From: Anaerocolumna sp.
Lineage (GTDB): Bacteria > Bacillota > Clostridia > Lachnospirales > Lachnospiraceae
Direction of reading: 5' to 3'
DNA length: 51,531 bases
Assembly: GCA_029239975.1 (NCBI GenBank)
Contig: JARBTX010000022.1
Location: 1 to 51,531 of the forward strand
Part shown: one piece after another, positions 1 to 51,531 of the stretch
Layout: each line of letters starts with the position of its first letter
Position numbering within the stretch: the first letter of the stretch is position 1
Notes under the pieces: model-generated
What the model was told of the DNA's origin: nothing
What the model saw: only the letters and a program-made list of their open reading frames with translations
The model's database searches: none
Program-made: the position numbers and the translations under genes

Positions 1-303
1 GGTGGGCCGGTTGTTAAACCGGATTCAAGGGTAATGATTATAACTCCTATTTGCCCACATTCCTTAAATGCTAGAAGTATTGTTGTTTCTTCTGATGACA
101 CGATTCGAATTAAAATAGACAAGAGCAAAAAAACTCAAGAAGAAGAAGCAATCGCAACCTTCGACGGTAGAATGGCTATATTACTGCAAACGGAGGATGT
201 TATTGATATCAGAAAAGCCAAAGAAGAAACGAATTTAGTGAAGATTAATCATACTAGTTTCTTTGAGATACTTAGAACAAAAATTGGACAAGGCGGAGAT
301 TAA
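1..303 (+). CDS. nadK: NAD kinase, C-terminal part (5' end outside window)
   Basis: The reading frame is open from base 1 and ends at TAA 301-303, so only the last 100 residues are present. It starts GGPVVKPDSRVMIITPICPH and continues SLNARSIVVSSDD, the typical C-terminal beta-sandwich region of bacterial NAD kinases (GGPIV...TPI.PHSL..RP.V). The enzyme phosphorylates NAD to NADP with ATP or polyphosphate in the cytosol. argR follows with its ribosome binding site inside the nadK 3' end, so the two are almost certainly co-transcribed. The nadK-argR pair is the usual clostridial arrangement upstream of recN. The nucleotide-binding N-terminal domain cannot be judged. Confidence 0.93.
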   Translation, partial: GGPVVKPDSRVMIITPICPHSLNARSIVVSSDDTIRIKIDKSKKTQEEEAIATFDGRMAILLQTEDVIDIRKAKEETNLVKINHTSFFEILRTKIGQGGD

Positions 304-307
304 AATC

Positions 308-769
308 ATGAAGGTAGGAAGACAAAGTAAAATTATTGAATTGATTAATAAACATGACATTGAAACACAAGAAGAACTAGCTGACCTTTTAACAAAAGCT
401 GGTTACAATGTGACACAAGCTACTATTTCTAGGGATATACGTGAATTAAAGCTGACTAAAGTTTCAGTCGAAGATGGAAAGCAAAAATACATTGTACTTA
501 ATAATACAGAAACAGGATTAAGCGAAAAATTCGTACGTGTATTGAAAGATGGATTTATTTCCATGGATATGGCACAAAACATTATAATTGTTAAAACAGT
601 TTCTGGAATGGCAATGGCTGTAGCAGCTGCTTTAGACGCATTACATATACACGGAATCATGGGATGTATTGCTGGTGACGATACAGTTATGTGCGTTATC
701 AAAACTACAGAAGAAACAATCGCTGTTATGGAAAAATTGAACAAACTTATCAATTCGAAAAGCTTGTAA
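308..769 (+). CDS. argR: Arginine repressor ArgR
   Basis: A 153-residue protein, the normal length for ArgR/AhrC. ArgR is a hexameric, arginine-sensing DNA-binding regulator of arginine synthesis and catabolism. An N-terminal winged helix (about residues 1-70) carries the recognition segment TQATISRDIRELKLTKV. The C-terminal domain carries GCIAGDDTV, matching the G-T-I-A-G-D-D arginine-binding and oligomerisation motif with Cys replacing the usual Thr. I chose ATG 308 because AGGCGGAG at 291-298 lies just upstream; the longer frame from 263 would overlap nadK. Gene order places it in the nadK operon. The gene usually next to it, recN, is about 30.7 kb away here. Confidence 0.95.
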   Translation: MKVGRQSKIIELINKHDIETQEELADLLTKAGYNVTQATISRDIRELKLTKVSVEDGKQKYIVLNNTETGLSEKFVRVLKDGFISMDMAQNIIIVKTVSGMAMAVAAALDALHIHGIMGCIAGDDTVMCVIKTTEETIAVMEKLNKLINSKSL

Positions 770-792
770 AAGTGAAATGACCGTGATAAAAT
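764..792 (+). promoter_or_regulatory. Predicted sigma-A promoter for the yebC-family gene
   Basis: TTGTAA (764-769), a 17-base spacer and TAAAAT (787-792) resemble a sigma-A promoter. The -35 matches consensus at 4 of 6 positions and overlaps the argR stop codon. It would give a leader of about 35 nt before ATG 834. Confidence 0.5.
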
Positions 793-833
793 GAATGGAT
801 GTGTAGTTCAATTATTAAAAAGGAGAGTTTTAT

Positions 834-1562
834 ATGTCAGGACATTCAAAATTTGCCAATATTAAACATAAAAAAGAAAAGAATGACGCTACTAAAGGTA
901 AAATATTTACCAAGTTAGGTAGAGAAATCGCAGTTGCTGTTAAAGAAGGTGGCGCTGATCCTAACGCAAACAGTCGTTTAAAAGATATTATTGCAAAAGC
1001 AAAATCTAACAACATGCCAAACGATACAATTGATAGAAGTATCAAAAAAGCAGCAGGTGATGCAAATGCAGTTAACTATGAACATATTACTTATGAAGGT
1101 TATGGACCAAATGGTATTGCTATTATTGTAGAAGCATTAACCGATAACAAAAATCGTACCGCTTCTAATGTAAGAAATGCATTTACAAAAGGTAATGGTA
1201 ATGTTGGAACACCAGGTTGTGTATCCTTTATGTTTGATAAAAAAGGACAAATCATCATCGACAAAGAAGAATGTGAAATGGAAGCGGATGAGCTTATGAT
1301 GATTGCACTAGATGCTGGTGCAGAAGATTTTGCAGAAGAAGATGATAGCTTTGAAGTATTAACAGATCCAGATGCTTTCAGCGAAGTTCGTGAAGCACTT
1401 GAAAAAGCAGGAATCCCTATGGCTCAGGCTGATGTAACCATGATTCCACAAACTTGGGTTGATCTTACTGACGAGCTTGATATTAAGATGATGAATAAAA
1501 CATTAGACTTACTTGATGAAGATGACGATGTTCAGGAAGTATATCATAACTGGAATGAGTAA
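834..1562 (+). CDS. YebC/PmpR family (TACO1-like) regulatory or translation factor
   Basis: A 242-residue protein beginning [19 protein letters not shown], the hallmark start of the YebC/TACO1 (DUF28) family, and of the usual length. Family members have been described as DNA-binding regulators and, more recently, as factors that help ribosomes through difficult motifs; which applies here cannot be read from sequence. An acidic central region (EEDDSFEVL...) and the C-terminal [13 protein letters not shown] are family-typical. AAAGGAGAG at 820-828 supports the ATG. It is followed by a strong hairpin terminator and then the accessory region, so it is probably monocistronic from the promoter at 764-792. 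Confidence 0.92.
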
Positions 1563-1685
1563 GTAAGTTTGGCAAGATGAATTCATTAGAGAGTCTGAAG
1601 AATTCTTTGTGTTTTTGAAATTGTTAACTATTACACCAGTAATGATATACTGGTGGCTATAAGTAAAAAAGAGATAAAAATCCAG

Positions 1686-1731
1686 ATCCCACTGTCTATC
1701 ATAGTTGAGCTATGGTGGATGGTGGGATTTT
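1686..1731 (+). terminator. Rho-independent terminator after the yebC-family gene
   Basis: A 19-bp stem (1686-1704 with 1710-1728) has a 5-nt loop TTGAG. Every position pairs, counting four G-T wobbles. It is followed only by a short T run. Its position after the stop at 1562 fits termination of the yebC transcript. Confidence 0.75.
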
Positions 1732-2042
1732 AATGTTAAATTGGGACATTATGAAAGAGTAATGCTTTTATTGTAGAATGAGAAGATTAAGAGAAAACAA
1801 TTAGGATATTAGAATAAAAATAACCTATGCTTAAGTTTGTTGTATGCTCCTATGAAATTAGTGAACTAGAAGCTATTAATCACATAGTTATTAATTCTTA
1901 TATAGAAATAATAACGATAAAAGCACAGACAGTGATATAATAATTGGGTAAAATTATTAGATCTTCTGTAAATCATATTGATGTTTAGCTAATAAGTAAT
2001 GTATAATAATGGAATATGTTAAATTTTAAGGGTGGAGAGGTA
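1732..2042. other. Intergenic AT-rich stretch, no gene seen
   Basis: This lies between the yebC terminator and the first accessory gene. I see no open frame with a ribosome binding site, no convincing RNA structure and no tandem repeat. It marks the boundary between conserved and accessory DNA. Confidence 0.5.
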
Positions 2043-2648
2043 ATGATGGATATCATTAATACGTTTTTCAGTGGAGAACTTAATCAAGATATGTATGAAG
2101 CAATGAGAAATTTCTTAATCTCTCCGGAAATTAGAGAAGGGAAGTTTGAAGGAAACGAAATTCTCATAAATAAATTAAATAGAAATACTGCCATAGTATA
2201 TAAAGAGTATGAATTAAAAGATGGATCATTTGAATATTCATCAGAAGGTTCAATTTGTGAAATTGATAATCTGGTAAGATTGTTAGATGAAACAATGAAA
2301 AGTAGTATTTATAAAGAATTAGAGCTTGGTAAATATAGAATAATAAAAATAGGTAGAAATGCTTTGTACGAGTTAATTTATGAACACTTTATATCACAAC
2401 AATTTGATTTTTTTGAAGTTAATCCTGTTCAAGTCATGGATAGTTTTGAAATAGACTTTGAAAATGGTGAATTTATTTTTATGGTTCATAAATGTGAAGA
2501 TGGAAATAAAAATCTTATCCCATTACCGAAAGAAATAGATTTGATTAAGTTAATGAAAAACATGAAAGATACAACGAATACAATCTTTCAAGATAATAGG
2601 TATATAGAATTAACGCTTGATGATATTATTGTAATTCAAAATAAATAA
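2043..2648 (+). CDS. Hypothetical cytosolic protein, possibly immunity-type
   Basis: An acidic protein of about 201 residues with no signal peptide, membrane segment or motif I recognise. It opens MMDIINTFFSGELNQDMYEA. GGTGGAGAGG at 2031-2040 supports ATG 2043 or 2046; the longer frame from 2016 would run through this ribosome binding site and is rejected. It lies 24 bp upstream of the 105-residue gene at 2673 and is probably co-transcribed with it. Size, acidity and neighbours resemble the small proteins found in polymorphic-toxin immunity arrays, but that is inference from context. No toxin gene is visible nearby. Confidence 0.7.
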   Translation: MMDIINTFFSGELNQDMYEAMRNFLISPEIREGKFEGNEILINKLNRNTAIVYKEYELKDGSFEYSSEGSICEIDNLVRLLDETMKSSIYKELELGKYRIIKIGRNALYELIYEHFISQQFDFFEVNPVQVMDSFEIDFENGEFIFMVHKCEDGNKNLIPLPKEIDLIKLMKNMKDTTNTIFQDNRYIELTLDDIIVIQNK

Positions 2649-2672
2649 AACAGATTTAGGAGAATAATTTTA

Positions 2673-2990
2673 ATGGATGATATAGATTGGTTGGAACCAT
2701 GGAATTCACTTATTAACAATAAACATTTTTTTGAAAATGAACTTAATAATGAGATAGGGAACCAACATATTTTATATGGCAAAAAGGTTACTGCGATTGG
2801 ACGGCGGTATGACTGCGATGATATTTTATATCAAGTTTATAATTGTGATTTTGAATTTGCCGTAGTTCATTTAACATTTCGTAAAACAATAGAAGGTAGT
2901 CCATTATATCCTAGAACAGATATTTATAAAAATATAGACTCATTTGTTAATGAGTGTATGGTTCCATTATATATAGAATACATAAATTAG
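2673..2990 (+). CDS. Small conserved hypothetical protein, immunity-context family
   Basis: A 105-residue protein opening MDDIDWLEPWNSLIN. The pattern LEPW..., then ILYGKKVTAIGRRYDCDDIL, then FAVVHLTF resembles a widespread small-protein family that I associate from memory with toxin-immunity loci and other accessory islands. I cannot name a function. AGGAGAAT sits about 10 bases upstream of the ATG. It follows the 2043 gene closely and precedes a frameshifted remnant at 3059. It has no export signal, so it should be cytosolic. Confidence 0.72.
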   Translation: MDDIDWLEPWNSLINNKHFFENELNNEIGNQHILYGKKVTAIGRRYDCDDILYQVYNCDFEFAVVHLTFRKTIEGSPLYPRTDIYKNIDSFVNECMVPLYIEYIN

Positions 2991-3058
2991 AAATTAAATA
3001 CCATATATCATTAGTTGTAGGAGAATGATTTATATTTATCTAAATTAAGGAGGCAGTC

Positions 3059-3195
3059 ATGATAACGCCATCTGATGATGATTATAAAGTTACAAAAAAA
3101 TAAAGCAAGGTAAAACTGTATTGTCATACCCCTTTAATGAAGTGTCTACAGGAATTATACATAAAAAAATTAAAATTAAATGGATGATAAAGTAG
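3059..3195 (+). pseudogene. Frameshifted remnant of a small gene
   Basis: A strong ribosome binding site (AAGGAGG, 3047-3053) precedes ATG 3059, but the frame closes after 14 codons (MITPSDDDYKVTKK) at a run of seven A. Adding one A would carry the frame on as IKQGKTVLSYPFNEVSTGII and beyond to TAG 3193-3195. The good start signal plus the plausible continuation suggest a homopolymer slip in a once longer gene, or a real 14-residue peptide. A sequencing error in the A-run cannot be excluded. Confidence 0.4.
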
Positions 3196-3230
3196 TAAAA
3201 AGTCCAAAATCAAATCTGGGAAGTGATATT

Positions 3231-3794
3231 ATGTTTGGAATTGAAAATTATAATCCAACCTTTTACTGTACTATTAATGAGTTTATAGAATCTAACGGTA
3301 AAAAATTAAAGAATGTTATTGGGAAGCAAATAGAGTATACCATGGTTATGTGGGAAGAGAATGATAATGAATGGGATAGTGATGGTGTTGTAGTGATTTG
3401 TGTTGAAGGGTATAATATCGAAATATGTAATAAGAATCTTAATGAGTTATCGGTAACTATTAATGAAATAAACTTCTCATCTGACTTAGAGGCATATGAC
3501 TTTGAGAAATTTGGTAAATTCAAATTTGAATGGAGAAAGGACGCCTTAGAAGTATTAAATAATATAAATGGCAGAATTATAAAAGATATAGAGTTGATTG
3601 AATATAAGTTCGAAAGCAAAATAAAATATAACGAGAACGATACAAATGAACTAGGAAAAAAACAGACTACCTATTTGTTAAATGGGATAGGGTTAAATCT
3701 TGATGATGGATATATTTCAGTATTCAATTCAGGGGATACGAACGGAATCTCAAATGATAGGGATTCTAATAGAAATAGGTATATAAGGCTGTAG
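3231..3794 (+). CDS. Hypothetical protein, possibly immunity-type
   Basis: About 187 residues if started at ATG 3231, which has GGGAAG seven bases upstream. An in-frame ATG at 3180 has no ribosome binding site and a stop codon directly before it, and it overlaps the remnant above. The protein begins MFGIENYNPTFYCTINEF. It is acidic and soluble and has no domain I can name. The C-terminal tail (SNDRDSNRNRYIRL) is low-complexity and may be degenerate. It belongs with its neighbours to a string of orphan immunity-like genes. Confidence 0.6.
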   Translation: MFGIENYNPTFYCTINEFIESNGKKLKNVIGKQIEYTMVMWEENDNEWDSDGVVVICVEGYNIEICNKNLNELSVTINEINFSSDLEAYDFEKFGKFKFEWRKDALEVLNNINGRIIKDIELIEYKFESKIKYNENDTNELGKKQTTYLLNGIGLNLDDGYISVFNSGDTNGISNDRDSNRNRYIRL

Positions 3795-4013
3795 AAAGTT
3801 AGAGAGTTATTATGCGCTATAAGGTAATAAAATGACTTTTTATAAGGATTTGATATAAAGTTATATATTTTATTCTAACGATTATCTTTATGCAAATTAA
3901 ATTCATTCATCATTACTTTCCAGATGGCATCTATGTTTAAGATTAATATTTTAAATGGACATATATATTATCACACATTGACGTAAATGTAAAATTTGTT
4001 TTAAAGTAGATTA

Positions 4014-4409
4014 ATGATAAAAGAGGATAACATGCATTCGGCAAAGATATTGGATAATAATTACAATTCAATAGAGGGAAGTTTTATTTACTATCTACAT
4101 GAAGAAAGTAAATTTGATAAAGTTAGTTTTTGGAAATATTATAATTGCTTACGTGAAATAGCGTTACAATCAATTAATAAAGGTATTGATAGGGATGTTT
4201 CAATAAAAATAAATGTTACATATCGATTTATCCTTGAAAGCATATTATATCATTTTGCTCCAGATGATTTATATAGAATAAAGAATTTTCCGCGGAAAAA
4301 ATACAATCTTTATTTAGAAAGATTACGATATGCTGTAGATGGTTATTTTTCTGGATATATTATGGATGAAAGCGCTTTTGGAAATGAATTAAAAAATCCT
4401 ATTGCATAA
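4014..4409 (+). CDS. Putative immunity protein (Imm41-like)
   Basis: A 131-residue protein with the segment EGSFIYYLHEESKFDKVSFW followed by KYYNCLREIA. An SFI..LH.E..FD...FW..Y pattern recalls the Imm41 family of polymorphic-toxin immunity proteins; this is from memory and needs a profile search. Starts at 4014 and 4026 (MHSAKIL) are both possible; neither has a strong ribosome binding site (AGAGGATAAC precedes the second). No toxin partner gene lies in the window, so it would be an orphan immunity gene. Confidence 0.55.
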   Translation: MIKEDNMHSAKILDNNYNSIEGSFIYYLHEESKFDKVSFWKYYNCLREIALQSINKGIDRDVSIKINVTYRFILESILYHFAPDDLYRIKNFPRKKYNLYLERLRYAVDGYFSGYIMDESAFGNELKNPIA

Positions 4410-4489
4410 TAATTTTTATACAAACTTTAACAAACTAGATGTTATAAATCTTTATCTTTTGATTAGTAATGATGATTTTACAATAACAT

Positions 4490-4738
4490 TTAAATCATGC
4501 CATTTAATTGATTATGTCCACGAAAAAAGAGTACTTCACCTGTTTTAACTATCTTTCTCTGTAAATCTGCACCTTAGTCCTTTTTATTTAATAAAACATT
4601 ATAATCATAACTTTGAACAGGGACAACTGTAATTCTATTTTAAACATTCGAATAATTGCAATACCCTATCTCCTTTACGTGATTATTGGTTTTTTGCCCA
4701 AGAACTATTGTCTGACCACGAATTAAATTAAATATCAT
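4490..4738 (-). pseudogene. Decayed minus-strand gene with two in-frame stops
   Basis: On the minus strand one frame from ATG 4738 reads MIFNLIRGQTIVLGQKTNNH..., a stop, then NRITVVPVQSYDYNVLLNKK D, a stop, then GADLQRKIVKTGEVLFFRGH NQLNGMI and a final stop at 4490-4492. All three pieces lie in the same frame and look protein-like, so two point nonsense mutations in an older gene are the simplest reading. I do not recognise the family. It fills most of the 414-bp gap between 4409 and 4824. Confidence 0.4.
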
Positions 4739-4823
4739 TAACTGACAAAAATGAATTTTTAAAGACAGGAATAACAACTCTTAAGAATATATAATGGAGC
4801 TACCAATTTAGGGGGTATAGATC

Positions 4824-5837
4824 ATGTCAAAGAAATTAGAAGAGAATCATAATCATAATATTTCAATAGATACCGTACAGAATATCATTGATTATATTGA
4901 AAAAAATATTCTTGAAGAGTTGATACCAAATAGTATAGCTGCACAATTTTTTCTGAGTATTTCTACCATGAATAGTATTTTTAAGACAGTATGTAATATG
5001 ACAATCATGGAGTATGTAAGGTACAGACGACTCTCGCTTGCTGGTCAAGAACTTATGGTAACTAATATAAGAATTATTGATTTAGCATATAAGTATGGTT
5101 ATGAGACACCTGAGGCCTTTGCTAAGGCATTTACACGATTTCATGGATTTCCACCGAGTCTTATTAGAAGAACGTATCCTAAAATTACAATATTCAACCC
5201 TATACATATTAAGTTAGTAATTCAGGGTGGATGGGAAAATATATCAACAGATGAGCTGTTGATAAACCAGACAAAACAACAGTTTCCAGAACAGGATAAA
5301 AACCTTCCTTGCTGTTATGATAGAAATACCAAATATAAAGGAGGAATATCAATGGAAAAAGAAAGGAAGAAATACCTAATTCGTGTTAAAGACATGAAAC
5401 AAAAGGAAGATTGGCGTATTCTGTTATTAATAGCTAAAAAGCTAGATGATGAAGGAATTAAGTTCAAAATTGACGGAAAAACAATGATATTTGCCCACGG
5501 ACTAGAATTTGAACTTGAAAAAATTTGTATAACCTTTAAATGGAGTGAGGAGCAAAAAATATTAGATTTCTTTGGCAATAATGGAAAGGCAGAAGGTACT
5601 TTTGACGGTTTCAAATATTTTGATACAATGTTTGAAGGTATGAAAATCCGATGTATGTTTTATGGTGAATGTCAAGACGATGAAACCGATGAATTCCTAT
5701 TTCGAAATGCTGATCTTGTGTATGTAGATGGACAGAAAATTTATGTCCAGTCATTGGAGTTTTATATTGAAAATACCGAACCGGATAATATATATTATAA
5801 ACTTGTGGATGAATGGATGAAGTTAAAAAATAAATAA
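4824..5837 (+). CDS. AraC-type transcriptional regulator with C-terminal unknown domain
   Basis: A 337-residue protein. Residues about 15-115 form an AraC/XylS double helix-turn-helix, with the typical second-helix text IIDLAYKYGYETPEAFAKAF followed by TRFHGFPPS. Unlike classical AraC proteins the DNA-binding part is N-terminal, as in Rob/SoxS-like proteins with a C-terminal effector domain. After a linker, residues 177-337 form a separate acidic domain I do not recognise. GGGGG at about 4811 supports ATG 4824. A perfect AAAGGAGG (5337-5344) precedes an in-frame ATG at 5352, so the C-terminal 161 residues may also be made as a separate protein. A hairpin follows the stop. Confidence 0.82.
   Translation: MSKKLEENHNHNISIDTVQNIIDYIEKNILEELIPNSIAAQFFLSISTMNSIFKTVCNMTIMEYVRYRRLSLAGQELMVTNIRIIDLAYKYGYETPEAFAKAFTRFHGFPPSLIRRTYPKITIFNPIHIKLVIQGGWENISTDELLINQTKQQFPEQDKNLPCCYDRNTKYKGGISMEKERKKYLIRVKDMKQKEDWRILLLIAKKLDDEGIKFKIDGKTMIFAHGLEFELEKICITFKWSEEQKILDFFGNNGKAEGTFDGFKYFDTMFEGMKIRCMFYGECQDDETDEFLFRNADLVYVDGQKIYVQSLEFYIENTEPDNIYYKLVDEWMKLKNK
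5337..5354 (+). promoter_or_regulatory. Strong internal ribosome binding site and in-frame start
   Basis: AAAGGAGG at 5337-5344 lies seven bases before ATG 5352, in the same frame as the AraC-type gene (codon 177), exactly at the start of its C-terminal domain. It could drive a second product of 161 residues or mark the junction of two formerly separate genes. Confidence 0.55.
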
Positions 5838-5853
5838 TTGTAATTCGTAAATT

Positions 5854-5896
5854 AAAAGGGAAAATGGCAGTTAATCAATGTCAGTTTCCTTTTTAT
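5854..5896 (+). terminator. Probable terminator after the AraC-type gene
   Basis: An imperfect hairpin pairs AAAAGG with CCTTTT at its base, then AAA/TTT and a TGGCA/TGTCA segment, with one bulge and one mismatch. The 3' arm runs into a T-rich stretch. Confidence 0.5.
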
Positions 5897-6102
5897 TTGA
5901 CTAGCTATTACCCTACGAAAATGATACCTTTTAAAGAGAAGAAACTTAATTCATTGTTATATTATGGGAAATTATATGTTATGATATTAATAAAATAACA
6001 CAAAGGTAAGCGAGCATTTGTTATTTTAAAGATTAAATCTGTAACGAAATGAAAATTTTCGGCAAGCACTATAAGATTTTAGTAAAAAAGTATGAGGTAA
6101 TT

Positions 6103-6442
6103 ATGACTAAATCTGAGTTTAAAAAAGCTATGATTAGGGGCTTAGGTAGGTGTATGGTCAGAAGAAATTATAACACGAGACACAAATGTTAATTTTAAAT
6201 ATATTGATAGATGGAAAACTAATAGGCGTTTAAAGGTAAAAGTTCGTAAAACCAATATGTATATATCAACGAATAGAGATGGATTTAGCTCGTTATCATG
6301 TGGAGCATATAACTTGATCCAATATGGTGATGTATATATTGAAGATTCCTTACCACATATGCACTATGATTGGAATGAAAATACTTCTACTAGCGTAGGA
6401 GTTACCTTGTTTTATTGGAATGGTAAAATAAATGTTATTTAA
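6103..6442 (+). pseudogene. Frameshifted small gene
   Basis: GAGG at 6094-6097 precedes ATG 6103, which opens MTKSEFKKAMIRGLGRC and then closes at TAA 6190-6192. Shifting the frame near 6154 gives an uninterrupted continuation (WSEEIITRDTNVNFKYIDRW, later MYISTNRDGFSSLSCGAYN) to the stop at 6440-6442. The N-terminal segment resembles a family whose members begin M..SEF..A...GLGR, but I cannot name it. Simplest reading: one gene of about 112 codons broken by a one-base change or small deletion. The downstream half alone (6257-6442) has no ribosome binding site. Confidence 0.45.
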
Positions 6443-6521
6443 GTAAGTGAATAGCATGCAAGACATTTGAATCAAAAGTTAACTTGAAATTTAATTATAA
6501 CGGGAGTACGGGAGATATAAT

Positions 6522-6689
6522 ATGCGAGCTGTTATTAAGAGACTGACATATGAAGATAAATTTGACAGGAGATATTGCTGCTATTGGAAACGGGGTGGTA
6601 GAAAAATTAAACGAATTAATCGTAGAAAATTTCGAAGGGTTATAAAGACTAAAACAAAAGAGAGTTTTATCATGGAGAATTATTTATAA
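6522..6689 (+). CDS. Very basic 55-residue hypothetical protein
   Basis: ATG 6522 follows GGGAGATATAAT (GGGAG at about 6510), a good ribosome binding site. The protein MRAVIKRLTYEDKFDRRYCC YWKRGGRKIKRINRRKF... has about 20 Arg or Lys residues in 55, so nucleic-acid or membrane binding is possible. No family is recognised. It lies at the end of the immunity-like stretch, between a broken gene and the convergent DUF2975 gene, and ends 15 bp before that gene's stop. Confidence 0.5.
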   Translation: MRAVIKRLTYEDKFDRRYCCYWKRGGRKIKRINRRKFRRVIKTKTKESFIMENYL

Positions 6690-6703
6690 TTGTCTTTTTT
6701 GCC

Positions 6704-7177
6704 TTATACGGTCAAATCATTTTCTTCCTTAATTTCTATAGCATTATTTAATAATTTTTGAAGAACAGCAGCAAAGACTGCAACCACAAATGAAGCAAAT
6801 ACAAAGCCCATTCCGATTAGTATGATTCCTGGAGTATCGTCTTTTTCAGCTAATAAATAAAAGAATGGCATTTCTACCACATAAACAATACTAATTGTAA
6901 ATGCACAGTATTTTATATTCTTTAAAGCTTTTACAGATAAATCAGAAAAAGCTTTATTCTTATCAATACAAGTCAAAAGTCGCAACGTCTGAATCAATGC
7001 AAAGAAAAATGGTATGGTTGATGCGTACATACCAACTAAAATAGGATATAGCAAAGAAGCATACTCAGGATTAACGGCATCACTAATTATTCGAAATAAC
7101 CCAAGTATACATAAGACAAATACTGGGATTCCAATAATCACAACAGCTATCTTTAAAAATAATGTTTCTAGTTTCAT
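6704..7177 (-). CDS. DUF2975 family membrane protein
   Basis: A 157-residue protein with four predicted membrane helices (about 8-30, 43-65, 90-110 and 118-142), beginning MKLETLFLKIAVVIIGIPVF. Length and layout match DUF2975, small integral membrane proteins usually encoded just upstream of a YozG-like Cro/CI helix-turn-helix gene and thought to form a membrane/regulator pair. GGTGAGGTG precedes the ATG on the minus strand. The expected partner helix-turn-helix gene is not present downstream; the 55-residue basic protein is encoded there on the opposite strand. Confidence 0.8.
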   Translation of the reverse strand: MKLETLFLKIAVVIIGIPVFVLCILGLFRIISDAVNPEYASLLYPILVGMYASTIPFFFALIQTLRLLTCIDKNKAFSDLSVKALKNIKYCAFTISIVYVVEMPFFYLLAEKDDTPGIILIGMGFVFASFVVAVFAAVLQKLLNNAIEIKEENDLTV

Positions 7178-7733
7178 GAAAACACCTCACCTTATAGGTT
7201 ATAATCTATATTTCTTAAATAAGTTCCATCGTATTATATCATGTGAATATGATACAATTTTTATGTTAACACAGTTATTATTAATAATTGAATTATTATA
7301 AAAATGTATAGTATGGGAGAAATTATAATTATAGAATGTGAAACACTTTCAGTTCCACACAGTGTTATCTAATTAGAAAATACTCCTACAGTAGTATATC
7401 CATTTTTTTCTTAGTAGTATCAATTTGATTATTATATAAAAATTAACAATGATATGTTTTATATTACTATGCGCTTACCCATCTTATTAGATATGGTAGT
7501 AAAATATATATCGGGTATTTAGCGTTTAAAGTATGTAATTGTTAAAGAATTAATTAATCTTGATTTTATCATATATTAATGTTAAACTAAATTTCGGTAT
7601 TGAACATAAATTATATAATAATGTTTCGATTAAGGATTAAAATTAAGCCTTCTCAACCTTCATCAATATGATTGAGAAGGTTTTATTATGTCATAAAGAT
7701 TATTTTATTAGCTTAAACTATAAAGCATTTAAA
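7178..7733. other. Intergenic region without a recognised gene
   Basis: This is the upstream region of the DUF2975 gene, AT-rich and without an open frame that has a ribosome binding site. It contains one clear plus-strand terminator (7648-7684) that no visible gene feeds into. A small RNA or a lost gene upstream of it is possible. Confidence 0.4.
7648..7684 (+). terminator. Orphan rho-independent terminator
   Basis: A perfect 9-bp stem, CCTTCTCAA (7648-7656) with TTGAGAAGG (7672-7680), has a 15-nt loop and is followed by TTTTATT. No plus-strand gene lies between 6689 and this hairpin. Confidence 0.7.
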
Positions 7734-7911
7734 AGCAAAATATTAAAGAAGCAAAGCACTAAAAGCAAGATACTAAAAACAAAAAGGCAAATTACCAAAA
7801 AAGTAAAGCACTAAAAGGGAAAAATACAAAAAATTATAGTACTAATAATGCAAATTACTAAAAAGTTAGCACTAAGAAGTGAAATACTAAATAGTAAAGT
7901 ACTAAAAAAAT
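7734..7911. repeat. Degenerate A-rich tandem repeat, about 15-bp unit
   Basis: About eleven diverged copies of a unit close to ACTAAAAGCAAAGT follow one another, mostly 14-16 bp apart with one longer unit. It lies directly upstream of the MATE gene and has no coding potential. Confidence 0.65.
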
Positions 7912-7971
7912 ACTTTTTAAATATATCTTTATGATACATGATTTGAAAGTCTATTATACATAGGAGATTTT

Positions 7972-9321
7972 ATGAGATTAGAAAAATATGATTTAACAAC
8001 AGGTAAAATTTTAAATAAATTACTGTTGATTGCACTACCTATTATGGGAACTTCATTTATGCAAATGGCGTATAACCTAGTTGATATGTTTTGGCTTGGT
8101 AGTATTGGAAGTGGTGCTGTAGCAGCAGCAGGTACTGCAGGTATGTTTACTTGGGTGTCTATGTCTTTGATGATTCTAAGTCGCACCGGTATCGATATTG
8201 GCGTTTCACAAAATTTTGGCAGTGGTAAAATAGATATTGCTAAAAAGTTTGCGCAGACTGCATTTATCTTTAGTGCAATTCTAGGTATTATATATATGTT
8301 ATTAATGCTTGTTTTCAGAGTTCAATTAATTGGTTTCTTCAATATTACCGATGTTGACGTTAATTTATCAGCGCAGTCGTATTTAATGATTATAAGTATA
8401 GGAACACCATTTACGTTTACATCCGCAGTTATGACTTCAACTTTTAACGCAAGTGGAAATTCAAGAGTACCCTTTATTGTTAATGTCATAGGTATTGGTT
8501 TGAATATGATTTTAGACCCAATATTTATTTTCGTACTAAAGCAAGGGATTAATGGAGCCGGTATCGCAACAGTAATATCTCAGATTGTTGTATTTTTTAC
8601 TTTAGTATTTTTCATTACGAAAGGCAACTTGCGACCATTTCAAAGCTATCAATTATTTGCCAAAATGGATATTCCGTTGTTAAAACAGATTTTAAAATGG
8701 AGTATTCCAGTGGCGTTAGAAAATTTGCTATTTTCATCATTAACTATATTAATTAATCGTATGGTGGCGGGGTTTGGAGTGTACCCAATGGCAGTTATGA
8801 GAGTTGGATCACAAATCGAATCGCTAACTTGGTTAATTGCAGGTGGATACGCGACAGCACTTACTACATTTATAGGGCAAAATTTTGGCGCAAGGAAACA
8901 AGACCGAATTAGGCGTGGTATGAAAATTTCATTTGTAGCAATGAGCATTTGGGGATTACTTGTAACATTATTAATGCTGTTCTTTGGAGAGTTTTTAATG
9001 TCGATATTCTTGCATGAAAAAGAAGCGATTACTTTAGGTGCTACATATATGATATTCCTTGCAACCTGCCAAATATCAGGCAGTATAGAGAATTTATCCT
9101 CAAGTTATTTACGTGGAACAGGAAATACATTACCACCTTCATTGGTTAGTATTTTTTGTAATACCATAAGAGTCCCACTCGCCTATTTTCTTTCGATTAC
9201 TCCACTGGGACTAACTGGTTTATGGATTGGTTTTGTAGCTGGAGCTGTTTTACGTGGTGTGGTATTAATTATTGTATATTTAATAAATGTTAGTAAAGTA
9301 CATCATTTTAACTATGAATAG
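7972..9321 (+). CDS. MATE family multidrug/cation efflux transporter
   Basis: A 449-residue polytopic protein with about 12 membrane helices, the usual MATE size and layout. It starts MRLEKYDLTTGKILNKLLLI and carries the family-typical PIMGTSFMQMAYNLVDMFWL in helix 1. A second-half repeat (SIPVALENLLFSSLTILINR) shows the two-fold MATE symmetry. These transporters sit in the cytoplasmic membrane and export organic cations or drugs using Na+ or H+ gradients; the substrate cannot be predicted. ATAGGAG lies just upstream of ATG 7972. It is monocistronic, with an A-rich repeat tract before it and a hairpin after it. Confidence 0.92.
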   Translation: MRLEKYDLTTGKILNKLLLIALPIMGTSFMQMAYNLVDMFWLGSIGSGAVAAAGTAGMFTWVSMSLMILSRTGIDIGVSQNFGSGKIDIAKKFAQTAFIFSAILGIIYMLLMLVFRVQLIGFFNITDVDVNLSAQSYLMIISIGTPFTFTSAVMTSTFNASGNSRVPFIVNVIGIGLNMILDPIFIFVLKQGINGAGIATVISQIVVFFTLVFFITKGNLRPFQSYQLFAKMDIPLLKQILKWSIPVALENLLFSSLTILINRMVAGFGVYPMAVMRVGSQIESLTWLIAGGYATALTTFIGQNFGARKQDRIRRGMKISFVAMSIWGLLVTLLMLFFGEFLMSIFLHEKEAITLGATYMIFLATCQISGSIENLSSSYLRGTGNTLPPSLVSIFCNTIRVPLAYFLSITPLGLTGLWIGFVAGAVLRGVVLIIVYLINVSKVHHFNYE

Positions 9322-9332
9322 ATTAAAGTTAT

Positions 9333-9368
9333 AAGGAAGCCATACATTTCATTACTGTGGGCTTCCTT
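9333..9368 (+). terminator. Hairpin terminator between MATE and LysM/GH18 genes
   Basis: AAGGAAGCC (9333-9341) pairs perfectly with GGCTTCCTT (9360-9368) around an 18-nt loop. It lies between convergent genes and could serve both, although neither side has a long T tract. Confidence 0.65.
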
Positions 9369-9394
9369 AATTTATATTATTTATATTTTTTTTA

Positions 9395-10678
9395 CTAAAT
9401 TATTATCTTTTCAATATCAAATTGAGAATTTACGAGTAACCATAATTGCGGATTGAATACAGTTATGTTCCATATACTTATTCCCTTTAGGTTATATTCT
9501 GTGATTAGATCTAGAGTAGCATTAATTGTTCTTGAATCTATATACCATACAATATGATTAAGGGTGTCTTCAGTTGTATAAGTAAAATAAGGAGTTTGTG
9601 ATATTTCATCATAATTAATAGTAGAACCAAAGTTAAAAGCAGTGTTATTAACCTTGTCATAGGAGATATAATAAACATTAGATATACCTGGTACAAAAGG
9701 TAATTCCCAACTGTAACCGATGGTTGCTATACCAATAATAATTTTATCTGGAGGGATAAAATTCAAAATATAATCCAAAAAAACTTTTATTCTGTAAGTA
9801 GAACTAATAGGTGAAGGTGGATTAATATTAAATGCCCATTCATAACTCATAAATATTATATTTTGTGCTAATTGATTAATAAGTGAATAATCGATTTTTT
9901 GAAAGTTTACTTCATTATCCATTTCAGATAAATTTGGATTTATTGTTACAAAAACTTGATATCCTTCATCGTTTAACCTATTTGTTACTTTGGTAAAATA
10001 ATTTTGATACAGTTGAAAATTTGATAAACTTATGTATTGTAAAGAAAGATTTAAACCAAAGTATCCTTTCGTTTTAAGAATAGTTAGGATATTTTTAATT
10101 TGTTTATTTTGAAAATCTTCATTTAATAGTATATCAAAATCTACTCGTATATCTGCTTCGCCTTGAATTGTTAATGTAGTAAGTAACATAAGTGGAGCTA
10201 CACCATAAGCTTTTGAAGTCTCAATTACGCCCGTATCGTCATAATACGAAATTATTTCACCCTCTTTAGTAGCTGTATAGTTTAGAATAGAAATATAAGT
10301 AAGATACGGTAATGTCTTTATTAGTGTTTCTGTATTAATATTAGCTACTGTGTTTCCATGTGTAGTTATCTTACCTTTCTTATTATAAGAAATTACAATA
10401 AGGTCGTCTGGATATATATACTCTCTTTCTGAAAGATATGGATTATTTGCCAGTAGCTGGTTTAAAGAGACATTATAATAAGTTGCTATATTTTCTAAAG
10501 AGTCACCCTCTTTAATTATATAAGTGGTTTCTGGTATTGATATAACCAAGGATTCTCCAATAACTAAATTATTAGGATTATTGATTCCATTGTCTTGAAT
10601 CAACTGTTCTGTCGTAATCCCATAATTTTTAGCTATTGAATCAATTGTCTCACCACTTTTAACAACATGTATGATCAT
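9395..10678 (-). CDS. LysM-GH18 spore-wall-type protein, catalytic motif lost
   Basis: A 427-residue protein: two LysM domains (about residues 2-46 and 50-97) followed by a glycosyl hydrolase 18 barrel (about 105-425). This is the layout of YaaH/SleL-type spore cortex N-acetylglucosaminidases, which bind peptidoglycan in the spore wall. YEWAFNINPPSPISS and the barrel layout are family-typical. The active-site strand, normally ending D-x-E as in GLNIDFEYV, reads GYFGLNLSLQYI here: Asp is Ser212 and catalytic Glu is Gln214. It is therefore probably inactive on glycan. ATG 10678 is chosen over TTG 10690 because GAGG sits six bases upstream. There is no signal peptide, as for other cortex LysM proteins. 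Confidence 0.85.
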   Translation of the reverse strand: MIIHVVKSGETIDSIAKNYGITTEQLIQDNGINNPNNLVIGESLVISIPETTYIIKEGDSLENIATYYNVSLNQLLANNPYLSEREYIYPDDLIVISYNKKGKITTHGNTVANINTETLIKTLPYLTYISILNYTATKEGEIISYYDDTGVIETSKAYGVAPLMLLTTLTIQGEADIRVDFDILLNEDFQNKQIKNILTILKTKGYFGLNLSLQYISLSNFQLYQNYFTKVTNRLNDEGYQVFVTINPNLSEMDNEVNFQKIDYSLINQLAQNIIFMSYEWAFNINPPSPISSTYRIKVFLDYILNFIPPDKIIIGIATIGYSWELPFVPGISNVYYISYDKVNNTAFNFGSTINYDEISQTPYFTYTTEDTLNHIVWYIDSRTINATLDLITEYNLKGISIWNITVFNPQLWLLVNSQFDIEKIII

Positions 10679-10783
10679 GATTAACCTCAAGGATGTGATT
10701 ATAATATTATATGATTGTATAAAATAAAATATCTCCTTCTATACGGTATAAAAATTAAAGTTACAATACTTGATAATACATTT

Positions 10784-10823
10784 AAAGTGAAGATTGATTT
10801 TAACTTTGATCAATCTTCACTTT
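10784..10823 (-). terminator. Perfect 15-bp hairpin between the 56-residue and LysM/GH18 genes
   Basis: Bases 10784-10798 pair perfectly with 10809-10823 around a 10-nt loop. On the minus strand it ends the transcript of the small gene at 10867-11037, implying that the LysM/GH18 gene has its own promoter within 10679-10783. Confidence 0.7.
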
Positions 10824-10866
10824 ATATATTAAAAAATGAAAAGTAATTATAGAATTAATATTAACT

Positions 10867-11037
10867 TTAATCTTCTTTTTTATTATCTTTTATATCTTTA
10901 GCATTATCAAGGCCAGTTGAAGATACTGACGAATTAGAATTAACCTTATTAGAATATTCATGATTGTTAATCACAGAATTACCATTTCCATTACCTGCTT
11001 TTTTTTTGTTACTGGTATTCATCTCTCTATTGCTCAT
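10867..11037 (-). CDS. 56-residue Asn-rich hydrophilic protein
   Basis: The minus-strand ATG 11037 has GAAAGGAG about 7 bases upstream. The product begins MSNREMNTSNKKKAGNGNGN and is very hydrophilic, with about 14 Asn, many Ser and Lys, no Cys and no Trp. Such composition is seen in small spore-associated or disordered proteins, and the neighbouring gene is a spore-wall-type protein, so a sporulation link is possible but unproven. A perfect hairpin terminator follows. The strong ribosome binding site plus terminator make it a real gene despite its size. Confidence 0.6.
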   Translation of the reverse strand: MSNREMNTSNKKKAGNGNGNSVINNHEYSNKVNSNSSVSSTGLDNAKDIKDNKKED

Positions 11038-11163
11038 AGATAAACTCCTTTCAAGTATTTTTATTATTTACAGATTTATTGTTTACTTATAACTAACCAA
11101 GTATACTTAACAATTTATTCATAATAAATATAGCGAAATAAAGATAAATCTTGTATTTATATG

Positions 11164-11198
11164 AAAAAGGACATCATATCAATATTGATATAATGTCC
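11164..11198 (-). terminator. Terminator of the dCache-like GGDEF gene
   Basis: A near-perfect palindrome (11169-11183 with 11184-11198) contains one wobble. On the minus strand it is followed by TTTTT. It lies just after the stop of the 11206-12855 gene. Confidence 0.8.
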
Positions 11199-11205
11199 AT
11201 AATAT

Positions 11206-12855
11206 TTACTGAAAGGTGCTATAAAAAGTAACTTTGTTTTTACCATTGTGTTTTGAATCGTATAAAGCTTCATCAGCCTTTTTTAATATGTCAGTGACAC
11301 TTAAATGTTCACTCCAAATAGCACCACCAATACTGCATCCAACATGTAGTGAGTGACCTTCAATTATAATAGGTGTGTTTATTTCTGTAATAATACGATT
11401 GGCAAAATCATTTTTTTCTTCCAATGTTATATAGGAATGACCTTGAACTACTATAACGAATTCATCACCGCCTAATCTAGCAACTAGTTCTTCATTAGTT
11501 ACAAACTTTGATAATTTCTTTGATACTTCTTTTAGTAGTAAATCTCCAATATGATGGCCATAAGTATCATTCACATTCTTAAAACCATCTAGGTCAAGGC
11601 ATAAAAATAATAATTTGTTATGATTTTCTAAAGCAGCTTGAGTCGCATATTCTAGATATTTTTCTAGACCTACGCGATTTGGTATTCCAGTTAAAAAATC
11701 ATTATGTGCTTTTGATTCCATAACATCTAGAGCAGTCTCACTTTTCATTAAGCTGTTAACTAGTTCTCGTAAGGATACTGACAGCATTTCAATTTCTTTT
11801 ATACCATAATACTGGGGAATCTGTTCTTTCTTTCCAATACGAAGGTATTCAGCGGCAGTTGAAATTTGCTTTATAGGGTTAGCAATTTTACTTGCGATAA
11901 GCCAAATAATGATACTAAAAATAATAGCACAAATAGATCCAACCAACAGTATAAAAAGCTGTAAATCTCGTATACTACTGTATGCTTGTTTTAATGGTTG
12001 ACGAACAATTGTAATCCATCCTAATCCTTTATAATTCATATATCCATCAGCTAATGTATAACCTGTAAGATACTGTTTACCATCATCCCAGGTTTCAACT
12101 GACCAATGTTTTACATTGTCTTTCGTTTCACTAATACCATTTAAGTTTAATGTTTTACCTATCATTTCATTATTACCTAAAAGGATAACATTATCTTTAG
12201 AACTAACAACAAACATTTCAATATTTGAACGATCATGAAGTGGTTCCATAACGGATTTTTCAATTTCACGCGCCCAATCCCAACTTAAATGAGCAGCAAG
12301 TACTCCTTTAAATGAACTTTTCGAATCCGTAATTTGAGTGCTGACGTCTACAAACTTCATAGGCTCACCAGAAGGGTTCGGTAAAAGTTTAGCTAATAAA
12401 ACAGCATCGTGTACATCACCTATAAATTTACCCTTTTTTCCTTCAATGAATACTGGGCGTTCTGATATATCAACTCCGGATAAAATTCCTTCTGTAGAAG
12501 CTATAACAGTACCTTTATTATCAGTTAATCCAATCCAGGAGAAGGATGGAATATTTACCTTCAATTGTTCAAGAAGATTTTGTATAGTATCTACATCATT
12601 AGAATCAAGCAACGTGTCAAGATGTGACAATGTAAAAATTTCTCCTGATCGTGACCACATATAAGCATCCATTTTGTCAGCCATTTGATAGGCGATTTCT
12701 TCTAACGCTTCCCCTTTATCATTCTTCATCTCACGGATTGATTTATTACCTATGATAATACTTAGTATACCTGACATTAGTATTATTAAAATGCCTAGAT
12801 ATATTGAAAAATATGTTCGTAAACTTATTGAGCGTCTCACAACTTCCTCCAACAT
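11206..12855 (-). CDS. Membrane diguanylate cyclase (extracytoplasmic sensor-HAMP-GGDEF)
   Basis: A 549-residue protein. A membrane helix (about 15-37) is followed by a large extracytoplasmic sensor region (about 40-295) of Cache type, a second helix (about 298-320), a HAMP linker (about 320-372) and a GGDEF domain (about 385-548). The active-site loop is intact (ARLGGDEF, G462-F466), so it should make cyclic di-GMP from two GTP. The RxxD inhibitory site before GGDEF is absent (VTNEELVAR), suggesting no product feedback at the I-site. DFLTGIPNRVGLEKYL is typical of the domain start. ATG 12855 has only a weak GGTGAT upstream. It is monocistronic with its own terminator. Confidence 0.93.
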   Translation of the reverse strand: MLEEVVRRSISLRTYFSIYLGILIILMSGILSIIIGNKSIREMKNDKGEALEEIAYQMADKMDAYMWSRSGEIFTLSHLDTLLDSNDVDTIQNLLEQLKVNIPSFSWIGLTDNKGTVIASTEGILSGVDISERPVFIEGKKGKFIGDVHDAVLLAKLLPNPSGEPMKFVDVSTQITDSKSSFKGVLAAHLSWDWAREIEKSVMEPLHDRSNIEMFVVSSKDNVILLGNNEMIGKTLNLNGISETKDNVKHWSVETWDDGKQYLTGYTLADGYMNYKGLGWITIVRQPLKQAYSSIRDLQLFILLVGSICAIIFSIIIWLIASKIANPIKQISTAAEYLRIGKKEQIPQYYGIKEIEMLSVSLRELVNSLMKSETALDVMESKAHNDFLTGIPNRVGLEKYLEYATQAALENHNKLLFLCLDLDGFKNVNDTYGHHIGDLLLKEVSKKLSKFVTNEELVARLGGDEFVIVVQGHSYITLEEKNDFANRIITEINTPIIIEGHSLHVGCSIGGAIWSEHLSVTDILKKADEALYDSKHNGKNKVTFYSTFQ

Positions 12856-13177
12856 TTAAAAATATCACCTTATTATATCAGAAAGTAAATCTATTTCAAC
12901 AAAATTCTCTATAATAATACATAAATAGTTCTGCTTGTTATAGATTGAAAAAATTGTCTTAAAAACATAAAATCGATATTTAAATAGGATTGTATAAATC
13001 AAATTGAATTATTTAAAAGTAAAAAAAATTTGTTTGTTACAACAACTAGATTTACATTTTTATACAGTAATGTTATTATATAATATAGTGAAACAAGTAG
13101 GATTTACATCTAAAATAGTGGGAGTGTAAGTTTATGAAACCAGCAGAAGCATTACATTTATTATAGGAGGAGTTAAA
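12856..13177. other. Divergent intergenic region
   Basis: This AT-rich region lies between the divergent GGDEF and PH-domain genes and should hold both promoters. A TATAAT lies at 13079-13084 but no matching -35 is 17 bases away. A 10-codon frame with GGAG upstream (ATG 13135, MKPAEALHLL) may be a leader peptide or chance. Confidence 0.4.
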
Positions 13178-13552
13178 ATGGGATTATTAAGTGGATTTAT
13201 GGGAAATGCTTCAGAATTTAGTGTAGCAGATGCAGAGAAAGAATATGGTAATTTATTATGTGAAAATGAAAAGATTGATAAGGCCTATAAGTTAATAAGA
13301 GACATGTTTATTTTTACAAACAGAAGATTAATTTTAATTGATGTCCAAGGATTAACCGGTAAAAAACAAGAGTATCGTTCCATTCCGTATAGTAAAATTA
13401 CTCAATTTAGTATAGAAACAGCAGGACATTTCGATTTAGATGCTGAATTAAAAATATGGGTATCAGGATTAGCAACTCCAATTGAAAAACAGTTCAATAA
13501 ATCAGCTAATATCTACGAAGTGCAAGCAGAATTATCAAAACATGTAAACTAA
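13178..13552 (+). CDS. Bacterial PH-domain protein
   Basis: A 124-residue single-domain protein. After a short N-terminal segment (MGLLSGFMGNASEFSVADAE) it carries a bacterial pleckstrin-homology fold pattern: FIFTNRRLILID, then YRSIPYSKITQFSIET, then LDAELKIWVSG, then an amphipathic C-terminal helix. These proteins are soluble or membrane-associated and their role is not well known. AGGAGGAG about 8 bases upstream supports ATG 13178. It is followed by an unusual long AT palindrome. Confidence 0.85.
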   Translation: MGLLSGFMGNASEFSVADAEKEYGNLLCENEKIDKAYKLIRDMFIFTNRRLILIDVQGLTGKKQEYRSIPYSKITQFSIETAGHFDLDAELKIWVSGLATPIEKQFNKSANIYEVQAELSKHVN

Positions 13553-13618
13553 AATGTAAGACTAAAACAACCGCCAATTGAAATATTAATATAATTTTAA
13601 TGTAGTTTTTAGTTTGGA

Positions 13619-13663
13619 TTAATATAAGTATAGTATATTAATAATATACTATACTTATATTAA
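13619..13663. terminator. 22-bp perfect AT-rich inverted repeat
   Basis: Bases 13619-13640 are the reverse complement of 13642-13663 with one central base. Almost all pairs are A-T. It may terminate the PH-domain transcript, but the lack of a GC stem and of a clear T tract make an operator or a cruciform-forming site possible too. Confidence 0.5.
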
Positions 13664-13736
13664 AAATATACGGTTTATAAGTATTGTAAATTAAAATAGG
13701 AAGTTGACTATTAAATTAAAATATGGGGGTAACTAC

Positions 13737-14426
13737 ATGTTATTTGCGTCTGATTTTCGAAGAATGGCTAGAGAAGCGTTAAGAGGAAAATGGGCACTAG
13801 CTGTAATAACTGGTTTTGTTGCGGTATTATTAGGAGCTATTACGTATGGAGGTGGTTCATCAAATGGTGGTGGAAATGAACATCAAAACATTATTTCCAT
13901 TGATTTTAATTTTATATTCATTTCGGTCGTATCAGGTATTGCGACAATTATTTTAATATGGGCCATTATTACTTTTATTATTGGTGGAGCTACCCAGTTA
14001 GGATATTGTAGATTTAATAAAAACCTTATAAATAATACAGAACCACAATTTAATGATTTATTTTCAAGATTCGATATAATAGGGAAAGCGTTTGGATTAC
14101 GACTCGTAACTGTTTTGTTTGTTTTTTTATGGGGAATATTATTAATTATTCCTGGTATAATAGCTGCATTAAGTTATTCTATGGCTTTTTATATTATGGA
14201 TGATGATCCATCCATTGGAATTATGGAAGCAATAAGTCAATCCAAAGCAATGATGCAGGGGAATAAATTCCGTCTTTTTTGTCTTTTCCTAAGTTTTCTG
14301 GGCTGGGCAATACTTTGTGCATTTACGTTTGGATTAGGTGCGTTATTGTTAATACCTTATATGAATGCCTCATTCGCTGCCTTTTACCTTGAGATTTCTG
14401 GTAAAAAGAACACGTTTAGCATGTAA
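13737..14426 (+). CDS. DUF975 family integral membrane protein
   Basis: A 229-residue protein. The N-terminal FRRMAREALRGKWALAVITG is the typical DUF975 opening, followed by about five membrane helices (about 21-40, 60-95, 118-150, 180-215). Its function is unknown. I chose ATG 13737 because GGGGGT sits about eight bases upstream; an in-frame ATG at 13704 lacks a good site. A glycine-rich loop (GGGSSNGGGNEHQN) lies between the first two helices. It ends before a clear terminator at 14494. Confidence 0.85.
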   Translation: MLFASDFRRMAREALRGKWALAVITGFVAVLLGAITYGGGSSNGGGNEHQNIISIDFNFIFISVVSGIATIILIWAIITFIIGGATQLGYCRFNKNLINNTEPQFNDLFSRFDIIGKAFGLRLVTVLFVFLWGILLIIPGIIAALSYSMAFYIMDDDPSIGIMEAISQSKAMMQGNKFRLFCLFLSFLGWAILCAFTFGLGALLLIPYMNASFAAFYLEISGKKNTFSM

Positions 14427-14493
14427 TGTTTTATAGGAAAAGTTTGAATTCATTTTCTTTAACATATAATTGGCTAGTGGGTAGAATTCCTTG

Positions 14494-14532
14494 AAAGCGA
14501 TTTGTAGCGTATCTTCGTTATAAATCGCTTTT
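14494..14532 (+). terminator. Terminator after the DUF975 gene
   Basis: AAAGCGATTTGTAGC (14494-14508) pairs with bases 14517-14531, with wobbles near the loop, around an 8-nt loop. It ends in TTTT. Confidence 0.75.
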
Positions 14533-14681
14533 AGTTATATTTCTATATAAAATTGACATGAGTTAACAATACTTTATTTCTTAGTAAGGAATATCATTGA
14601 CTTGTGTTTGATAGCATGATACAGTTTTCAAGTATAGTTAATCAATGACATTTTATAGAGTACATTTTGACTTTACAAGTA

Positions 14682-14710
14682 TTGACAAAAACTACAATTG
14701 TGATTAGTAT
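14682..14710 (+). promoter_or_regulatory. Predicted sigma-A promoter for the GAF-GGDEF gene
   Basis: A perfect -35 TTGACA (14682-14687), a 17-base spacer and a weaker -10 TAGTAT (14705-14710) lie about 60 bases before ATG 14773. Confidence 0.55.
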
Positions 14711-14772
14711 TTATGTAATTGTGGGAAAGAAAGACATGATGATGAATCAAATGAAACGAAAGGAGTGTTACC

Positions 14773-15879
14773 ATGCGCTTTGTTGATTTTATTTATGAAA
14801 TAATTATACTACTACTTGCGATCGTTTCAATATATGAATATATACTACTTCAAAAACATAAGAAACAATTGAATACATATGAGTTAGTAAGAAAGAAGCT
14901 ATATCTAACTAGTGATAAAATTTCAAAAACCAACAATGAAGATGAGATATATTCGATTGTTTTAAATACGATTGTCGATTTGATTCCAAATGCAACAAAG
15001 GGTAGTGTACTATTAGTAAAGGATAATGGTAATTTTAAGTTTCAAGTAGTGAAAGGATTTCAGCAAGAATTAGTAAATTTTGAAATTAAAAGAGAAGAAG
15101 CATATCTTTATAAAATAAATGGGTTTAAAGAAACAGCCATTATAAATGATCCAAGAGAATACGACAGAATTAATACGGACAAGGATACAATAGAAGGTTT
15201 ACAAAAAATTAATGCATTAGATATTTATTGTAGCATATCCGCTCCTATCTATCTTGATAATAGACTTATTGGATTAATAAACGTGGATTCGGATAGTAAA
15301 TATAACAAATTTACGGAAAAAGATTTAGAATTAATGGATCAAATTAAATGCGAATTAGAATTAGCAATTAAAAATGCACTGGCTCAAAATAAATTAAAGT
15401 ATTTAGCAGATTTTGATGAACTGACTGACCTTATAAATAGAAGGACATTAAAAAAAGAGTTCGATAATGAAATAGCTAAAATGAAGTTACACAAGAATCC
15501 TTTCTGTTTGGTTATGATTGATATGGATAATTTTAAGTTTCTAAATGACACATATGGACATCACTTTGGAGACTTAGTATTAAAGCGCTTCTCAACTATC
15601 TTAATTGAATCAGTCGGAATGAATGATGTAGTTGCGAGGTTCGCTGGAGATGAATTTATAATTATATTAAAAGAATGTGATATAACATCCGCTGAGATAA
15701 AAATGAAAGCAATAACGAATATAGTCGAATCAACAAAGTTAGATGATGTGTTAATTCAATTTAGTTATGGTATATGTGAAGTTATGCCAGATAGCAAAAT
15801 GAACTTTGACAAAACTTTAACCTATGCGGATACAAAAATGTATGAAAATAAGAGATTAAAAAATTTAAATGAAAAATAA
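14773..15879 (+). CDS. GAF-GGDEF diguanylate cyclase with AGDEF active-site variant
   Basis: A 368-residue protein: an N-terminal membrane helix (about 5-25), a GAF sensor domain (about 45-200, with SISAPIYLDNRLIGLINVDS typical) and a GGDEF domain (about 205-365). The signature loop is RFAGDEF, that is A291-G-D-E-F, instead of GGDEF. AGDEF variants have been reported as active in other bacteria, so activity is likely but not certain. The opening motif is DELTDLINRR rather than D-LTGL-NRR. The I-site Arg is absent (GMND before VVARF). GAAAGGAG lies seven bases before the ATG. It is monocistronic, with a promoter at 14682 and a strong terminator overlapping the stop. Confidence 0.9.
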   Translation: MRFVDFIYEIIILLLAIVSIYEYILLQKHKKQLNTYELVRKKLYLTSDKISKTNNEDEIYSIVLNTIVDLIPNATKGSVLLVKDNGNFKFQVVKGFQQELVNFEIKREEAYLYKINGFKETAIINDPREYDRINTDKDTIEGLQKINALDIYCSISAPIYLDNRLIGLINVDSDSKYNKFTEKDLELMDQIKCELELAIKNALAQNKLKYLADFDELTDLINRRTLKKEFDNEIAKMKLHKNPFCLVMIDMDNFKFLNDTYGHHFGDLVLKRFSTILIESVGMNDVVARFAGDEFIIILKECDITSAEIKMKAITNIVESTKLDDVLIQFSYGICEVMPDSKMNFDKTLTYADTKMYENKRLKNLNEK

Positions 15880-15911
15880 ATGCCAAGTAGTTTAACTACT
15901 TGGCATTTATT
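15875..15911 (+). terminator. Strong terminator overlapping the GAF-GGDEF stop codon
   Basis: A perfect 16-bp stem (15875-15890 with 15896-15911) with loop TTTAA. The 5' arm contains the TAA stop at 15877-15879. Confidence 0.85.
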
Positions 15912-16077
15912 GATAATTTCTTACAATATACCAAATAAAATGACATACAATTGACAAACAAATTGAATAAATTTAAAGAAAAGACTAAGGTGTCTTTACA
16001 ATTCAACCGATAAATATAATAGAATAAATTATGCAAAAGAGAAAACATGGAAGAGTAGTATGGCAGGGAGGTCACAA

Positions 16078-19000
16078 ATGAAATTAAATCTTAAAAAATG
16101 TAGTTTTGGGATAGCAAGTTTTCTAGTCCTATTATTAATAGGAATTTGGGGATATTTTCGCGTATATGCAGCAGATGCTACATATTGGTTCAACTATAAC
16201 TCAAAAGTAATTTCTGCAGGAGAAGAAATAGAACTAAAATCCGAAGAAGATTTCTTATTAGTTGAAAGTGCAAGTGGTATTGGGGTAGCAGATACAATAG
16301 AGTGGAAATCCTCTGCAGAGGATGTTGTGTCCCTGACTAAGGATACTACATACCCAATGCGTGTGAAATTAACACGTAATGGACCAGGTTATTCAACAAT
16401 CACAGCGTTAGTAACAAAAGATGGTAAAGTTTATACTTTAAGCTGTAAAGTAAAAGTAGACTTTGTAATCGATGATACACTAGCTACTAGTGAACCGGGA
16501 TTTAGTGAGGTTACAGCGGCTGGAGCAAAAGCGTTAGTATTAAACGTAGGTGATACTAATTTTCAAGTTCGTTTAAAATATACGAATAACTATCACGTAA
16601 GTATTGGTAACCCTGCAGTGTCATGGAAAACAAATGACGATAAGATTGTGACAGTTGATAAGGACGGTAAAATAACCGCTGTTGGTGCGGGTATTACAAC
16701 CATTGATGTAACAACGAATCAGATGTCAAGTAGTGCAGGAGTTATAACGAAGAGTTTTACAGTAATCGTTAATCCTAAGGCACTTAACCCTGCAACAAGT
16801 GCGTATGAATCACAGTTTACTATGACAAGCAGTGCTTCTACCATTAATATTGATGCGAATACAACAGACGCATCTAAATTAGTATGGAAGATTTATGACA
16901 GTGATAATAAATTGATTTTACCTACTGATACGAGCAAACTTGAATATACTGTTAGTACAATTAGTGGCAGAACACAGATATTCAATCCCAAAGCAGGTAC
17001 TTATTATATTTATGCTTACGTAAATGAAACTTACGCTAAGGATCCTTTACCGAAAGTAAAATATATAAAAATAACATTGGTTGTCCCTTTAAAAGTATCT
17101 GATACCAATATCGTTATGAATGTTGGTAATACTTATGACATCATAAAGAATACCAATATACCATCTCCAGATAATTTTAATTTTATAGCTCTTGATGAAA
17201 ATGGTAATATTGATAATACCATTGCAGATGTAGATGCTAACGGTGTTATAAAAGCTATTAGTAAAGGTGTTGCTAAAATTGCTATTACGGATACAACTGG
17301 ACAATACTCTAGTATTCCATCAATAACAGTTACAGTAATTGATGGTCTTTCTCTGAACTTTTCTACCGCTACTATATATACGTCCAGTACAATAAAATTA
17401 ACTGCATTAACAACGGATAATACAAGAGTTGTGGAATGGAGTTCAAGTGATCCAACAATTGCAACTGTAGACAAAGGATTAGTAACAGGTATTAAAGAAG
17501 GTGTGGTAACGATAACTGCCACTCAAACAATTAATGGTGTAAAAAAGACAGCAACTTGTAAGATTAGAGTACAGCAATCTGTTGATAAAATTACCATTTC
17601 ACCAGATACTGTTTTATTAAATAAAAATGAATTTAAAACATTAAAAGCAACGATAGAACCATCTGGCTTAAATAATGTTTCTCTTAAGTGGGTGAGCTCT
17701 AATACAAATATAGTTCGTATTTCAGATCCAGGAGATGTAACAGCTACCATACAAGGTGTAAATGCAGGTACTGCTGTAATATCTGCTATCAATCAAGATA
17801 ATATAGTAGTTGGATATTGCCAGGTAACAGTAAAAGAAAGTGTTATAGGAATTACACTTTCTGAATCCAATGTTAATATTTCAATGGCTAAGAAGAGTTT
17901 CCAACTTAAAGCAATTGTATCTCCTGATACAGCAACCATTAAAACAGTTACATGGAAATCAACAAATACAAAGGTTGCAACAGTTAGTACCGATGGTGTT
18001 GTTACTCTTGTTGGACCAGGTACAGCTACTATCATAGCAACTTCTGATGACAATCCACTAATATCCGCGTACTGTAATGTAACTGTAGAGGTACCAGCTG
18101 CATCAATTAAACTTGATGATACAACAAAAGTTATGTATGTTGGTGAGAGTGCTAGATTGGGATATTTAATAATGCCAACTAATGTAACAGATAAATCGGT
18201 TACATGGAGTTCTAGTAATAGCTCTGTTGTAAGTGTTGATTCTTCTGGTTTGGTAAAAGCAGTAACAGCTGGACAAGCTATTATTACGATTAAAAATGCA
18301 GATGGAATGCTATCTTCTAGTTGTACAATCACAGTAAAGCAAGAGGCAACTGGTATAACACTAGATGTAAAAGATTTAGAAATTGAAGTAGGTAAATCAT
18401 ATACAATTAAAACAACGGTTACTCCGGCTAATAGTACTGATGTTGCAATTGCATGGGAATCAACAAATACTACAGTTGCAACCGTTGATGGAAATGGTAA
18501 AGTAACTGGTGTATCTGCTGGTAAAGCGATTATTATTGCGAAAATAAAATCAGGTGTAGTATATTGTAATGTTACAGTAAAACAACCTGCTACCGGACTT
18601 AAATTAAATTATGAAGAAAAAACAATTGTAAAAGGTGAAAAATTTAAACTAAAAGCTACTATAGTGCCAACTAGTGCCGCAAGTGATGTTAGTGTTACAT
18701 GGAAGAGTTCAAAAACTTCTGTTGCTACAATCAGTTCTAATGGTACCGTAACAGCAATAAAAGGTGGTACAACAGTAATCACATGTAAAACATCCGATGG
18801 CAAGTACACAGAGATTTGCGTTGTTACTGTAGTTGAGCGAGTAACAAGTGTAAAGATAATCAGTAGTTATAAACTAGGATTAGGCAAAAGTTACACCATT
18901 AAAGCAACTGTTAAAACCAACGCTGCTACAAATCCTACCCTTAAGTGGACTTCAAGCAATAAAAAAGTTGCAACCGTTGATTCAAAAGGTAAAGTAACTG

Positions 19001-19806
19001 CAAGATCATTAGGATATGCAACGATTACTGCTACTGCCCAAGATGGAAGTAATGTTGAAGCAGAATGTGTTGTAAGAGTGGTAAAAGCAGTTTCTTCTAT
19101 TTCTTTAAATAGAACATCGTTAACTACTGTTGTAGGAAGAACATATACACTGAAAGCTACAGTTAAACCAAGTAATGCAACTTACAAATCAGTTTCCTGG
19201 AGTTCAAGTGATAAGAATATCGCATTGGTGGACTCTAATGGTACAATTACTGCATTAAAAGAAGGAACTGTAACAATTACTGCGAAAGCAAAAGATAGTA
19301 GTGGAAAAATAGCAACCTGTTTTGTTATAGTTCAACCAAGAACACCTGCAAGTAGTGTTACAATCATAGATCAAGATATTACTATGGTGGTTGGAGAAAC
19401 CTTAATCTTACAAAAAGCCATCAATCCGGTTAATGCTACCGATCGATTTGTATGGGAAACAGATAATAATACAGTTGCAAAAGTTGATCGTTCTTCCGGT
19501 AAAGTTACTGCTTTAAGACCAGGTATCGCTAATATTACAATTATGACGGAATCTGGTAAAACAGCAACGGCTAAGATAACAGTAGTCGGGTTGAATACAA
19601 CAAATTTAGAGCTTGAAGTCTATTCAACATATCGTCTGTCTGTTATTGGTATAACAAAAGATATTACTTGGGATGTTGATGATAGTAGTATTGCTACGGT
19701 AAGTAATGGATTAGTAACAACAAGACGAGAAGGAACTACCACTATAACTGCTATAGTAAATGGTAGAAGACTGACCTGTCGATTAAAAGTTGTTAAAATT
19801 AGATAG
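16078..19806 (+). CDS. Large secreted protein of tandem Ig-like (Big_2) domains
   Basis: A 1242-residue exported protein. I chose ATG 16078 because GGGAGG lies seven bases upstream and the product then starts with a classic signal peptide (MKLNLKKCSFGIASFLVLLL, cleavage likely after VYAA). The rest is about 14 Ig-like modules with the Big_2 signature W.S.....A.V...G.V......G...I, for example VTWKSTNTKVATVSTDGVVT and LKWTSSNKKVATVDSKGKVT. Early modules are more diverged than late ones. There is no LPxTG motif, S-layer homology domain or catalytic domain; the protein ends RLTCRLKVVKIR inside a module. A surface or matrix adhesin-like structural role is the likely inference. It is flanked by diguanylate cyclase and chemosensory genes and followed by a strong terminator. 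Confidence 0.92.
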   Translation: MKLNLKKCSFGIASFLVLLLIGIWGYFRVYAADATYWFNYNSKVISAGEEIELKSEEDFLLVESASGIGVADTIEWKSSAEDVVSLTKDTTYPMRVKLTRNGPGYSTITALVTKDGKVYTLSCKVKVDFVIDDTLATSEPGFSEVTAAGAKALVLNVGDTNFQVRLKYTNNYHVSIGNPAVSWKTNDDKIVTVDKDGKITAVGAGITTIDVTTNQMSSSAGVITKSFTVIVNPKALNPATSAYESQFTMTSSASTINIDANTTDASKLVWKIYDSDNKLILPTDTSKLEYTVSTISGRTQIFNPKAGTYYIYAYVNETYAKDPLPKVKYIKITLVVPLKVSDTNIVMNVGNTYDIIKNTNIPSPDNFNFIALDENGNIDNTIADVDANGVIKAISKGVAKIAITDTTGQYSSIPSITVTVIDGLSLNFSTATIYTSSTIKLTALTTDNTRVVEWSSSDPTIATVDKGLVTGIKEGVVTITATQTINGVKKTATCKIRVQQSVDKITISPDTVLLNKNEFKTLKATIEPSGLNNVSLKWVSSNTNIVRISDPGDVTATIQGVNAGTAVISAINQDNIVVGYCQVTVKESVIGITLSESNVNISMAKKSFQLKAIVSPDTATIKTVTWKSTNTKVATVSTDGVVTLVGPGTATIIATSDDNPLISAYCNVTVEVPAASIKLDDTTKVMYVGESARLGYLIMPTNVTDKSVTWSSSNSSVVSVDSSGLVKAVTAGQAIITIKNADGMLSSSCTITVKQEATGITLDVKDLEIEVGKSYTIKTTVTPANSTDVAIAWESTNTTVATVDGNGKVTGVSAGKAIIIAKIKSGVVYCNVTVKQPATGLKLNYEEKTIVKGEKFKLKATIVPTSAASDVSVTWKSSKTSVATISSNGTVTAIKGGTTVITCKTSDGKYTEICVVTVVERVTSVKIISSYKLGLGKSYTIKATVKTNAATNPTLKWTSSNKKVATVDSKGKVTARSLGYATITATAQDGSNVEAECVVRVVKAVSSISLNRTSLTTVVGRTYTLKATVKPSNATYKSVSWSSSDKNIALVDSNGTITALKEGTVTITAKAKDSSGKIATCFVIVQPRTPASSVTIIDQDITMVVGETLILQKAINPVNATDRFVWETDNNTVAKVDRSSGKVTALRPGIANITIMTESGKTATAKITVVGLNTTNLELEVYSTYRLSVIGITKDITWDVDDSSIATVSNGLVTTRREGTTTITAIVNGRRLTCRLKVVKIR

Positions 19807-19833
19807 AACAAAATCATTTTAAACATTTTATAT

Positions 19834-19877
19834 AAAACCGATTATTTGATTGATATCAATCAAATAATCGGTTTTTT
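19834..19877 (+). terminator. Terminator after the Big_2 gene
   Basis: A perfect 21-bp palindrome (19834-19854 with 19855-19875) is followed by a T run, six T in total from 19872. It forms a strong hairpin with a minimal loop. Confidence 0.88.
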
Positions 19878-20116
19878 GTTTGTATCATTTACTACTATGT
19901 TGAAATGAAAAATGGAAAAGATGCTCAGATGAGTATTCTATTATAGATATGTCAGAATAATAAGCTAATTTTTATGAATATCATATCAATTTGTAAATAT
20001 TATACTTTTACTCAAAAAATAAAGTACGTTGAATGAAATATTAGTAAAATTTATAACTAATTAATAAAAATAAGATTTAGTAATAATCGACATTACTCGA
20101 CCATATAGAACATATA

Positions 20117-20145
20117 TTGACATTATTTTGTTGTAAATGTATAAT
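20117..20145 (+). promoter_or_regulatory. Perfect consensus sigma-A promoter of the chemosensory operon
   Basis: TTGACA (20117-20122), exactly 17 bases, then TATAAT (20140-20145), all matching consensus, about 46 bases before the tetR-family ATG at 20192. A promoter this strong is normally held in check by a repressor, and the first gene encodes a TetR-type protein. Confidence 0.85.
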
Positions 20146-20191
20146 ATAAACAAGAATGTATGTAAGTGTTTACTACTCAAGGTGGTGAAAA

Positions 20192-20776
20192 ATGGAAGAA
20201 AATATATTGCACAGAAAAGAACGAATCATAATAACGACTATAGATATCATCGATGAAATTGGAATTTTAAGTTTATCAACCAGAGAAATCGCCAGAAGAC
20301 AGGGAGTCTCAGAGGCAACACTCTTTCGGCATTTTAAAAGTAAAAATGATATATTAATAGCTGTTTTAGACTATTTTTCTCAATTTGACACAGACATTTA
20401 TCAATCAACAATTTTAAAAAAACTAAAACCTATCGATGCTGTTACATATTATGTTACTGCTAATACTGAGTATTACGAAAATTATCCGGCTATAACATCA
20501 ATCATGCAGATATTTGATGTGTTAAAAGGGGAACAAGGATTAACGGATAAAATAAATGAAATTAAAAATAGAAGCACACATTATCTTAAGTTATTAATTG
20601 AAGAAGCGCAATTAGTTGGTGATTTACGTGTTGAAATAGATAGTGAGATCTTAGCTCTAATGATTTCAGGGTTATGTCGGGAAATATGCCTAACATGGAG
20701 ATTAAGTGGAAAGAATTTTTCACTAAAAGAGAAAACATTAATAGCCCTAAAACTGTTGTTAGAAAAGAGTAGGTAG
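20192..20776 (+). CDS. TetR/AcrR family transcriptional regulator
   Basis: A 194-residue protein with an N-terminal TetR helix-turn-helix (about residues 8-55). The recognition region reads LSTREIARRQGVSEATLFRH FKSKNDIL. The C-terminal ligand or dimerisation half is variable, as usual for the family, so no inducer can be predicted. AAGGTGGTG lies 6 bases before the ATG. It is the first gene after a perfect sigma-A promoter and lies 33 bp before cheY, so it is probably co-transcribed with the chemosensory genes and likely autoregulates the operon (inference). A TetR regulator at the head of a che operon is unusual. Confidence 0.9.
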   Translation: MEENILHRKERIIITTIDIIDEIGILSLSTREIARRQGVSEATLFRHFKSKNDILIAVLDYFSQFDTDIYQSTILKKLKPIDAVTYYVTANTEYYENYPAITSIMQIFDVLKGEQGLTDKINEIKNRSTHYLKLLIEEAQLVGDLRVEIDSEILALMISGLCREICLTWRLSGKNFSLKEKTLIALKLLLEKSR

Positions 20777-20809
20777 TTTTAGGAGAATATAAAAGGGAGA
20801 TTACATAAA

Positions 20810-21169
20810 ATGAAAAGAGTGTTAATAGTAGATGATGCATCTTTTATACGATTAGCAGTTAAAACTTTACTTGAAAAAAATGGATTTGAAGTAGTAGGTG
20901 AAGCGGCGAATGGCGACGAAGGTATAAGGCTTTATAATCAATTACAACCTGATATTGTTACTATGGATATTACAATGCCAGGGATGTCTGGTATTGAAAC
21001 ATTGAAACAAATATTACAATTAGATCCAAAAGCCAAAGTACTTATGTTATCAGCCATGGGACAAGAAGCATTGGTTCGAGATGCAATTATAGCTGGAGCA
21101 AAATCCTTTATAGTTAAGCCGTATAAAGATGAACAATTAATTCAAACATTAAACAAAATATTAGGGTAA
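20810..21169 (+). CDS. cheY: CheY-like single-domain response regulator
   Basis: A 119-residue receiver domain only. All key residues are present: acidic pair D8-D9, phosphoacceptor D53 in TMDITMPGMSG, S81 as the switch Ser/Thr, and K103 in VKPY. It receives phosphate from CheA. AAAGGGAG lies about ten bases before the ATG. The gene sits 33 bp after tetR and 36 bp before cheA. No flagellar motor genes are in the window, so its output target is unclear. Confidence 0.93.
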   Translation: MKRVLIVDDASFIRLAVKTLLEKNGFEVVGEAANGDEGIRLYNQLQPDIVTMDITMPGMSGIETLKQILQLDPKAKVLMLSAMGQEALVRDAIIAGAKSFIVKPYKDEQLIQTLNKILG

Positions 21170-21205
21170 GTACTAAAGTGTATCATTTATCAGAGGGGAG
21201 ATTGG

Positions 21206-23311
21206 ATGTCAAATCAATTTACAAACGAACCATTGCTAGATATGTTTATATTTGAGTCAACACAACTTCTTGAACAATTAGAGCAAACAATACTATCAAA
21301 TGAAAAAGAAAGTGGATATTCTCAAAGTGTTATCCATGAAATATTTCGTATTATGCATACCATAAAGGGTTCATCAGCAATGATGTTATATAATGAAATA
21401 TCACAACTTGCTCACACAATAGAAGATTTATTCTTTTATTTACGTGAAGAAATCCCAAATGATGTTGATTATAATATGATATCGGATTTGGTACTAGAAA
21501 GTGTTGATTTTATTAAAATTGAACTAGAGAAAATAAAAAATAATGAAACGGCAAATGGAGATGCCAGTGAAATTATTAATAATTTGAAAAACTATCTACA
21601 CGTTTTAAAGATAAATAACTTAAATACTAATATAGAACTAAAACAGGATTTGATTTGTGAAAAATCAGACAAACCAGACAATGATAAGAAAGAAACAAAA
21701 CAGTATTATATTGGGCAGCAAAAGAAAGAAGCAAAAAATTATGCCTATCTTTACAAAGCAACCATATTTTTTGAAGAAGGTTGTGAAATGGAGAATATAC
21801 GGGCATATACCATTTTACATAATCTAAAAGATATTACGGATGAGATTAACTATATTCCAGAAGATATAATAGATAGCGATGACAGCATTGATGTTATTCG
21901 ACGTGAAGGATTTCAAATATATCTAAAGACAAATAAAAATTATGAAGAAATGAATCAATTCTTTATGCAGACAATTTTTTTAAAAAGTCTGGACTTAATA
22001 AAATTAGAAAATGATGATGAGTACAAGCAATTTATTCAAAGGGAGCAAGAGATTACATTAATAAAAGAAAAGTCAATTAAAATACCTGTTGTACCTAATA
22101 ATGAAAAAGAGCAAAATCTAAGAGAAAGTTCAAGTTTTACAACACAACAGAGTATTATAAGTGTTAGTGTTTCGAAGTTAGATCGCTTGATGGACCTAAT
22201 GGGAGAAATGGTTATAGCGGAAGCTATGGTGATACAAAATCCAGATTTAGTTGGATTAGAACTTGATAACTTTGGGAAAGCAGCCAGACAGCTTAATAAA
22301 ATAACAACCGAAATTCAAGATATGGTAATGGCAATACGAATGGTACAACTGTCAGCAACTTTTCAAAAAATGAATCGAATTGTTCGTGATATGTGTAAGA
22401 AACTGAAAAAAGAAGTATCTTTAAATATCATAGGGGAAGAAACTGAGGTTGATAAAAATATTATTGAGCACATTTCAGATCCTATCATGCATTTGGTTAG
22501 AAATGCCATAGACCATGGAATCGAATCTGCTGATGAAAGGCAACGAAATGGTAAGCAAAAATCTGGGACAATAACGTTAGAAGCAAAGAATGCAGGAAAC
22601 GAAGTCATTGTTATAGTAAAAGACGATGGTAAAGGGTTAAGTAAAGATAAAATTCTTAAAAAAGCAATGGATAATAATTTGCTTTATAAAGATGAACATG
22701 AAATGTCAGATAAAGAAATATTTAACATGATTTTATTACCAGGATTTTCAACAAAGGATACCGTAACAGAATTTTCTGGACGTGGAGTCGGAATGGATGT
22801 GGTTACGAAGAATATTGAAACCATAGGTGGTTCTTTAACCGTTGATAGTGTTGATGGTAAAGGAACAACTATTACACTAAAAATTCCACTTACCTTAGCA
22901 ATTATTGATGGTATGAATATAAAAGTAGGTAATTCTTGTTATACAATACCAACTACTTCAATAAAAGAATCTTTCAGGCCAACCATGAACAATATAATTA
23001 AAGATCCAGATGATAACGAAATGATTATGGTAAGAGGCAGATGTTTTCCAGTCATGCGTTTACATGAAAGATATAAAGTTGAAACGTTAGTCACGGATTT
23101 AACGAAAGGCATTATTATCATGGTAGAACAAGATGAGAAGACTTTATGTATCTTTGCAGATGAATTGGTAGGACAACAACAAGTAGTTGTAAAAGCGTTA
23201 CCAGATTATATCAGTAATTTCAAAAAAATAAAGGGATTAGCAGGCTGTACACTTTTAGGAGATGGCAGTATCAGTTTAATTCTTGACATTGCAGGATTAA
23301 TCAATTATTAA
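21206..23311 (+). CDS. cheA: Chemotaxis histidine kinase CheA
   Basis: A 701-residue kinase with full CheA layout: Hpt (P1, residues about 5-110, phosphorylated His51 in HTIKGSS), a P2-like response-regulator docking domain (about 175-285), dimerisation P3 (about 315-380), an ATPase domain P4 (about 385-555, N box HLVRNAIDHGIE from H429, and GRGVGMDVV) and a CheW-like P5 (about 560-700). It autophosphorylates on P1 and passes phosphate to CheY and CheB in the receptor-CheW array. AGGGGAG is upstream of ATG 21206. Nothing essential looks missing. Confidence 0.96.
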   Translation: MSNQFTNEPLLDMFIFESTQLLEQLEQTILSNEKESGYSQSVIHEIFRIMHTIKGSSAMMLYNEISQLAHTIEDLFFYLREEIPNDVDYNMISDLVLESVDFIKIELEKIKNNETANGDASEIINNLKNYLHVLKINNLNTNIELKQDLICEKSDKPDNDKKETKQYYIGQQKKEAKNYAYLYKATIFFEEGCEMENIRAYTILHNLKDITDEINYIPEDIIDSDDSIDVIRREGFQIYLKTNKNYEEMNQFFMQTIFLKSLDLIKLENDDEYKQFIQREQEITLIKEKSIKIPVVPNNEKEQNLRESSSFTTQQSIISVSVSKLDRLMDLMGEMVIAEAMVIQNPDLVGLELDNFGKAARQLNKITTEIQDMVMAIRMVQLSATFQKMNRIVRDMCKKLKKEVSLNIIGEETEVDKNIIEHISDPIMHLVRNAIDHGIESADERQRNGKQKSGTITLEAKNAGNEVIVIVKDDGKGLSKDKILKKAMDNNLLYKDEHEMSDKEIFNMILLPGFSTKDTVTEFSGRGVGMDVVTKNIETIGGSLTVDSVDGKGTTITLKIPLTLAIIDGMNIKVGNSCYTIPTTSIKESFRPTMNNIIKDPDDNEMIMVRGRCFPVMRLHERYKVETLVTDLTKGIIIMVEQDEKTLCIFADELVGQQQVVVKALPDYISNFKKIKGLAGCTLLGDGSISLILDIAGLINY

Positions 23312-23380
23312 ACTAATAATAATTTTGCAAAGTTTATTAAGAGCAATGAAACGATGATTTTAAGTGGGAGGTATTAAAGC

Positions 23381-23875
23381 ATGAGCGAGTTAATAAAAGA
23401 TGCTACAGAAATGGAGGAAGACACGCAGAAAGGGAGGTACCTTACCTTTACATTAGAAAAAGAAAGTTATGGAATAGAAATTCAATATGTCACAGAGATA
23501 ATTGGAATTCAAGCTATTACTCAGGTTCCAGAATTGCCTAATTATGTAAAAGGTATCATTAATTTAAGGGGAAAAATTATTCCTGTTATGGATATAAGAC
23601 TTCGTTTCAAAAAGGAGCCAATACCATATAATGATAGAACTTGCGTTATTGTAGTTGATATAAAAAATATATCCATCGGTCTTATTGTGGATAGTGTTTC
23701 TGAAGTTCTTACTATTCCTGAACAAGAAGTGGTAGAACCACCTAAGATGAATAATGGAGTCCAAAATCGATATATCAAAAATATTGGAAAAGTTGGTAAT
23801 GAGGTAAAATTGCTATTGGATTGTGAAAAATTATTAGCAGACGATGACATTGAAGAAATCAAAGAAGTACTATAA
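23381..23875 (+). CDS. cheW: Chemotaxis coupling protein CheW
   Basis: A 164-residue CheW domain with an acidic N-terminal extension of about 18 residues. The family segment VPELPNYVKGIINLRGKIIP is intact. It links the receptor signalling tip to CheA P5 in the cytoplasmic array. GGGAGG lies about nine bases before ATG 23381. It sits between cheA and the receptor gene, 22 bp before the latter. Confidence 0.95.
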   Translation: MSELIKDATEMEEDTQKGRYLTFTLEKESYGIEIQYVTEIIGIQAITQVPELPNYVKGIINLRGKIIPVMDIRLRFKKEPIPYNDRTCVIVVDIKNISIGLIVDSVSEVLTIPEQEVVEPPKMNNGVQNRYIKNIGKVGNEVKLLLDCEKLLADDDIEEIKEVL

Positions 23876-23897
23876 TCAATTATCAGGGGGATAAATT

Positions 23898-25619
23898 ATG
23901 AAATGGTTTAATAATTTAAAAATACGTACAAAGTTAATATTATGTTTTATAATTCTAGCTATATTTACAAGCATTGTAGGTATTGTGGGTATTAATAGTA
24001 TGAATAACATTAATAAGGCAAGTCAAGGTATGTATTATACAAACTTTGTACCAGCAATGAATCTTTCAAAAATACAAACTGCACTAGAAGAAGTAAGAGC
24101 AATTCATTTATCTGCAATATATGAAAGAGATGCAGAAACGTTTCAAGAAAAAATGGATCAAATAAATAATTTAGTTCAACAAACGAATCAATTGTTAGGT
24201 GATTATAGCGCTACAATTGAAGGGAATGATGAAGCAAAAGTACTTTATGATGCTCTTATGGAAACATTATTAGCTTATCGTACGGTTCGAAATGAAAACC
24301 TAGATATGGTAAAGATGGAACAATATGATAAAGCTTTAGCAGAATCAGAAATCGTGTCTGACACAAGAATAAAAGTAGATGAAGCACTTCAAAAATTAGT
24401 AGATTATAATACATATTACTCAGAGAGTACACTTAAAAATAATACAAAAGAATTTAGTACTCAAACGATATTGATGATAGTTGTAATTATTGTAGGTATT
24501 ACTTTAGCGATCGCATTTGGTTTAATCATTGCAACTATTATGAGTAAACAGTTGAATAAATTAGTAGGCGTTGCAGATAAAATTGCCGATGGAGACTTAG
24601 ATGTTGTTATTACCAATAACTCAAAAGATGAAGTTGGTGTTCTCGCAAATGCACTTAGAAAGATGACAAAGAATATCAATGAGGTTATGACTAATATTAA
24701 TTCAGCAGCTGAGCAAGTAGCTTCTGGTTCAAGACAATTATCTGGTTCTAGCATGGCTTTATCACAAGGTGCAACTGAACAAGCTAGTTCTATTGAAGAG
24801 TTAACTGCATCCTTAGAAGAAATTTCATCTCAAACTAAGATGAATGCTCAAAATGCAAATCAAGCAAATGAATTAGCAGAAGTCGCAAAAACCAATGCAG
24901 GAATTGGTAATAGTCAGATGAAAGAAATGTTATATGCAATGGAAGAAATTAATAATTCATCTTCTAATATTTCCAAAATAATTAAAGTTATTGATGATAT
25001 CGCGTTCCAAACCAATATTTTAGCCCTTAACGCAGCAGTAGAAGCAGCAAGAGCTGGTCAACATGGTAAGGGATTTGCTGTAGTAGCTGAAGAAGTAAGA
25101 AATTTAGCAGCCAGATCTGCAAATGCAGCAAAAGAAACTACAGATATGATTGAAGGGTCCATTAAGAAAGTAGAAGGTGGTACTAAGATTGCTAATGAAA
25201 CAGCAGTAGCCCTTAATAAAATAGTTGAGGATGTTACAAAAGCTGCAAATCTAGTAGGGGAAATAGCCATTGCATCTAACGAACAAGCTATGGGTATTGA
25301 ACAGATAAATCAAGGTATTATGCAGATTTCAGAAGTTATTCAAACCAATTCTGCAACATCAGAAGAAAGTGCTGCAGCAAGTGAAGAACTTTCCAGTCAG
25401 GCAATTATTTTAAGAGAAATGGTTAGTAAATTTAACTTAAAACAAAATACCAATGGATATAATAGTTTAGATGAGATTAATCCAGAAGTACTAAAAATGT
25501 TAGAGAAAATGTCTTCAAAGAAAAATAAAAATGATATTCAAAGTTATGAACATACAAATGAAATTAAAAATACAAAACATAAAATAGATTTAAGTGATAA
25601 TGAATTTGGCAAATATTAA
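23898..25619 (+). CDS. Methyl-accepting chemotaxis receptor
   Basis: A 573-residue transmembrane receptor. Membrane helices at about 11-33 and 188-212 enclose a four-helix-bundle ligand domain (about 35-187). A HAMP domain follows (about 213-265), then a long coiled-coil methylation and signalling region with the tip IDDIAFQTNILALNAAVEAA and later EVRNLAARSANAAKETTDMI. It is the only receptor in the cluster and presumably the dedicated input; the ligand is not predictable. GGGGG lies seven bases before the ATG. The C-terminus has no CheR-tethering NWETF-like pentapeptide. A terminator follows. Confidence 0.95.
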   Translation: MKWFNNLKIRTKLILCFIILAIFTSIVGIVGINSMNNINKASQGMYYTNFVPAMNLSKIQTALEEVRAIHLSAIYERDAETFQEKMDQINNLVQQTNQLLGDYSATIEGNDEAKVLYDALMETLLAYRTVRNENLDMVKMEQYDKALAESEIVSDTRIKVDEALQKLVDYNTYYSESTLKNNTKEFSTQTILMIVVIIVGITLAIAFGLIIATIMSKQLNKLVGVADKIADGDLDVVITNNSKDEVGVLANALRKMTKNINEVMTNINSAAEQVASGSRQLSGSSMALSQGATEQASSIEELTASLEEISSQTKMNAQNANQANELAEVAKTNAGIGNSQMKEMLYAMEEINNSSSNISKIIKVIDDIAFQTNILALNAAVEAARAGQHGKGFAVVAEEVRNLAARSANAAKETTDMIEGSIKKVEGGTKIANETAVALNKIVEDVTKAANLVGEIAIASNEQAMGIEQINQGIMQISEVIQTNSATSEESAAASEELSSQAIILREMVSKFNLKQNTNGYNSLDEINPEVLKMLEKMSSKKNKNDIQSYEHTNEIKNTKHKIDLSDNEFGKY

Positions 25620-25651
25620 TTAAAAATCTGTTTATTTTAAATGCTTTAGTG

Positions 25652-25681
25652 AAAGGGGTCTGTTAATAAACGACCCCTTTA
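25652..25681 (+). terminator. Terminator or attenuator between mcp and cheR
   Basis: AAAGGGGTC (25652-25660) pairs perfectly with GACCCCTTT (25672-25680) around an 11-nt loop. The T tract is short (TTT at the end of the arm, then AT), so partial readthrough into cheR is likely. Confidence 0.65.
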
Positions 25682-25724
25682 TGTACATTAATAATAATTC
25701 GATATAGTTTAGGTAGGTATCAAC

Positions 25725-26540
25725 TTGATTACTATAACAAAAAATGAATTTAAACAGTTGGCAGAATATGTTCACTCTCATTATGGAATTTATCTAAAAG
25801 AAGAGAAGCAAGCTTTGGTTACCGGACGGTTACAGAATGTTCTAATAGAACTAAATTTAAAAAATTTCACAGAATATTATAATTATATAATTTCTGATAA
25901 AAGTGGGAAAGCCGCTACTTTATTAATGAATAAAATTACTACAAACCATACTTTTTTTATGAGAGAATCGGATCACTTTGATTATTTTAAGAATCATGTA
26001 TTGCCTTATTTAAAGAATTCAGTTAAAAATAAGGATTTAAGAATATGGAGTGCAGGGTGTTCATCGGGGGAAGAACCTTATACGTTAGCTATGATACTTG
26101 ATGAATACTTTGGTAGTGAAAAAAGCTTCTGGGATACAAAAGTTTTAGCTACAGATATTTCTTTAAATGTATTAGAACGAGCTATAAATGGTATATATAC
26201 CAATGAAGATATATCCGTTTTACCTGCGCTTTGGAGAAATAAATACTTTACAAGGAAAGATGATAAAAATTCAGTGATCATAGATAGGATAAAGCATGAA
26301 GTGATTTTTCGTAAGTTTAATCTTACCTGTGAGATTTTCCCTTTTCGAAAGAAATTTCATGTAATATTTTGCAGGAATGTAATGATTTATTTTGATATGC
26401 AAACAAAAGAAAAGCTGGTGAATGCTTTTTATGATGCCCTAGAATATGGGGGTTATCTATTTATAGGTCATTCAGAAGCTCTCAACCGTGATGAATCTAA
26501 GTTTAAATATGTAATGCCTTCTGTATACCGAAAGGAATGA
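25725..26540 (+). CDS. cheR: Chemotaxis protein methyltransferase CheR
   Basis: A 271-residue enzyme that methylates receptor glutamates with S-adenosylmethionine. An N-terminal all-helical domain (about 1-75, KNEFKQLAEYVHSHYGIYLK) precedes the Rossmann domain with the SAM loop LRIWSAGCSSGEEPYTLAMI. CRNVMIYFD and GYLFIGHSEAL are also typical. Translation starts at TTG 25725 with AGGTAGG upstream; no ATG fits the conserved N-terminus. The stop is only 6 bp before the cheB start, so the two are translationally coupled. The pair provides adaptation for the receptor array. Confidence 0.94.
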   Translation: MITITKNEFKQLAEYVHSHYGIYLKEEKQALVTGRLQNVLIELNLKNFTEYYNYIISDKSGKAATLLMNKITTNHTFFMRESDHFDYFKNHVLPYLKNSVKNKDLRIWSAGCSSGEEPYTLAMILDEYFGSEKSFWDTKVLATDISLNVLERAINGIYTNEDISVLPALWRNKYFTRKDDKNSVIIDRIKHEVIFRKFNLTCEIFPFRKKFHVIFCRNVMIYFDMQTKEKLVNAFYDALEYGGYLFIGHSEALNRDESKFKYVMPSVYRKE

Positions 26541-26546
26541 GTTTAA

Positions 26547-27578
26547 GTGGAATTAAAAAGAAAGATAAGAGTCTTAGTAGTAGACGATAGTTTAGTATTT
26601 CGTGAAGTTTTGGCAAGGGGACTATCCAGTGACGATAGTATAGAAGTGGTTGCAACAGCAAATGATCCATACGATGCAAGGGATAAAATACTGAAATATA
26701 AACCAGATGTTATGACTTGTGATGTTGAAATGCCTAAAATGAATGGGATAGAATTTATACGAAGATTAATACCACAGTATCCTTTACCGATAATTGTAGT
26801 TAGTACTATAAGTGGTGCTGTATTTGATGCAATGAATAATGGAGCAATTGATTTTGTTGCGAAACCAAATGTTAGTTCTGCTAAAAGCGTTGAACAGTTT
26901 ATAAATGAAATGATTATGAAAATTAAAATTGCGTCTGCCGCAAACGTTCAGCTTGGGGAAGATAAACTTGAAATGAGTACTTTAAAAGAAATTTCAACTA
27001 CCCATTCCCAGCATTTAATCGCTATTGGTGCATCCACTGGCGGCACAGAGGCAATTTATCAGATATTAAAAACGTTACCTAGTTGTATACCTGGCATTGT
27101 TGTGGTTCAACATATTCCACCTGTCTTTTCTAAAATGCTAGCAGATAGATTAAATACATCCACGTCTTTTCAGGTAAAGGAAGCTTCTACAGGCGACTAT
27201 ATTGAGAAAGGGAAAGTATACATTGCACCTGGGGATCATCATATGAAGATTAAAAAAATCGGAGATAGATACCGAGTAGAATGTTTTCATGGAGAAAAAG
27301 TAAATGGTCATTGTCCATCTGTGGATGTGCTATTTGAATCAGTTGCGAAAGAAGCTGGAAGCAATGCTATTGGTGTAATATTAACCGGTATGGGTTATGA
27401 TGGAGCAAAGGGTTTACTGTCAATGAGAAAAAACGGTGCAAAAACAATCGGACAAGATGAAAAAACATCAGTTGTTTATGGAATGCCGAAAGTAGCTTTT
27501 AATATTGGTGCAGTGGAAAAGCAAACTTCTTTAGATAATATTGCCAATACAATATATGCTACGTTAACTCCAAGGTAA
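26547..27578 (+). CDS. cheB: Receptor methylesterase CheB
   Basis: A 343-residue protein: receiver domain (about 8-125; D13, D14 and phosphoacceptor D59 in TCDVEMPKMNG) plus a methylesterase domain (about 150-340). The catalytic Ser is in GASTGGTEA, His in VVQHIPP and Asp in TGMGYDGAKG. It removes methyl groups from, or deamidates, receptor glutamates when phosphorylated by CheA. It starts at GTG 26547, 6 bp after cheR, with AAAGGAATGAG upstream inside the cheR end. All catalytic residues are present. Confidence 0.95.
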   Translation: MELKRKIRVLVVDDSLVFREVLARGLSSDDSIEVVATANDPYDARDKILKYKPDVMTCDVEMPKMNGIEFIRRLIPQYPLPIIVVSTISGAVFDAMNNGAIDFVAKPNVSSAKSVEQFINEMIMKIKIASAANVQLGEDKLEMSTLKEISTTHSQHLIAIGASTGGTEAIYQILKTLPSCIPGIVVVQHIPPVFSKMLADRLNTSTSFQVKEASTGDYIEKGKVYIAPGDHHMKIKKIGDRYRVECFHGEKVNGHCPSVDVLFESVAKEAGSNAIGVILTGMGYDGAKGLLSMRKNGAKTIGQDEKTSVVYGMPKVAFNIGAVEKQTSLDNIANTIYATLTPR

Positions 27579-27631
27579 GAAAGTAGCAGGTAATACAAAG
27601 GGATGTTTCTTTAACAACATGGAGGTATTAT

Positions 27632-30600
27632 ATGCATGAAAAAGTAGCAATAATGGAGAATATGGAACTTGCTTATGCAACTTTGTCTTGTATGGGAGAC
27701 GGAGTAATCTCAACAGACTTATATGGAAAAATAATATATATGAATCGCATAGCAGAAGAAATAAGTGGTTGGGGAATAGAAGAAGTTCTTGGTAATGATT
27801 TTGATTCCATCTTTGAATTTATAAATATAGAAAAAAATGAAAATCTGAAAAGTCCAATTAAGTTTGTATTAGAAAATGGATTACCAAGAGGGCTTGAAAA
27901 TAATACAATTATAAAATCAAAAGATCATAAGTGCAAATATGTTTCAGCCACTTGCTCTCCTGTAAAAGCTGTGGATTCTTCTATTATAGGTGTTGTCGTC
28001 GTGTTACGTGATATTACAAGAATTAAGACATTAGAGATTGAACATCTCAATGAAGAACACAATTTAACGACATTATTTAATCATGCACCAGTTGGTATGA
28101 TAATACTGGATAAAAAAAATAAAATAATTCAGGTAAATGATTCTGCATTACATTTTGTAAATAAGAGCAGAGAACAAGTGTTAGGTAATCAATTTGGCAA
28201 TGGTTTTAATTGTATGGCAGCTCTTCAAGTCGAAAAGGGTTGTGGATACGGGCTAAATTGTAACTTATGTGAACTAAGCAAAGCTGTAAGATTAGCTATT
28301 GATGAAGGAAAAACCACTAGTAATATCGAATTGATAAATCCCTTTAATGCAGAAAATGATAAAGATAAACTATGGTTTTGGGGTAGTATTTCACCAATCA
28401 TAATTAATGGTCATAGACATTCAGTAGTGACTCTTATGGATATTACCAAACGAAAAGAAGCAGAAGAAGTACTAAAGCGATATCAAATGCTATCAGAAAA
28501 TACGAATGATATTATGCTTTTCTATGATACAGATGGATGGATTATTGATGCAAATTCAGCAGCTATAAAGGCATATGGTTATACATATGAAGAATTATGT
28601 AACTTAAATATAAATTGTATAAGAGATAATAGAAATCTTACAACCGAACACATTATGTTAACTGAAACTACCGGACAATTTTATGAAGCAATACATAAAA
28701 GAAAAAACGGTAGCATGTTCCATGTTGAAATAAGTGCTCAAGTATCGAATAAAGGGGATAAACCAGTTTATTTAAGTGTTATTCGTGATATCTCAGAACG
28801 TAAAAGAGCGGAGAGAAGTATTTTTGAGAGTCAAGCGAAATATCGTTCTCTTTTTATGAATATGAGTAGTGGTTATGCATATTACAATATGAAATATAAT
28901 GACAAGCATATTCCAGTAGATTTAGAATTTTATGAAATCAATGAAGCGTTTGAAAAATATTTTAAAGTAACCAAGAAATATGTTCTGGGTAAAGCATTTT
29001 CAGATATTTTCTCTGAAATTAATGAAAATGTATTTCAGTATATAACCAAAAACTTATACAAATTATATCGTGGCGAAAGCTTAAATATTAATGAGTATTA
29101 TTATGTTCAGTATGATAAATGGTTCTCTATATCAATATATAGTCCGAAAGAAAAAGACATTGTAATGATTATCACAGATATTACCTATTTAAAACATCAA
29201 GAAAATAAGTTGATTGCTGCTAAAGAGGTTGCTGAATCTGCGAACAAAGCAAAAAGTGAATTTTTGGCTAATATGAGTCATGAAATCCGTACACCAATTA
29301 ATGGAATGGTAGGAATGATAGATTTAACGTTGTTAACAGATTTAACAGAAGAACAAATAGATAATTTAATCACAGCAAAGGCTTGTGCGAGTTCTTTATT
29401 AAATATTATTAATGATGTTCTTGATTTTTCCAAACTAGAAGCAGGTAAAATGTCAATTGAATATGTTAATTTTAATGTGATTGAATTAATTGAAGAAATT
29501 TTAAAGACTCATTCACCTAGGGTAAATGAAAAAGGTTTGGAATTTTTCTATACATTTTCATCTTCTATACCAAAATATCTATATGGTGACCCAAATAGAT
29601 TACGTCAAATATTGAATAACTTAATTAGCAATGCAATGAAATTTACAGTAAGCGGTAGTATCAGCCTTTCAGTAAAAAAGATTTCAAAAAGTAGTGAAGG
29701 AAATGAAATTGAATTTCGTGTGACAGATACTGGAATTGGTATTGCGCCAGAAGATACAGGAAGACTCTTTAAAAGTTTCAGTCAAATAGAATATTCGTAT
29801 ACTAAAAAATTTGGCGGTACCGGTTTAGGACTAGTTATTTCAAAACAACTTGTGGAGATGATGGGTGGAAGAATAGGAGTAGAGAGTAAAAAAGGGTATG
29901 GAAGCTCATTCTATTTTACTTTAAATTTTAGGGAAGGAAACAAAATTGATAATACAAAGAAATTTATACCAAATATAATAAAAACAAAGAATCCACTAAA
30001 AATTTTACTAGTAGAAGACGATAAAATTAATCAGAAGGTTATTTTAAAGATGCTTAATGAAAAGGGGCATGATGTTGAAGTTGCATGTAATGGCAGTGAA
30101 GCTTTAAGTTTATTCTGCATTGGAAAATATGATGTTATTCTGATGGATATTCAAATGCCTGAAATGAATGGTATTGATGCGATGATTGAAATACGTAAAC
30201 AAGAAGCAGGAAGAAAAAGAACTCCAATTATAGCGTTAACTGCTTATGCATTAAATGGCGACAAGGAGAGATTTCTTTCCATGGGAATGGATGAGTATAT
30301 TCCAAAACCTATTCAAATGAATGAACTATTTTATATATTAGAGAATATTAGAAAAGCTCCTAATATTAGTCAAGATGCATCACCAGAAGGAGTTAGGCTA
30401 GATGACCAAGGAGAAGTTATATTCGTTAATAAAACTAAGAAAACACCAAATGTACATTTATCTGTATTTATTATGAATATAAAAAGTAATGTCTCTAAAT
30501 TAGAATTAGCTGCAGAAAATGACGATTTAATGAATATAGAAAACATAGCCCACGAGATTAAACTTATGGCTGGAGAAATTGAGGCAAATGATATTAAGGA

Positions 30601-30745
30601 TCTTGCGTTTAAAGTTGAACTTGCAGCTAGACGATGTAATTTAACAGAGGCAGTTGCCTACATTAAACAAATCAAGTCTGCTATCAATATTTACAAAGAA
30701 TCAAATATATTAGGAGGAAAGGGAAATGAGAATACTAATAGCTGA
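27632..30745 (+). CDS. Hybrid sensor histidine kinase (four PAS-HisKA-HATPase-REC-Hpt)
   Basis: A 1037-residue soluble kinase with no membrane helices. Four PAS-type sensor regions (about 8-132, 145-280, 283-395, 398-525) precede HisKA (His550 in NMSHEIRTPINGM), an ATPase domain (about 655-770, ending FGGTGLGLVISKQL), a receiver (phosphoacceptor D839 in LMDIQMPEMNG) and a C-terminal Hpt (His974 in AHEIKLMAGE). It is a complete internal phosphorelay. PAS 2 carries four spaced cysteines (C194, C204, C210, C213), suggesting a metal or Fe-S site. GGAGG precedes the ATG. Its gene overlaps the next response regulator by 20 bp, which is the likely final receiver. Confidence 0.94.
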   Translation: MHEKVAIMENMELAYATLSCMGDGVISTDLYGKIIYMNRIAEEISGWGIEEVLGNDFDSIFEFINIEKNENLKSPIKFVLENGLPRGLENNTIIKSKDHKCKYVSATCSPVKAVDSSIIGVVVVLRDITRIKTLEIEHLNEEHNLTTLFNHAPVGMIILDKKNKIIQVNDSALHFVNKSREQVLGNQFGNGFNCMAALQVEKGCGYGLNCNLCELSKAVRLAIDEGKTTSNIELINPFNAENDKDKLWFWGSISPIIINGHRHSVVTLMDITKRKEAEEVLKRYQMLSENTNDIMLFYDTDGWIIDANSAAIKAYGYTYEELCNLNINCIRDNRNLTTEHIMLTETTGQFYEAIHKRKNGSMFHVEISAQVSNKGDKPVYLSVIRDISERKRAERSIFESQAKYRSLFMNMSSGYAYYNMKYNDKHIPVDLEFYEINEAFEKYFKVTKKYVLGKAFSDIFSEINENVFQYITKNLYKLYRGESLNINEYYYVQYDKWFSISIYSPKEKDIVMIITDITYLKHQENKLIAAKEVAESANKAKSEFLANMSHEIRTPINGMVGMIDLTLLTDLTEEQIDNLITAKACASSLLNIINDVLDFSKLEAGKMSIEYVNFNVIELIEEILKTHSPRVNEKGLEFFYTFSSSIPKYLYGDPNRLRQILNNLISNAMKFTVSGSISLSVKKISKSSEGNEIEFRVTDTGIGIAPEDTGRLFKSFSQIEYSYTKKFGGTGLGLVISKQLVEMMGGRIGVESKKGYGSSFYFTLNFREGNKIDNTKKFIPNIIKTKNPLKILLVEDDKINQKVILKMLNEKGHDVEVACNGSEALSLFCIGKYDVILMDIQMPEMNGIDAMIEIRKQEAGRKRTPIIALTAYALNGDKERFLSMGMDEYIPKPIQMNELFYILENIRKAPNISQDASPEGVRLDDQGEVIFVNKTKKTPNVHLSVFIMNIKSNVSKLELAAENDDLMNIENIAHEIKLMAGEIEANDIKDLAFKVELAARRCNLTEAVAYIKQIKSAINIYKESNILGGKGNENTNS

Positions 30746-31127
30746 AGATGATTTAATCAGCAGAAAATTTTTATTTAAGTTCTTATCAAAATATGGGGAA
30801 TGTGATTTAGTAGTAGATGGACTTGAGACTTTGGATGCATTTTTAATAGCTTCAAAAGATAATAATCCATATGACTTAATTTGTCTTGACATTATGATGC
30901 CAAAAGTAGATGGTGTAAAAGTACTAAAATATATTAGAGATTTGGAGACACAAAAAGGGCTTCTTCCAGAAAAACGCTCTAAAGTGATTATGACTACAGC
31001 TTTAGCAGAAACGCAATTTGTGCAGAATGCGTTTGAAATAGGATGTGATGCTTATGCAGCAAAACCAATAGATACAGAAAAGCTAATAGAGGTAATGCAA
31101 AAATTAGGATTAATAACGGAACGTTAA
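30726..31127 (+). CDS. Stand-alone response regulator downstream of the hybrid kinase
   Basis: A 133-residue receiver domain with no output domain. Acidic pair D8-D9 (IAEDDL), phosphoacceptor D55 in CLDIMMPKVDG, Thr in MTTALA and Lys in AAKPID are present. Its ribosome binding site (GGAGGAAAGGGAA) and ATG lie inside the 3' end of the kinase gene, a 20-bp overlap, so the two are translationally coupled and are probably phosphorelay partners (Hpt to receiver). The lack of an effector domain means it acts by protein contact. A strong terminator follows, closing the cluster. Confidence 0.93.
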   Translation: MRILIAEDDLISRKFLFKFLSKYGECDLVVDGLETLDAFLIASKDNNPYDLICLDIMMPKVDGVKVLKYIRDLETQKGLLPEKRSKVIMTTALAETQFVQNAFEIGCDAYAAKPIDTEKLIEVMQKLGLITER

Positions 31128-31182
31128 TGATAAGAAAAAAGAACAAAGGGACCAGATTTAAGATATATTTATTAATTTCAAT

Positions 31183-31219
31183 GGATTAGGTGTAAAATAT
31201 TTTACACCTAATCCTTATT
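31183..31219 (+). terminator. Terminator closing the chemosensory/kinase cluster
   Basis: A perfect 16-bp palindrome (31183-31198 with 31199-31214) is followed by TTATTT. The spacing of 56 bp after the response-regulator stop fits the end of the transcript. Confidence 0.82.
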
Positions 31220-31390
31220 TAAAATCATATAGCTTTAAAAATCATGTAGCTATTTTACATCGTTCCTCTTTACAATAGAATTATTGTTAAAAAAATATCA
31301 AATTAAAATACTATATTTACTGAATTAATTAAGTTAAAACGATTCGGTAAATGTAAATTGATTTATTTACTTAATGTATTTAAAAAAATA

Positions 31391-31419
31391 TTGCAGTTAA
31401 ATTAAGTATATGTTAAAAT
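31391..31419 (+). promoter_or_regulatory. Predicted sigma-A promoter for recN
   Basis: TTGCAG (31391-31396), a 17-base spacer, then TAAAAT (31414-31419), about 90 bases upstream of the recN start. recN therefore has its own promoter here, in keeping with its separation from argR. Confidence 0.5.
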
Positions 31420-31508
31420 ACATACAGAACATATGTTTATGGTTTTTTAGCAACCTGGGGAGAAGTTGTTTGTTATAGAATTTTTACAAACGATAGGAGG
31501 TATTAATT

Positions 31509-33191
31509 TTGTTACTTAATTTACATGTTAAAAACTTTGCTATTATTGATGAAGTAGATGTTACTTTTAAAGATAACCTTAATATTCTAACTGGTGAAAC
31601 AGGTGCCGGTAAGTCAATTATTATAGGTTCTATTAACGTTGCTCTTGGGGGTAAAATATCGAAAGACATAATTCGTAAAGGTGCAGATTATGCTTTAGTA
31701 GAATTATTATTCCATATTGATGATGGGCAAGTTATTAAGGAATTAGAAGCACTCGATGTTCCAGTTGAAGATGGACAAGTCATTATTAGTAGAAGAATAA
31801 TGAATGGAAAAAGTATAAGCAAAGTGAATGGTGAAACAGTAACAACAAGTGTCTTAAAAGAAATAGCAGGTTTGTTAATTGATATTCATGGCCAACATGA
31901 GCATCAATCATTATTGTATAAAGAAAAACATTTAGATATTGTTGATCGTTTTTCAAAAGATAGTATTGGTGATGTAAAAAAACAGTTAGAATCTGAATAT
32001 AGAGAATACATATCAGTCAAAAATAAATTAGACGAACTTAAAATAGATGATGATAAACGATTAAGAGAAATGTCTTTTTTAGAATATGAAGTGAATGAAA
32101 TTAAAAATGCTAATTTAAAAATTGGTGAAGATGATATACTAAATGCAGAATATAAACGATTATCCAATGCTAAAACGATAGCAGAAGGACTGAGTAATAT
32201 ATATGATTTAATGAGCTATCAATCCATCGGTTCTGCAGGAGATATTATAGGACGAGCTGTAAAGCAAATTATGAAGCTTGAAGAATATGATAAGTCAATA
32301 ACCGGACTTTCATCACAACTTAATGATATCGAAGCATTATTAAATGATTTTAATCGTGATTTATCAGAATATCTGTCCGACCTTAATAATAGTGAAGAAG
32401 ATTTTGCAGCTACGGAACAAAGATTAGATTTAATCAATCATCTAAAATCAAAATATGGTAATAGCATAGATGAAATATTAAATTATTTAAAACTTGGAGA
32501 AGAAAAATTAGATCAATATAGTAATTACGAGCAGACAATAGATAACTTAACAAAACAATTGAATAAATCAGAAATAAAATTGAATGAACTTAGCGAGCAG
32601 TTATCTACTATTAGGCAAACGAAAGCGAAAGAATTAACTGAGAGAATGAAAGCTGCCTTAATTGATTTAAATTTCTTAGATGTGAGATTTGAAATGGTAT
32701 TCAAAAAGATTGGTCATTTTTCAAGTAATGGATTTGATGATGCTGAATTTTTGATTTCAACAAATCCTGGAGAAGAAATAAAACCGTTATCCAGAGTAGC
32801 TTCTGGTGGTGAGCTATCTCGTATCATGTTGGCTATTAAATCAGTATTAGCAGATAAAGATGAAATTGAAACACTAATATTCGATGAGATTGATGTTGGT
32901 GTAAGTGGCAGAACAGCACAAAAAGTTTCTGAGAAATTATCAATGATTGCAGGTAATCATCAAGTATTGTGCATCACTCATTTACCACAAATAGCTGCAA
33001 TGGCGGATTCTCATTATATAATTGAAAAATTGACAGATGGAATTTCTACACAAACATCCATACGTCTTTTAGATTCAGACGAGTCAATCGGAGAAATTGC
33101 TAGAATTCTCGGAGGTGCTGTAATTACTGATACTGTAATTAATAGTGCCAAAGAAATGAAAGAATTGGCAAAAACAACTAAAAAATTCTAG
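31509..33191 (+). CDS. recN: DNA repair protein RecN
   Basis: A 560-residue SMC-like ATPase that acts early in double-strand break repair. Walker A is GETGAGKS (G29-S36). Long coiled coils (about 155-205 and 275-375) flank a hinge-like region. The ABC signature is ASGGELSRIM (about 431-440) and Walker B is TLIFDEIDVG. Translation starts at TTG 31509 with AGGAGG upstream; the conserved MLLNLHVKNFAIID start supports this. In many clostridia recN directly follows argR and precedes spoIVB; here the spoIVB-spo0A side is kept but argR is about 30.7 kb away. A terminator follows. Confidence 0.96.
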   Translation: MLLNLHVKNFAIIDEVDVTFKDNLNILTGETGAGKSIIIGSINVALGGKISKDIIRKGADYALVELLFHIDDGQVIKELEALDVPVEDGQVIISRRIMNGKSISKVNGETVTTSVLKEIAGLLIDIHGQHEHQSLLYKEKHLDIVDRFSKDSIGDVKKQLESEYREYISVKNKLDELKIDDDKRLREMSFLEYEVNEIKNANLKIGEDDILNAEYKRLSNAKTIAEGLSNIYDLMSYQSIGSAGDIIGRAVKQIMKLEEYDKSITGLSSQLNDIEALLNDFNRDLSEYLSDLNNSEEDFAATEQRLDLINHLKSKYGNSIDEILNYLKLGEEKLDQYSNYEQTIDNLTKQLNKSEIKLNELSEQLSTIRQTKAKELTERMKAALIDLNFLDVRFEMVFKKIGHFSSNGFDDAEFLISTNPGEEIKPLSRVASGGELSRIMLAIKSVLADKDEIETLIFDEIDVGVSGRTAQKVSEKLSMIAGNHQVLCITHLPQIAAMADSHYIIEKLTDGISTQTSIRLLDSDESIGEIARILGGAVITDTVINSAKEMKELAKTTKKF

Positions 33192-33232
33192 TTTGAAAAG
33201 TTAATTTAATACGTATACTATCAAAAGATTAA

Positions 33233-33266
33233 AAAGGATATACACGCTTGTGTATATCTTTTTTTA
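33233..33266 (+). terminator. Terminator after recN
   Basis: GATATACAC (33237-33245) pairs perfectly with GTGTATATC (33250-33258) with a 4-nt loop. It is followed by eight T. Confidence 0.88.
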
Positions 33267-33320
33267 TCGTATAGGAAATGAGATAAAGTGCGTAATTTCG
33301 CATGGAATGGAGTTTAACAT

Positions 33321-34610
33321 ATGCAAAGAAAGTCTACGTATAGAAAATTACTTTTCTTTTTATTATTTGTAAATGTCATTGCTTTAGTATTTTTTACGTA
33401 TAAAGAATTAGATGACAGTATTCCTAATAACATCCGACTTATGGTAGGAAAAGATGGAAGTTTTAATTTTAATCTTCCAGTGGAAGCGGATTTTGATGGT
33501 GATAATGTTGGCGTTATCAGTGTAAATAATAAACGTGTTCCAACCAATCAAATTAAACTTGATTTCAATAAACCTTTTACTTTAAATTCTTCTGAAAAGG
33601 CAAAATATAAAATTAGTTTAAAGCTATTTGGAATTATAAATTTTAAACAAATAGAACTTGGTGTAATGGATTCTATGGAATTAATGCCTAGTGGCAGTCC
33701 AATTGGAATTTATGTTGAAACTGACGGAGTAATGGTATTAGGAACTGGTGTAATAAGTGCAGCCGATGGACTAAATTATGAACCTGCAATAAATAAGTTA
33801 AAATCCGGTGATTATATCATATCTGCAGATGGGGAGAGCATTGAAAATAAAGATGATTTAATACGAGCCATACAAAATAGTAATGGAAAAGATTTAAAAA
33901 TTACAGTACGACGAGATAGTAAAAATATTGATTATATGATAACTCCAGTAAAAACTCCAAATAATGAATATAAAATCGGTGCCTGGATTCGAGATAATAC
34001 ACAAGGTATAGGAACGATGACATTTGTAACCGAGCAGGGTGAATTTGGAGCATTAGGACATGGGATAACAGATGTTGATACGAGTCTGATTATGCAGATA
34101 CAGCGTGGTTTCGTGTATTCAGCTGAGATTATGACAATAATAAAAGGTAGACAAGGAGCACCTGGTGAACTTATAGGCTTAATCAATCAGAGTGAACAAT
34201 ATAAGATTGGTAAGATAGATAAAAATACCAATCAAGGTATTTTTGGAACAATCAATGGAAATTATAAGTCTAGCAGTGAGAAAGGTTTTCTTCCAGTTGG
34301 TCTAAAGCAGGATGTAAAAATCGGGCCAGCAACTATATTAAGTTGTATTGATAATGAAGTAAAAGAATATGATATTGAAATTGAAAAAATTGACGTAAAT
34401 AGTTCTAGTCCCAACAAAGGAATGGTAATTAGTATCACTGATCCAGAATTGCTTCAATTAACTGGAGGTATTGTACAAGGTATGAGTGGAAGTCCCATTA
34501 TACAGAATAATAAAATAATTGGTGCAGTAACACACGTATTTATACAAGATTCTACGAAAGGTTACGGTACATTTATTGAAAATATGATTTATAATTTGCA
34601 AGAAGAATAA
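33321..34610 (+). CDS. spoIVB: SpoIVB serine peptidase
   Basis: A 429-residue forespore-produced protease of family S55 that triggers pro-sigma-K processing in the mother cell. An N-terminal membrane or signal segment (about 8-28, LLFFLLFVNVIALVFF) is followed by a PDZ domain (about 115-205) and the S55 catalytic region. Candidate catalytic residues are H247 in GALGHGI and a serine of GMSGSP (S389). Length matches the family. ATG 33321 follows GGAATGGAG. It sits between recN and spo0A, the standard clostridial order. A forespore sigma-factor promoter is expected upstream but I could not identify one with confidence. Confidence 0.95.
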   Translation: MQRKSTYRKLLFFLLFVNVIALVFFTYKELDDSIPNNIRLMVGKDGSFNFNLPVEADFDGDNVGVISVNNKRVPTNQIKLDFNKPFTLNSSEKAKYKISLKLFGIINFKQIELGVMDSMELMPSGSPIGIYVETDGVMVLGTGVISAADGLNYEPAINKLKSGDYIISADGESIENKDDLIRAIQNSNGKDLKITVRRDSKNIDYMITPVKTPNNEYKIGAWIRDNTQGIGTMTFVTEQGEFGALGHGITDVDTSLIMQIQRGFVYSAEIMTIIKGRQGAPGELIGLINQSEQYKIGKIDKNTNQGIFGTINGNYKSSSEKGFLPVGLKQDVKIGPATILSCIDNEVKEYDIEIEKIDVNSSSPNKGMVISITDPELLQLTGGIVQGMSGSPIIQNNKIIGAVTHVFIQDSTKGYGTFIENMIYNLQEE

Positions 34611-35135
34611 ATCTTTAAATATCTCGACTTATTTAGAATTTTTTCTTATTAAAATGATAGAAAATCGCATTTTTATTCTACAACTTGACTGTTAATTGTA
34701 CAAAATAAATGAATTCGATAGAAAAATATACAGATAACAAATCAATCTTGTCGTAAATTGCGATAAGAAAGAATTGATAAAATGGAAATAAATGTATATA
34801 ATGCAAATATGGTAAGTTTTTACAAATTAAATTTTTAAGAATTATTGCATAATGCGAAATCATAACTATTTATGTAAAAGCTCACTATATTTTGCAAATA
34901 TATATAATATCATCGTGTATCATTGTATAAAAAAATGGAAAAAAATATGGAAATTATTGACTAATCAATTTTCGTGAGTTATAATGTAGTACATGATGAG
35001 CAAAAACTAGTGCATTGATTATACAAAAGAATGTATTGTTTAAAAATCAAAGGAGGAACAAATAAAGTATTTTCAATATTTGTGAAATTTTTATTAAAGC
35101 CATAATTTGGTAATATTTTTTGGGAGGAATTCAAA
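34611..35135. other. spo0A upstream regulatory region
   Basis: This 525-bp AT-rich gap has no gene with a ribosome binding site before spo0A. It holds a strong sigma-A promoter (34957-34985). A TGTCGTA at 34749-34755 differs by one base from the 0A-box core TGTCGAA, which is weak evidence for autoregulation. The long 5' leader (about 140 nt) contains an unused AGGAGG at 35052-35057. Confidence 0.5.
34957..34985 (+). promoter_or_regulatory. Sigma-A promoter for spo0A
   Basis: TTGACT (34957-34962), exactly 17 bases, then a perfect TATAAT (34980-34985). Transcription from here would give a leader of about 145 nt before GTG 35136. Confidence 0.72.
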
Positions 35136-35939
35136 GTGGGTAAGATTAATGTTGCAATTGTAGATGATAATGAGAGAATCGTAAAACTACTAGAAGAGAT
35201 TTTAAAGGCAGATTCAGATATTGAGGTAGTAGGGACCTCAGACAATGGCATGGATGCTTTAGATATGATTAAAGAGAAAAAACCTGATGTTGTTCTACTT
35301 GATTTAATTATGCCAAAGTTAGATGGCCTTGGTGTTATGGAAAAAGTTAGGGTTGATGATTCTTATAAGAAAACTCCTGCATTTATCGTAATTACTGCAA
35401 TTGGGCAAGAAGGTGTAACGGAGAATGCATTTGAATTAGGTGCTAGCTATTATATTATGAAACCATTTGATAATAATATGGTTTTAACTAGAATTAAGCA
35501 AGTTAGAGGTGACTTACATAACAACAAGTTAATAGAAAATCACCGTGTAAGTGCTTACGAAAGTAAAGATGAATATAAAGAAAGAAACCTAGAATCAGAT
35601 GTTACAAATATCATCCATGAAATTGGAGTTCCAGCTCATATTAAAGGTTACCAATATCTTAGAGATGCAATTATGATGTCGGTTAATGATAATGAGATGT
35701 TAAATTCTATAACAAAATTATTATATCCATCCATTGCAAAAAGACATAAAACAACACCAAGTAGAGTTGAAAGAGCTATAAGACATGCTATAGAAGTAGC
35801 TTGGAGTAGAGGCAAGATGGATACAATTGATGAATTATTTGGATATACAGTAAGTAATGGTAAAGGTAAACCTACCAATTCAGAGTTTGTTGCTCTTATT
35901 GCTGATAAAATCAGACTTGAGTATAAGTTAAGAGCTTAA
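35136..35939 (+). CDS. spo0A: Sporulation master regulator Spo0A
   Basis: A 267-residue response regulator that commits cells to sporulation. The receiver domain (1-120) has D10, D11, phosphoacceptor D56 in [12 protein letters not shown]87 and K109. The C-terminal DNA-binding domain (about 155-267) carries the highly conserved recognition text [20 protein letters not shown]. It starts at GTG 35136 with GGGAGG upstream. It follows spoIVB as in other spore formers and ends with a terminator. The kinases that phosphorylate it are not identified; the hybrid kinase upstream has its own partner. Confidence 0.97.
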
Positions 35940-35946
35940 TATAATT

Positions 35947-36000
35947 AGGGTGTCAACTTAGTAATATAGTAGGGGTATTACTAAGGGGGACATCCTTTTT
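35947..36000 (+). terminator. Terminator after spo0A
   Basis: CTTAGTAAT pairs with ATTACTAAG, extended outward by AGG-TGTC/GACA-CCT pairing across a small internal loop. It ends in TTTTT. Confidence 0.82.
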
Positions 36001-36109
36001 GGTTATATTAGGAAATATTTCTTTTCTATCTTAGGTAAATATTGTATAATAAATTGGAAGAATTAATAGTTATATTATTGTCTAATTTATTCATAGGAGG
36101 TAAACATAC

Positions 36110-37546
36110 ATGAAGAATATACTTTTTGCAGCCTCAGAATGTGTTCCATTTATAAAAACAGGAGGTTTAGCTGATGTAGTAGGGTCATTACCGAAATATA
36201 TCAACAAAGATGAATATGATATTCGTGTAATAATACCAAAATATAAGGTTATATCAGATACGCTACAAGATAAAATGAATTATAAAACACATTTTTATAT
36301 GGATTTAGCATGGAGAAGTCAGTATGTTGGAGTATTTGAATTAGAATATAATGGAATTATCTTCTATTTTATAGATAATGAATACTATTTCACTGGTCAG
36401 ACACCATATGGAAATATTTATGAAGATATCGAAAAGTTTGCTTTTTTCTGTAAATCTGTTCTATCTGTCCTTCCAGTATTAGATTTTAAACCAGATATCA
36501 TTCATTGTCATGATTGGCAAACAGGGTTGATTCCTGTTTATTTAAAAGATAGACATTTACATGATGAATTTTACAAAAATATGAAAACAATTATGACCAT
36601 ACATAACCTTAAGTTTCAAGGAGTATGGGATATTAAAACAGTAAAGGATGTTACTGGAATATCAGAAACTTATTTTACACCAGATAAATTAGAAGCGTAT
36701 GGCGATGCGAACTATTTAAAAGGTGGTATTGTTTATGCTGATGTAGTTACAACCGTAAGTGCATCCTACGCAAACGAAATAAAAACACCTTTTTATGGTG
36801 AAGGTTTAGACGGTTTAATGCGTGCTAGAAGTAATTCTTTAATAGGAATTATTAATGGTATTGATTACGATGAATACAATCCACAAACGGATCCATTCAT
36901 TTATCATACCTATAATAGGAAGAATTTTAGAAAAGAAAAAATAAAGAATAAAAGAGCACTTCAACAAGAATTAGGATTAGAAGTAAATGATAAAAAATTT
37001 ATGATTGGAATTGTTTCAAGGTTAACGGATCAAAAGGGTTTTGATTTAATTGATTATGTTATAGAAGAATTGTGTTCAGAAGATACACAACTTGTTGTTT
37101 TAGGTACAGGGGAACAAAAATATGAACATTTATTCCGTCATTTTGCTTGGAAATACAGTGATAGAGTATCTGCAAATATCTATTATTCCGATGAAAAAGC
37201 ACACAAAATTTATGCTGCATCGGATGCATTTTTAATGCCATCTTTATTTGAACCATGTGGCTTAAGTCAAATTATTAGTTTACGTTATGGTACAGTACCT
37301 ATTATTAGAGAAACTGGTGGTTTACGCGATACGGTAGATGCTTTTAATGAATTCGAAAGTTCCGGAACAGGATTTAGCTTTAGTAATTATAATGCACATG
37401 AGATGTTATCCATTATTCGTTATGCAAAAAGTATTTATTTTAATAAAAAAAGAGAGTGGAATAAATTAATAGATCGAGGTATGGAGAAAGATTTTTCATG
37501 GTATAATTCAGCAAAATTATATGAAGAACTTTATGAACGTTTTTAA
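36110..37546 (+). CDS. glgA: Glycogen synthase (ADP-glucose, GT5)
   Basis: A 478-residue enzyme that extends alpha-1,4-glucan chains from ADP-glucose. The N-terminal ADP-glucose-binding motif KTGGLADVVGSLPK (from K16) and the C-terminal PSLFEPCGLSQIISLRYGTV with RETGGLRDTV define bacterial GlgA. It is full length. TAGGAGGT lies upstream of ATG 36110. The gene stands alone here; no other glg genes are adjacent. Glycogen storage fits a clostridial spore former that accumulates granulose before sporulation, and spo0A lies directly upstream, but this is only positional. Confidence 0.95.
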   Translation: MKNILFAASECVPFIKTGGLADVVGSLPKYINKDEYDIRVIIPKYKVISDTLQDKMNYKTHFYMDLAWRSQYVGVFELEYNGIIFYFIDNEYYFTGQTPYGNIYEDIEKFAFFCKSVLSVLPVLDFKPDIIHCHDWQTGLIPVYLKDRHLHDEFYKNMKTIMTIHNLKFQGVWDIKTVKDVTGISETYFTPDKLEAYGDANYLKGGIVYADVVTTVSASYANEIKTPFYGEGLDGLMRARSNSLIGIINGIDYDEYNPQTDPFIYHTYNRKNFRKEKIKNKRALQQELGLEVNDKKFMIGIVSRLTDQKGFDLIDYVIEELCSEDTQLVVLGTGEQKYEHLFRHFAWKYSDRVSANIYYSDEKAHKIYAASDAFLMPSLFEPCGLSQIISLRYGTVPIIRETGGLRDTVDAFNEFESSGTGFSFSNYNAHEMLSIIRYAKSIYFNKKREWNKLIDRGMEKDFSWYNSAKLYEELYERF

Positions 37547-37625
37547 GAATTAAGTAATTGGTAAATTGATCTAATTTTTGACAATCTTTTATATGTAATG
37601 TACTGCATAATATAATAACTCCTTT

Positions 37626-37680
37626 GAGATAATAAGAACAGATAATGATAAATGCTTTGTGCATTCCTTATTATCTTATT
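37626..37680 (+). terminator. Terminator after glgA
   Basis: GATAATAAG (37628-37636) pairs with CTTATTATC (37667-37675), with an inner AATGC/GCATT stem. It is followed by TTATTT. Confidence 0.7.
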
Positions 37681-37707
37681 TCATAAGAAAAAAAAGGAGG
37701 ACATAAT

Positions 37708-37896
37708 ATGAATAGCGGATTATCCACAATGGAATTACAAAATTTAAGACATCTTTTGCTTTTTGGTGAAACTAATAAGGAAAAATACAAGACTTATTCA
37801 GAACATTGTACAGACCCTTATGTAAAACAATTCTTCCAAAAAGAAGCTCAATCCTCAGACCAGAAAAAGCAAACATTAATCCAATTTCTTAAATAG
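37708..37896 (+). CDS. Small spore-coat-F-like protein
   Basis: A 62-residue helical protein, MNSGLSTMELQNLRHLLLFG..., with a conserved-looking HCTDPYVKQFFQKEAQSS segment typical of the helical half of coat-F (CotF) or ferritin-like coat proteins. It is shorter than full CotF domains and may be the N-terminal partner of the next gene. AAGGAGGA lies upstream of the ATG. It lies 11 bp before the 119-residue gene, so the two form a small operon, probably expressed in the mother cell during sporulation (inference). Confidence 0.72.
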   Translation: MNSGLSTMELQNLRHLLLFGETNKEKYKTYSEHCTDPYVKQFFQKEAQSSDQKKQTLIQFLK

Positions 37897-37907
37897 GAGG
37901 GAACCTT

Positions 37908-38267
37908 ATGAACGAGCAAGCAATGGTAACAGATGCCTTAAATTCAATTAACGCAAGTTTAAAAAGTCTAAGTGACATGATAGTTCAAACAGAAAATCAT
38001 GAATTAAGACAAACATTACAACAAATGCGTAATGAAGCTGAAACATGTCAATATGAATTATATACAATTGCAAAAAGTAAAAACTATTATCAACCAGCAC
38101 AACAAGCAACTCAAGATGAAATCATGACTGTTAAAAATTTTGTTAATCAAACAGGAGATTCTATGATGGGTAGCCAAGCTGGACAACAACAAGGACAACA
38201 AGCTGGTCAACAAGGTCAAGCACAAAGCCAAGCACAAAGCCAAGCACAAGGTATGCAAATGCGATAA
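37908..38267 (+). CDS. Coat-F family protein with Gln-rich tail
   Basis: A 119-residue protein. Residues about 4-78 are a coat-F-like helical domain (TDALNSINASLKSLSDMIVQ, then MRNEAETCQYELYTIAKSKN YYQPAQQA). Residues 91-119 form a Gln/Ala/Gly-rich repetitive tail (QQQGQQAGQQGQAQSQAQSQ). The tail DNA is itself a short tandem repeat, so its length may vary between strains. TAGGAGGG lies upstream of the ATG. It is co-transcribed with the 62-residue gene, and both should be spore coat components (family inference). Confidence 0.82.
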   Translation: MNEQAMVTDALNSINASLKSLSDMIVQTENHELRQTLQQMRNEAETCQYELYTIAKSKNYYQPAQQATQDEIMTVKNFVNQTGDSMMGSQAGQQQGQQAGQQGQAQSQAQSQAQGMQMR

Positions 38268-38286
38268 AAGTAGCTTTAAAATTATG

Positions 38287-38315
38287 GTGTATGGCGGCTA
38301 ATTGCCGCTATATAC
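38287..38315 (+). terminator. Hairpin after the coat-F-like genes
   Basis: A 12-bp stem (38287-38298 with 38304-38315, two wobbles) has a GC-rich GCGGC/GCCGC top and loop TAATT. There is no clear T tract directly after it. Confidence 0.5.
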
Positions 38316-38694
38316 ACTATAGTTATTAACTTTTATAAAAGAAGTAGATTAAGATATTGAACGAATGTTTATTATTTCTTTATGACTTGGTTATTGCATG
38401 TTTCAATGAAATACATAGTATTCGTAAATGGAGAAAATTTACAGTTAATTTGCACAAAGAAATGTATTTGTATAATTGAAATATGTTCGTTCTATTAAAT
38501 TCCATGAATTTATATTTTACTACTTGATATTTTTATCTAAAAAAGGTAAAATAAGATAGTGTTTGAGAAAATTTTGTCAATCATTAAAAGATTAATAGCT
38601 GTCCGTCCATTTATTTCGTTATGAAATAAGACTTTTTAAAAGTTGAATAAGGCAGCATATTATAAAATTTAACAATTAGGAGGAATTTATTATC
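38316..38694. other. gap upstream region
   Basis: An AT-rich gap without a gene. It holds the predicted gap promoter (38524-38552) and a leader of about 135 nt ending in TAGGAGG before ATG 38695. No other element is recognised. Confidence 0.5.
38524..38552 (+). promoter_or_regulatory. Predicted sigma-A promoter for gap
   Basis: TTGATA (38524-38529), exactly 17 bases, then TAAAAT (38547-38552). Both hexamers match consensus at five of six positions. Confidence 0.65.
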
Positions 38695-39708
38695 ATGGCA
38701 GTAAAAGTAGCAATTAATGGTTTTGGACGTATTGGACGTCTTGCATTCAGACAGATGTTTGGTGCTGAAGGTTATGAAATTGTAGCAATTAACGACTTAA
38801 CAAACCCTAAAATGCTTGCACACTTATTAAAATATGATTCAGCTCAAGGTAGATATGCAAAAGGTGACACAGTTGAAGCGAAAGAAGATTCTATCGTAGT
38901 TGACGGAAAAGAAATTAAAATCTATGCTCAAAGAGATCCTAAAGATCTTCCATGGGGAGAACTAGGAGTAGACGTAGTACTTGAATGTACTGGTTTCTTC
39001 GTATCTAAAGATAAATCACAAGCTCACATCAATGCAGGTGCTAAAAAAGTAGTTATCTCTGCTCCAGCTGGTGATGATCTTCCAACTATCGTTTACAGCG
39101 TAAATGAAGAAACATTAAAAGCTGAAGATACAATCATTTCTGCAGCTTCTTGTACAACAAACTGTTTAGCTCCTATGGCAGCAACTTTAAATAAATTAGC
39201 TCCAGTAGTAAAAGGTTTCATGACTACAATTCATGCTTACACTGGCGATCAAATGACTCTTGACGGACCACATCCAAAGGGAGATTTAAGAAGAGCTCGT
39301 GCAGCTGCTTGCAATATCGTTCCTAACTCAACTGGTGCTGCTAAAGCTATCGGTCTTGTTGTTCCAGAATTAGCTGGTAAATTAGACGGTGCTGCACAAA
39401 GAGTTCCAGTTCCAACAGGTTCTACAACTGAATTAGTTGCAGTTGTTGAAGGTAAAGTAACTAAAGCTGATGTTAATGCAGCTATGAAAGCAGCAGCTTC
39501 TGCTTCTTTTGGTTACACTGAAGAAGAATTAGTATCTTCTGATATCATCGGAATTACTTTTGGTTCATTATTTGATGCAACTCAAACAAAAGTTACTGAT
39601 CTTGGTAATGGACAGACTTTAGTTAAAGTTGTTGCTTGGTATGACAATGAAAATTCTTACACAAGCCAAATGGTAAGAACAATCAAATACTTTGCTGAAT
39701 TAGCATAA
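38695..39708 (+). CDS. gap: Glyceraldehyde-3-phosphate dehydrogenase
   Basis: A 337-residue glycolytic enzyme that converts glyceraldehyde 3-phosphate, NAD and phosphate to 1,3-bisphosphoglycerate. The NAD-binding start [20 protein letters not shown], catalytic C153 in [12 protein letters not shown] and H180 in [10 protein letters not shown] are present. NDLTNP near residue 33 fits NAD use. AGGAGG lies upstream of the ATG. The codons look biased to a small set, as expected for a highly expressed gene. It is followed by a structured terminator, then pgk, tpiA and gpmI. Confidence 0.97.
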
Positions 39709-39758
39709 TTTGAAAAAATTGTTATCAACAAAAATTAATTAATATTGATCCTTAATGG

Positions 39759-39828
39759 GTCCGGTCTTTGTAAACAAGCCTGGGAACGTTTACCGAACCC
39801 TCCTTGACTTACACTGACCGGACTTTTT
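39759..39828 (+). terminator. Structured terminator/attenuator between gap and pgk
   Basis: GTCCGGTC (39759-39766) pairs with GACCGGAC (39816-39823) followed by TTTTT. The 49-nt loop holds a second stem, GTAAAC (39770-39775) with GTTTAC (39788-39793). This is more elaborate than a simple terminator and may set the gap/pgk expression ratio. Confidence 0.72.
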
Positions 39829-39915
39829 AATAATAAAGCCACTAATTATGAAATGGCTGATGTTGCAAACATATTAAGAAGAAATGTTGCAAACATACCG
39901 AAAGGAGTCACGCAT

Positions 39916-41109
39916 ATGCTAAATAAAAAATCAGTTGATGATATTAATGTAAAAGGTAAAAGAGTATTAGTAAGATGTGATTTTAATGTTCCTTTACAAG
40001 AAGGAAGAATTACTGACGAGAATCGTCTTGTAGCAGCCCTTCCTACTATTAAAAAATTAGTTAACGATGGTGGAAAAGTTATTCTTTGCTCTCACCTTGG
40101 AAAACCAAAGGGAGAACCAAAACCTGAATTATCTTTAGCTCCTGTTGCAATTCGTTTAGCAGAATTATTAGGTCAACCAGTAAATTTTGCTGCTGATGCT
40201 ACAGTTGTTGGTGACAATGCGAAAGCAGCTGTTGCAGCTATGAATGAAGGAGACATAGTTCTTCTTGAAAATACTCGTTATAGAGCAGAAGAAACTAAGA
40301 ATATTGATACATTCAGTGAAGATTTAGCTTCTCTTTGTGATGTATTTGTAAATGATGCATTTGGAACAGCTCATAGAGCACATTGTTCTAATGTAGGTAT
40401 TACAAAATATGTTGATACAGCAGTTGTAGGATATTTAATGCAAAAAGAAATCGAATTCTTAGGAAACGCAGTAAATAATCCAAAGAGACCTTTTGTAGCA
40501 ATTTTAGGTGGATCTAAAGTATCTGGTAAAATCTCAGTAATCAACAATTTATTAGATAAAGTTGACACACTAATTATCGGTGGTGGTATGGCTTATACCT
40601 TCATGAAATCATTAGGAGAAGAAGTTGGTTTATCTTTACTTGAAGCTGATTATCTTGACTATGCTAGAGAAATGATGGAAAAAGCTGAGAAGAAGGGTGT
40701 TAAATTATTAATTCCTATTGATACAGTAGTTTCTAAAGAATACTCTAATGATGCAGAATACAAGACAGTAAACCGTGGTGAAATTGAACCTGAATGGGAA
40801 GGCTTAGATATCGGAGAAAAGACTCGTGAACTTTATGCAGATGCTATCAAAGATGCTAAGACAGTAGTTTGGAACGGACCTATGGGTGTATTCGAAATGT
40901 CTAACTTTGCAAAAGGTACTATTGCAGTAGCGAAAGCTTTAGCTGAAATTGATGCTACAACGATTATCGGTGGTGGAGATTCAGCAGCAGCTGTTAATAT
41001 TTTAGGATATGGCGATAAAATGACTCACATTTCTACTGGTGGTGGAGCTTCTCTTGAATTCTTAGAAGGTAAAGAGTTACCTGGTGTTGCAGCAGCAAAC
41101 GACAAATAA
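39916..41109 (+). CDS. pgk: Phosphoglycerate kinase
   Basis: A 397-residue enzyme that makes ATP from 1,3-bisphosphoglycerate. ATG 39916 is preferred because AAAGGAG precedes it and [26 protein letters not shown] is the family start; an in-frame ATG at 39853 would add 21 unsupported residues. [10 protein letters not shown], the hinge GGSKVSGKI and the C-terminal GGGDSAAAV nucleotide loop are all present. It is followed 33 bp later by tpiA, probably in one transcript that partly escapes the terminator after gap. Confidence 0.96.
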
Positions 41110-41142
41110 GAAGGAAATGCTCAAGGTTAAAGGAGAATTATT

Positions 41143-41889
41143 ATGCGTAAGAAAATTATTGCAGGTAACTGGAAAATGAACAAAACTCCTAGCGAGACAG
41201 TTACTTTAATCAATGAATTAAAACCTTTGGTAGCAACAGAAGATGCTGATGTAGTATTTTGTGTTCCTGCTATATCATTAACAACAGCTATTGAGGCAGC
41301 AAAAGGCTCAAACATTCAAATCGGTGCAGAAAACATGCATTTTGAAGAAAATGGTGCATATACTGGTGAAATAGCTCCTAATATGTTAACAGATATTGGT
41401 GTAAAATATGTAATTATTGGACATTCTGAAAGAAGAGAATACTTTGCGGAAACTGATGTTACAGTAAATAAAAAAGTATTAAAAGCATTTGAACACGGAA
41501 TCACACCAATTATTTGTTGTGGTGAATCTCTTACTCAAAGAGAACAAGGTGTTACAATTGATTTTATACGTCAACAAATCAAAATTGCTTTCTTAAGTGT
41601 TACTAGTGATCAAGCAAAAACTGCAGTGATCGCATATGAACCAATTTGGGCTATCGGAACTGGTAAAGTTGCAACAACGGAACAAGCTCAAGAAGTATGT
41701 AAAGCAATTCGTGATTGTATTGCTGAAATCTATGATCAAGCTACTGCTGAAGCAATCCGTATTCAATACGGCGGTAGCGTAACAGCTGCATCTGCTAACG
41801 AATTATTCACTCAACCAGATATTGACGGTGGATTAGTTGGTGGTGCAAGCTTAAAACCTGATTTTGGTAAAATTGTTAATTATAAATAG
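41143..41889 (+). CDS. tpiA: Triosephosphate isomerase
   Basis: A 248-residue enzyme that interconverts dihydroxyacetone phosphate and glyceraldehyde 3-phosphate. Catalytic residues are K11 (GNWKMNK), H94 ([11 protein letters not shown]) and E166 ([11 protein letters not shown]); the phosphate-binding GGSV and GGLVGGASL loops are present. AAAGGAG lies upstream of the ATG. It is in an operon with pgk and ends at a terminator before gpmI. Confidence 0.97.
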
Positions 41890-41902
41890 TTCCTATTTAT
41901 TT

Positions 41903-41938
41903 ATCTTAGGTGTGGTGCATAACCACATCTAAGATTTT
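41903..41938 (+). terminator. Terminator after tpiA
   Basis: ATCTTAGGTGTGGT pairs with its near-complement ending CATCTAAGAT (one wobble) around a GCAT-containing loop. It ends in TTTT. Confidence 0.8.
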
Positions 41939-42028
41939 GTGGTAAAGAAAGATTATTAACTTAATTCGTAGATTAAAGAAAAAGTTAACTTGCATTTACC
42001 TACGTAATAACGATAAAGGAGTAATATT

Positions 42029-43570
42029 ATGAGTAAAAAACCTACAGTTTTAATGATATTAGATGGTTATGGATTAAATGAAAAAAAAGAAGGTAATGCA
42101 GTACAACAAGCAAATACCCCTAACATAAGAAAACTTATGACAGAATATCCATGTGTAAAAGGATATGCAAGTGGTATGGCAGTTGGTTTACCAGAAGGAC
42201 AGATGGGTAATTCTGAAGTAGGCCATTTAAATATGGGTGCTGGAAGAATTATATATCAAGAATTAACTAGGATAACAAAAGAAATTCAAGATGGGGATTT
42301 CTTTAAAAATACAACATTATTACAGGCAATGGAAAATTGTAAAAAGAGTGGATCTAGCTTACATTTATATGGTTTATTATCCGATGGTGGTGTTCATAGC
42401 CATATTACTCATCTATATGGTTTATTAGAAATGGCTAAAAGAGAAGGTGTCTCTAATGTGTATGTTCATGCATTCTTAGATGGTAGAGATACAGCTCCTA
42501 CATCTGGTAAAGGATTTGTTGAAGATTTAACAACAAAAATGAAGGAAATCGGAGTAGGAAAAGTTGCTTCTGTTATGGGACGTTACTATGTAATGGATCG
42601 TGATAATAGATGGGACAGAGTTGAAAAAGCATATCGTGCAATGGCTATGGGTGAAGGTCAAACTGCTGAAGATGCAGTGGAAGCAATCGCTACTTCCTAT
42701 AAAGCTGAGATAAACGATGAATTTGTTATTCCAACTGTAATATTAGAAAATGGAAAACCAGTAGCAACCATTAATGAAAATGATTCTGTAATTTTCTTTA
42801 ACTTTAGACCTGATCGTGCTAGAGAAATCACTAGAGCATTCTGTGATGACGAGTTTGCAGGTTTTGCAAGAGAAAAAGGCAGAATGAATTTAACATATGT
42901 GTGCTTTTCCGAATATGATGTTACAATACCTAATAAAATTGTAGCATTCCACAAGGTTTCTATTACGAACACCTTTGGTGAATTCTTAGCTGAACATAAT
43001 ATGACTCAACTAAGACTTGCTGAAACTGAAAAATATGCTCACGTTACTTTCTTCTTTAACGGTGGAGTAGAAGTACCAAACAAAGGTGAAGAAAGAATAT
43101 TAGTTAATTCTCCAAAAGTTGCAACTTATGACTTACAACCTGAAATGAGTGCATTTGATGTAGGAAAGAATTTAGTTGAAGCAATTAAATCAGATAAATA
43201 TGATGTAATTGTAGTTAACTTTGCTAACCCTGATATGGTTGGTCATACAGGTATTCTTTCAGCAGCAGTTAAAGCGATTGAAGCAGTAGATCAATGTGTT
43301 GGTATGGCTTATGAAGCATTACTTTCTGTAGATGGAACAATGTTTATCTGTGCTGACCATGGTAATGCAGAACAACTTATCGATTATACAACTGGTGAAC
43401 CATTCACAGCTCATACAATCAATGAAGTACCATTTATCTTAGTAAACTATGATAAAGAGTATAAATTAAGAGAAGGTGGATGTTTAGCTGATATCGCACC
43501 AACTTTAATTGAAATTATGGGTATGGAACAACCTTCTGAAATGACAGGTAAATCTTTATTAATTAAATAA
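42029..43570 (+). CDS. gpmI: 2,3-bisphosphoglycerate-independent phosphoglycerate mutase
   Basis: A 513-residue Mn-dependent mutase that converts 3- to 2-phosphoglycerate. The catalytic phosphoserine is S62 in MGNSEVGHLNMGAGR. The metal-binding start LMILDGYGL and later FANPDMVGHTG and CADHGNAE segments are intact. AAAGGAG lies 8 bases before the ATG. It follows tpiA after a terminator, so it may have a separate promoter within 41939-42028. Mn dependence makes this enzyme pH-sensitive in spores of related organisms (family knowledge). Confidence 0.97.
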   Translation: MSKKPTVLMILDGYGLNEKKEGNAVQQANTPNIRKLMTEYPCVKGYASGMAVGLPEGQMGNSEVGHLNMGAGRIIYQELTRITKEIQDGDFFKNTTLLQAMENCKKSGSSLHLYGLLSDGGVHSHITHLYGLLEMAKREGVSNVYVHAFLDGRDTAPTSGKGFVEDLTTKMKEIGVGKVASVMGRYYVMDRDNRWDRVEKAYRAMAMGEGQTAEDAVEAIATSYKAEINDEFVIPTVILENGKPVATINENDSVIFFNFRPDRAREITRAFCDDEFAGFAREKGRMNLTYVCFSEYDVTIPNKIVAFHKVSITNTFGEFLAEHNMTQLRLAETEKYAHVTFFFNGGVEVPNKGEERILVNSPKVATYDLQPEMSAFDVGKNLVEAIKSDKYDVIVVNFANPDMVGHTGILSAAVKAIEAVDQCVGMAYEALLSVDGTMFICADHGNAEQLIDYTTGEPFTAHTINEVPFILVNYDKEYKLREGGCLADIAPTLIEIMGMEQPSEMTGKSLLIK

Positions 43571-43807
43571 TCTCAGTTAATGGATGCAATTAATGAATCT
43601 TATAATTAATTGGAATTTATAATCATAAATGATTTTCATAAGTTTAGTTTAGAACAAGATTTTTTGACTAAATTAAACTTATGAGTGTTTATATAAAAAA
43701 GTAGTATACTTATTATTTTACAGATATTGTATGCTTGTACAAAATAGTTGTTGAATTCTAAAGAATTGTATGTTAGAATTACCTTTGAAGTTGCAGGAGG
43801 TGTGATG

Positions 43808-44044
43808 ATGGATATTTTAAGAGCAATCGTGACTATTGTTTACATTATAGTATGTATCGCCTTAGTTGTTATTGTTTTAATGCAGGAAGGCAAATCAGCA
43901 GGACTATCAGGTTCAATAAGTGGTGTAGCTGAAACATATTGGGGTAAGAATAAAGGACGTTCTATGGAAGGTGCTTTGGAGAAATCTACAAAGTGGCTTG
44001 CAGTTGGTTTTATTGTTCTATCCGTAGTACTTAATTTAATTTAA
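43808..44044 (+). CDS. secG: Preprotein translocase subunit SecG
   Basis: A 78-residue protein with two membrane helices (about 3-23 and 58-77) and the conserved MQEGKSAGLSGSISGVAETY loop. SecG aids the SecYE channel. AGGAGG at 43795-43800 fits ATG 43808 (7-nt spacing) better than ATG 43805; the longer frame from 43748 lacks a site and would run through this ribosome binding site. In many Firmicutes secG is followed by rnr and smpB; here metG and repeats lie between. A strong terminator follows. Confidence 0.94.
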   Translation: MDILRAIVTIVYIIVCIALVVIVLMQEGKSAGLSGSISGVAETYWGKNKGRSMEGALEKSTKWLAVGFIVLSVVLNLI

Positions 44045-44060
44045 TCTAATTTGAATTAGT

Positions 44061-44093
44061 AAAAGCACTCTGCATTTGTGGAGTGCTTTTTTT
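44061..44093 (+). terminator. Terminator after secG
   Basis: AAAAGCACTC (44061-44070) pairs perfectly with GAGTGCTTTT (44081-44090). It ends in a run of seven T. Confidence 0.9.
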
Positions 44094-44136
44094 ACTCATA
44101 GATAAAATATAAAGAGAAACTATTTTATAGCGGATT

Positions 44137-44323
44137 GTTTATTTGAACTGAATGATTATTTGAAATGAATGATTATTTGAAATGAATGATTATTTGAACT
44201 GATTGATTATTTGAACTGAATGATTATTCGAATTGATTGATTATTCGAAATGATTGATTACTAGAAATGACGGATTATTAGAAATGATGGATTATTTGTA
44301 ATTATTGATTATTAGAGCTGATT
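44137..44323. repeat. 17-bp tandem repeat, about 11 copies
   Basis: Units close to GATTATTTGAAATGAAT follow one another at an exact 17-bp period from 44137 (units begin at 44154, 44171, 44188 and so on). Later copies are more diverged. The array lies between the secG terminator and the metG promoter. Confidence 0.85.
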
Positions 44324-44404
44324 AATTATATATCATTATGGCATAATATAATTATTATTATAATTATATTATTTATTAATTAAATTGATTGATATAGATT
44401 AATA

Positions 44405-44433
44405 TTGACAATTAGAAAAAAATTGAATATACT
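44405..44433 (+). promoter_or_regulatory. Sigma-A promoter of the T-box/metG transcript
   Basis: A perfect TTGACA (44405-44410), exactly 17 bases, then TATACT (44428-44433). It places the transcript start just before the T-box leader. Confidence 0.78.
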
Positions 44434-44439
44434 AGGAAA

Positions 44440-44710
44440 AAAGTAAAAGCTATGAAGAGAAGAGTAATTTTTTATTTTATTTACAGAGAACTCCAGGTGC
44501 TGAGAAGGAGTAACAAAATATTAAATGAAACAAGCCTCGGAGCCTCATACGGATCTTAATTAATTAAGTGATGATATGACGTTTGTTCACGTTACAGAAC
44601 TAGAGTATTATTGTACTCGATGAGATTAATATGGTGACATATTAATAAAATAGGGTGGTACCGCGAATGAATTCGCCCCTACAGATAATTTTGTAGGAGG
44701 TGTTTTTTTT
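44440..44710 (+). promoter_or_regulatory. T-box leader (tRNA-Met-sensing) upstream of metG
   Basis: The T-box core AGGGTGGTACCGCG is exact at 44652-44665. It is followed by a terminator hairpin (about 44674-44702) and eight T. Upstream there is a stem I with AGAGTA near 44461 and an ACTCC/GGAGT hairpin whose loop contains GGTG (about 44488-44514). A likely specifier is ATG (44525-44527) followed by A, matching methionine and the methionyl-tRNA synthetase downstream. Uncharged tRNA-Met should stabilise the antiterminator and allow readthrough. Confidence 0.9.
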
Positions 44711-45046
44711 ATGTCCCAAACTAGAGATAATCTTTAATAATAAAGTTTCCTAATTGTAATAATCTTTTAATTAAAGTCCTAAAAATTATAAATTAGAGTC
44801 CTTAAAGTTGTAATAATCAATAATTTAAAGTCCTAAAAATTGTAATAATCTTTAATTTAAAAATCCAATAATAAAGTTAATATTTATTTAAATGTTCCAA
44901 ACTAAAGAACATCTATAGGAGTTACCAAAAAAAGTATTATTAATATTTAATAACGATTTTGATAGAGAGTTTACGAATAATAAAGTACTACAAATAGATA
45001 TTTAAATAAAAATAACAATTTAATTTATGAAAGGTTAGGTGTTGTT
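44711..45046. repeat. Repeat-filled spacer between T-box and metG
   Basis: About 336 bases separate the T-box terminator from the metG ATG. From about 44741 to 44880 there are four to five diverged copies of a roughly 32-bp unit containing AAAGTCCTAAAAATTGTAAT. The segment right after the T-box (44711, ATGTCCCAAACTAGAGATAA) reappears in altered form at about 44892, so the tract may sit inside a duplicated start region. Confidence 0.65.
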
Positions 45047-47128
45047 ATGAAAGATGATAAAATTCGTGAAAATACGAATTATGTTAGTAAATTAGAAAAA
45101 TTAAAATTGAACAGACCCAAGTTTCCTAAAAGAGCAGTAATAACAGCCGGAATGCCATATGGTAATAAAGAGTTACATTTTGGTCATATCGGAGGGGTTT
45201 TTGTTCATGCGGATACATTTACTAGATTCTTAAGAGATAGAATAGGAGAAGAGAATGTAATTTTTGTTTCAGGAACAGATTGTTATGGATCTCCTATTTT
45301 AGAGAGTTATCGTAAATTAAAGGAAAATGGTGAAACACTTGGATCCATTGAAGAGTATGTAGAGAAAAATCATTTGCTTCAGAAAAAAACATTAGATGAT
45401 TACGGAATTAGTTTAAATTTATATGGTGCATCTGCACTTGGGCATGCTGGAGAAGTTCATAAACAAGTTTCAGAAGAAGTATTTGATACTTTGTATGAAC
45501 AGGGATTTTTGACTAAGTTATCTACTCCACAATTTTATGATCCAGATTTTAAGGTTTTCTTAAACGGAAGACAGGTTGTTGGTAGCTGTCCAATTGAAGG
45601 TTGTTCTTCTGATAAAGCTTATGCAGATGAATGTTCTTTGGGACATCAATATATGCCAAGTGAACTAATAAACCCAAAGAGTACCTTATCTGGTAAAACA
45701 CCAGAAGTAAGAGATGTTATTAATTGGTATTTTAAATTGGAAGATTGGAATAAATATTTACAGAAGAGAATGGATTACTTAAGAAAATCAACGAATACTA
45801 GAAAATACATCATTAATACAATTGAAGAGTTTCTAAAACCACCTTATATTTATGTAAAGAAAAAGTTTTTAGAAGAGTTACCTGAAATTGAAACACAACT
45901 TCCAAAACATTCTTTAATCTCAGAAGAGAATAAAGCATCGGTTACTTTTGTGTTTGATAATTTAGACGATAGAGATAAAGCAAGAGAAGTATTTTCTAAA
46001 AACAATATATTCTTTCGAACAGGTAAAACTCTGGTGCCTTTTCGTTTATCTGGAAATATTGAATGGGGTGTTAAGGTACCAGATGTTGATGATGTGAAAA
46101 ATCTGACTTTTTGGGTTTGGCCAGAATCCTTATGGGCTCCAATTTCCTTTACAAGAACCTACTTAGAGGGTGAAGGCAAAGATACTAGTGAATGGAAGAA
46201 TTGGTGGAATGATAAGGATGCACTCGTTTATCAGTTTATAGGTGAAGATAATATTTATTTTTATGGAATTGCAGAAATGGCAATGTTTGAAGCTTTATTT
46301 TATGATAACAAGAATACAAAAAAACTTGAGACAGACATCGAAATAAAAGATGAAATAAATGAAGATATGCCATTACCACATTTAATTGCAAACCGCCATA
46401 TTTTATTTATGGATAAAAAGGCAAGTAGTAGTTCTGAAATAAAACCACCTATGGCAAAAGATCTTCTTGAATTCTATACACCAGAACAACTAAGAATTCA
46501 TTTTCTAAGTTTAGGATTATCTACAAAGAGTGTAAGTTTCCAACCACAGGTATATTTACCAAAAGAAGAAAGAGTTGGCGTGGACATTGTTTTAAAAGAA
46601 GGTAATTTGTTAACAAATGTTTTAAATCGATTAATTCGTTCTTGCTTTTATACAGCACAGAGTTATTTTGATTGTAAAATTCCTTATGGAACAATAAGTC
46701 AGTCAATTCTTGATGAATCCGAAGAAGCGATTCTTACATTTGAAAAACACATGTTTAATCATGAATTTCATAGTTTAACTTATGTTCTAGATACCTATAT
46801 TCGTAATATGAATAAATATTGGGTAAATAATATGCGTGATGCAGAAACCAATGGAAATAATGAACTTAGAAAACAAGTATTAGTTGACTCATTTCATGCA
46901 GCAAAAACTGCTGTTATATTACTTCATTCTATAGCTCCGTTTGGATGTGAGATGGTTCGTGAATATTTAAATCTAGATTCGAAGATGTGGGACTGGAACA
47001 ATATTTTCTTAAGTATCTATGAGTTAATGGACGACAAAGAGAATCATAAACTAAAGTTTTTAGAGCCGAAGATTGATTTCTTTAAAAAACATGCAAGTCA
47101 GTTAGAGAATCTGAACAGTGAACAATAA
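45047..47128 (+). CDS. metG: Divergent methionyl-tRNA synthetase (class I)
   Basis: A 693-residue class I synthetase. The catalytic fold starts KRAVITAGMPYGNKELHFGH with H44-x-x-H47 as the HIGH motif. A MetRS-type connective domain has a zinc-knuckle-like GSCPIEGCSS...DECSLGHQ (about 180-205) and then NPKSTLSG.TPEVRDVINWYF, all diagnostic of MetRS. The KMSKS loop is altered to K458-A-S-S-S, so the second lysine is missing. No C-terminal EMAP-like tRNA-binding domain is seen. AAAGGTTAGG is upstream of the ATG. The T-box upstream, with an ATG specifier, supports methionine as substrate. Confidence 0.85.
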   Translation: MKDDKIRENTNYVSKLEKLKLNRPKFPKRAVITAGMPYGNKELHFGHIGGVFVHADTFTRFLRDRIGEENVIFVSGTDCYGSPILESYRKLKENGETLGSIEEYVEKNHLLQKKTLDDYGISLNLYGASALGHAGEVHKQVSEEVFDTLYEQGFLTKLSTPQFYDPDFKVFLNGRQVVGSCPIEGCSSDKAYADECSLGHQYMPSELINPKSTLSGKTPEVRDVINWYFKLEDWNKYLQKRMDYLRKSTNTRKYIINTIEEFLKPPYIYVKKKFLEELPEIETQLPKHSLISEENKASVTFVFDNLDDRDKAREVFSKNNIFFRTGKTLVPFRLSGNIEWGVKVPDVDDVKNLTFWVWPESLWAPISFTRTYLEGEGKDTSEWKNWWNDKDALVYQFIGEDNIYFYGIAEMAMFEALFYDNKNTKKLETDIEIKDEINEDMPLPHLIANRHILFMDKKASSSSEIKPPMAKDLLEFYTPEQLRIHFLSLGLSTKSVSFQPQVYLPKEERVGVDIVLKEGNLLTNVLNRLIRSCFYTAQSYFDCKIPYGTISQSILDESEEAILTFEKHMFNHEFHSLTYVLDTYIRNMNKYWVNNMRDAETNGNNELRKQVLVDSFHAAKTAVILLHSIAPFGCEMVREYLNLDSKMWDWNNIFLSIYELMDDKENHKLKFLEPKIDFFKKHASQLENLNSEQ

Positions 47129-47245
47129 ATAATATATTATAAATAATATTTTATAAATAATATTTTGGAATATAAATAATAGTGTCAAATATAAATAATA
47201 TATTCGAATATAAATAATACATTCAAATTAAATGATATATTCTTT
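47126..47245. repeat. 19-bp AT-rich tandem repeat after metG
   Basis: About six copies of a unit close to TATAAATAATATATTCGAA start at the metG stop codon. The last three full units are exactly 19 bp apart; the first ones are shorter. Confidence 0.7.
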
Positions 47246-47723
47246 TTTCATATGTTTTAATTATTGAGCTTTTAATTTGATAATAAAGGTAGTATTAAAA
47301 ATTTTGTTTAGATTTTTATTATTTTCCTAACTATAGCAAATGAACCAATTATATTTTATATCATATAGATTATAGTGTCATAAGATATTACGCAACTACA
47401 AATAATAAGATTAGATTCTTAATATTGAATGGCGGCTTATGACACTTTTTTAATGCTAAGTATTAATTAAGAAATTTATTATATGATTTTATTTAGATAT
47501 TTTATAATTCATAATTGACTTTTCATCTAATAAATGTATTAATTATAGGAGAATTATGGTATACTAAATTATAGGTAAATCATATATCGATTGTATTTAT
47601 CGTATTATCATTAAGTGTCAATTTATTAGACTAACCATTTATTACCACTATTTGTTAAGATATTTTACAAAATGCAAATGATATATGATATTCAAGTGCA
47701 AAACTTGAAGATTTGGAGGCAAC
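47246..47723. other. Intergenic region before rnr
   Basis: No gene is seen. It holds the large hairpin at 47374-47451 and the rnr leader. A TATACT at about 47560 has no -35 at the right distance. Confidence 0.4.
47374..47451 (+). terminator. Long-loop terminator or structured RNA
   Basis: AGTGTCATAAG (47374-47384) pairs perfectly with CTTATGACACT (47436-47446), followed by six T. The 51-nt loop holds an inner AAGA/TCTT stem. It lies about 245 bp after the metG stop, so it either ends a long metG 3' region or a separate small RNA. Confidence 0.65.
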
Positions 47724-49865
47724 ATGGATAGAATTATTATGGAAGAAAAGAAAAAAGTTCTTTTGGATTTTATAAATAGCAAAGAATATCAACCAATGAA
47801 ATTCAAAGAGATATCAACAATCCTACAGGTACCAAGAGATGAAAAACAAGATTTGCGTGATGTCTTAGCTGAGTTACAACTGGATGGTAAAATAGAGCAA
47901 GATATAACTGGAAAGTATAAACTTGCTTCGGCAAATACTAAAACCGGTACCTTTTCTGGAACTCAACGTGGCTTTGGATTTGTTATAGTGGAAGGCGAAG
48001 ATGAAGATATTTTTATTCCCGAAAATGCAACTAAGGGTGCTCTTCATAACGACAAAGTTATGGTTTCAGTTAAAAAAGATAAAACTGGAAAACGTAGAGA
48101 AGGCGAAGTTATTAAGGTTCTGGATAGAAGCAATACGACGATTGTAGGTACCTTTGAAAAAAGTAAGAATTTTGGTTTTGTAATAGCAGATAATCAAAAA
48201 TTCGGTAAAGATATATTTATTCCAAAGGAACACACAAAAGGAGCAGTCACTGGGCACAAGGTAGTAGTTCAAATAACAGATTATGGTGATAAAGATCGTA
48301 ACCCAGAAGGAAAAGTGTTAGAAATTCTTGGTCATATGAATGACCCTGGAGTAGATATTGTTTCCGTAATAATGGCTTACAATTTACCAGTGGAATTTCC
48401 AGAAGAAGTTATGCATCAAGTAGAATCTGTACCGGAAGAAATTGCAGAAAATGATATGATCGGTCGAAAAGATATTAGAAATTTGCAAACTGTAACCATA
48501 GATGGTGAAGATGCAAAAGACTTAGATGATGCCATTACTATATCAAGAGAAGGTAATATCTATCGTTTAGGAGTTCATATTGCGGATGTTACAAATTATG
48601 TTACTGAGAATTCTCCACTTGATAAAGAAGCGCTAAAAAGAGGAACTAGTGTCTATTTAGTAGACCGAGTAATACCAATGTTACCACATAAATTATCCAA
48701 TGGTATCTGTTCTTTAAATGCTGGGGTCGATAGACTTGCATTAAGTTGTTTTATGGATGTAGATGATAAGGGTAACGTAGTTGGACATGAGATAGCTGAA
48801 ACAATAATTAACGTTGATCGAAGAATGACATATACAAATGTTAAGAAGATACTAGAAGATCGCGACGAAGAAGTAATAAATGAATATAAAGAATTGGTAC
48901 CTATGTTTGAAACAATGCTTGAATTAGCGGATATTCTTAGAGAAAAACGTAGAAAACGTGGTTCCATCGATTTTGATTTTCCAGAAAGCAAGATTATTCT
49001 TGATAAAGAAGGTAAACCTGTCGATATCAAACCATATGAACGGAACAAAGCTACTAAGATTATAGAAGATTTTATGCTTCTTGCGAATGAAACGATTGCA
49101 GAAGATTTCTTCTGGCAAGAGATTCCTTTTGTTTATAGAAGTCATGAGAATCCGGATTCAGAGAAAATTCAGCAATTAGGCATATTCATTAATAACTTTG
49201 GGTATAGCATTAAAATCAGTCAGGATGAAATTCATCCAAAAGAACTTCAAAAATTATTATTAAAAATTGATGGTACACCAGAAGAGGCATTAATTAGTCG
49301 TTTGACCTTACGTTCCATGAAACGAGCACATTACACGGCATCCAGTGATGGACATTTTGGGTTAGCAACAAAATATTATTGCCATTTCACATCGCCAATT
49401 AGACGTTATCCGGATCTCCAAATTCATCGTATCATTAAAGAGAATTTACGTGGTAAAATGAATGAAAAGAGATTAAATCATTATAGTAAATTACTACCTG
49501 ATGTATCTAGACAATCAAGTATTACGGAAAGACGAGCAGATGATGCAGAAAGAGATGTTGAAAAGCTTAAAAAGGTTGAATATATGAGCAACTTTATAGG
49601 TGAAACCTTTGAAGGTGTTATATCTGGTATAACAAATTGGGGGATGTATGTTGAACTACCAAACACAGTAGAAGGTATGGTAAGATTATCAGAAATGCAA
49701 GATGATTATTATATTTATGATGAACAACATTATACTTTAATCGGAGAGCATACCAGAAAAACCTTTAAATTAGGTGAAAAAGTTAAGGTAGAGGTAGTAG
49801 CAACGGATAAGTTATTACGTACAATTGATTTTGAGATTGTAGATGCATGGCCGCTTGAAGAATAA
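47724..49865 (+). CDS. rnr: Ribonuclease R
   Basis: A 713-residue 3'-5' exoribonuclease that degrades structured RNA and takes part in tmRNA-linked quality control. Domains in order: an N-terminal winged helix (about 1-70), two cold-shock domains (about 75-205), the RNB catalytic domain (about 245-575) with metal-binding DAKDLDDAI (D263-I271) and [15 protein letters not shown], and a C-terminal S1 domain (about 630-710). GGAGG lies before ATG 47724. It is followed after 11 bp by smpB, the usual partner, so the two are co-transcribed. Confidence 0.96.
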
Positions 49866-49876
49866 CGGGAGGATAT

Positions 49877-50344
49877 ATGGCAAAAGACAGTATAAAAATG
49901 ATTGCAAACAATAAAAAAGCTAGATTTGACTTTTTTATTGAAGATACCTTTGAAGCAGGAATCGTACTTCATGGAACCGAAGTAAAATCCTTAAGAATGG
50001 GTAAATGTAGTGTAAAAGAGTCTTACATTCGAATCGAGAATGGAGAAGTTTTTGTTTACAACATGCATATCAGCCCATATGAAAAAGGTAATATATTTAA
50101 TAAGGATCCATTAAGAATTAAAAAATTATTACTTCATAATTATGAGATTAATAAGATTATGGGTAAAGTGGCGCAAAAAGGTTATACGGTTGTGCCACTT
50201 ACCGTGTACTTAAAAGGAAGCTTAGTTAAAGTAGAAATAGGTCTAGCTAGGGGTAAAAAACTCTACGACAAACGTGAAGATATAGCAAAAAAAGATCAAA
50301 GAAGAGAAGCAGAAAAGGATTTCAAAGTAAAAAATTTATATTGA
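49877..50344 (+). CDS. smpB: SsrA-binding protein SmpB
   Basis: A 155-residue protein that binds tmRNA and rescues stalled ribosomes. The conserved core [29 protein letters not shown] and the C-terminal [20 protein letters not shown] tail are present. CGGGAGG lies upstream of the ATG. It is in an operon with rnr. The tmRNA gene (ssrA) often found just downstream is not visible; that space is occupied by tandem repeats. Confidence 0.96.
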
Positions 50345-50405
50345 TGTAAGTTTTTGTAAAGAATCTAGATTTACTTAGTAAGAATGATTCGTTTCATTTT
50401 AAAGG

Positions 50406-50598
50406 ATTACTATAATATATAGATTCAATTAATAACTATTAGATAACTATAATATATAGATTCAAATAATAACTATTAGATAACTATAATGTATAGATTC
50501 AATTAATAACTATTAGATAACTATAATATATAGATTCAATTAATAACTATTAGATAACTATAATATATAGATTCAATCAATTACTATTAGATAACAAT
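50406..50598. repeat. 37-bp direct tandem repeat, about five copies
   Basis: Nearly identical 37-bp units start at 50432, 50469, 50506 and 50543, each differing by only one to three bases, with partial copies at both ends. The unit contains ATAACTATTAGATAACTATA. There are no spacers between units, so it is not a CRISPR array. Confidence 0.92.
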
Positions 50599-50621
50599 AT
50601 AAAGTTACCATTAATATATCA

Positions 50622-50697
50622 CAGTAACTATCATAATAAATATCATAATAAATATCGCAATAAATTTCATAATAAATAACCATAATAAATAACCACA
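50622..50697. repeat. Short CATAATAAAT-type tandem repeat
   Basis: About seven diverged copies of a 10-12 bp unit close to TCATAATAAATA lead directly into the terminator stem of the smpB transcript. Confidence 0.6.
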
Positions 50698-50736
50698 ATA
50701 AACTAAAATAGTATTTCGTTTATTGTGGTTATTTTT
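50688..50736 (+). terminator. Terminator of the rnr-smpB transcript
   Basis: A perfect 16-bp stem (50688-50703 with 50718-50733) has a 14-nt loop and ends in TTTTT. It lies 344 bp after the smpB stop, so both repeat arrays would be in the transcript. It could also serve the convergent minus-strand gene. Confidence 0.78.
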
Positions 50737-50815
50737 AATGTATTGATATAAAAATTAAATCGTGTTATTAATCACACAGTATATTTCTACACAGAGTACA
50801 TATATTTTATTAATT

Positions 50816-51151
50816 TTATAATTTACAATGAGCGGATGTTACAGCCAGTGCTGGACCTGCACTTAAGAAGATAATTTTGTTATGCTTATTTAAAAGCTTA
50901 TCTAGAGTACAACCGCATTTGTTTACTTGAAGATCAACTTCTGCATATTGTCCACCGTCATTTGAACACGCACGAATACCATCTAAAAAAGGATTATTTG
51001 GATTACCATAACAAATCACTTTTGATTCATAGCATGCAAGACAAAATTCTTCTATTTTATATACACAGCCAGCTTGGTCTCCAGCTCTGACTGTTAAAAC
51101 CACTTTAAGGTTAACACAGGAAGCATTAAAAAATTCCTTTTTACCTTCCAT
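50816..51151 (-). CDS. Cys-rich hypothetical protein
   Basis: A 111-residue protein with nine cysteines (C12, C29, C37, C40, C47, C62, C79, C81, C109), including CLAC and CGC pairs. It has no signal peptide, starting MEGKKEFFNASCVNLKVVLT. Metal or Fe-S binding, or a role in the spore coat, is possible, but I do not recognise the family. GGAGGAGT lies just upstream of the minus-strand ATG. It lies downstream of the partial gene at 51238, with an 86-bp gap. Confidence 0.7.
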   Translation of the reverse strand: MEGKKEFFNASCVNLKVVLTVRAGDQAGCVYKIEEFCLACYESKVICYGNPNNPFLDGIRACSNDGGQYAEVDLQVNKCGCTLDKLLNKHNKIIFLSAGPALAVTSAHCKL

Positions 51152-51237
51152 AATACTCCTCCATTTACGATTCCACTGTACTATAATATATGTCGTAAAA
51201 TGGAATAAGTGATGGCATTTAGAATGAAACTAGAATA

Positions 51238-51531
51238 TTAACGATAAAATTGTGATATTAAACCACTCCAAATTATATCTGCAATCATCAAAGCATGATA
51301 TTCAATAAAATCATACTGATATATATCTGCTACATATTGATTGCTTATACGACGTAGTATTTCATCTTTTGTCATTCCTAATTGATTAATCAAGAGATTT
51401 TGCAGTACTGCTTTATCAAGGTAAGGATTTATTTTTGAAAGATATGTTGCAATTTCATCTGCATTTTTTGCCCAGTCATTTTCGATAGTAGCTGCTCTAG
51501 ATTGATCATTACTGACAACACTATCAACATA
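51238..51531 (-). CDS. Hypothetical protein, C-terminal part (5' end outside window)
   Basis: The minus-strand frame is open from the window edge to TAA 51238-51240, giving 97 residues. The visible part (AATIENDWAKNADEIATYLS, later ADIYQYDFIEYHALMIADII and W) looks helical and soluble. No family is recognised, and the N-terminal part is missing. Confidence 0.6.
   Translation of the reverse strand, partial: YVDSVVSNDQSRAATIENDWAKNADEIATYLSKINPYLDKAVLQNLLINQLGMTKDEILRRISNQYVADIYQYDFIEYHALMIADIIWSGLISQFYR

Follow-up and report, generated by a model that had tools for sequence, protein, structure and literature searches.

A chemosensory operon that includes a hybrid kinase and a single-domain receiver

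The window, that is, the whole 51,531-nucleotide stretch of DNA analyzed here, contains an operon of nine co-directional genes on the plus strand, tetR-cheY-cheA-cheW-mcp-cheR-cheB-hyHK-RR2, with one terminator on each side: a 19-pair stem with a T tail at the 5' boundary (19834..19875), following a gene for a Big_2 repeat protein that lies upstream of the operon, and a 14-pair stem with a T tail at the 3' boundary (31183..31214). Behind a promoter (20117..20145) and a putative TetR operator (20158..20177) come tetR (20192..20776), which encodes a TetR_N domain and a YsiA-like C-terminal domain; cheY (20810..21169), a single receiver domain; cheA (21206..23311), with the layout P1-P2-P3-P4-P5 and without a receiver domain; cheW (23381..23875), recognized by a CheW-domain match; and mcp (23898..25619), a receptor with a 4HB sensor, a HAMP domain, and a signaling hairpin of 36H length. 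These are followed by cheR (25725..26540, TTG start), cheB (26547..27578, GTG start), which joins a receiver to a methylesterase, the PAS hybrid kinase gene hyHK (27632..30745), whose product combines PAS repeats, HisKA, HATPase, a receiver, and an HPt-like domain, and RR2 (30726..31127), a stand-alone receiver whose gene overlaps that of the kinase by 20 bases. The C-terminal HPt-fold domain of the kinase, denoted hyHK-C (30452..30742), keeps here a histidine that is missing in most of its relatives.

The domain scan and the open reading frame coordinates confirm the gene order and families described in an earlier note on this DNA. The chemosensory core is complete, with P1, P3, P4, and P5 in CheA, a CheW, and a receptor with the MCP signaling domain; in NCBIfam, CheB subfamily models and a PAS domain model were the only ones over cut-off among the best 25 matches per protein. 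As the earlier note had it, no flagellar, cheC, cheD, or cheX family was matched among the cluster proteins in the Pfam scan, and flagellar families were likewise missing from the 30 window proteins scanned. The absence of cheD is a local feature, because a cheD match is present in 8 of 37 related clusters of the window-like kind. Downstream of the operon lie recN-like, spoIVB, and spo0A genes. Two GGDEF genes of the window (11206-12855 and 14773-15879) were considered as outputs and discarded, having no counterpart within a few kb beyond the Big_2 gene in four related loci (L038, L039, L041, L045).

Recurrence of the arrangement

In 41 genomes, its own included, long CheA matches fall mostly into two groups, with more than 40% and with 30-36% identity. 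Among 392 genomes of the order, window-type CheA (E ≤ 1e-100) is present in 145 and RR2 (E ≤ 1e-30) in 47; in 36 of the 47 RR2 genomes, the two lie within 12 kb of each other. Gene orders were read at 20 loci chosen by CheA (19 relatives and the flagellar region of the window's own genome) at a further 20 chosen by RR2, and at 49 of the 80 named loci that RR2 had retrieved. The earlier note had raised the question whether the gene order recurs, and these loci answer it: the order is seen in other genomes, including those of other families.

Three kinds of loci emerge. The window-like clusters (n=37) contain cheY in 27 cases, cheW in 34, mcp in 33, cheR in 23, cheB in 24, hyHK in 23, RR2 in 26, and cheD in 8, figures that for RR2 and for completeness are not rates, many of the loci having been picked by RR2 and several being cut by contig ends. 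In the gut-type clusters, cheY was found in none of 21, and RR2 sits between cheB and cheA wherever both are on the contig; these loci were found through RR2, and its presence there is a matter of selection. The sole-type loci, finally, have neither hyHK, nor RR2, nor tetR (0/25 each), and mcp is nearby in 5 of the 25. Among the literature matches listed, which lie mostly outside the subscription journals, no published title describes this arrangement in Clostridia, a weak negative.

Promoter, TetR, and a putative operator

The consensus promoter that the earlier note placed at the head of the operon is indeed exact: TTGACA-17-TATAAT at 20117..20145 is the only one of 76 promoter-like sites across 12 kb to match all 12 of 12 positions; the next best reaches 10, and about 0.03 exact matches would be expected by chance, assuming 66% A+T. 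The same exact promoter precedes tetR in 4 of 11 relatives (L041, L098, L101, L102). The TetR-type DNA-binding domain itself is over the Pfam cut-off (PF00440).

Upstream of tetR in the relatives, the -10 box is followed by a palindrome with the consensus GTAAGTAA-N4-TTACTTAC. In five of the 11 tetR-led relatives (L097, L098, L100, L103, L118), 14-16 of its 16 positions are matched, and for each of them, none of 300 shuffles was as good; in the other six (L041, L042, L101, L102, L121, L145), the match is 9-11/16, with no clear margin over the shuffles. The window copy, GTATGTAAGTGTTTACTACT, is intermediate, with 12/16 positions, equaled by 11 of 300 shuffles; when scored with a matrix from which the window had been left out, it ranks third among 103,024 positions, two other window sites outscoring it. 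In clusters without a leading tetR (n=14), the best palindrome match is 9-12/16, and two of these (L045, L105) reach 12, the score of the window; L105 carries tetR at the end of the cluster. In one genome (G122), the sole perfect match genome-wide is the site upstream of the tetR-led cluster, and in another (G373), a second site with two mismatches precedes its second cheA-cheW-mcp. As for a genome-wide regulon, operator matches with at most two mismatches, a count outside of which the window's own site falls, are at background in the 8 genomes searched (in the window's genome, 7 versus 9 in the control).

The simplest reading of the palindrome is autorepression of the operon by TetR, which this DNA pattern suggests. 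The proposal of the earlier note that TetR serves as the switch of the operon thus gains a conserved operator-like element, of which the window has a weaker copy, but TetR is not universal: tetR is present in 12 of the 37 window-like clusters (with 3 additional weak matches), in none of the 21 gut-type clusters, and in none of the 25 sole-CheA-type ones.

A second chemosensory system and the connection to flagella

In the genome assembly, which is 92% complete with 6.5% contamination, the CheW domain is matched five times, across three contigs. Contig C92 encodes, besides CheW and the end of FlhA, a CheA 31-32% identical to that of the window, and other genomes of the genus carry close relatives of this CheA. 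The che genes of the window are therefore not the only copies: apart from the second CheA and CheW beside FlhA, there are 38 other receptor matches over cut-off. The single receptor mentioned in the earlier note holds for the cluster but not for the genome, where there are 40 MCP-domain matches including that of the window, of which 39 pass the family cut-off and some are fragments.

The receptors differ in length. Among 35 other receptor frames with a recognizable tip, in which the N-terminal arm alone was measured, the HAMP-to-tip distance is 161 residues in all 15 that were measurable by motif, against 133 in the window receptor. By alignment, 27 of the 35 are exactly 28 residues longer than the window receptor and none is equal; when 34 of the other receptors were aligned pairwise instead, the difference was again +28 for 26 of them, and it was 0 for a single one. 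For a subset of the cluster receptors, the value is +39. Twenty-eight residues make up four heptads in each arm, which is the amount by which the 36H and 44H classes differ. We take the window receptor to be of the 36H class and the longer receptors of the genome to be of the 44H class; the N-terminal arm of the former fits 36H, being four heptads below 44H length, and shows no net length difference over the matched parts from the enterobacterial models NF011615 and NF011622. Because of this 28-residue difference, mixed 36H/44H arrays appear unlikely, and the shorter arms of the cluster receptor suggest a separate array.

When CheA proteins are counted through their H-kinase_dim domain, each of the 40 genomes that combine window-type CheA with RR2 has at least two of them, compared to 6 of the 105 with window-type CheA and no RR2 (Fisher value 1e-29, which ignores kinship, the genome counts not being independent). 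In 99 of these 105, no second CheA was found, and 96 of the 99 have FlhA; because it is the only CheA found there, the window-type CheA presumably runs the flagella in these 96 genomes. FlhA is also present in 45 of the 47 RR2 genomes versus 192 of the 345 without RR2. These counts lend no support to the 'alternative', non-flagellar function that the earlier note suggested for the system, whereas the lack of flagellar genes nearby and the separate flagellar system would agree with it. One CheA type seems to have two roles, accessory and sole control of flagella, of which RR2 marks the accessory one, given that the RR2 genomes are all multi-CheA (40/40) and that none of the 25 sole-type loci has RR2. 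In a CheA tree obtained with a quick method, the window CheA and the C92-type CheA separate, the former falling within a clade of 80 rows; the tree leaves the direction of change between the two roles unfixed, the RR2 label requiring 9 changes and 27 of the 86 inner branches being weak. Some labels are spurious because their loci are cut (L041, L042), and the branches of L150, L159, L161, and L056 are long. The CheA of G166, a genome of the same family, is almost the same as that of a named Lachnospiraceae record (L114 and L123), which makes Lachnospiraceae the probable family of the window.

The same counts lend themselves to another account, namely, that the operon is a second flagellar chemotaxis input, in which phosphorylated CheY from the array acts on the motor and the hybrid kinase is a mere neighbor with RR2 as its own partner. 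The abundance of FlhA among RR2 genomes, the employment of the same CheA type as the only CheA found in 96 flagellar genomes, and the retention of cheY in 27 of 37 window-like clusters all fit such an account. Nevertheless, we consider it unlikely: the genome has a separate flagellar system with receptors of another length class, no flagellar family is found among the 30 window proteins scanned, the gut-type clusters combine RR2 with no detectable cheY, and the general co-presence of che and flagellar genes (CheA in 239 and FlhA in 237 of the 392 genomes) could alone produce the FlhA association.

The hybrid kinase and its HPt-like domain

The kinase has three or more distinct stretches of PAS domain; its Hpt match is weak, scoring 22.2 bits against the Pfam cut-off of 24.6. 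The predicted structure of hyHK-C is a four-helix bundle (pLDDT 90.8), with HptB as the best PDB match (TM 0.80, rmsd 0.9, Foldseek E 0.0087), followed by the HPt domain of YojN (TM 0.75); no structure match has an E-value below 0.001. Judging from this model, hyHK-C appears to have the HPt fold. Its best conserved part is a helix resembling AFKIELAxRR. Across 22 aligned kinases, the HisKA histidine is present in all, the receiver aspartate in 21, the remaining one being a gap, and the Hpt histidine in 14, that of the window included. In a set of 40 relatives that leaves out four canonical-looking Hpt matches, all with the histidine, this phospho-histidine is kept in 15 and missing in 25; in gut-type clusters it is kept in 1 of 16. 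The phosphorelay from kinase through receiver to Hpt envisaged in the earlier note is therefore compatible with the window protein, which has the predicted fold and the histidine, but a classical phosphorelay is a doubtful rule for the family, given that 25 of 40 relatives lack the histidine.

The domain is associated with RR2. At E ≤ 1e-5, 33 of the 47 RR2 genomes have hyHK-C, and 21 of these 33 have it no more than 100 bp away from RR2, versus none of 25 genomes with window-type CheA and no RR2, three of which have weak matches (2e-4 to 6e-4).

The conserved receiver of the kinase brings up another possible wiring, by analogy with the Che3 system of Rhodospirillum centenum, which is a published precedent (PMC3868531): CheA would phosphorylate the receiver domain of the kinase and turn the kinase down, and the kinase alone would feed RR2. 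Both the near-invariance of the receiver aspartate (21/22) and of the HisKA histidine (22/22) and the existence of two loci reduced to cheA-cheW-mcp-kinase-RR2, without cheY, cheR, and cheB (L101, L102), suit this circuit. It is improbable in view of L114, where the one gut-type kinase scanned lacks the receiver and has only the HPt-like end, yet CheA and RR2 stay, and of L112, a cluster in which CheA and RR2 occur and a kinase does not.

RR2 as a putative shared output

Three RR2 genomes (G072, G258, G331) have the kinase domain without window-type CheA. Conversely, ten genomes with RR2 and CheA lack the kinase domain at 1e-5; three of these have weak matches (G097, G220, G366), and in G113 and G220, a hybrid kinase still adjoins RR2 (L109, L116). 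Because of the three genomes with weak matches and at least two with a hybrid kinase beside RR2, the clear kinase-free CheA-RR2 cases are few. The clearest is L112 (G068), a cluster with cheA and RR2 that is free of a kinase, in a genome where the kinase domain was not matched anywhere; G074 was considered as another and set aside, a kinase domain being found elsewhere in that genome (C6:57993). Given the gut-type clusters, with RR2 and no cheY found in all 21, and this kinase-free case, RR2 looks like an output common to CheA and the hybrid kinase; from gene content, we infer cross-talk between the chemosensory and the kinase halves.

RR2 is also found alone, away from che genes. PHROGs and a PDB sequence search with RR2 were uninformative. 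The possibility that it marks another effector system was examined and rejected, the neighbors at six loci (L133, L138, L141, L147, L149, L158) apparently being housekeeping genes, as read from their sequences.

As to where the output goes, HD_5 (HD-GYP-like) proteins are encoded at 17 of 21 gut-type, 5 of 37 window-like, and 1 of 25 sole-type loci, most cases coming from one lineage, and these neighbors hint at c-di-GMP turnover; the neighborhood of the window operon yielded no HD-GYP-like gene. At L114, two HD_5 proteins carry receiver domains.

That the operon is a chance neighborhood, in which an unrelated two-component pair comes after the chemosensory genes and is co-transcribed with them but has no functional link to them, is quite improbable: although three genomes have the kinase-RR2 pair but not window-type CheA, and although RR2 is also seen at loci outside che clusters, many families share the combination, in varied orders, RR2 and window-type CheA meet only in genomes with at least two CheA proteins (40/40), and terminator-like sites inside the operon (plus strand) are weak, five-pair ones (25902, 26436, 26437 in the terminator scan).

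A proposed mechanism

Taken together, these observations favor an accessory chemosensory operon, repressed by TetR, that builds a separate 36H-like array and employs RR2 as a hub for CheA and the kinase, a reading to which we assign a probability of about one half. Under this proposal, TetR would repress the operon by binding the palindrome that closely follows the -10 box, until a ligand releases it. The short-hairpin receptor, CheW, and CheA would then assemble an array apart from the 44H-like flagellar one, adapted by CheR and CheB, and phosphorylated CheA would have CheY and, most likely, RR2 as its outputs. The PAS hybrid kinase, conceivably a soluble sensor, would also act on RR2 via its HPt-fold domain, by phosphotransfer in the window, where the histidine is kept, and by docking in relatives without it. 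RR2 might thus sum an outside and an inside signal and act by protein contact, its target being perhaps c-di-GMP turnover, as the HD-GYP-like genes in relatives would have it, and the result a choice between swimming and staying.

A broader scenario can be put forward with still more reserve, and as a whole it is doubtful. It would have RR2 receive the signals of both an array and a soluble PAS kinase; an HPt domain turned into a receiver-docking pseudo-HPt, with the histidine lost in most of the family; a TetR that switches the whole array; and a CheA class that moved between accessory and sole-flagellar roles within one order of Clostridia, in parallel to the takeover known from the F7 system. 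The natural variants in gene content, with and without cheY, cheR/cheB, the kinase, tetR, and the HPt histidine, make the sharing of an output between array and kinase testable.

Comparison with known systems

The window kinase shares the order HisKA-HATPase-receiver-Hpt with the BarA/ArcB-type HK-REC-Hpt kinases. It differs in that the respective NCBIfam models match it below cut-off, in that the Hpt histidine is not conserved in its family, and in having a single-domain receiver as its neighbor. The C92 flagellar chemotaxis system of the same genome, which we take to be F1-type, has CheA, CheW, and CheB homologs in common with the window, but its CheA is 31-32% identical, the genome's other receptors are of 44H length, FlhA is on the contig, and there are genes that read as CheC- and CheD-like, the latter matching by BLAST the Pfam-confirmed CheD of L100.

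Among the more distant systems, Che3 of R. centenum (CheA3, CheS3, CheY3), which controls cysts (PMC3868531), is similar: its chemosensory genes likewise come with a hybrid kinase and with a receiver that stands alone, and two kinases face one single-domain output. In R. centenum, CheA3 has a receiver of its own and CheS3 has one at the N-terminus (PMC3868531). The window CheA has no receiver, and in the window kinase, the receiver is C-terminal and followed by the HPt-fold domain; furthermore, a TetR gene leads the window operon.

The gammaproteobacterial F7 system offers a possible evolutionary counterpart. F7 in its ancestral stages was accessory to another flagellar system and took over the motor in other lineages (PMC7184735). 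The likeness, which does not amount to a class assignment, extends to the 36H receptor and to cheY, cheA, cheW, cheR, and cheB, as well as to cheD in some relatives of the window. F7 belongs to a different phylum, and its receptor is of the Aer2-like PAS-HAMP kind (PMC7184735), whereas that of the window is a 4HB membrane receptor; to the gene set of F7, the window cluster adds the hybrid kinase, RR2, and TetR.

Genomic neighborhood of the che operon

Directly upstream of the che operon lies a gene for a Big_2 repeat protein of 1248 aa (16060-19806), relatives of which (54-56% identity) are also encoded upstream of che genes in the compared genomes G005, G007, G008 and G010, and a functional link between the Big_2 protein and the operon is possible. 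The 3' end of the Big_2 gene itself contains a second operator-like palindrome (19699-19718), which agrees with the consensus of the putative TetR site at 14 of 16 positions; for G010, none of the matches listed falls at the corresponding place. Farther upstream, within less than 10 kb of the operon, are two GGDEF genes (11206-12855 and 14773-15879), one with a sub-threshold dCache match and the other with a GAF domain. Downstream, the operon is followed by recN-like, spoIVB and spo0A genes (31509-35939). The site in G008 that matches that of the window (L045) carries cheY-cheA alone, and a fuller che cluster is located elsewhere in that genome (L044).

Observations at other loci

Relatives of the stand-alone receiver that ends the operon, RR2, sit amid conserved housekeeping-like genes, as judged from the translations of the neighbors, in four loci (L133, L138, L141 and L147), which thus represent a second, non-chemosensory context of RR2. 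In the window's own genome, a second FHIPEP (FlhA-like) match, weak and partial, lies outside the main flagellar locus (contig C127, 24069-24593). Among the cluster receptors, a subset (L040, L044, L049, L117 and others) spans 172 residues from HAMP to the hairpin tip, compared with 133 in the receptor of the window, and perhaps includes an additional HAMP-like segment.
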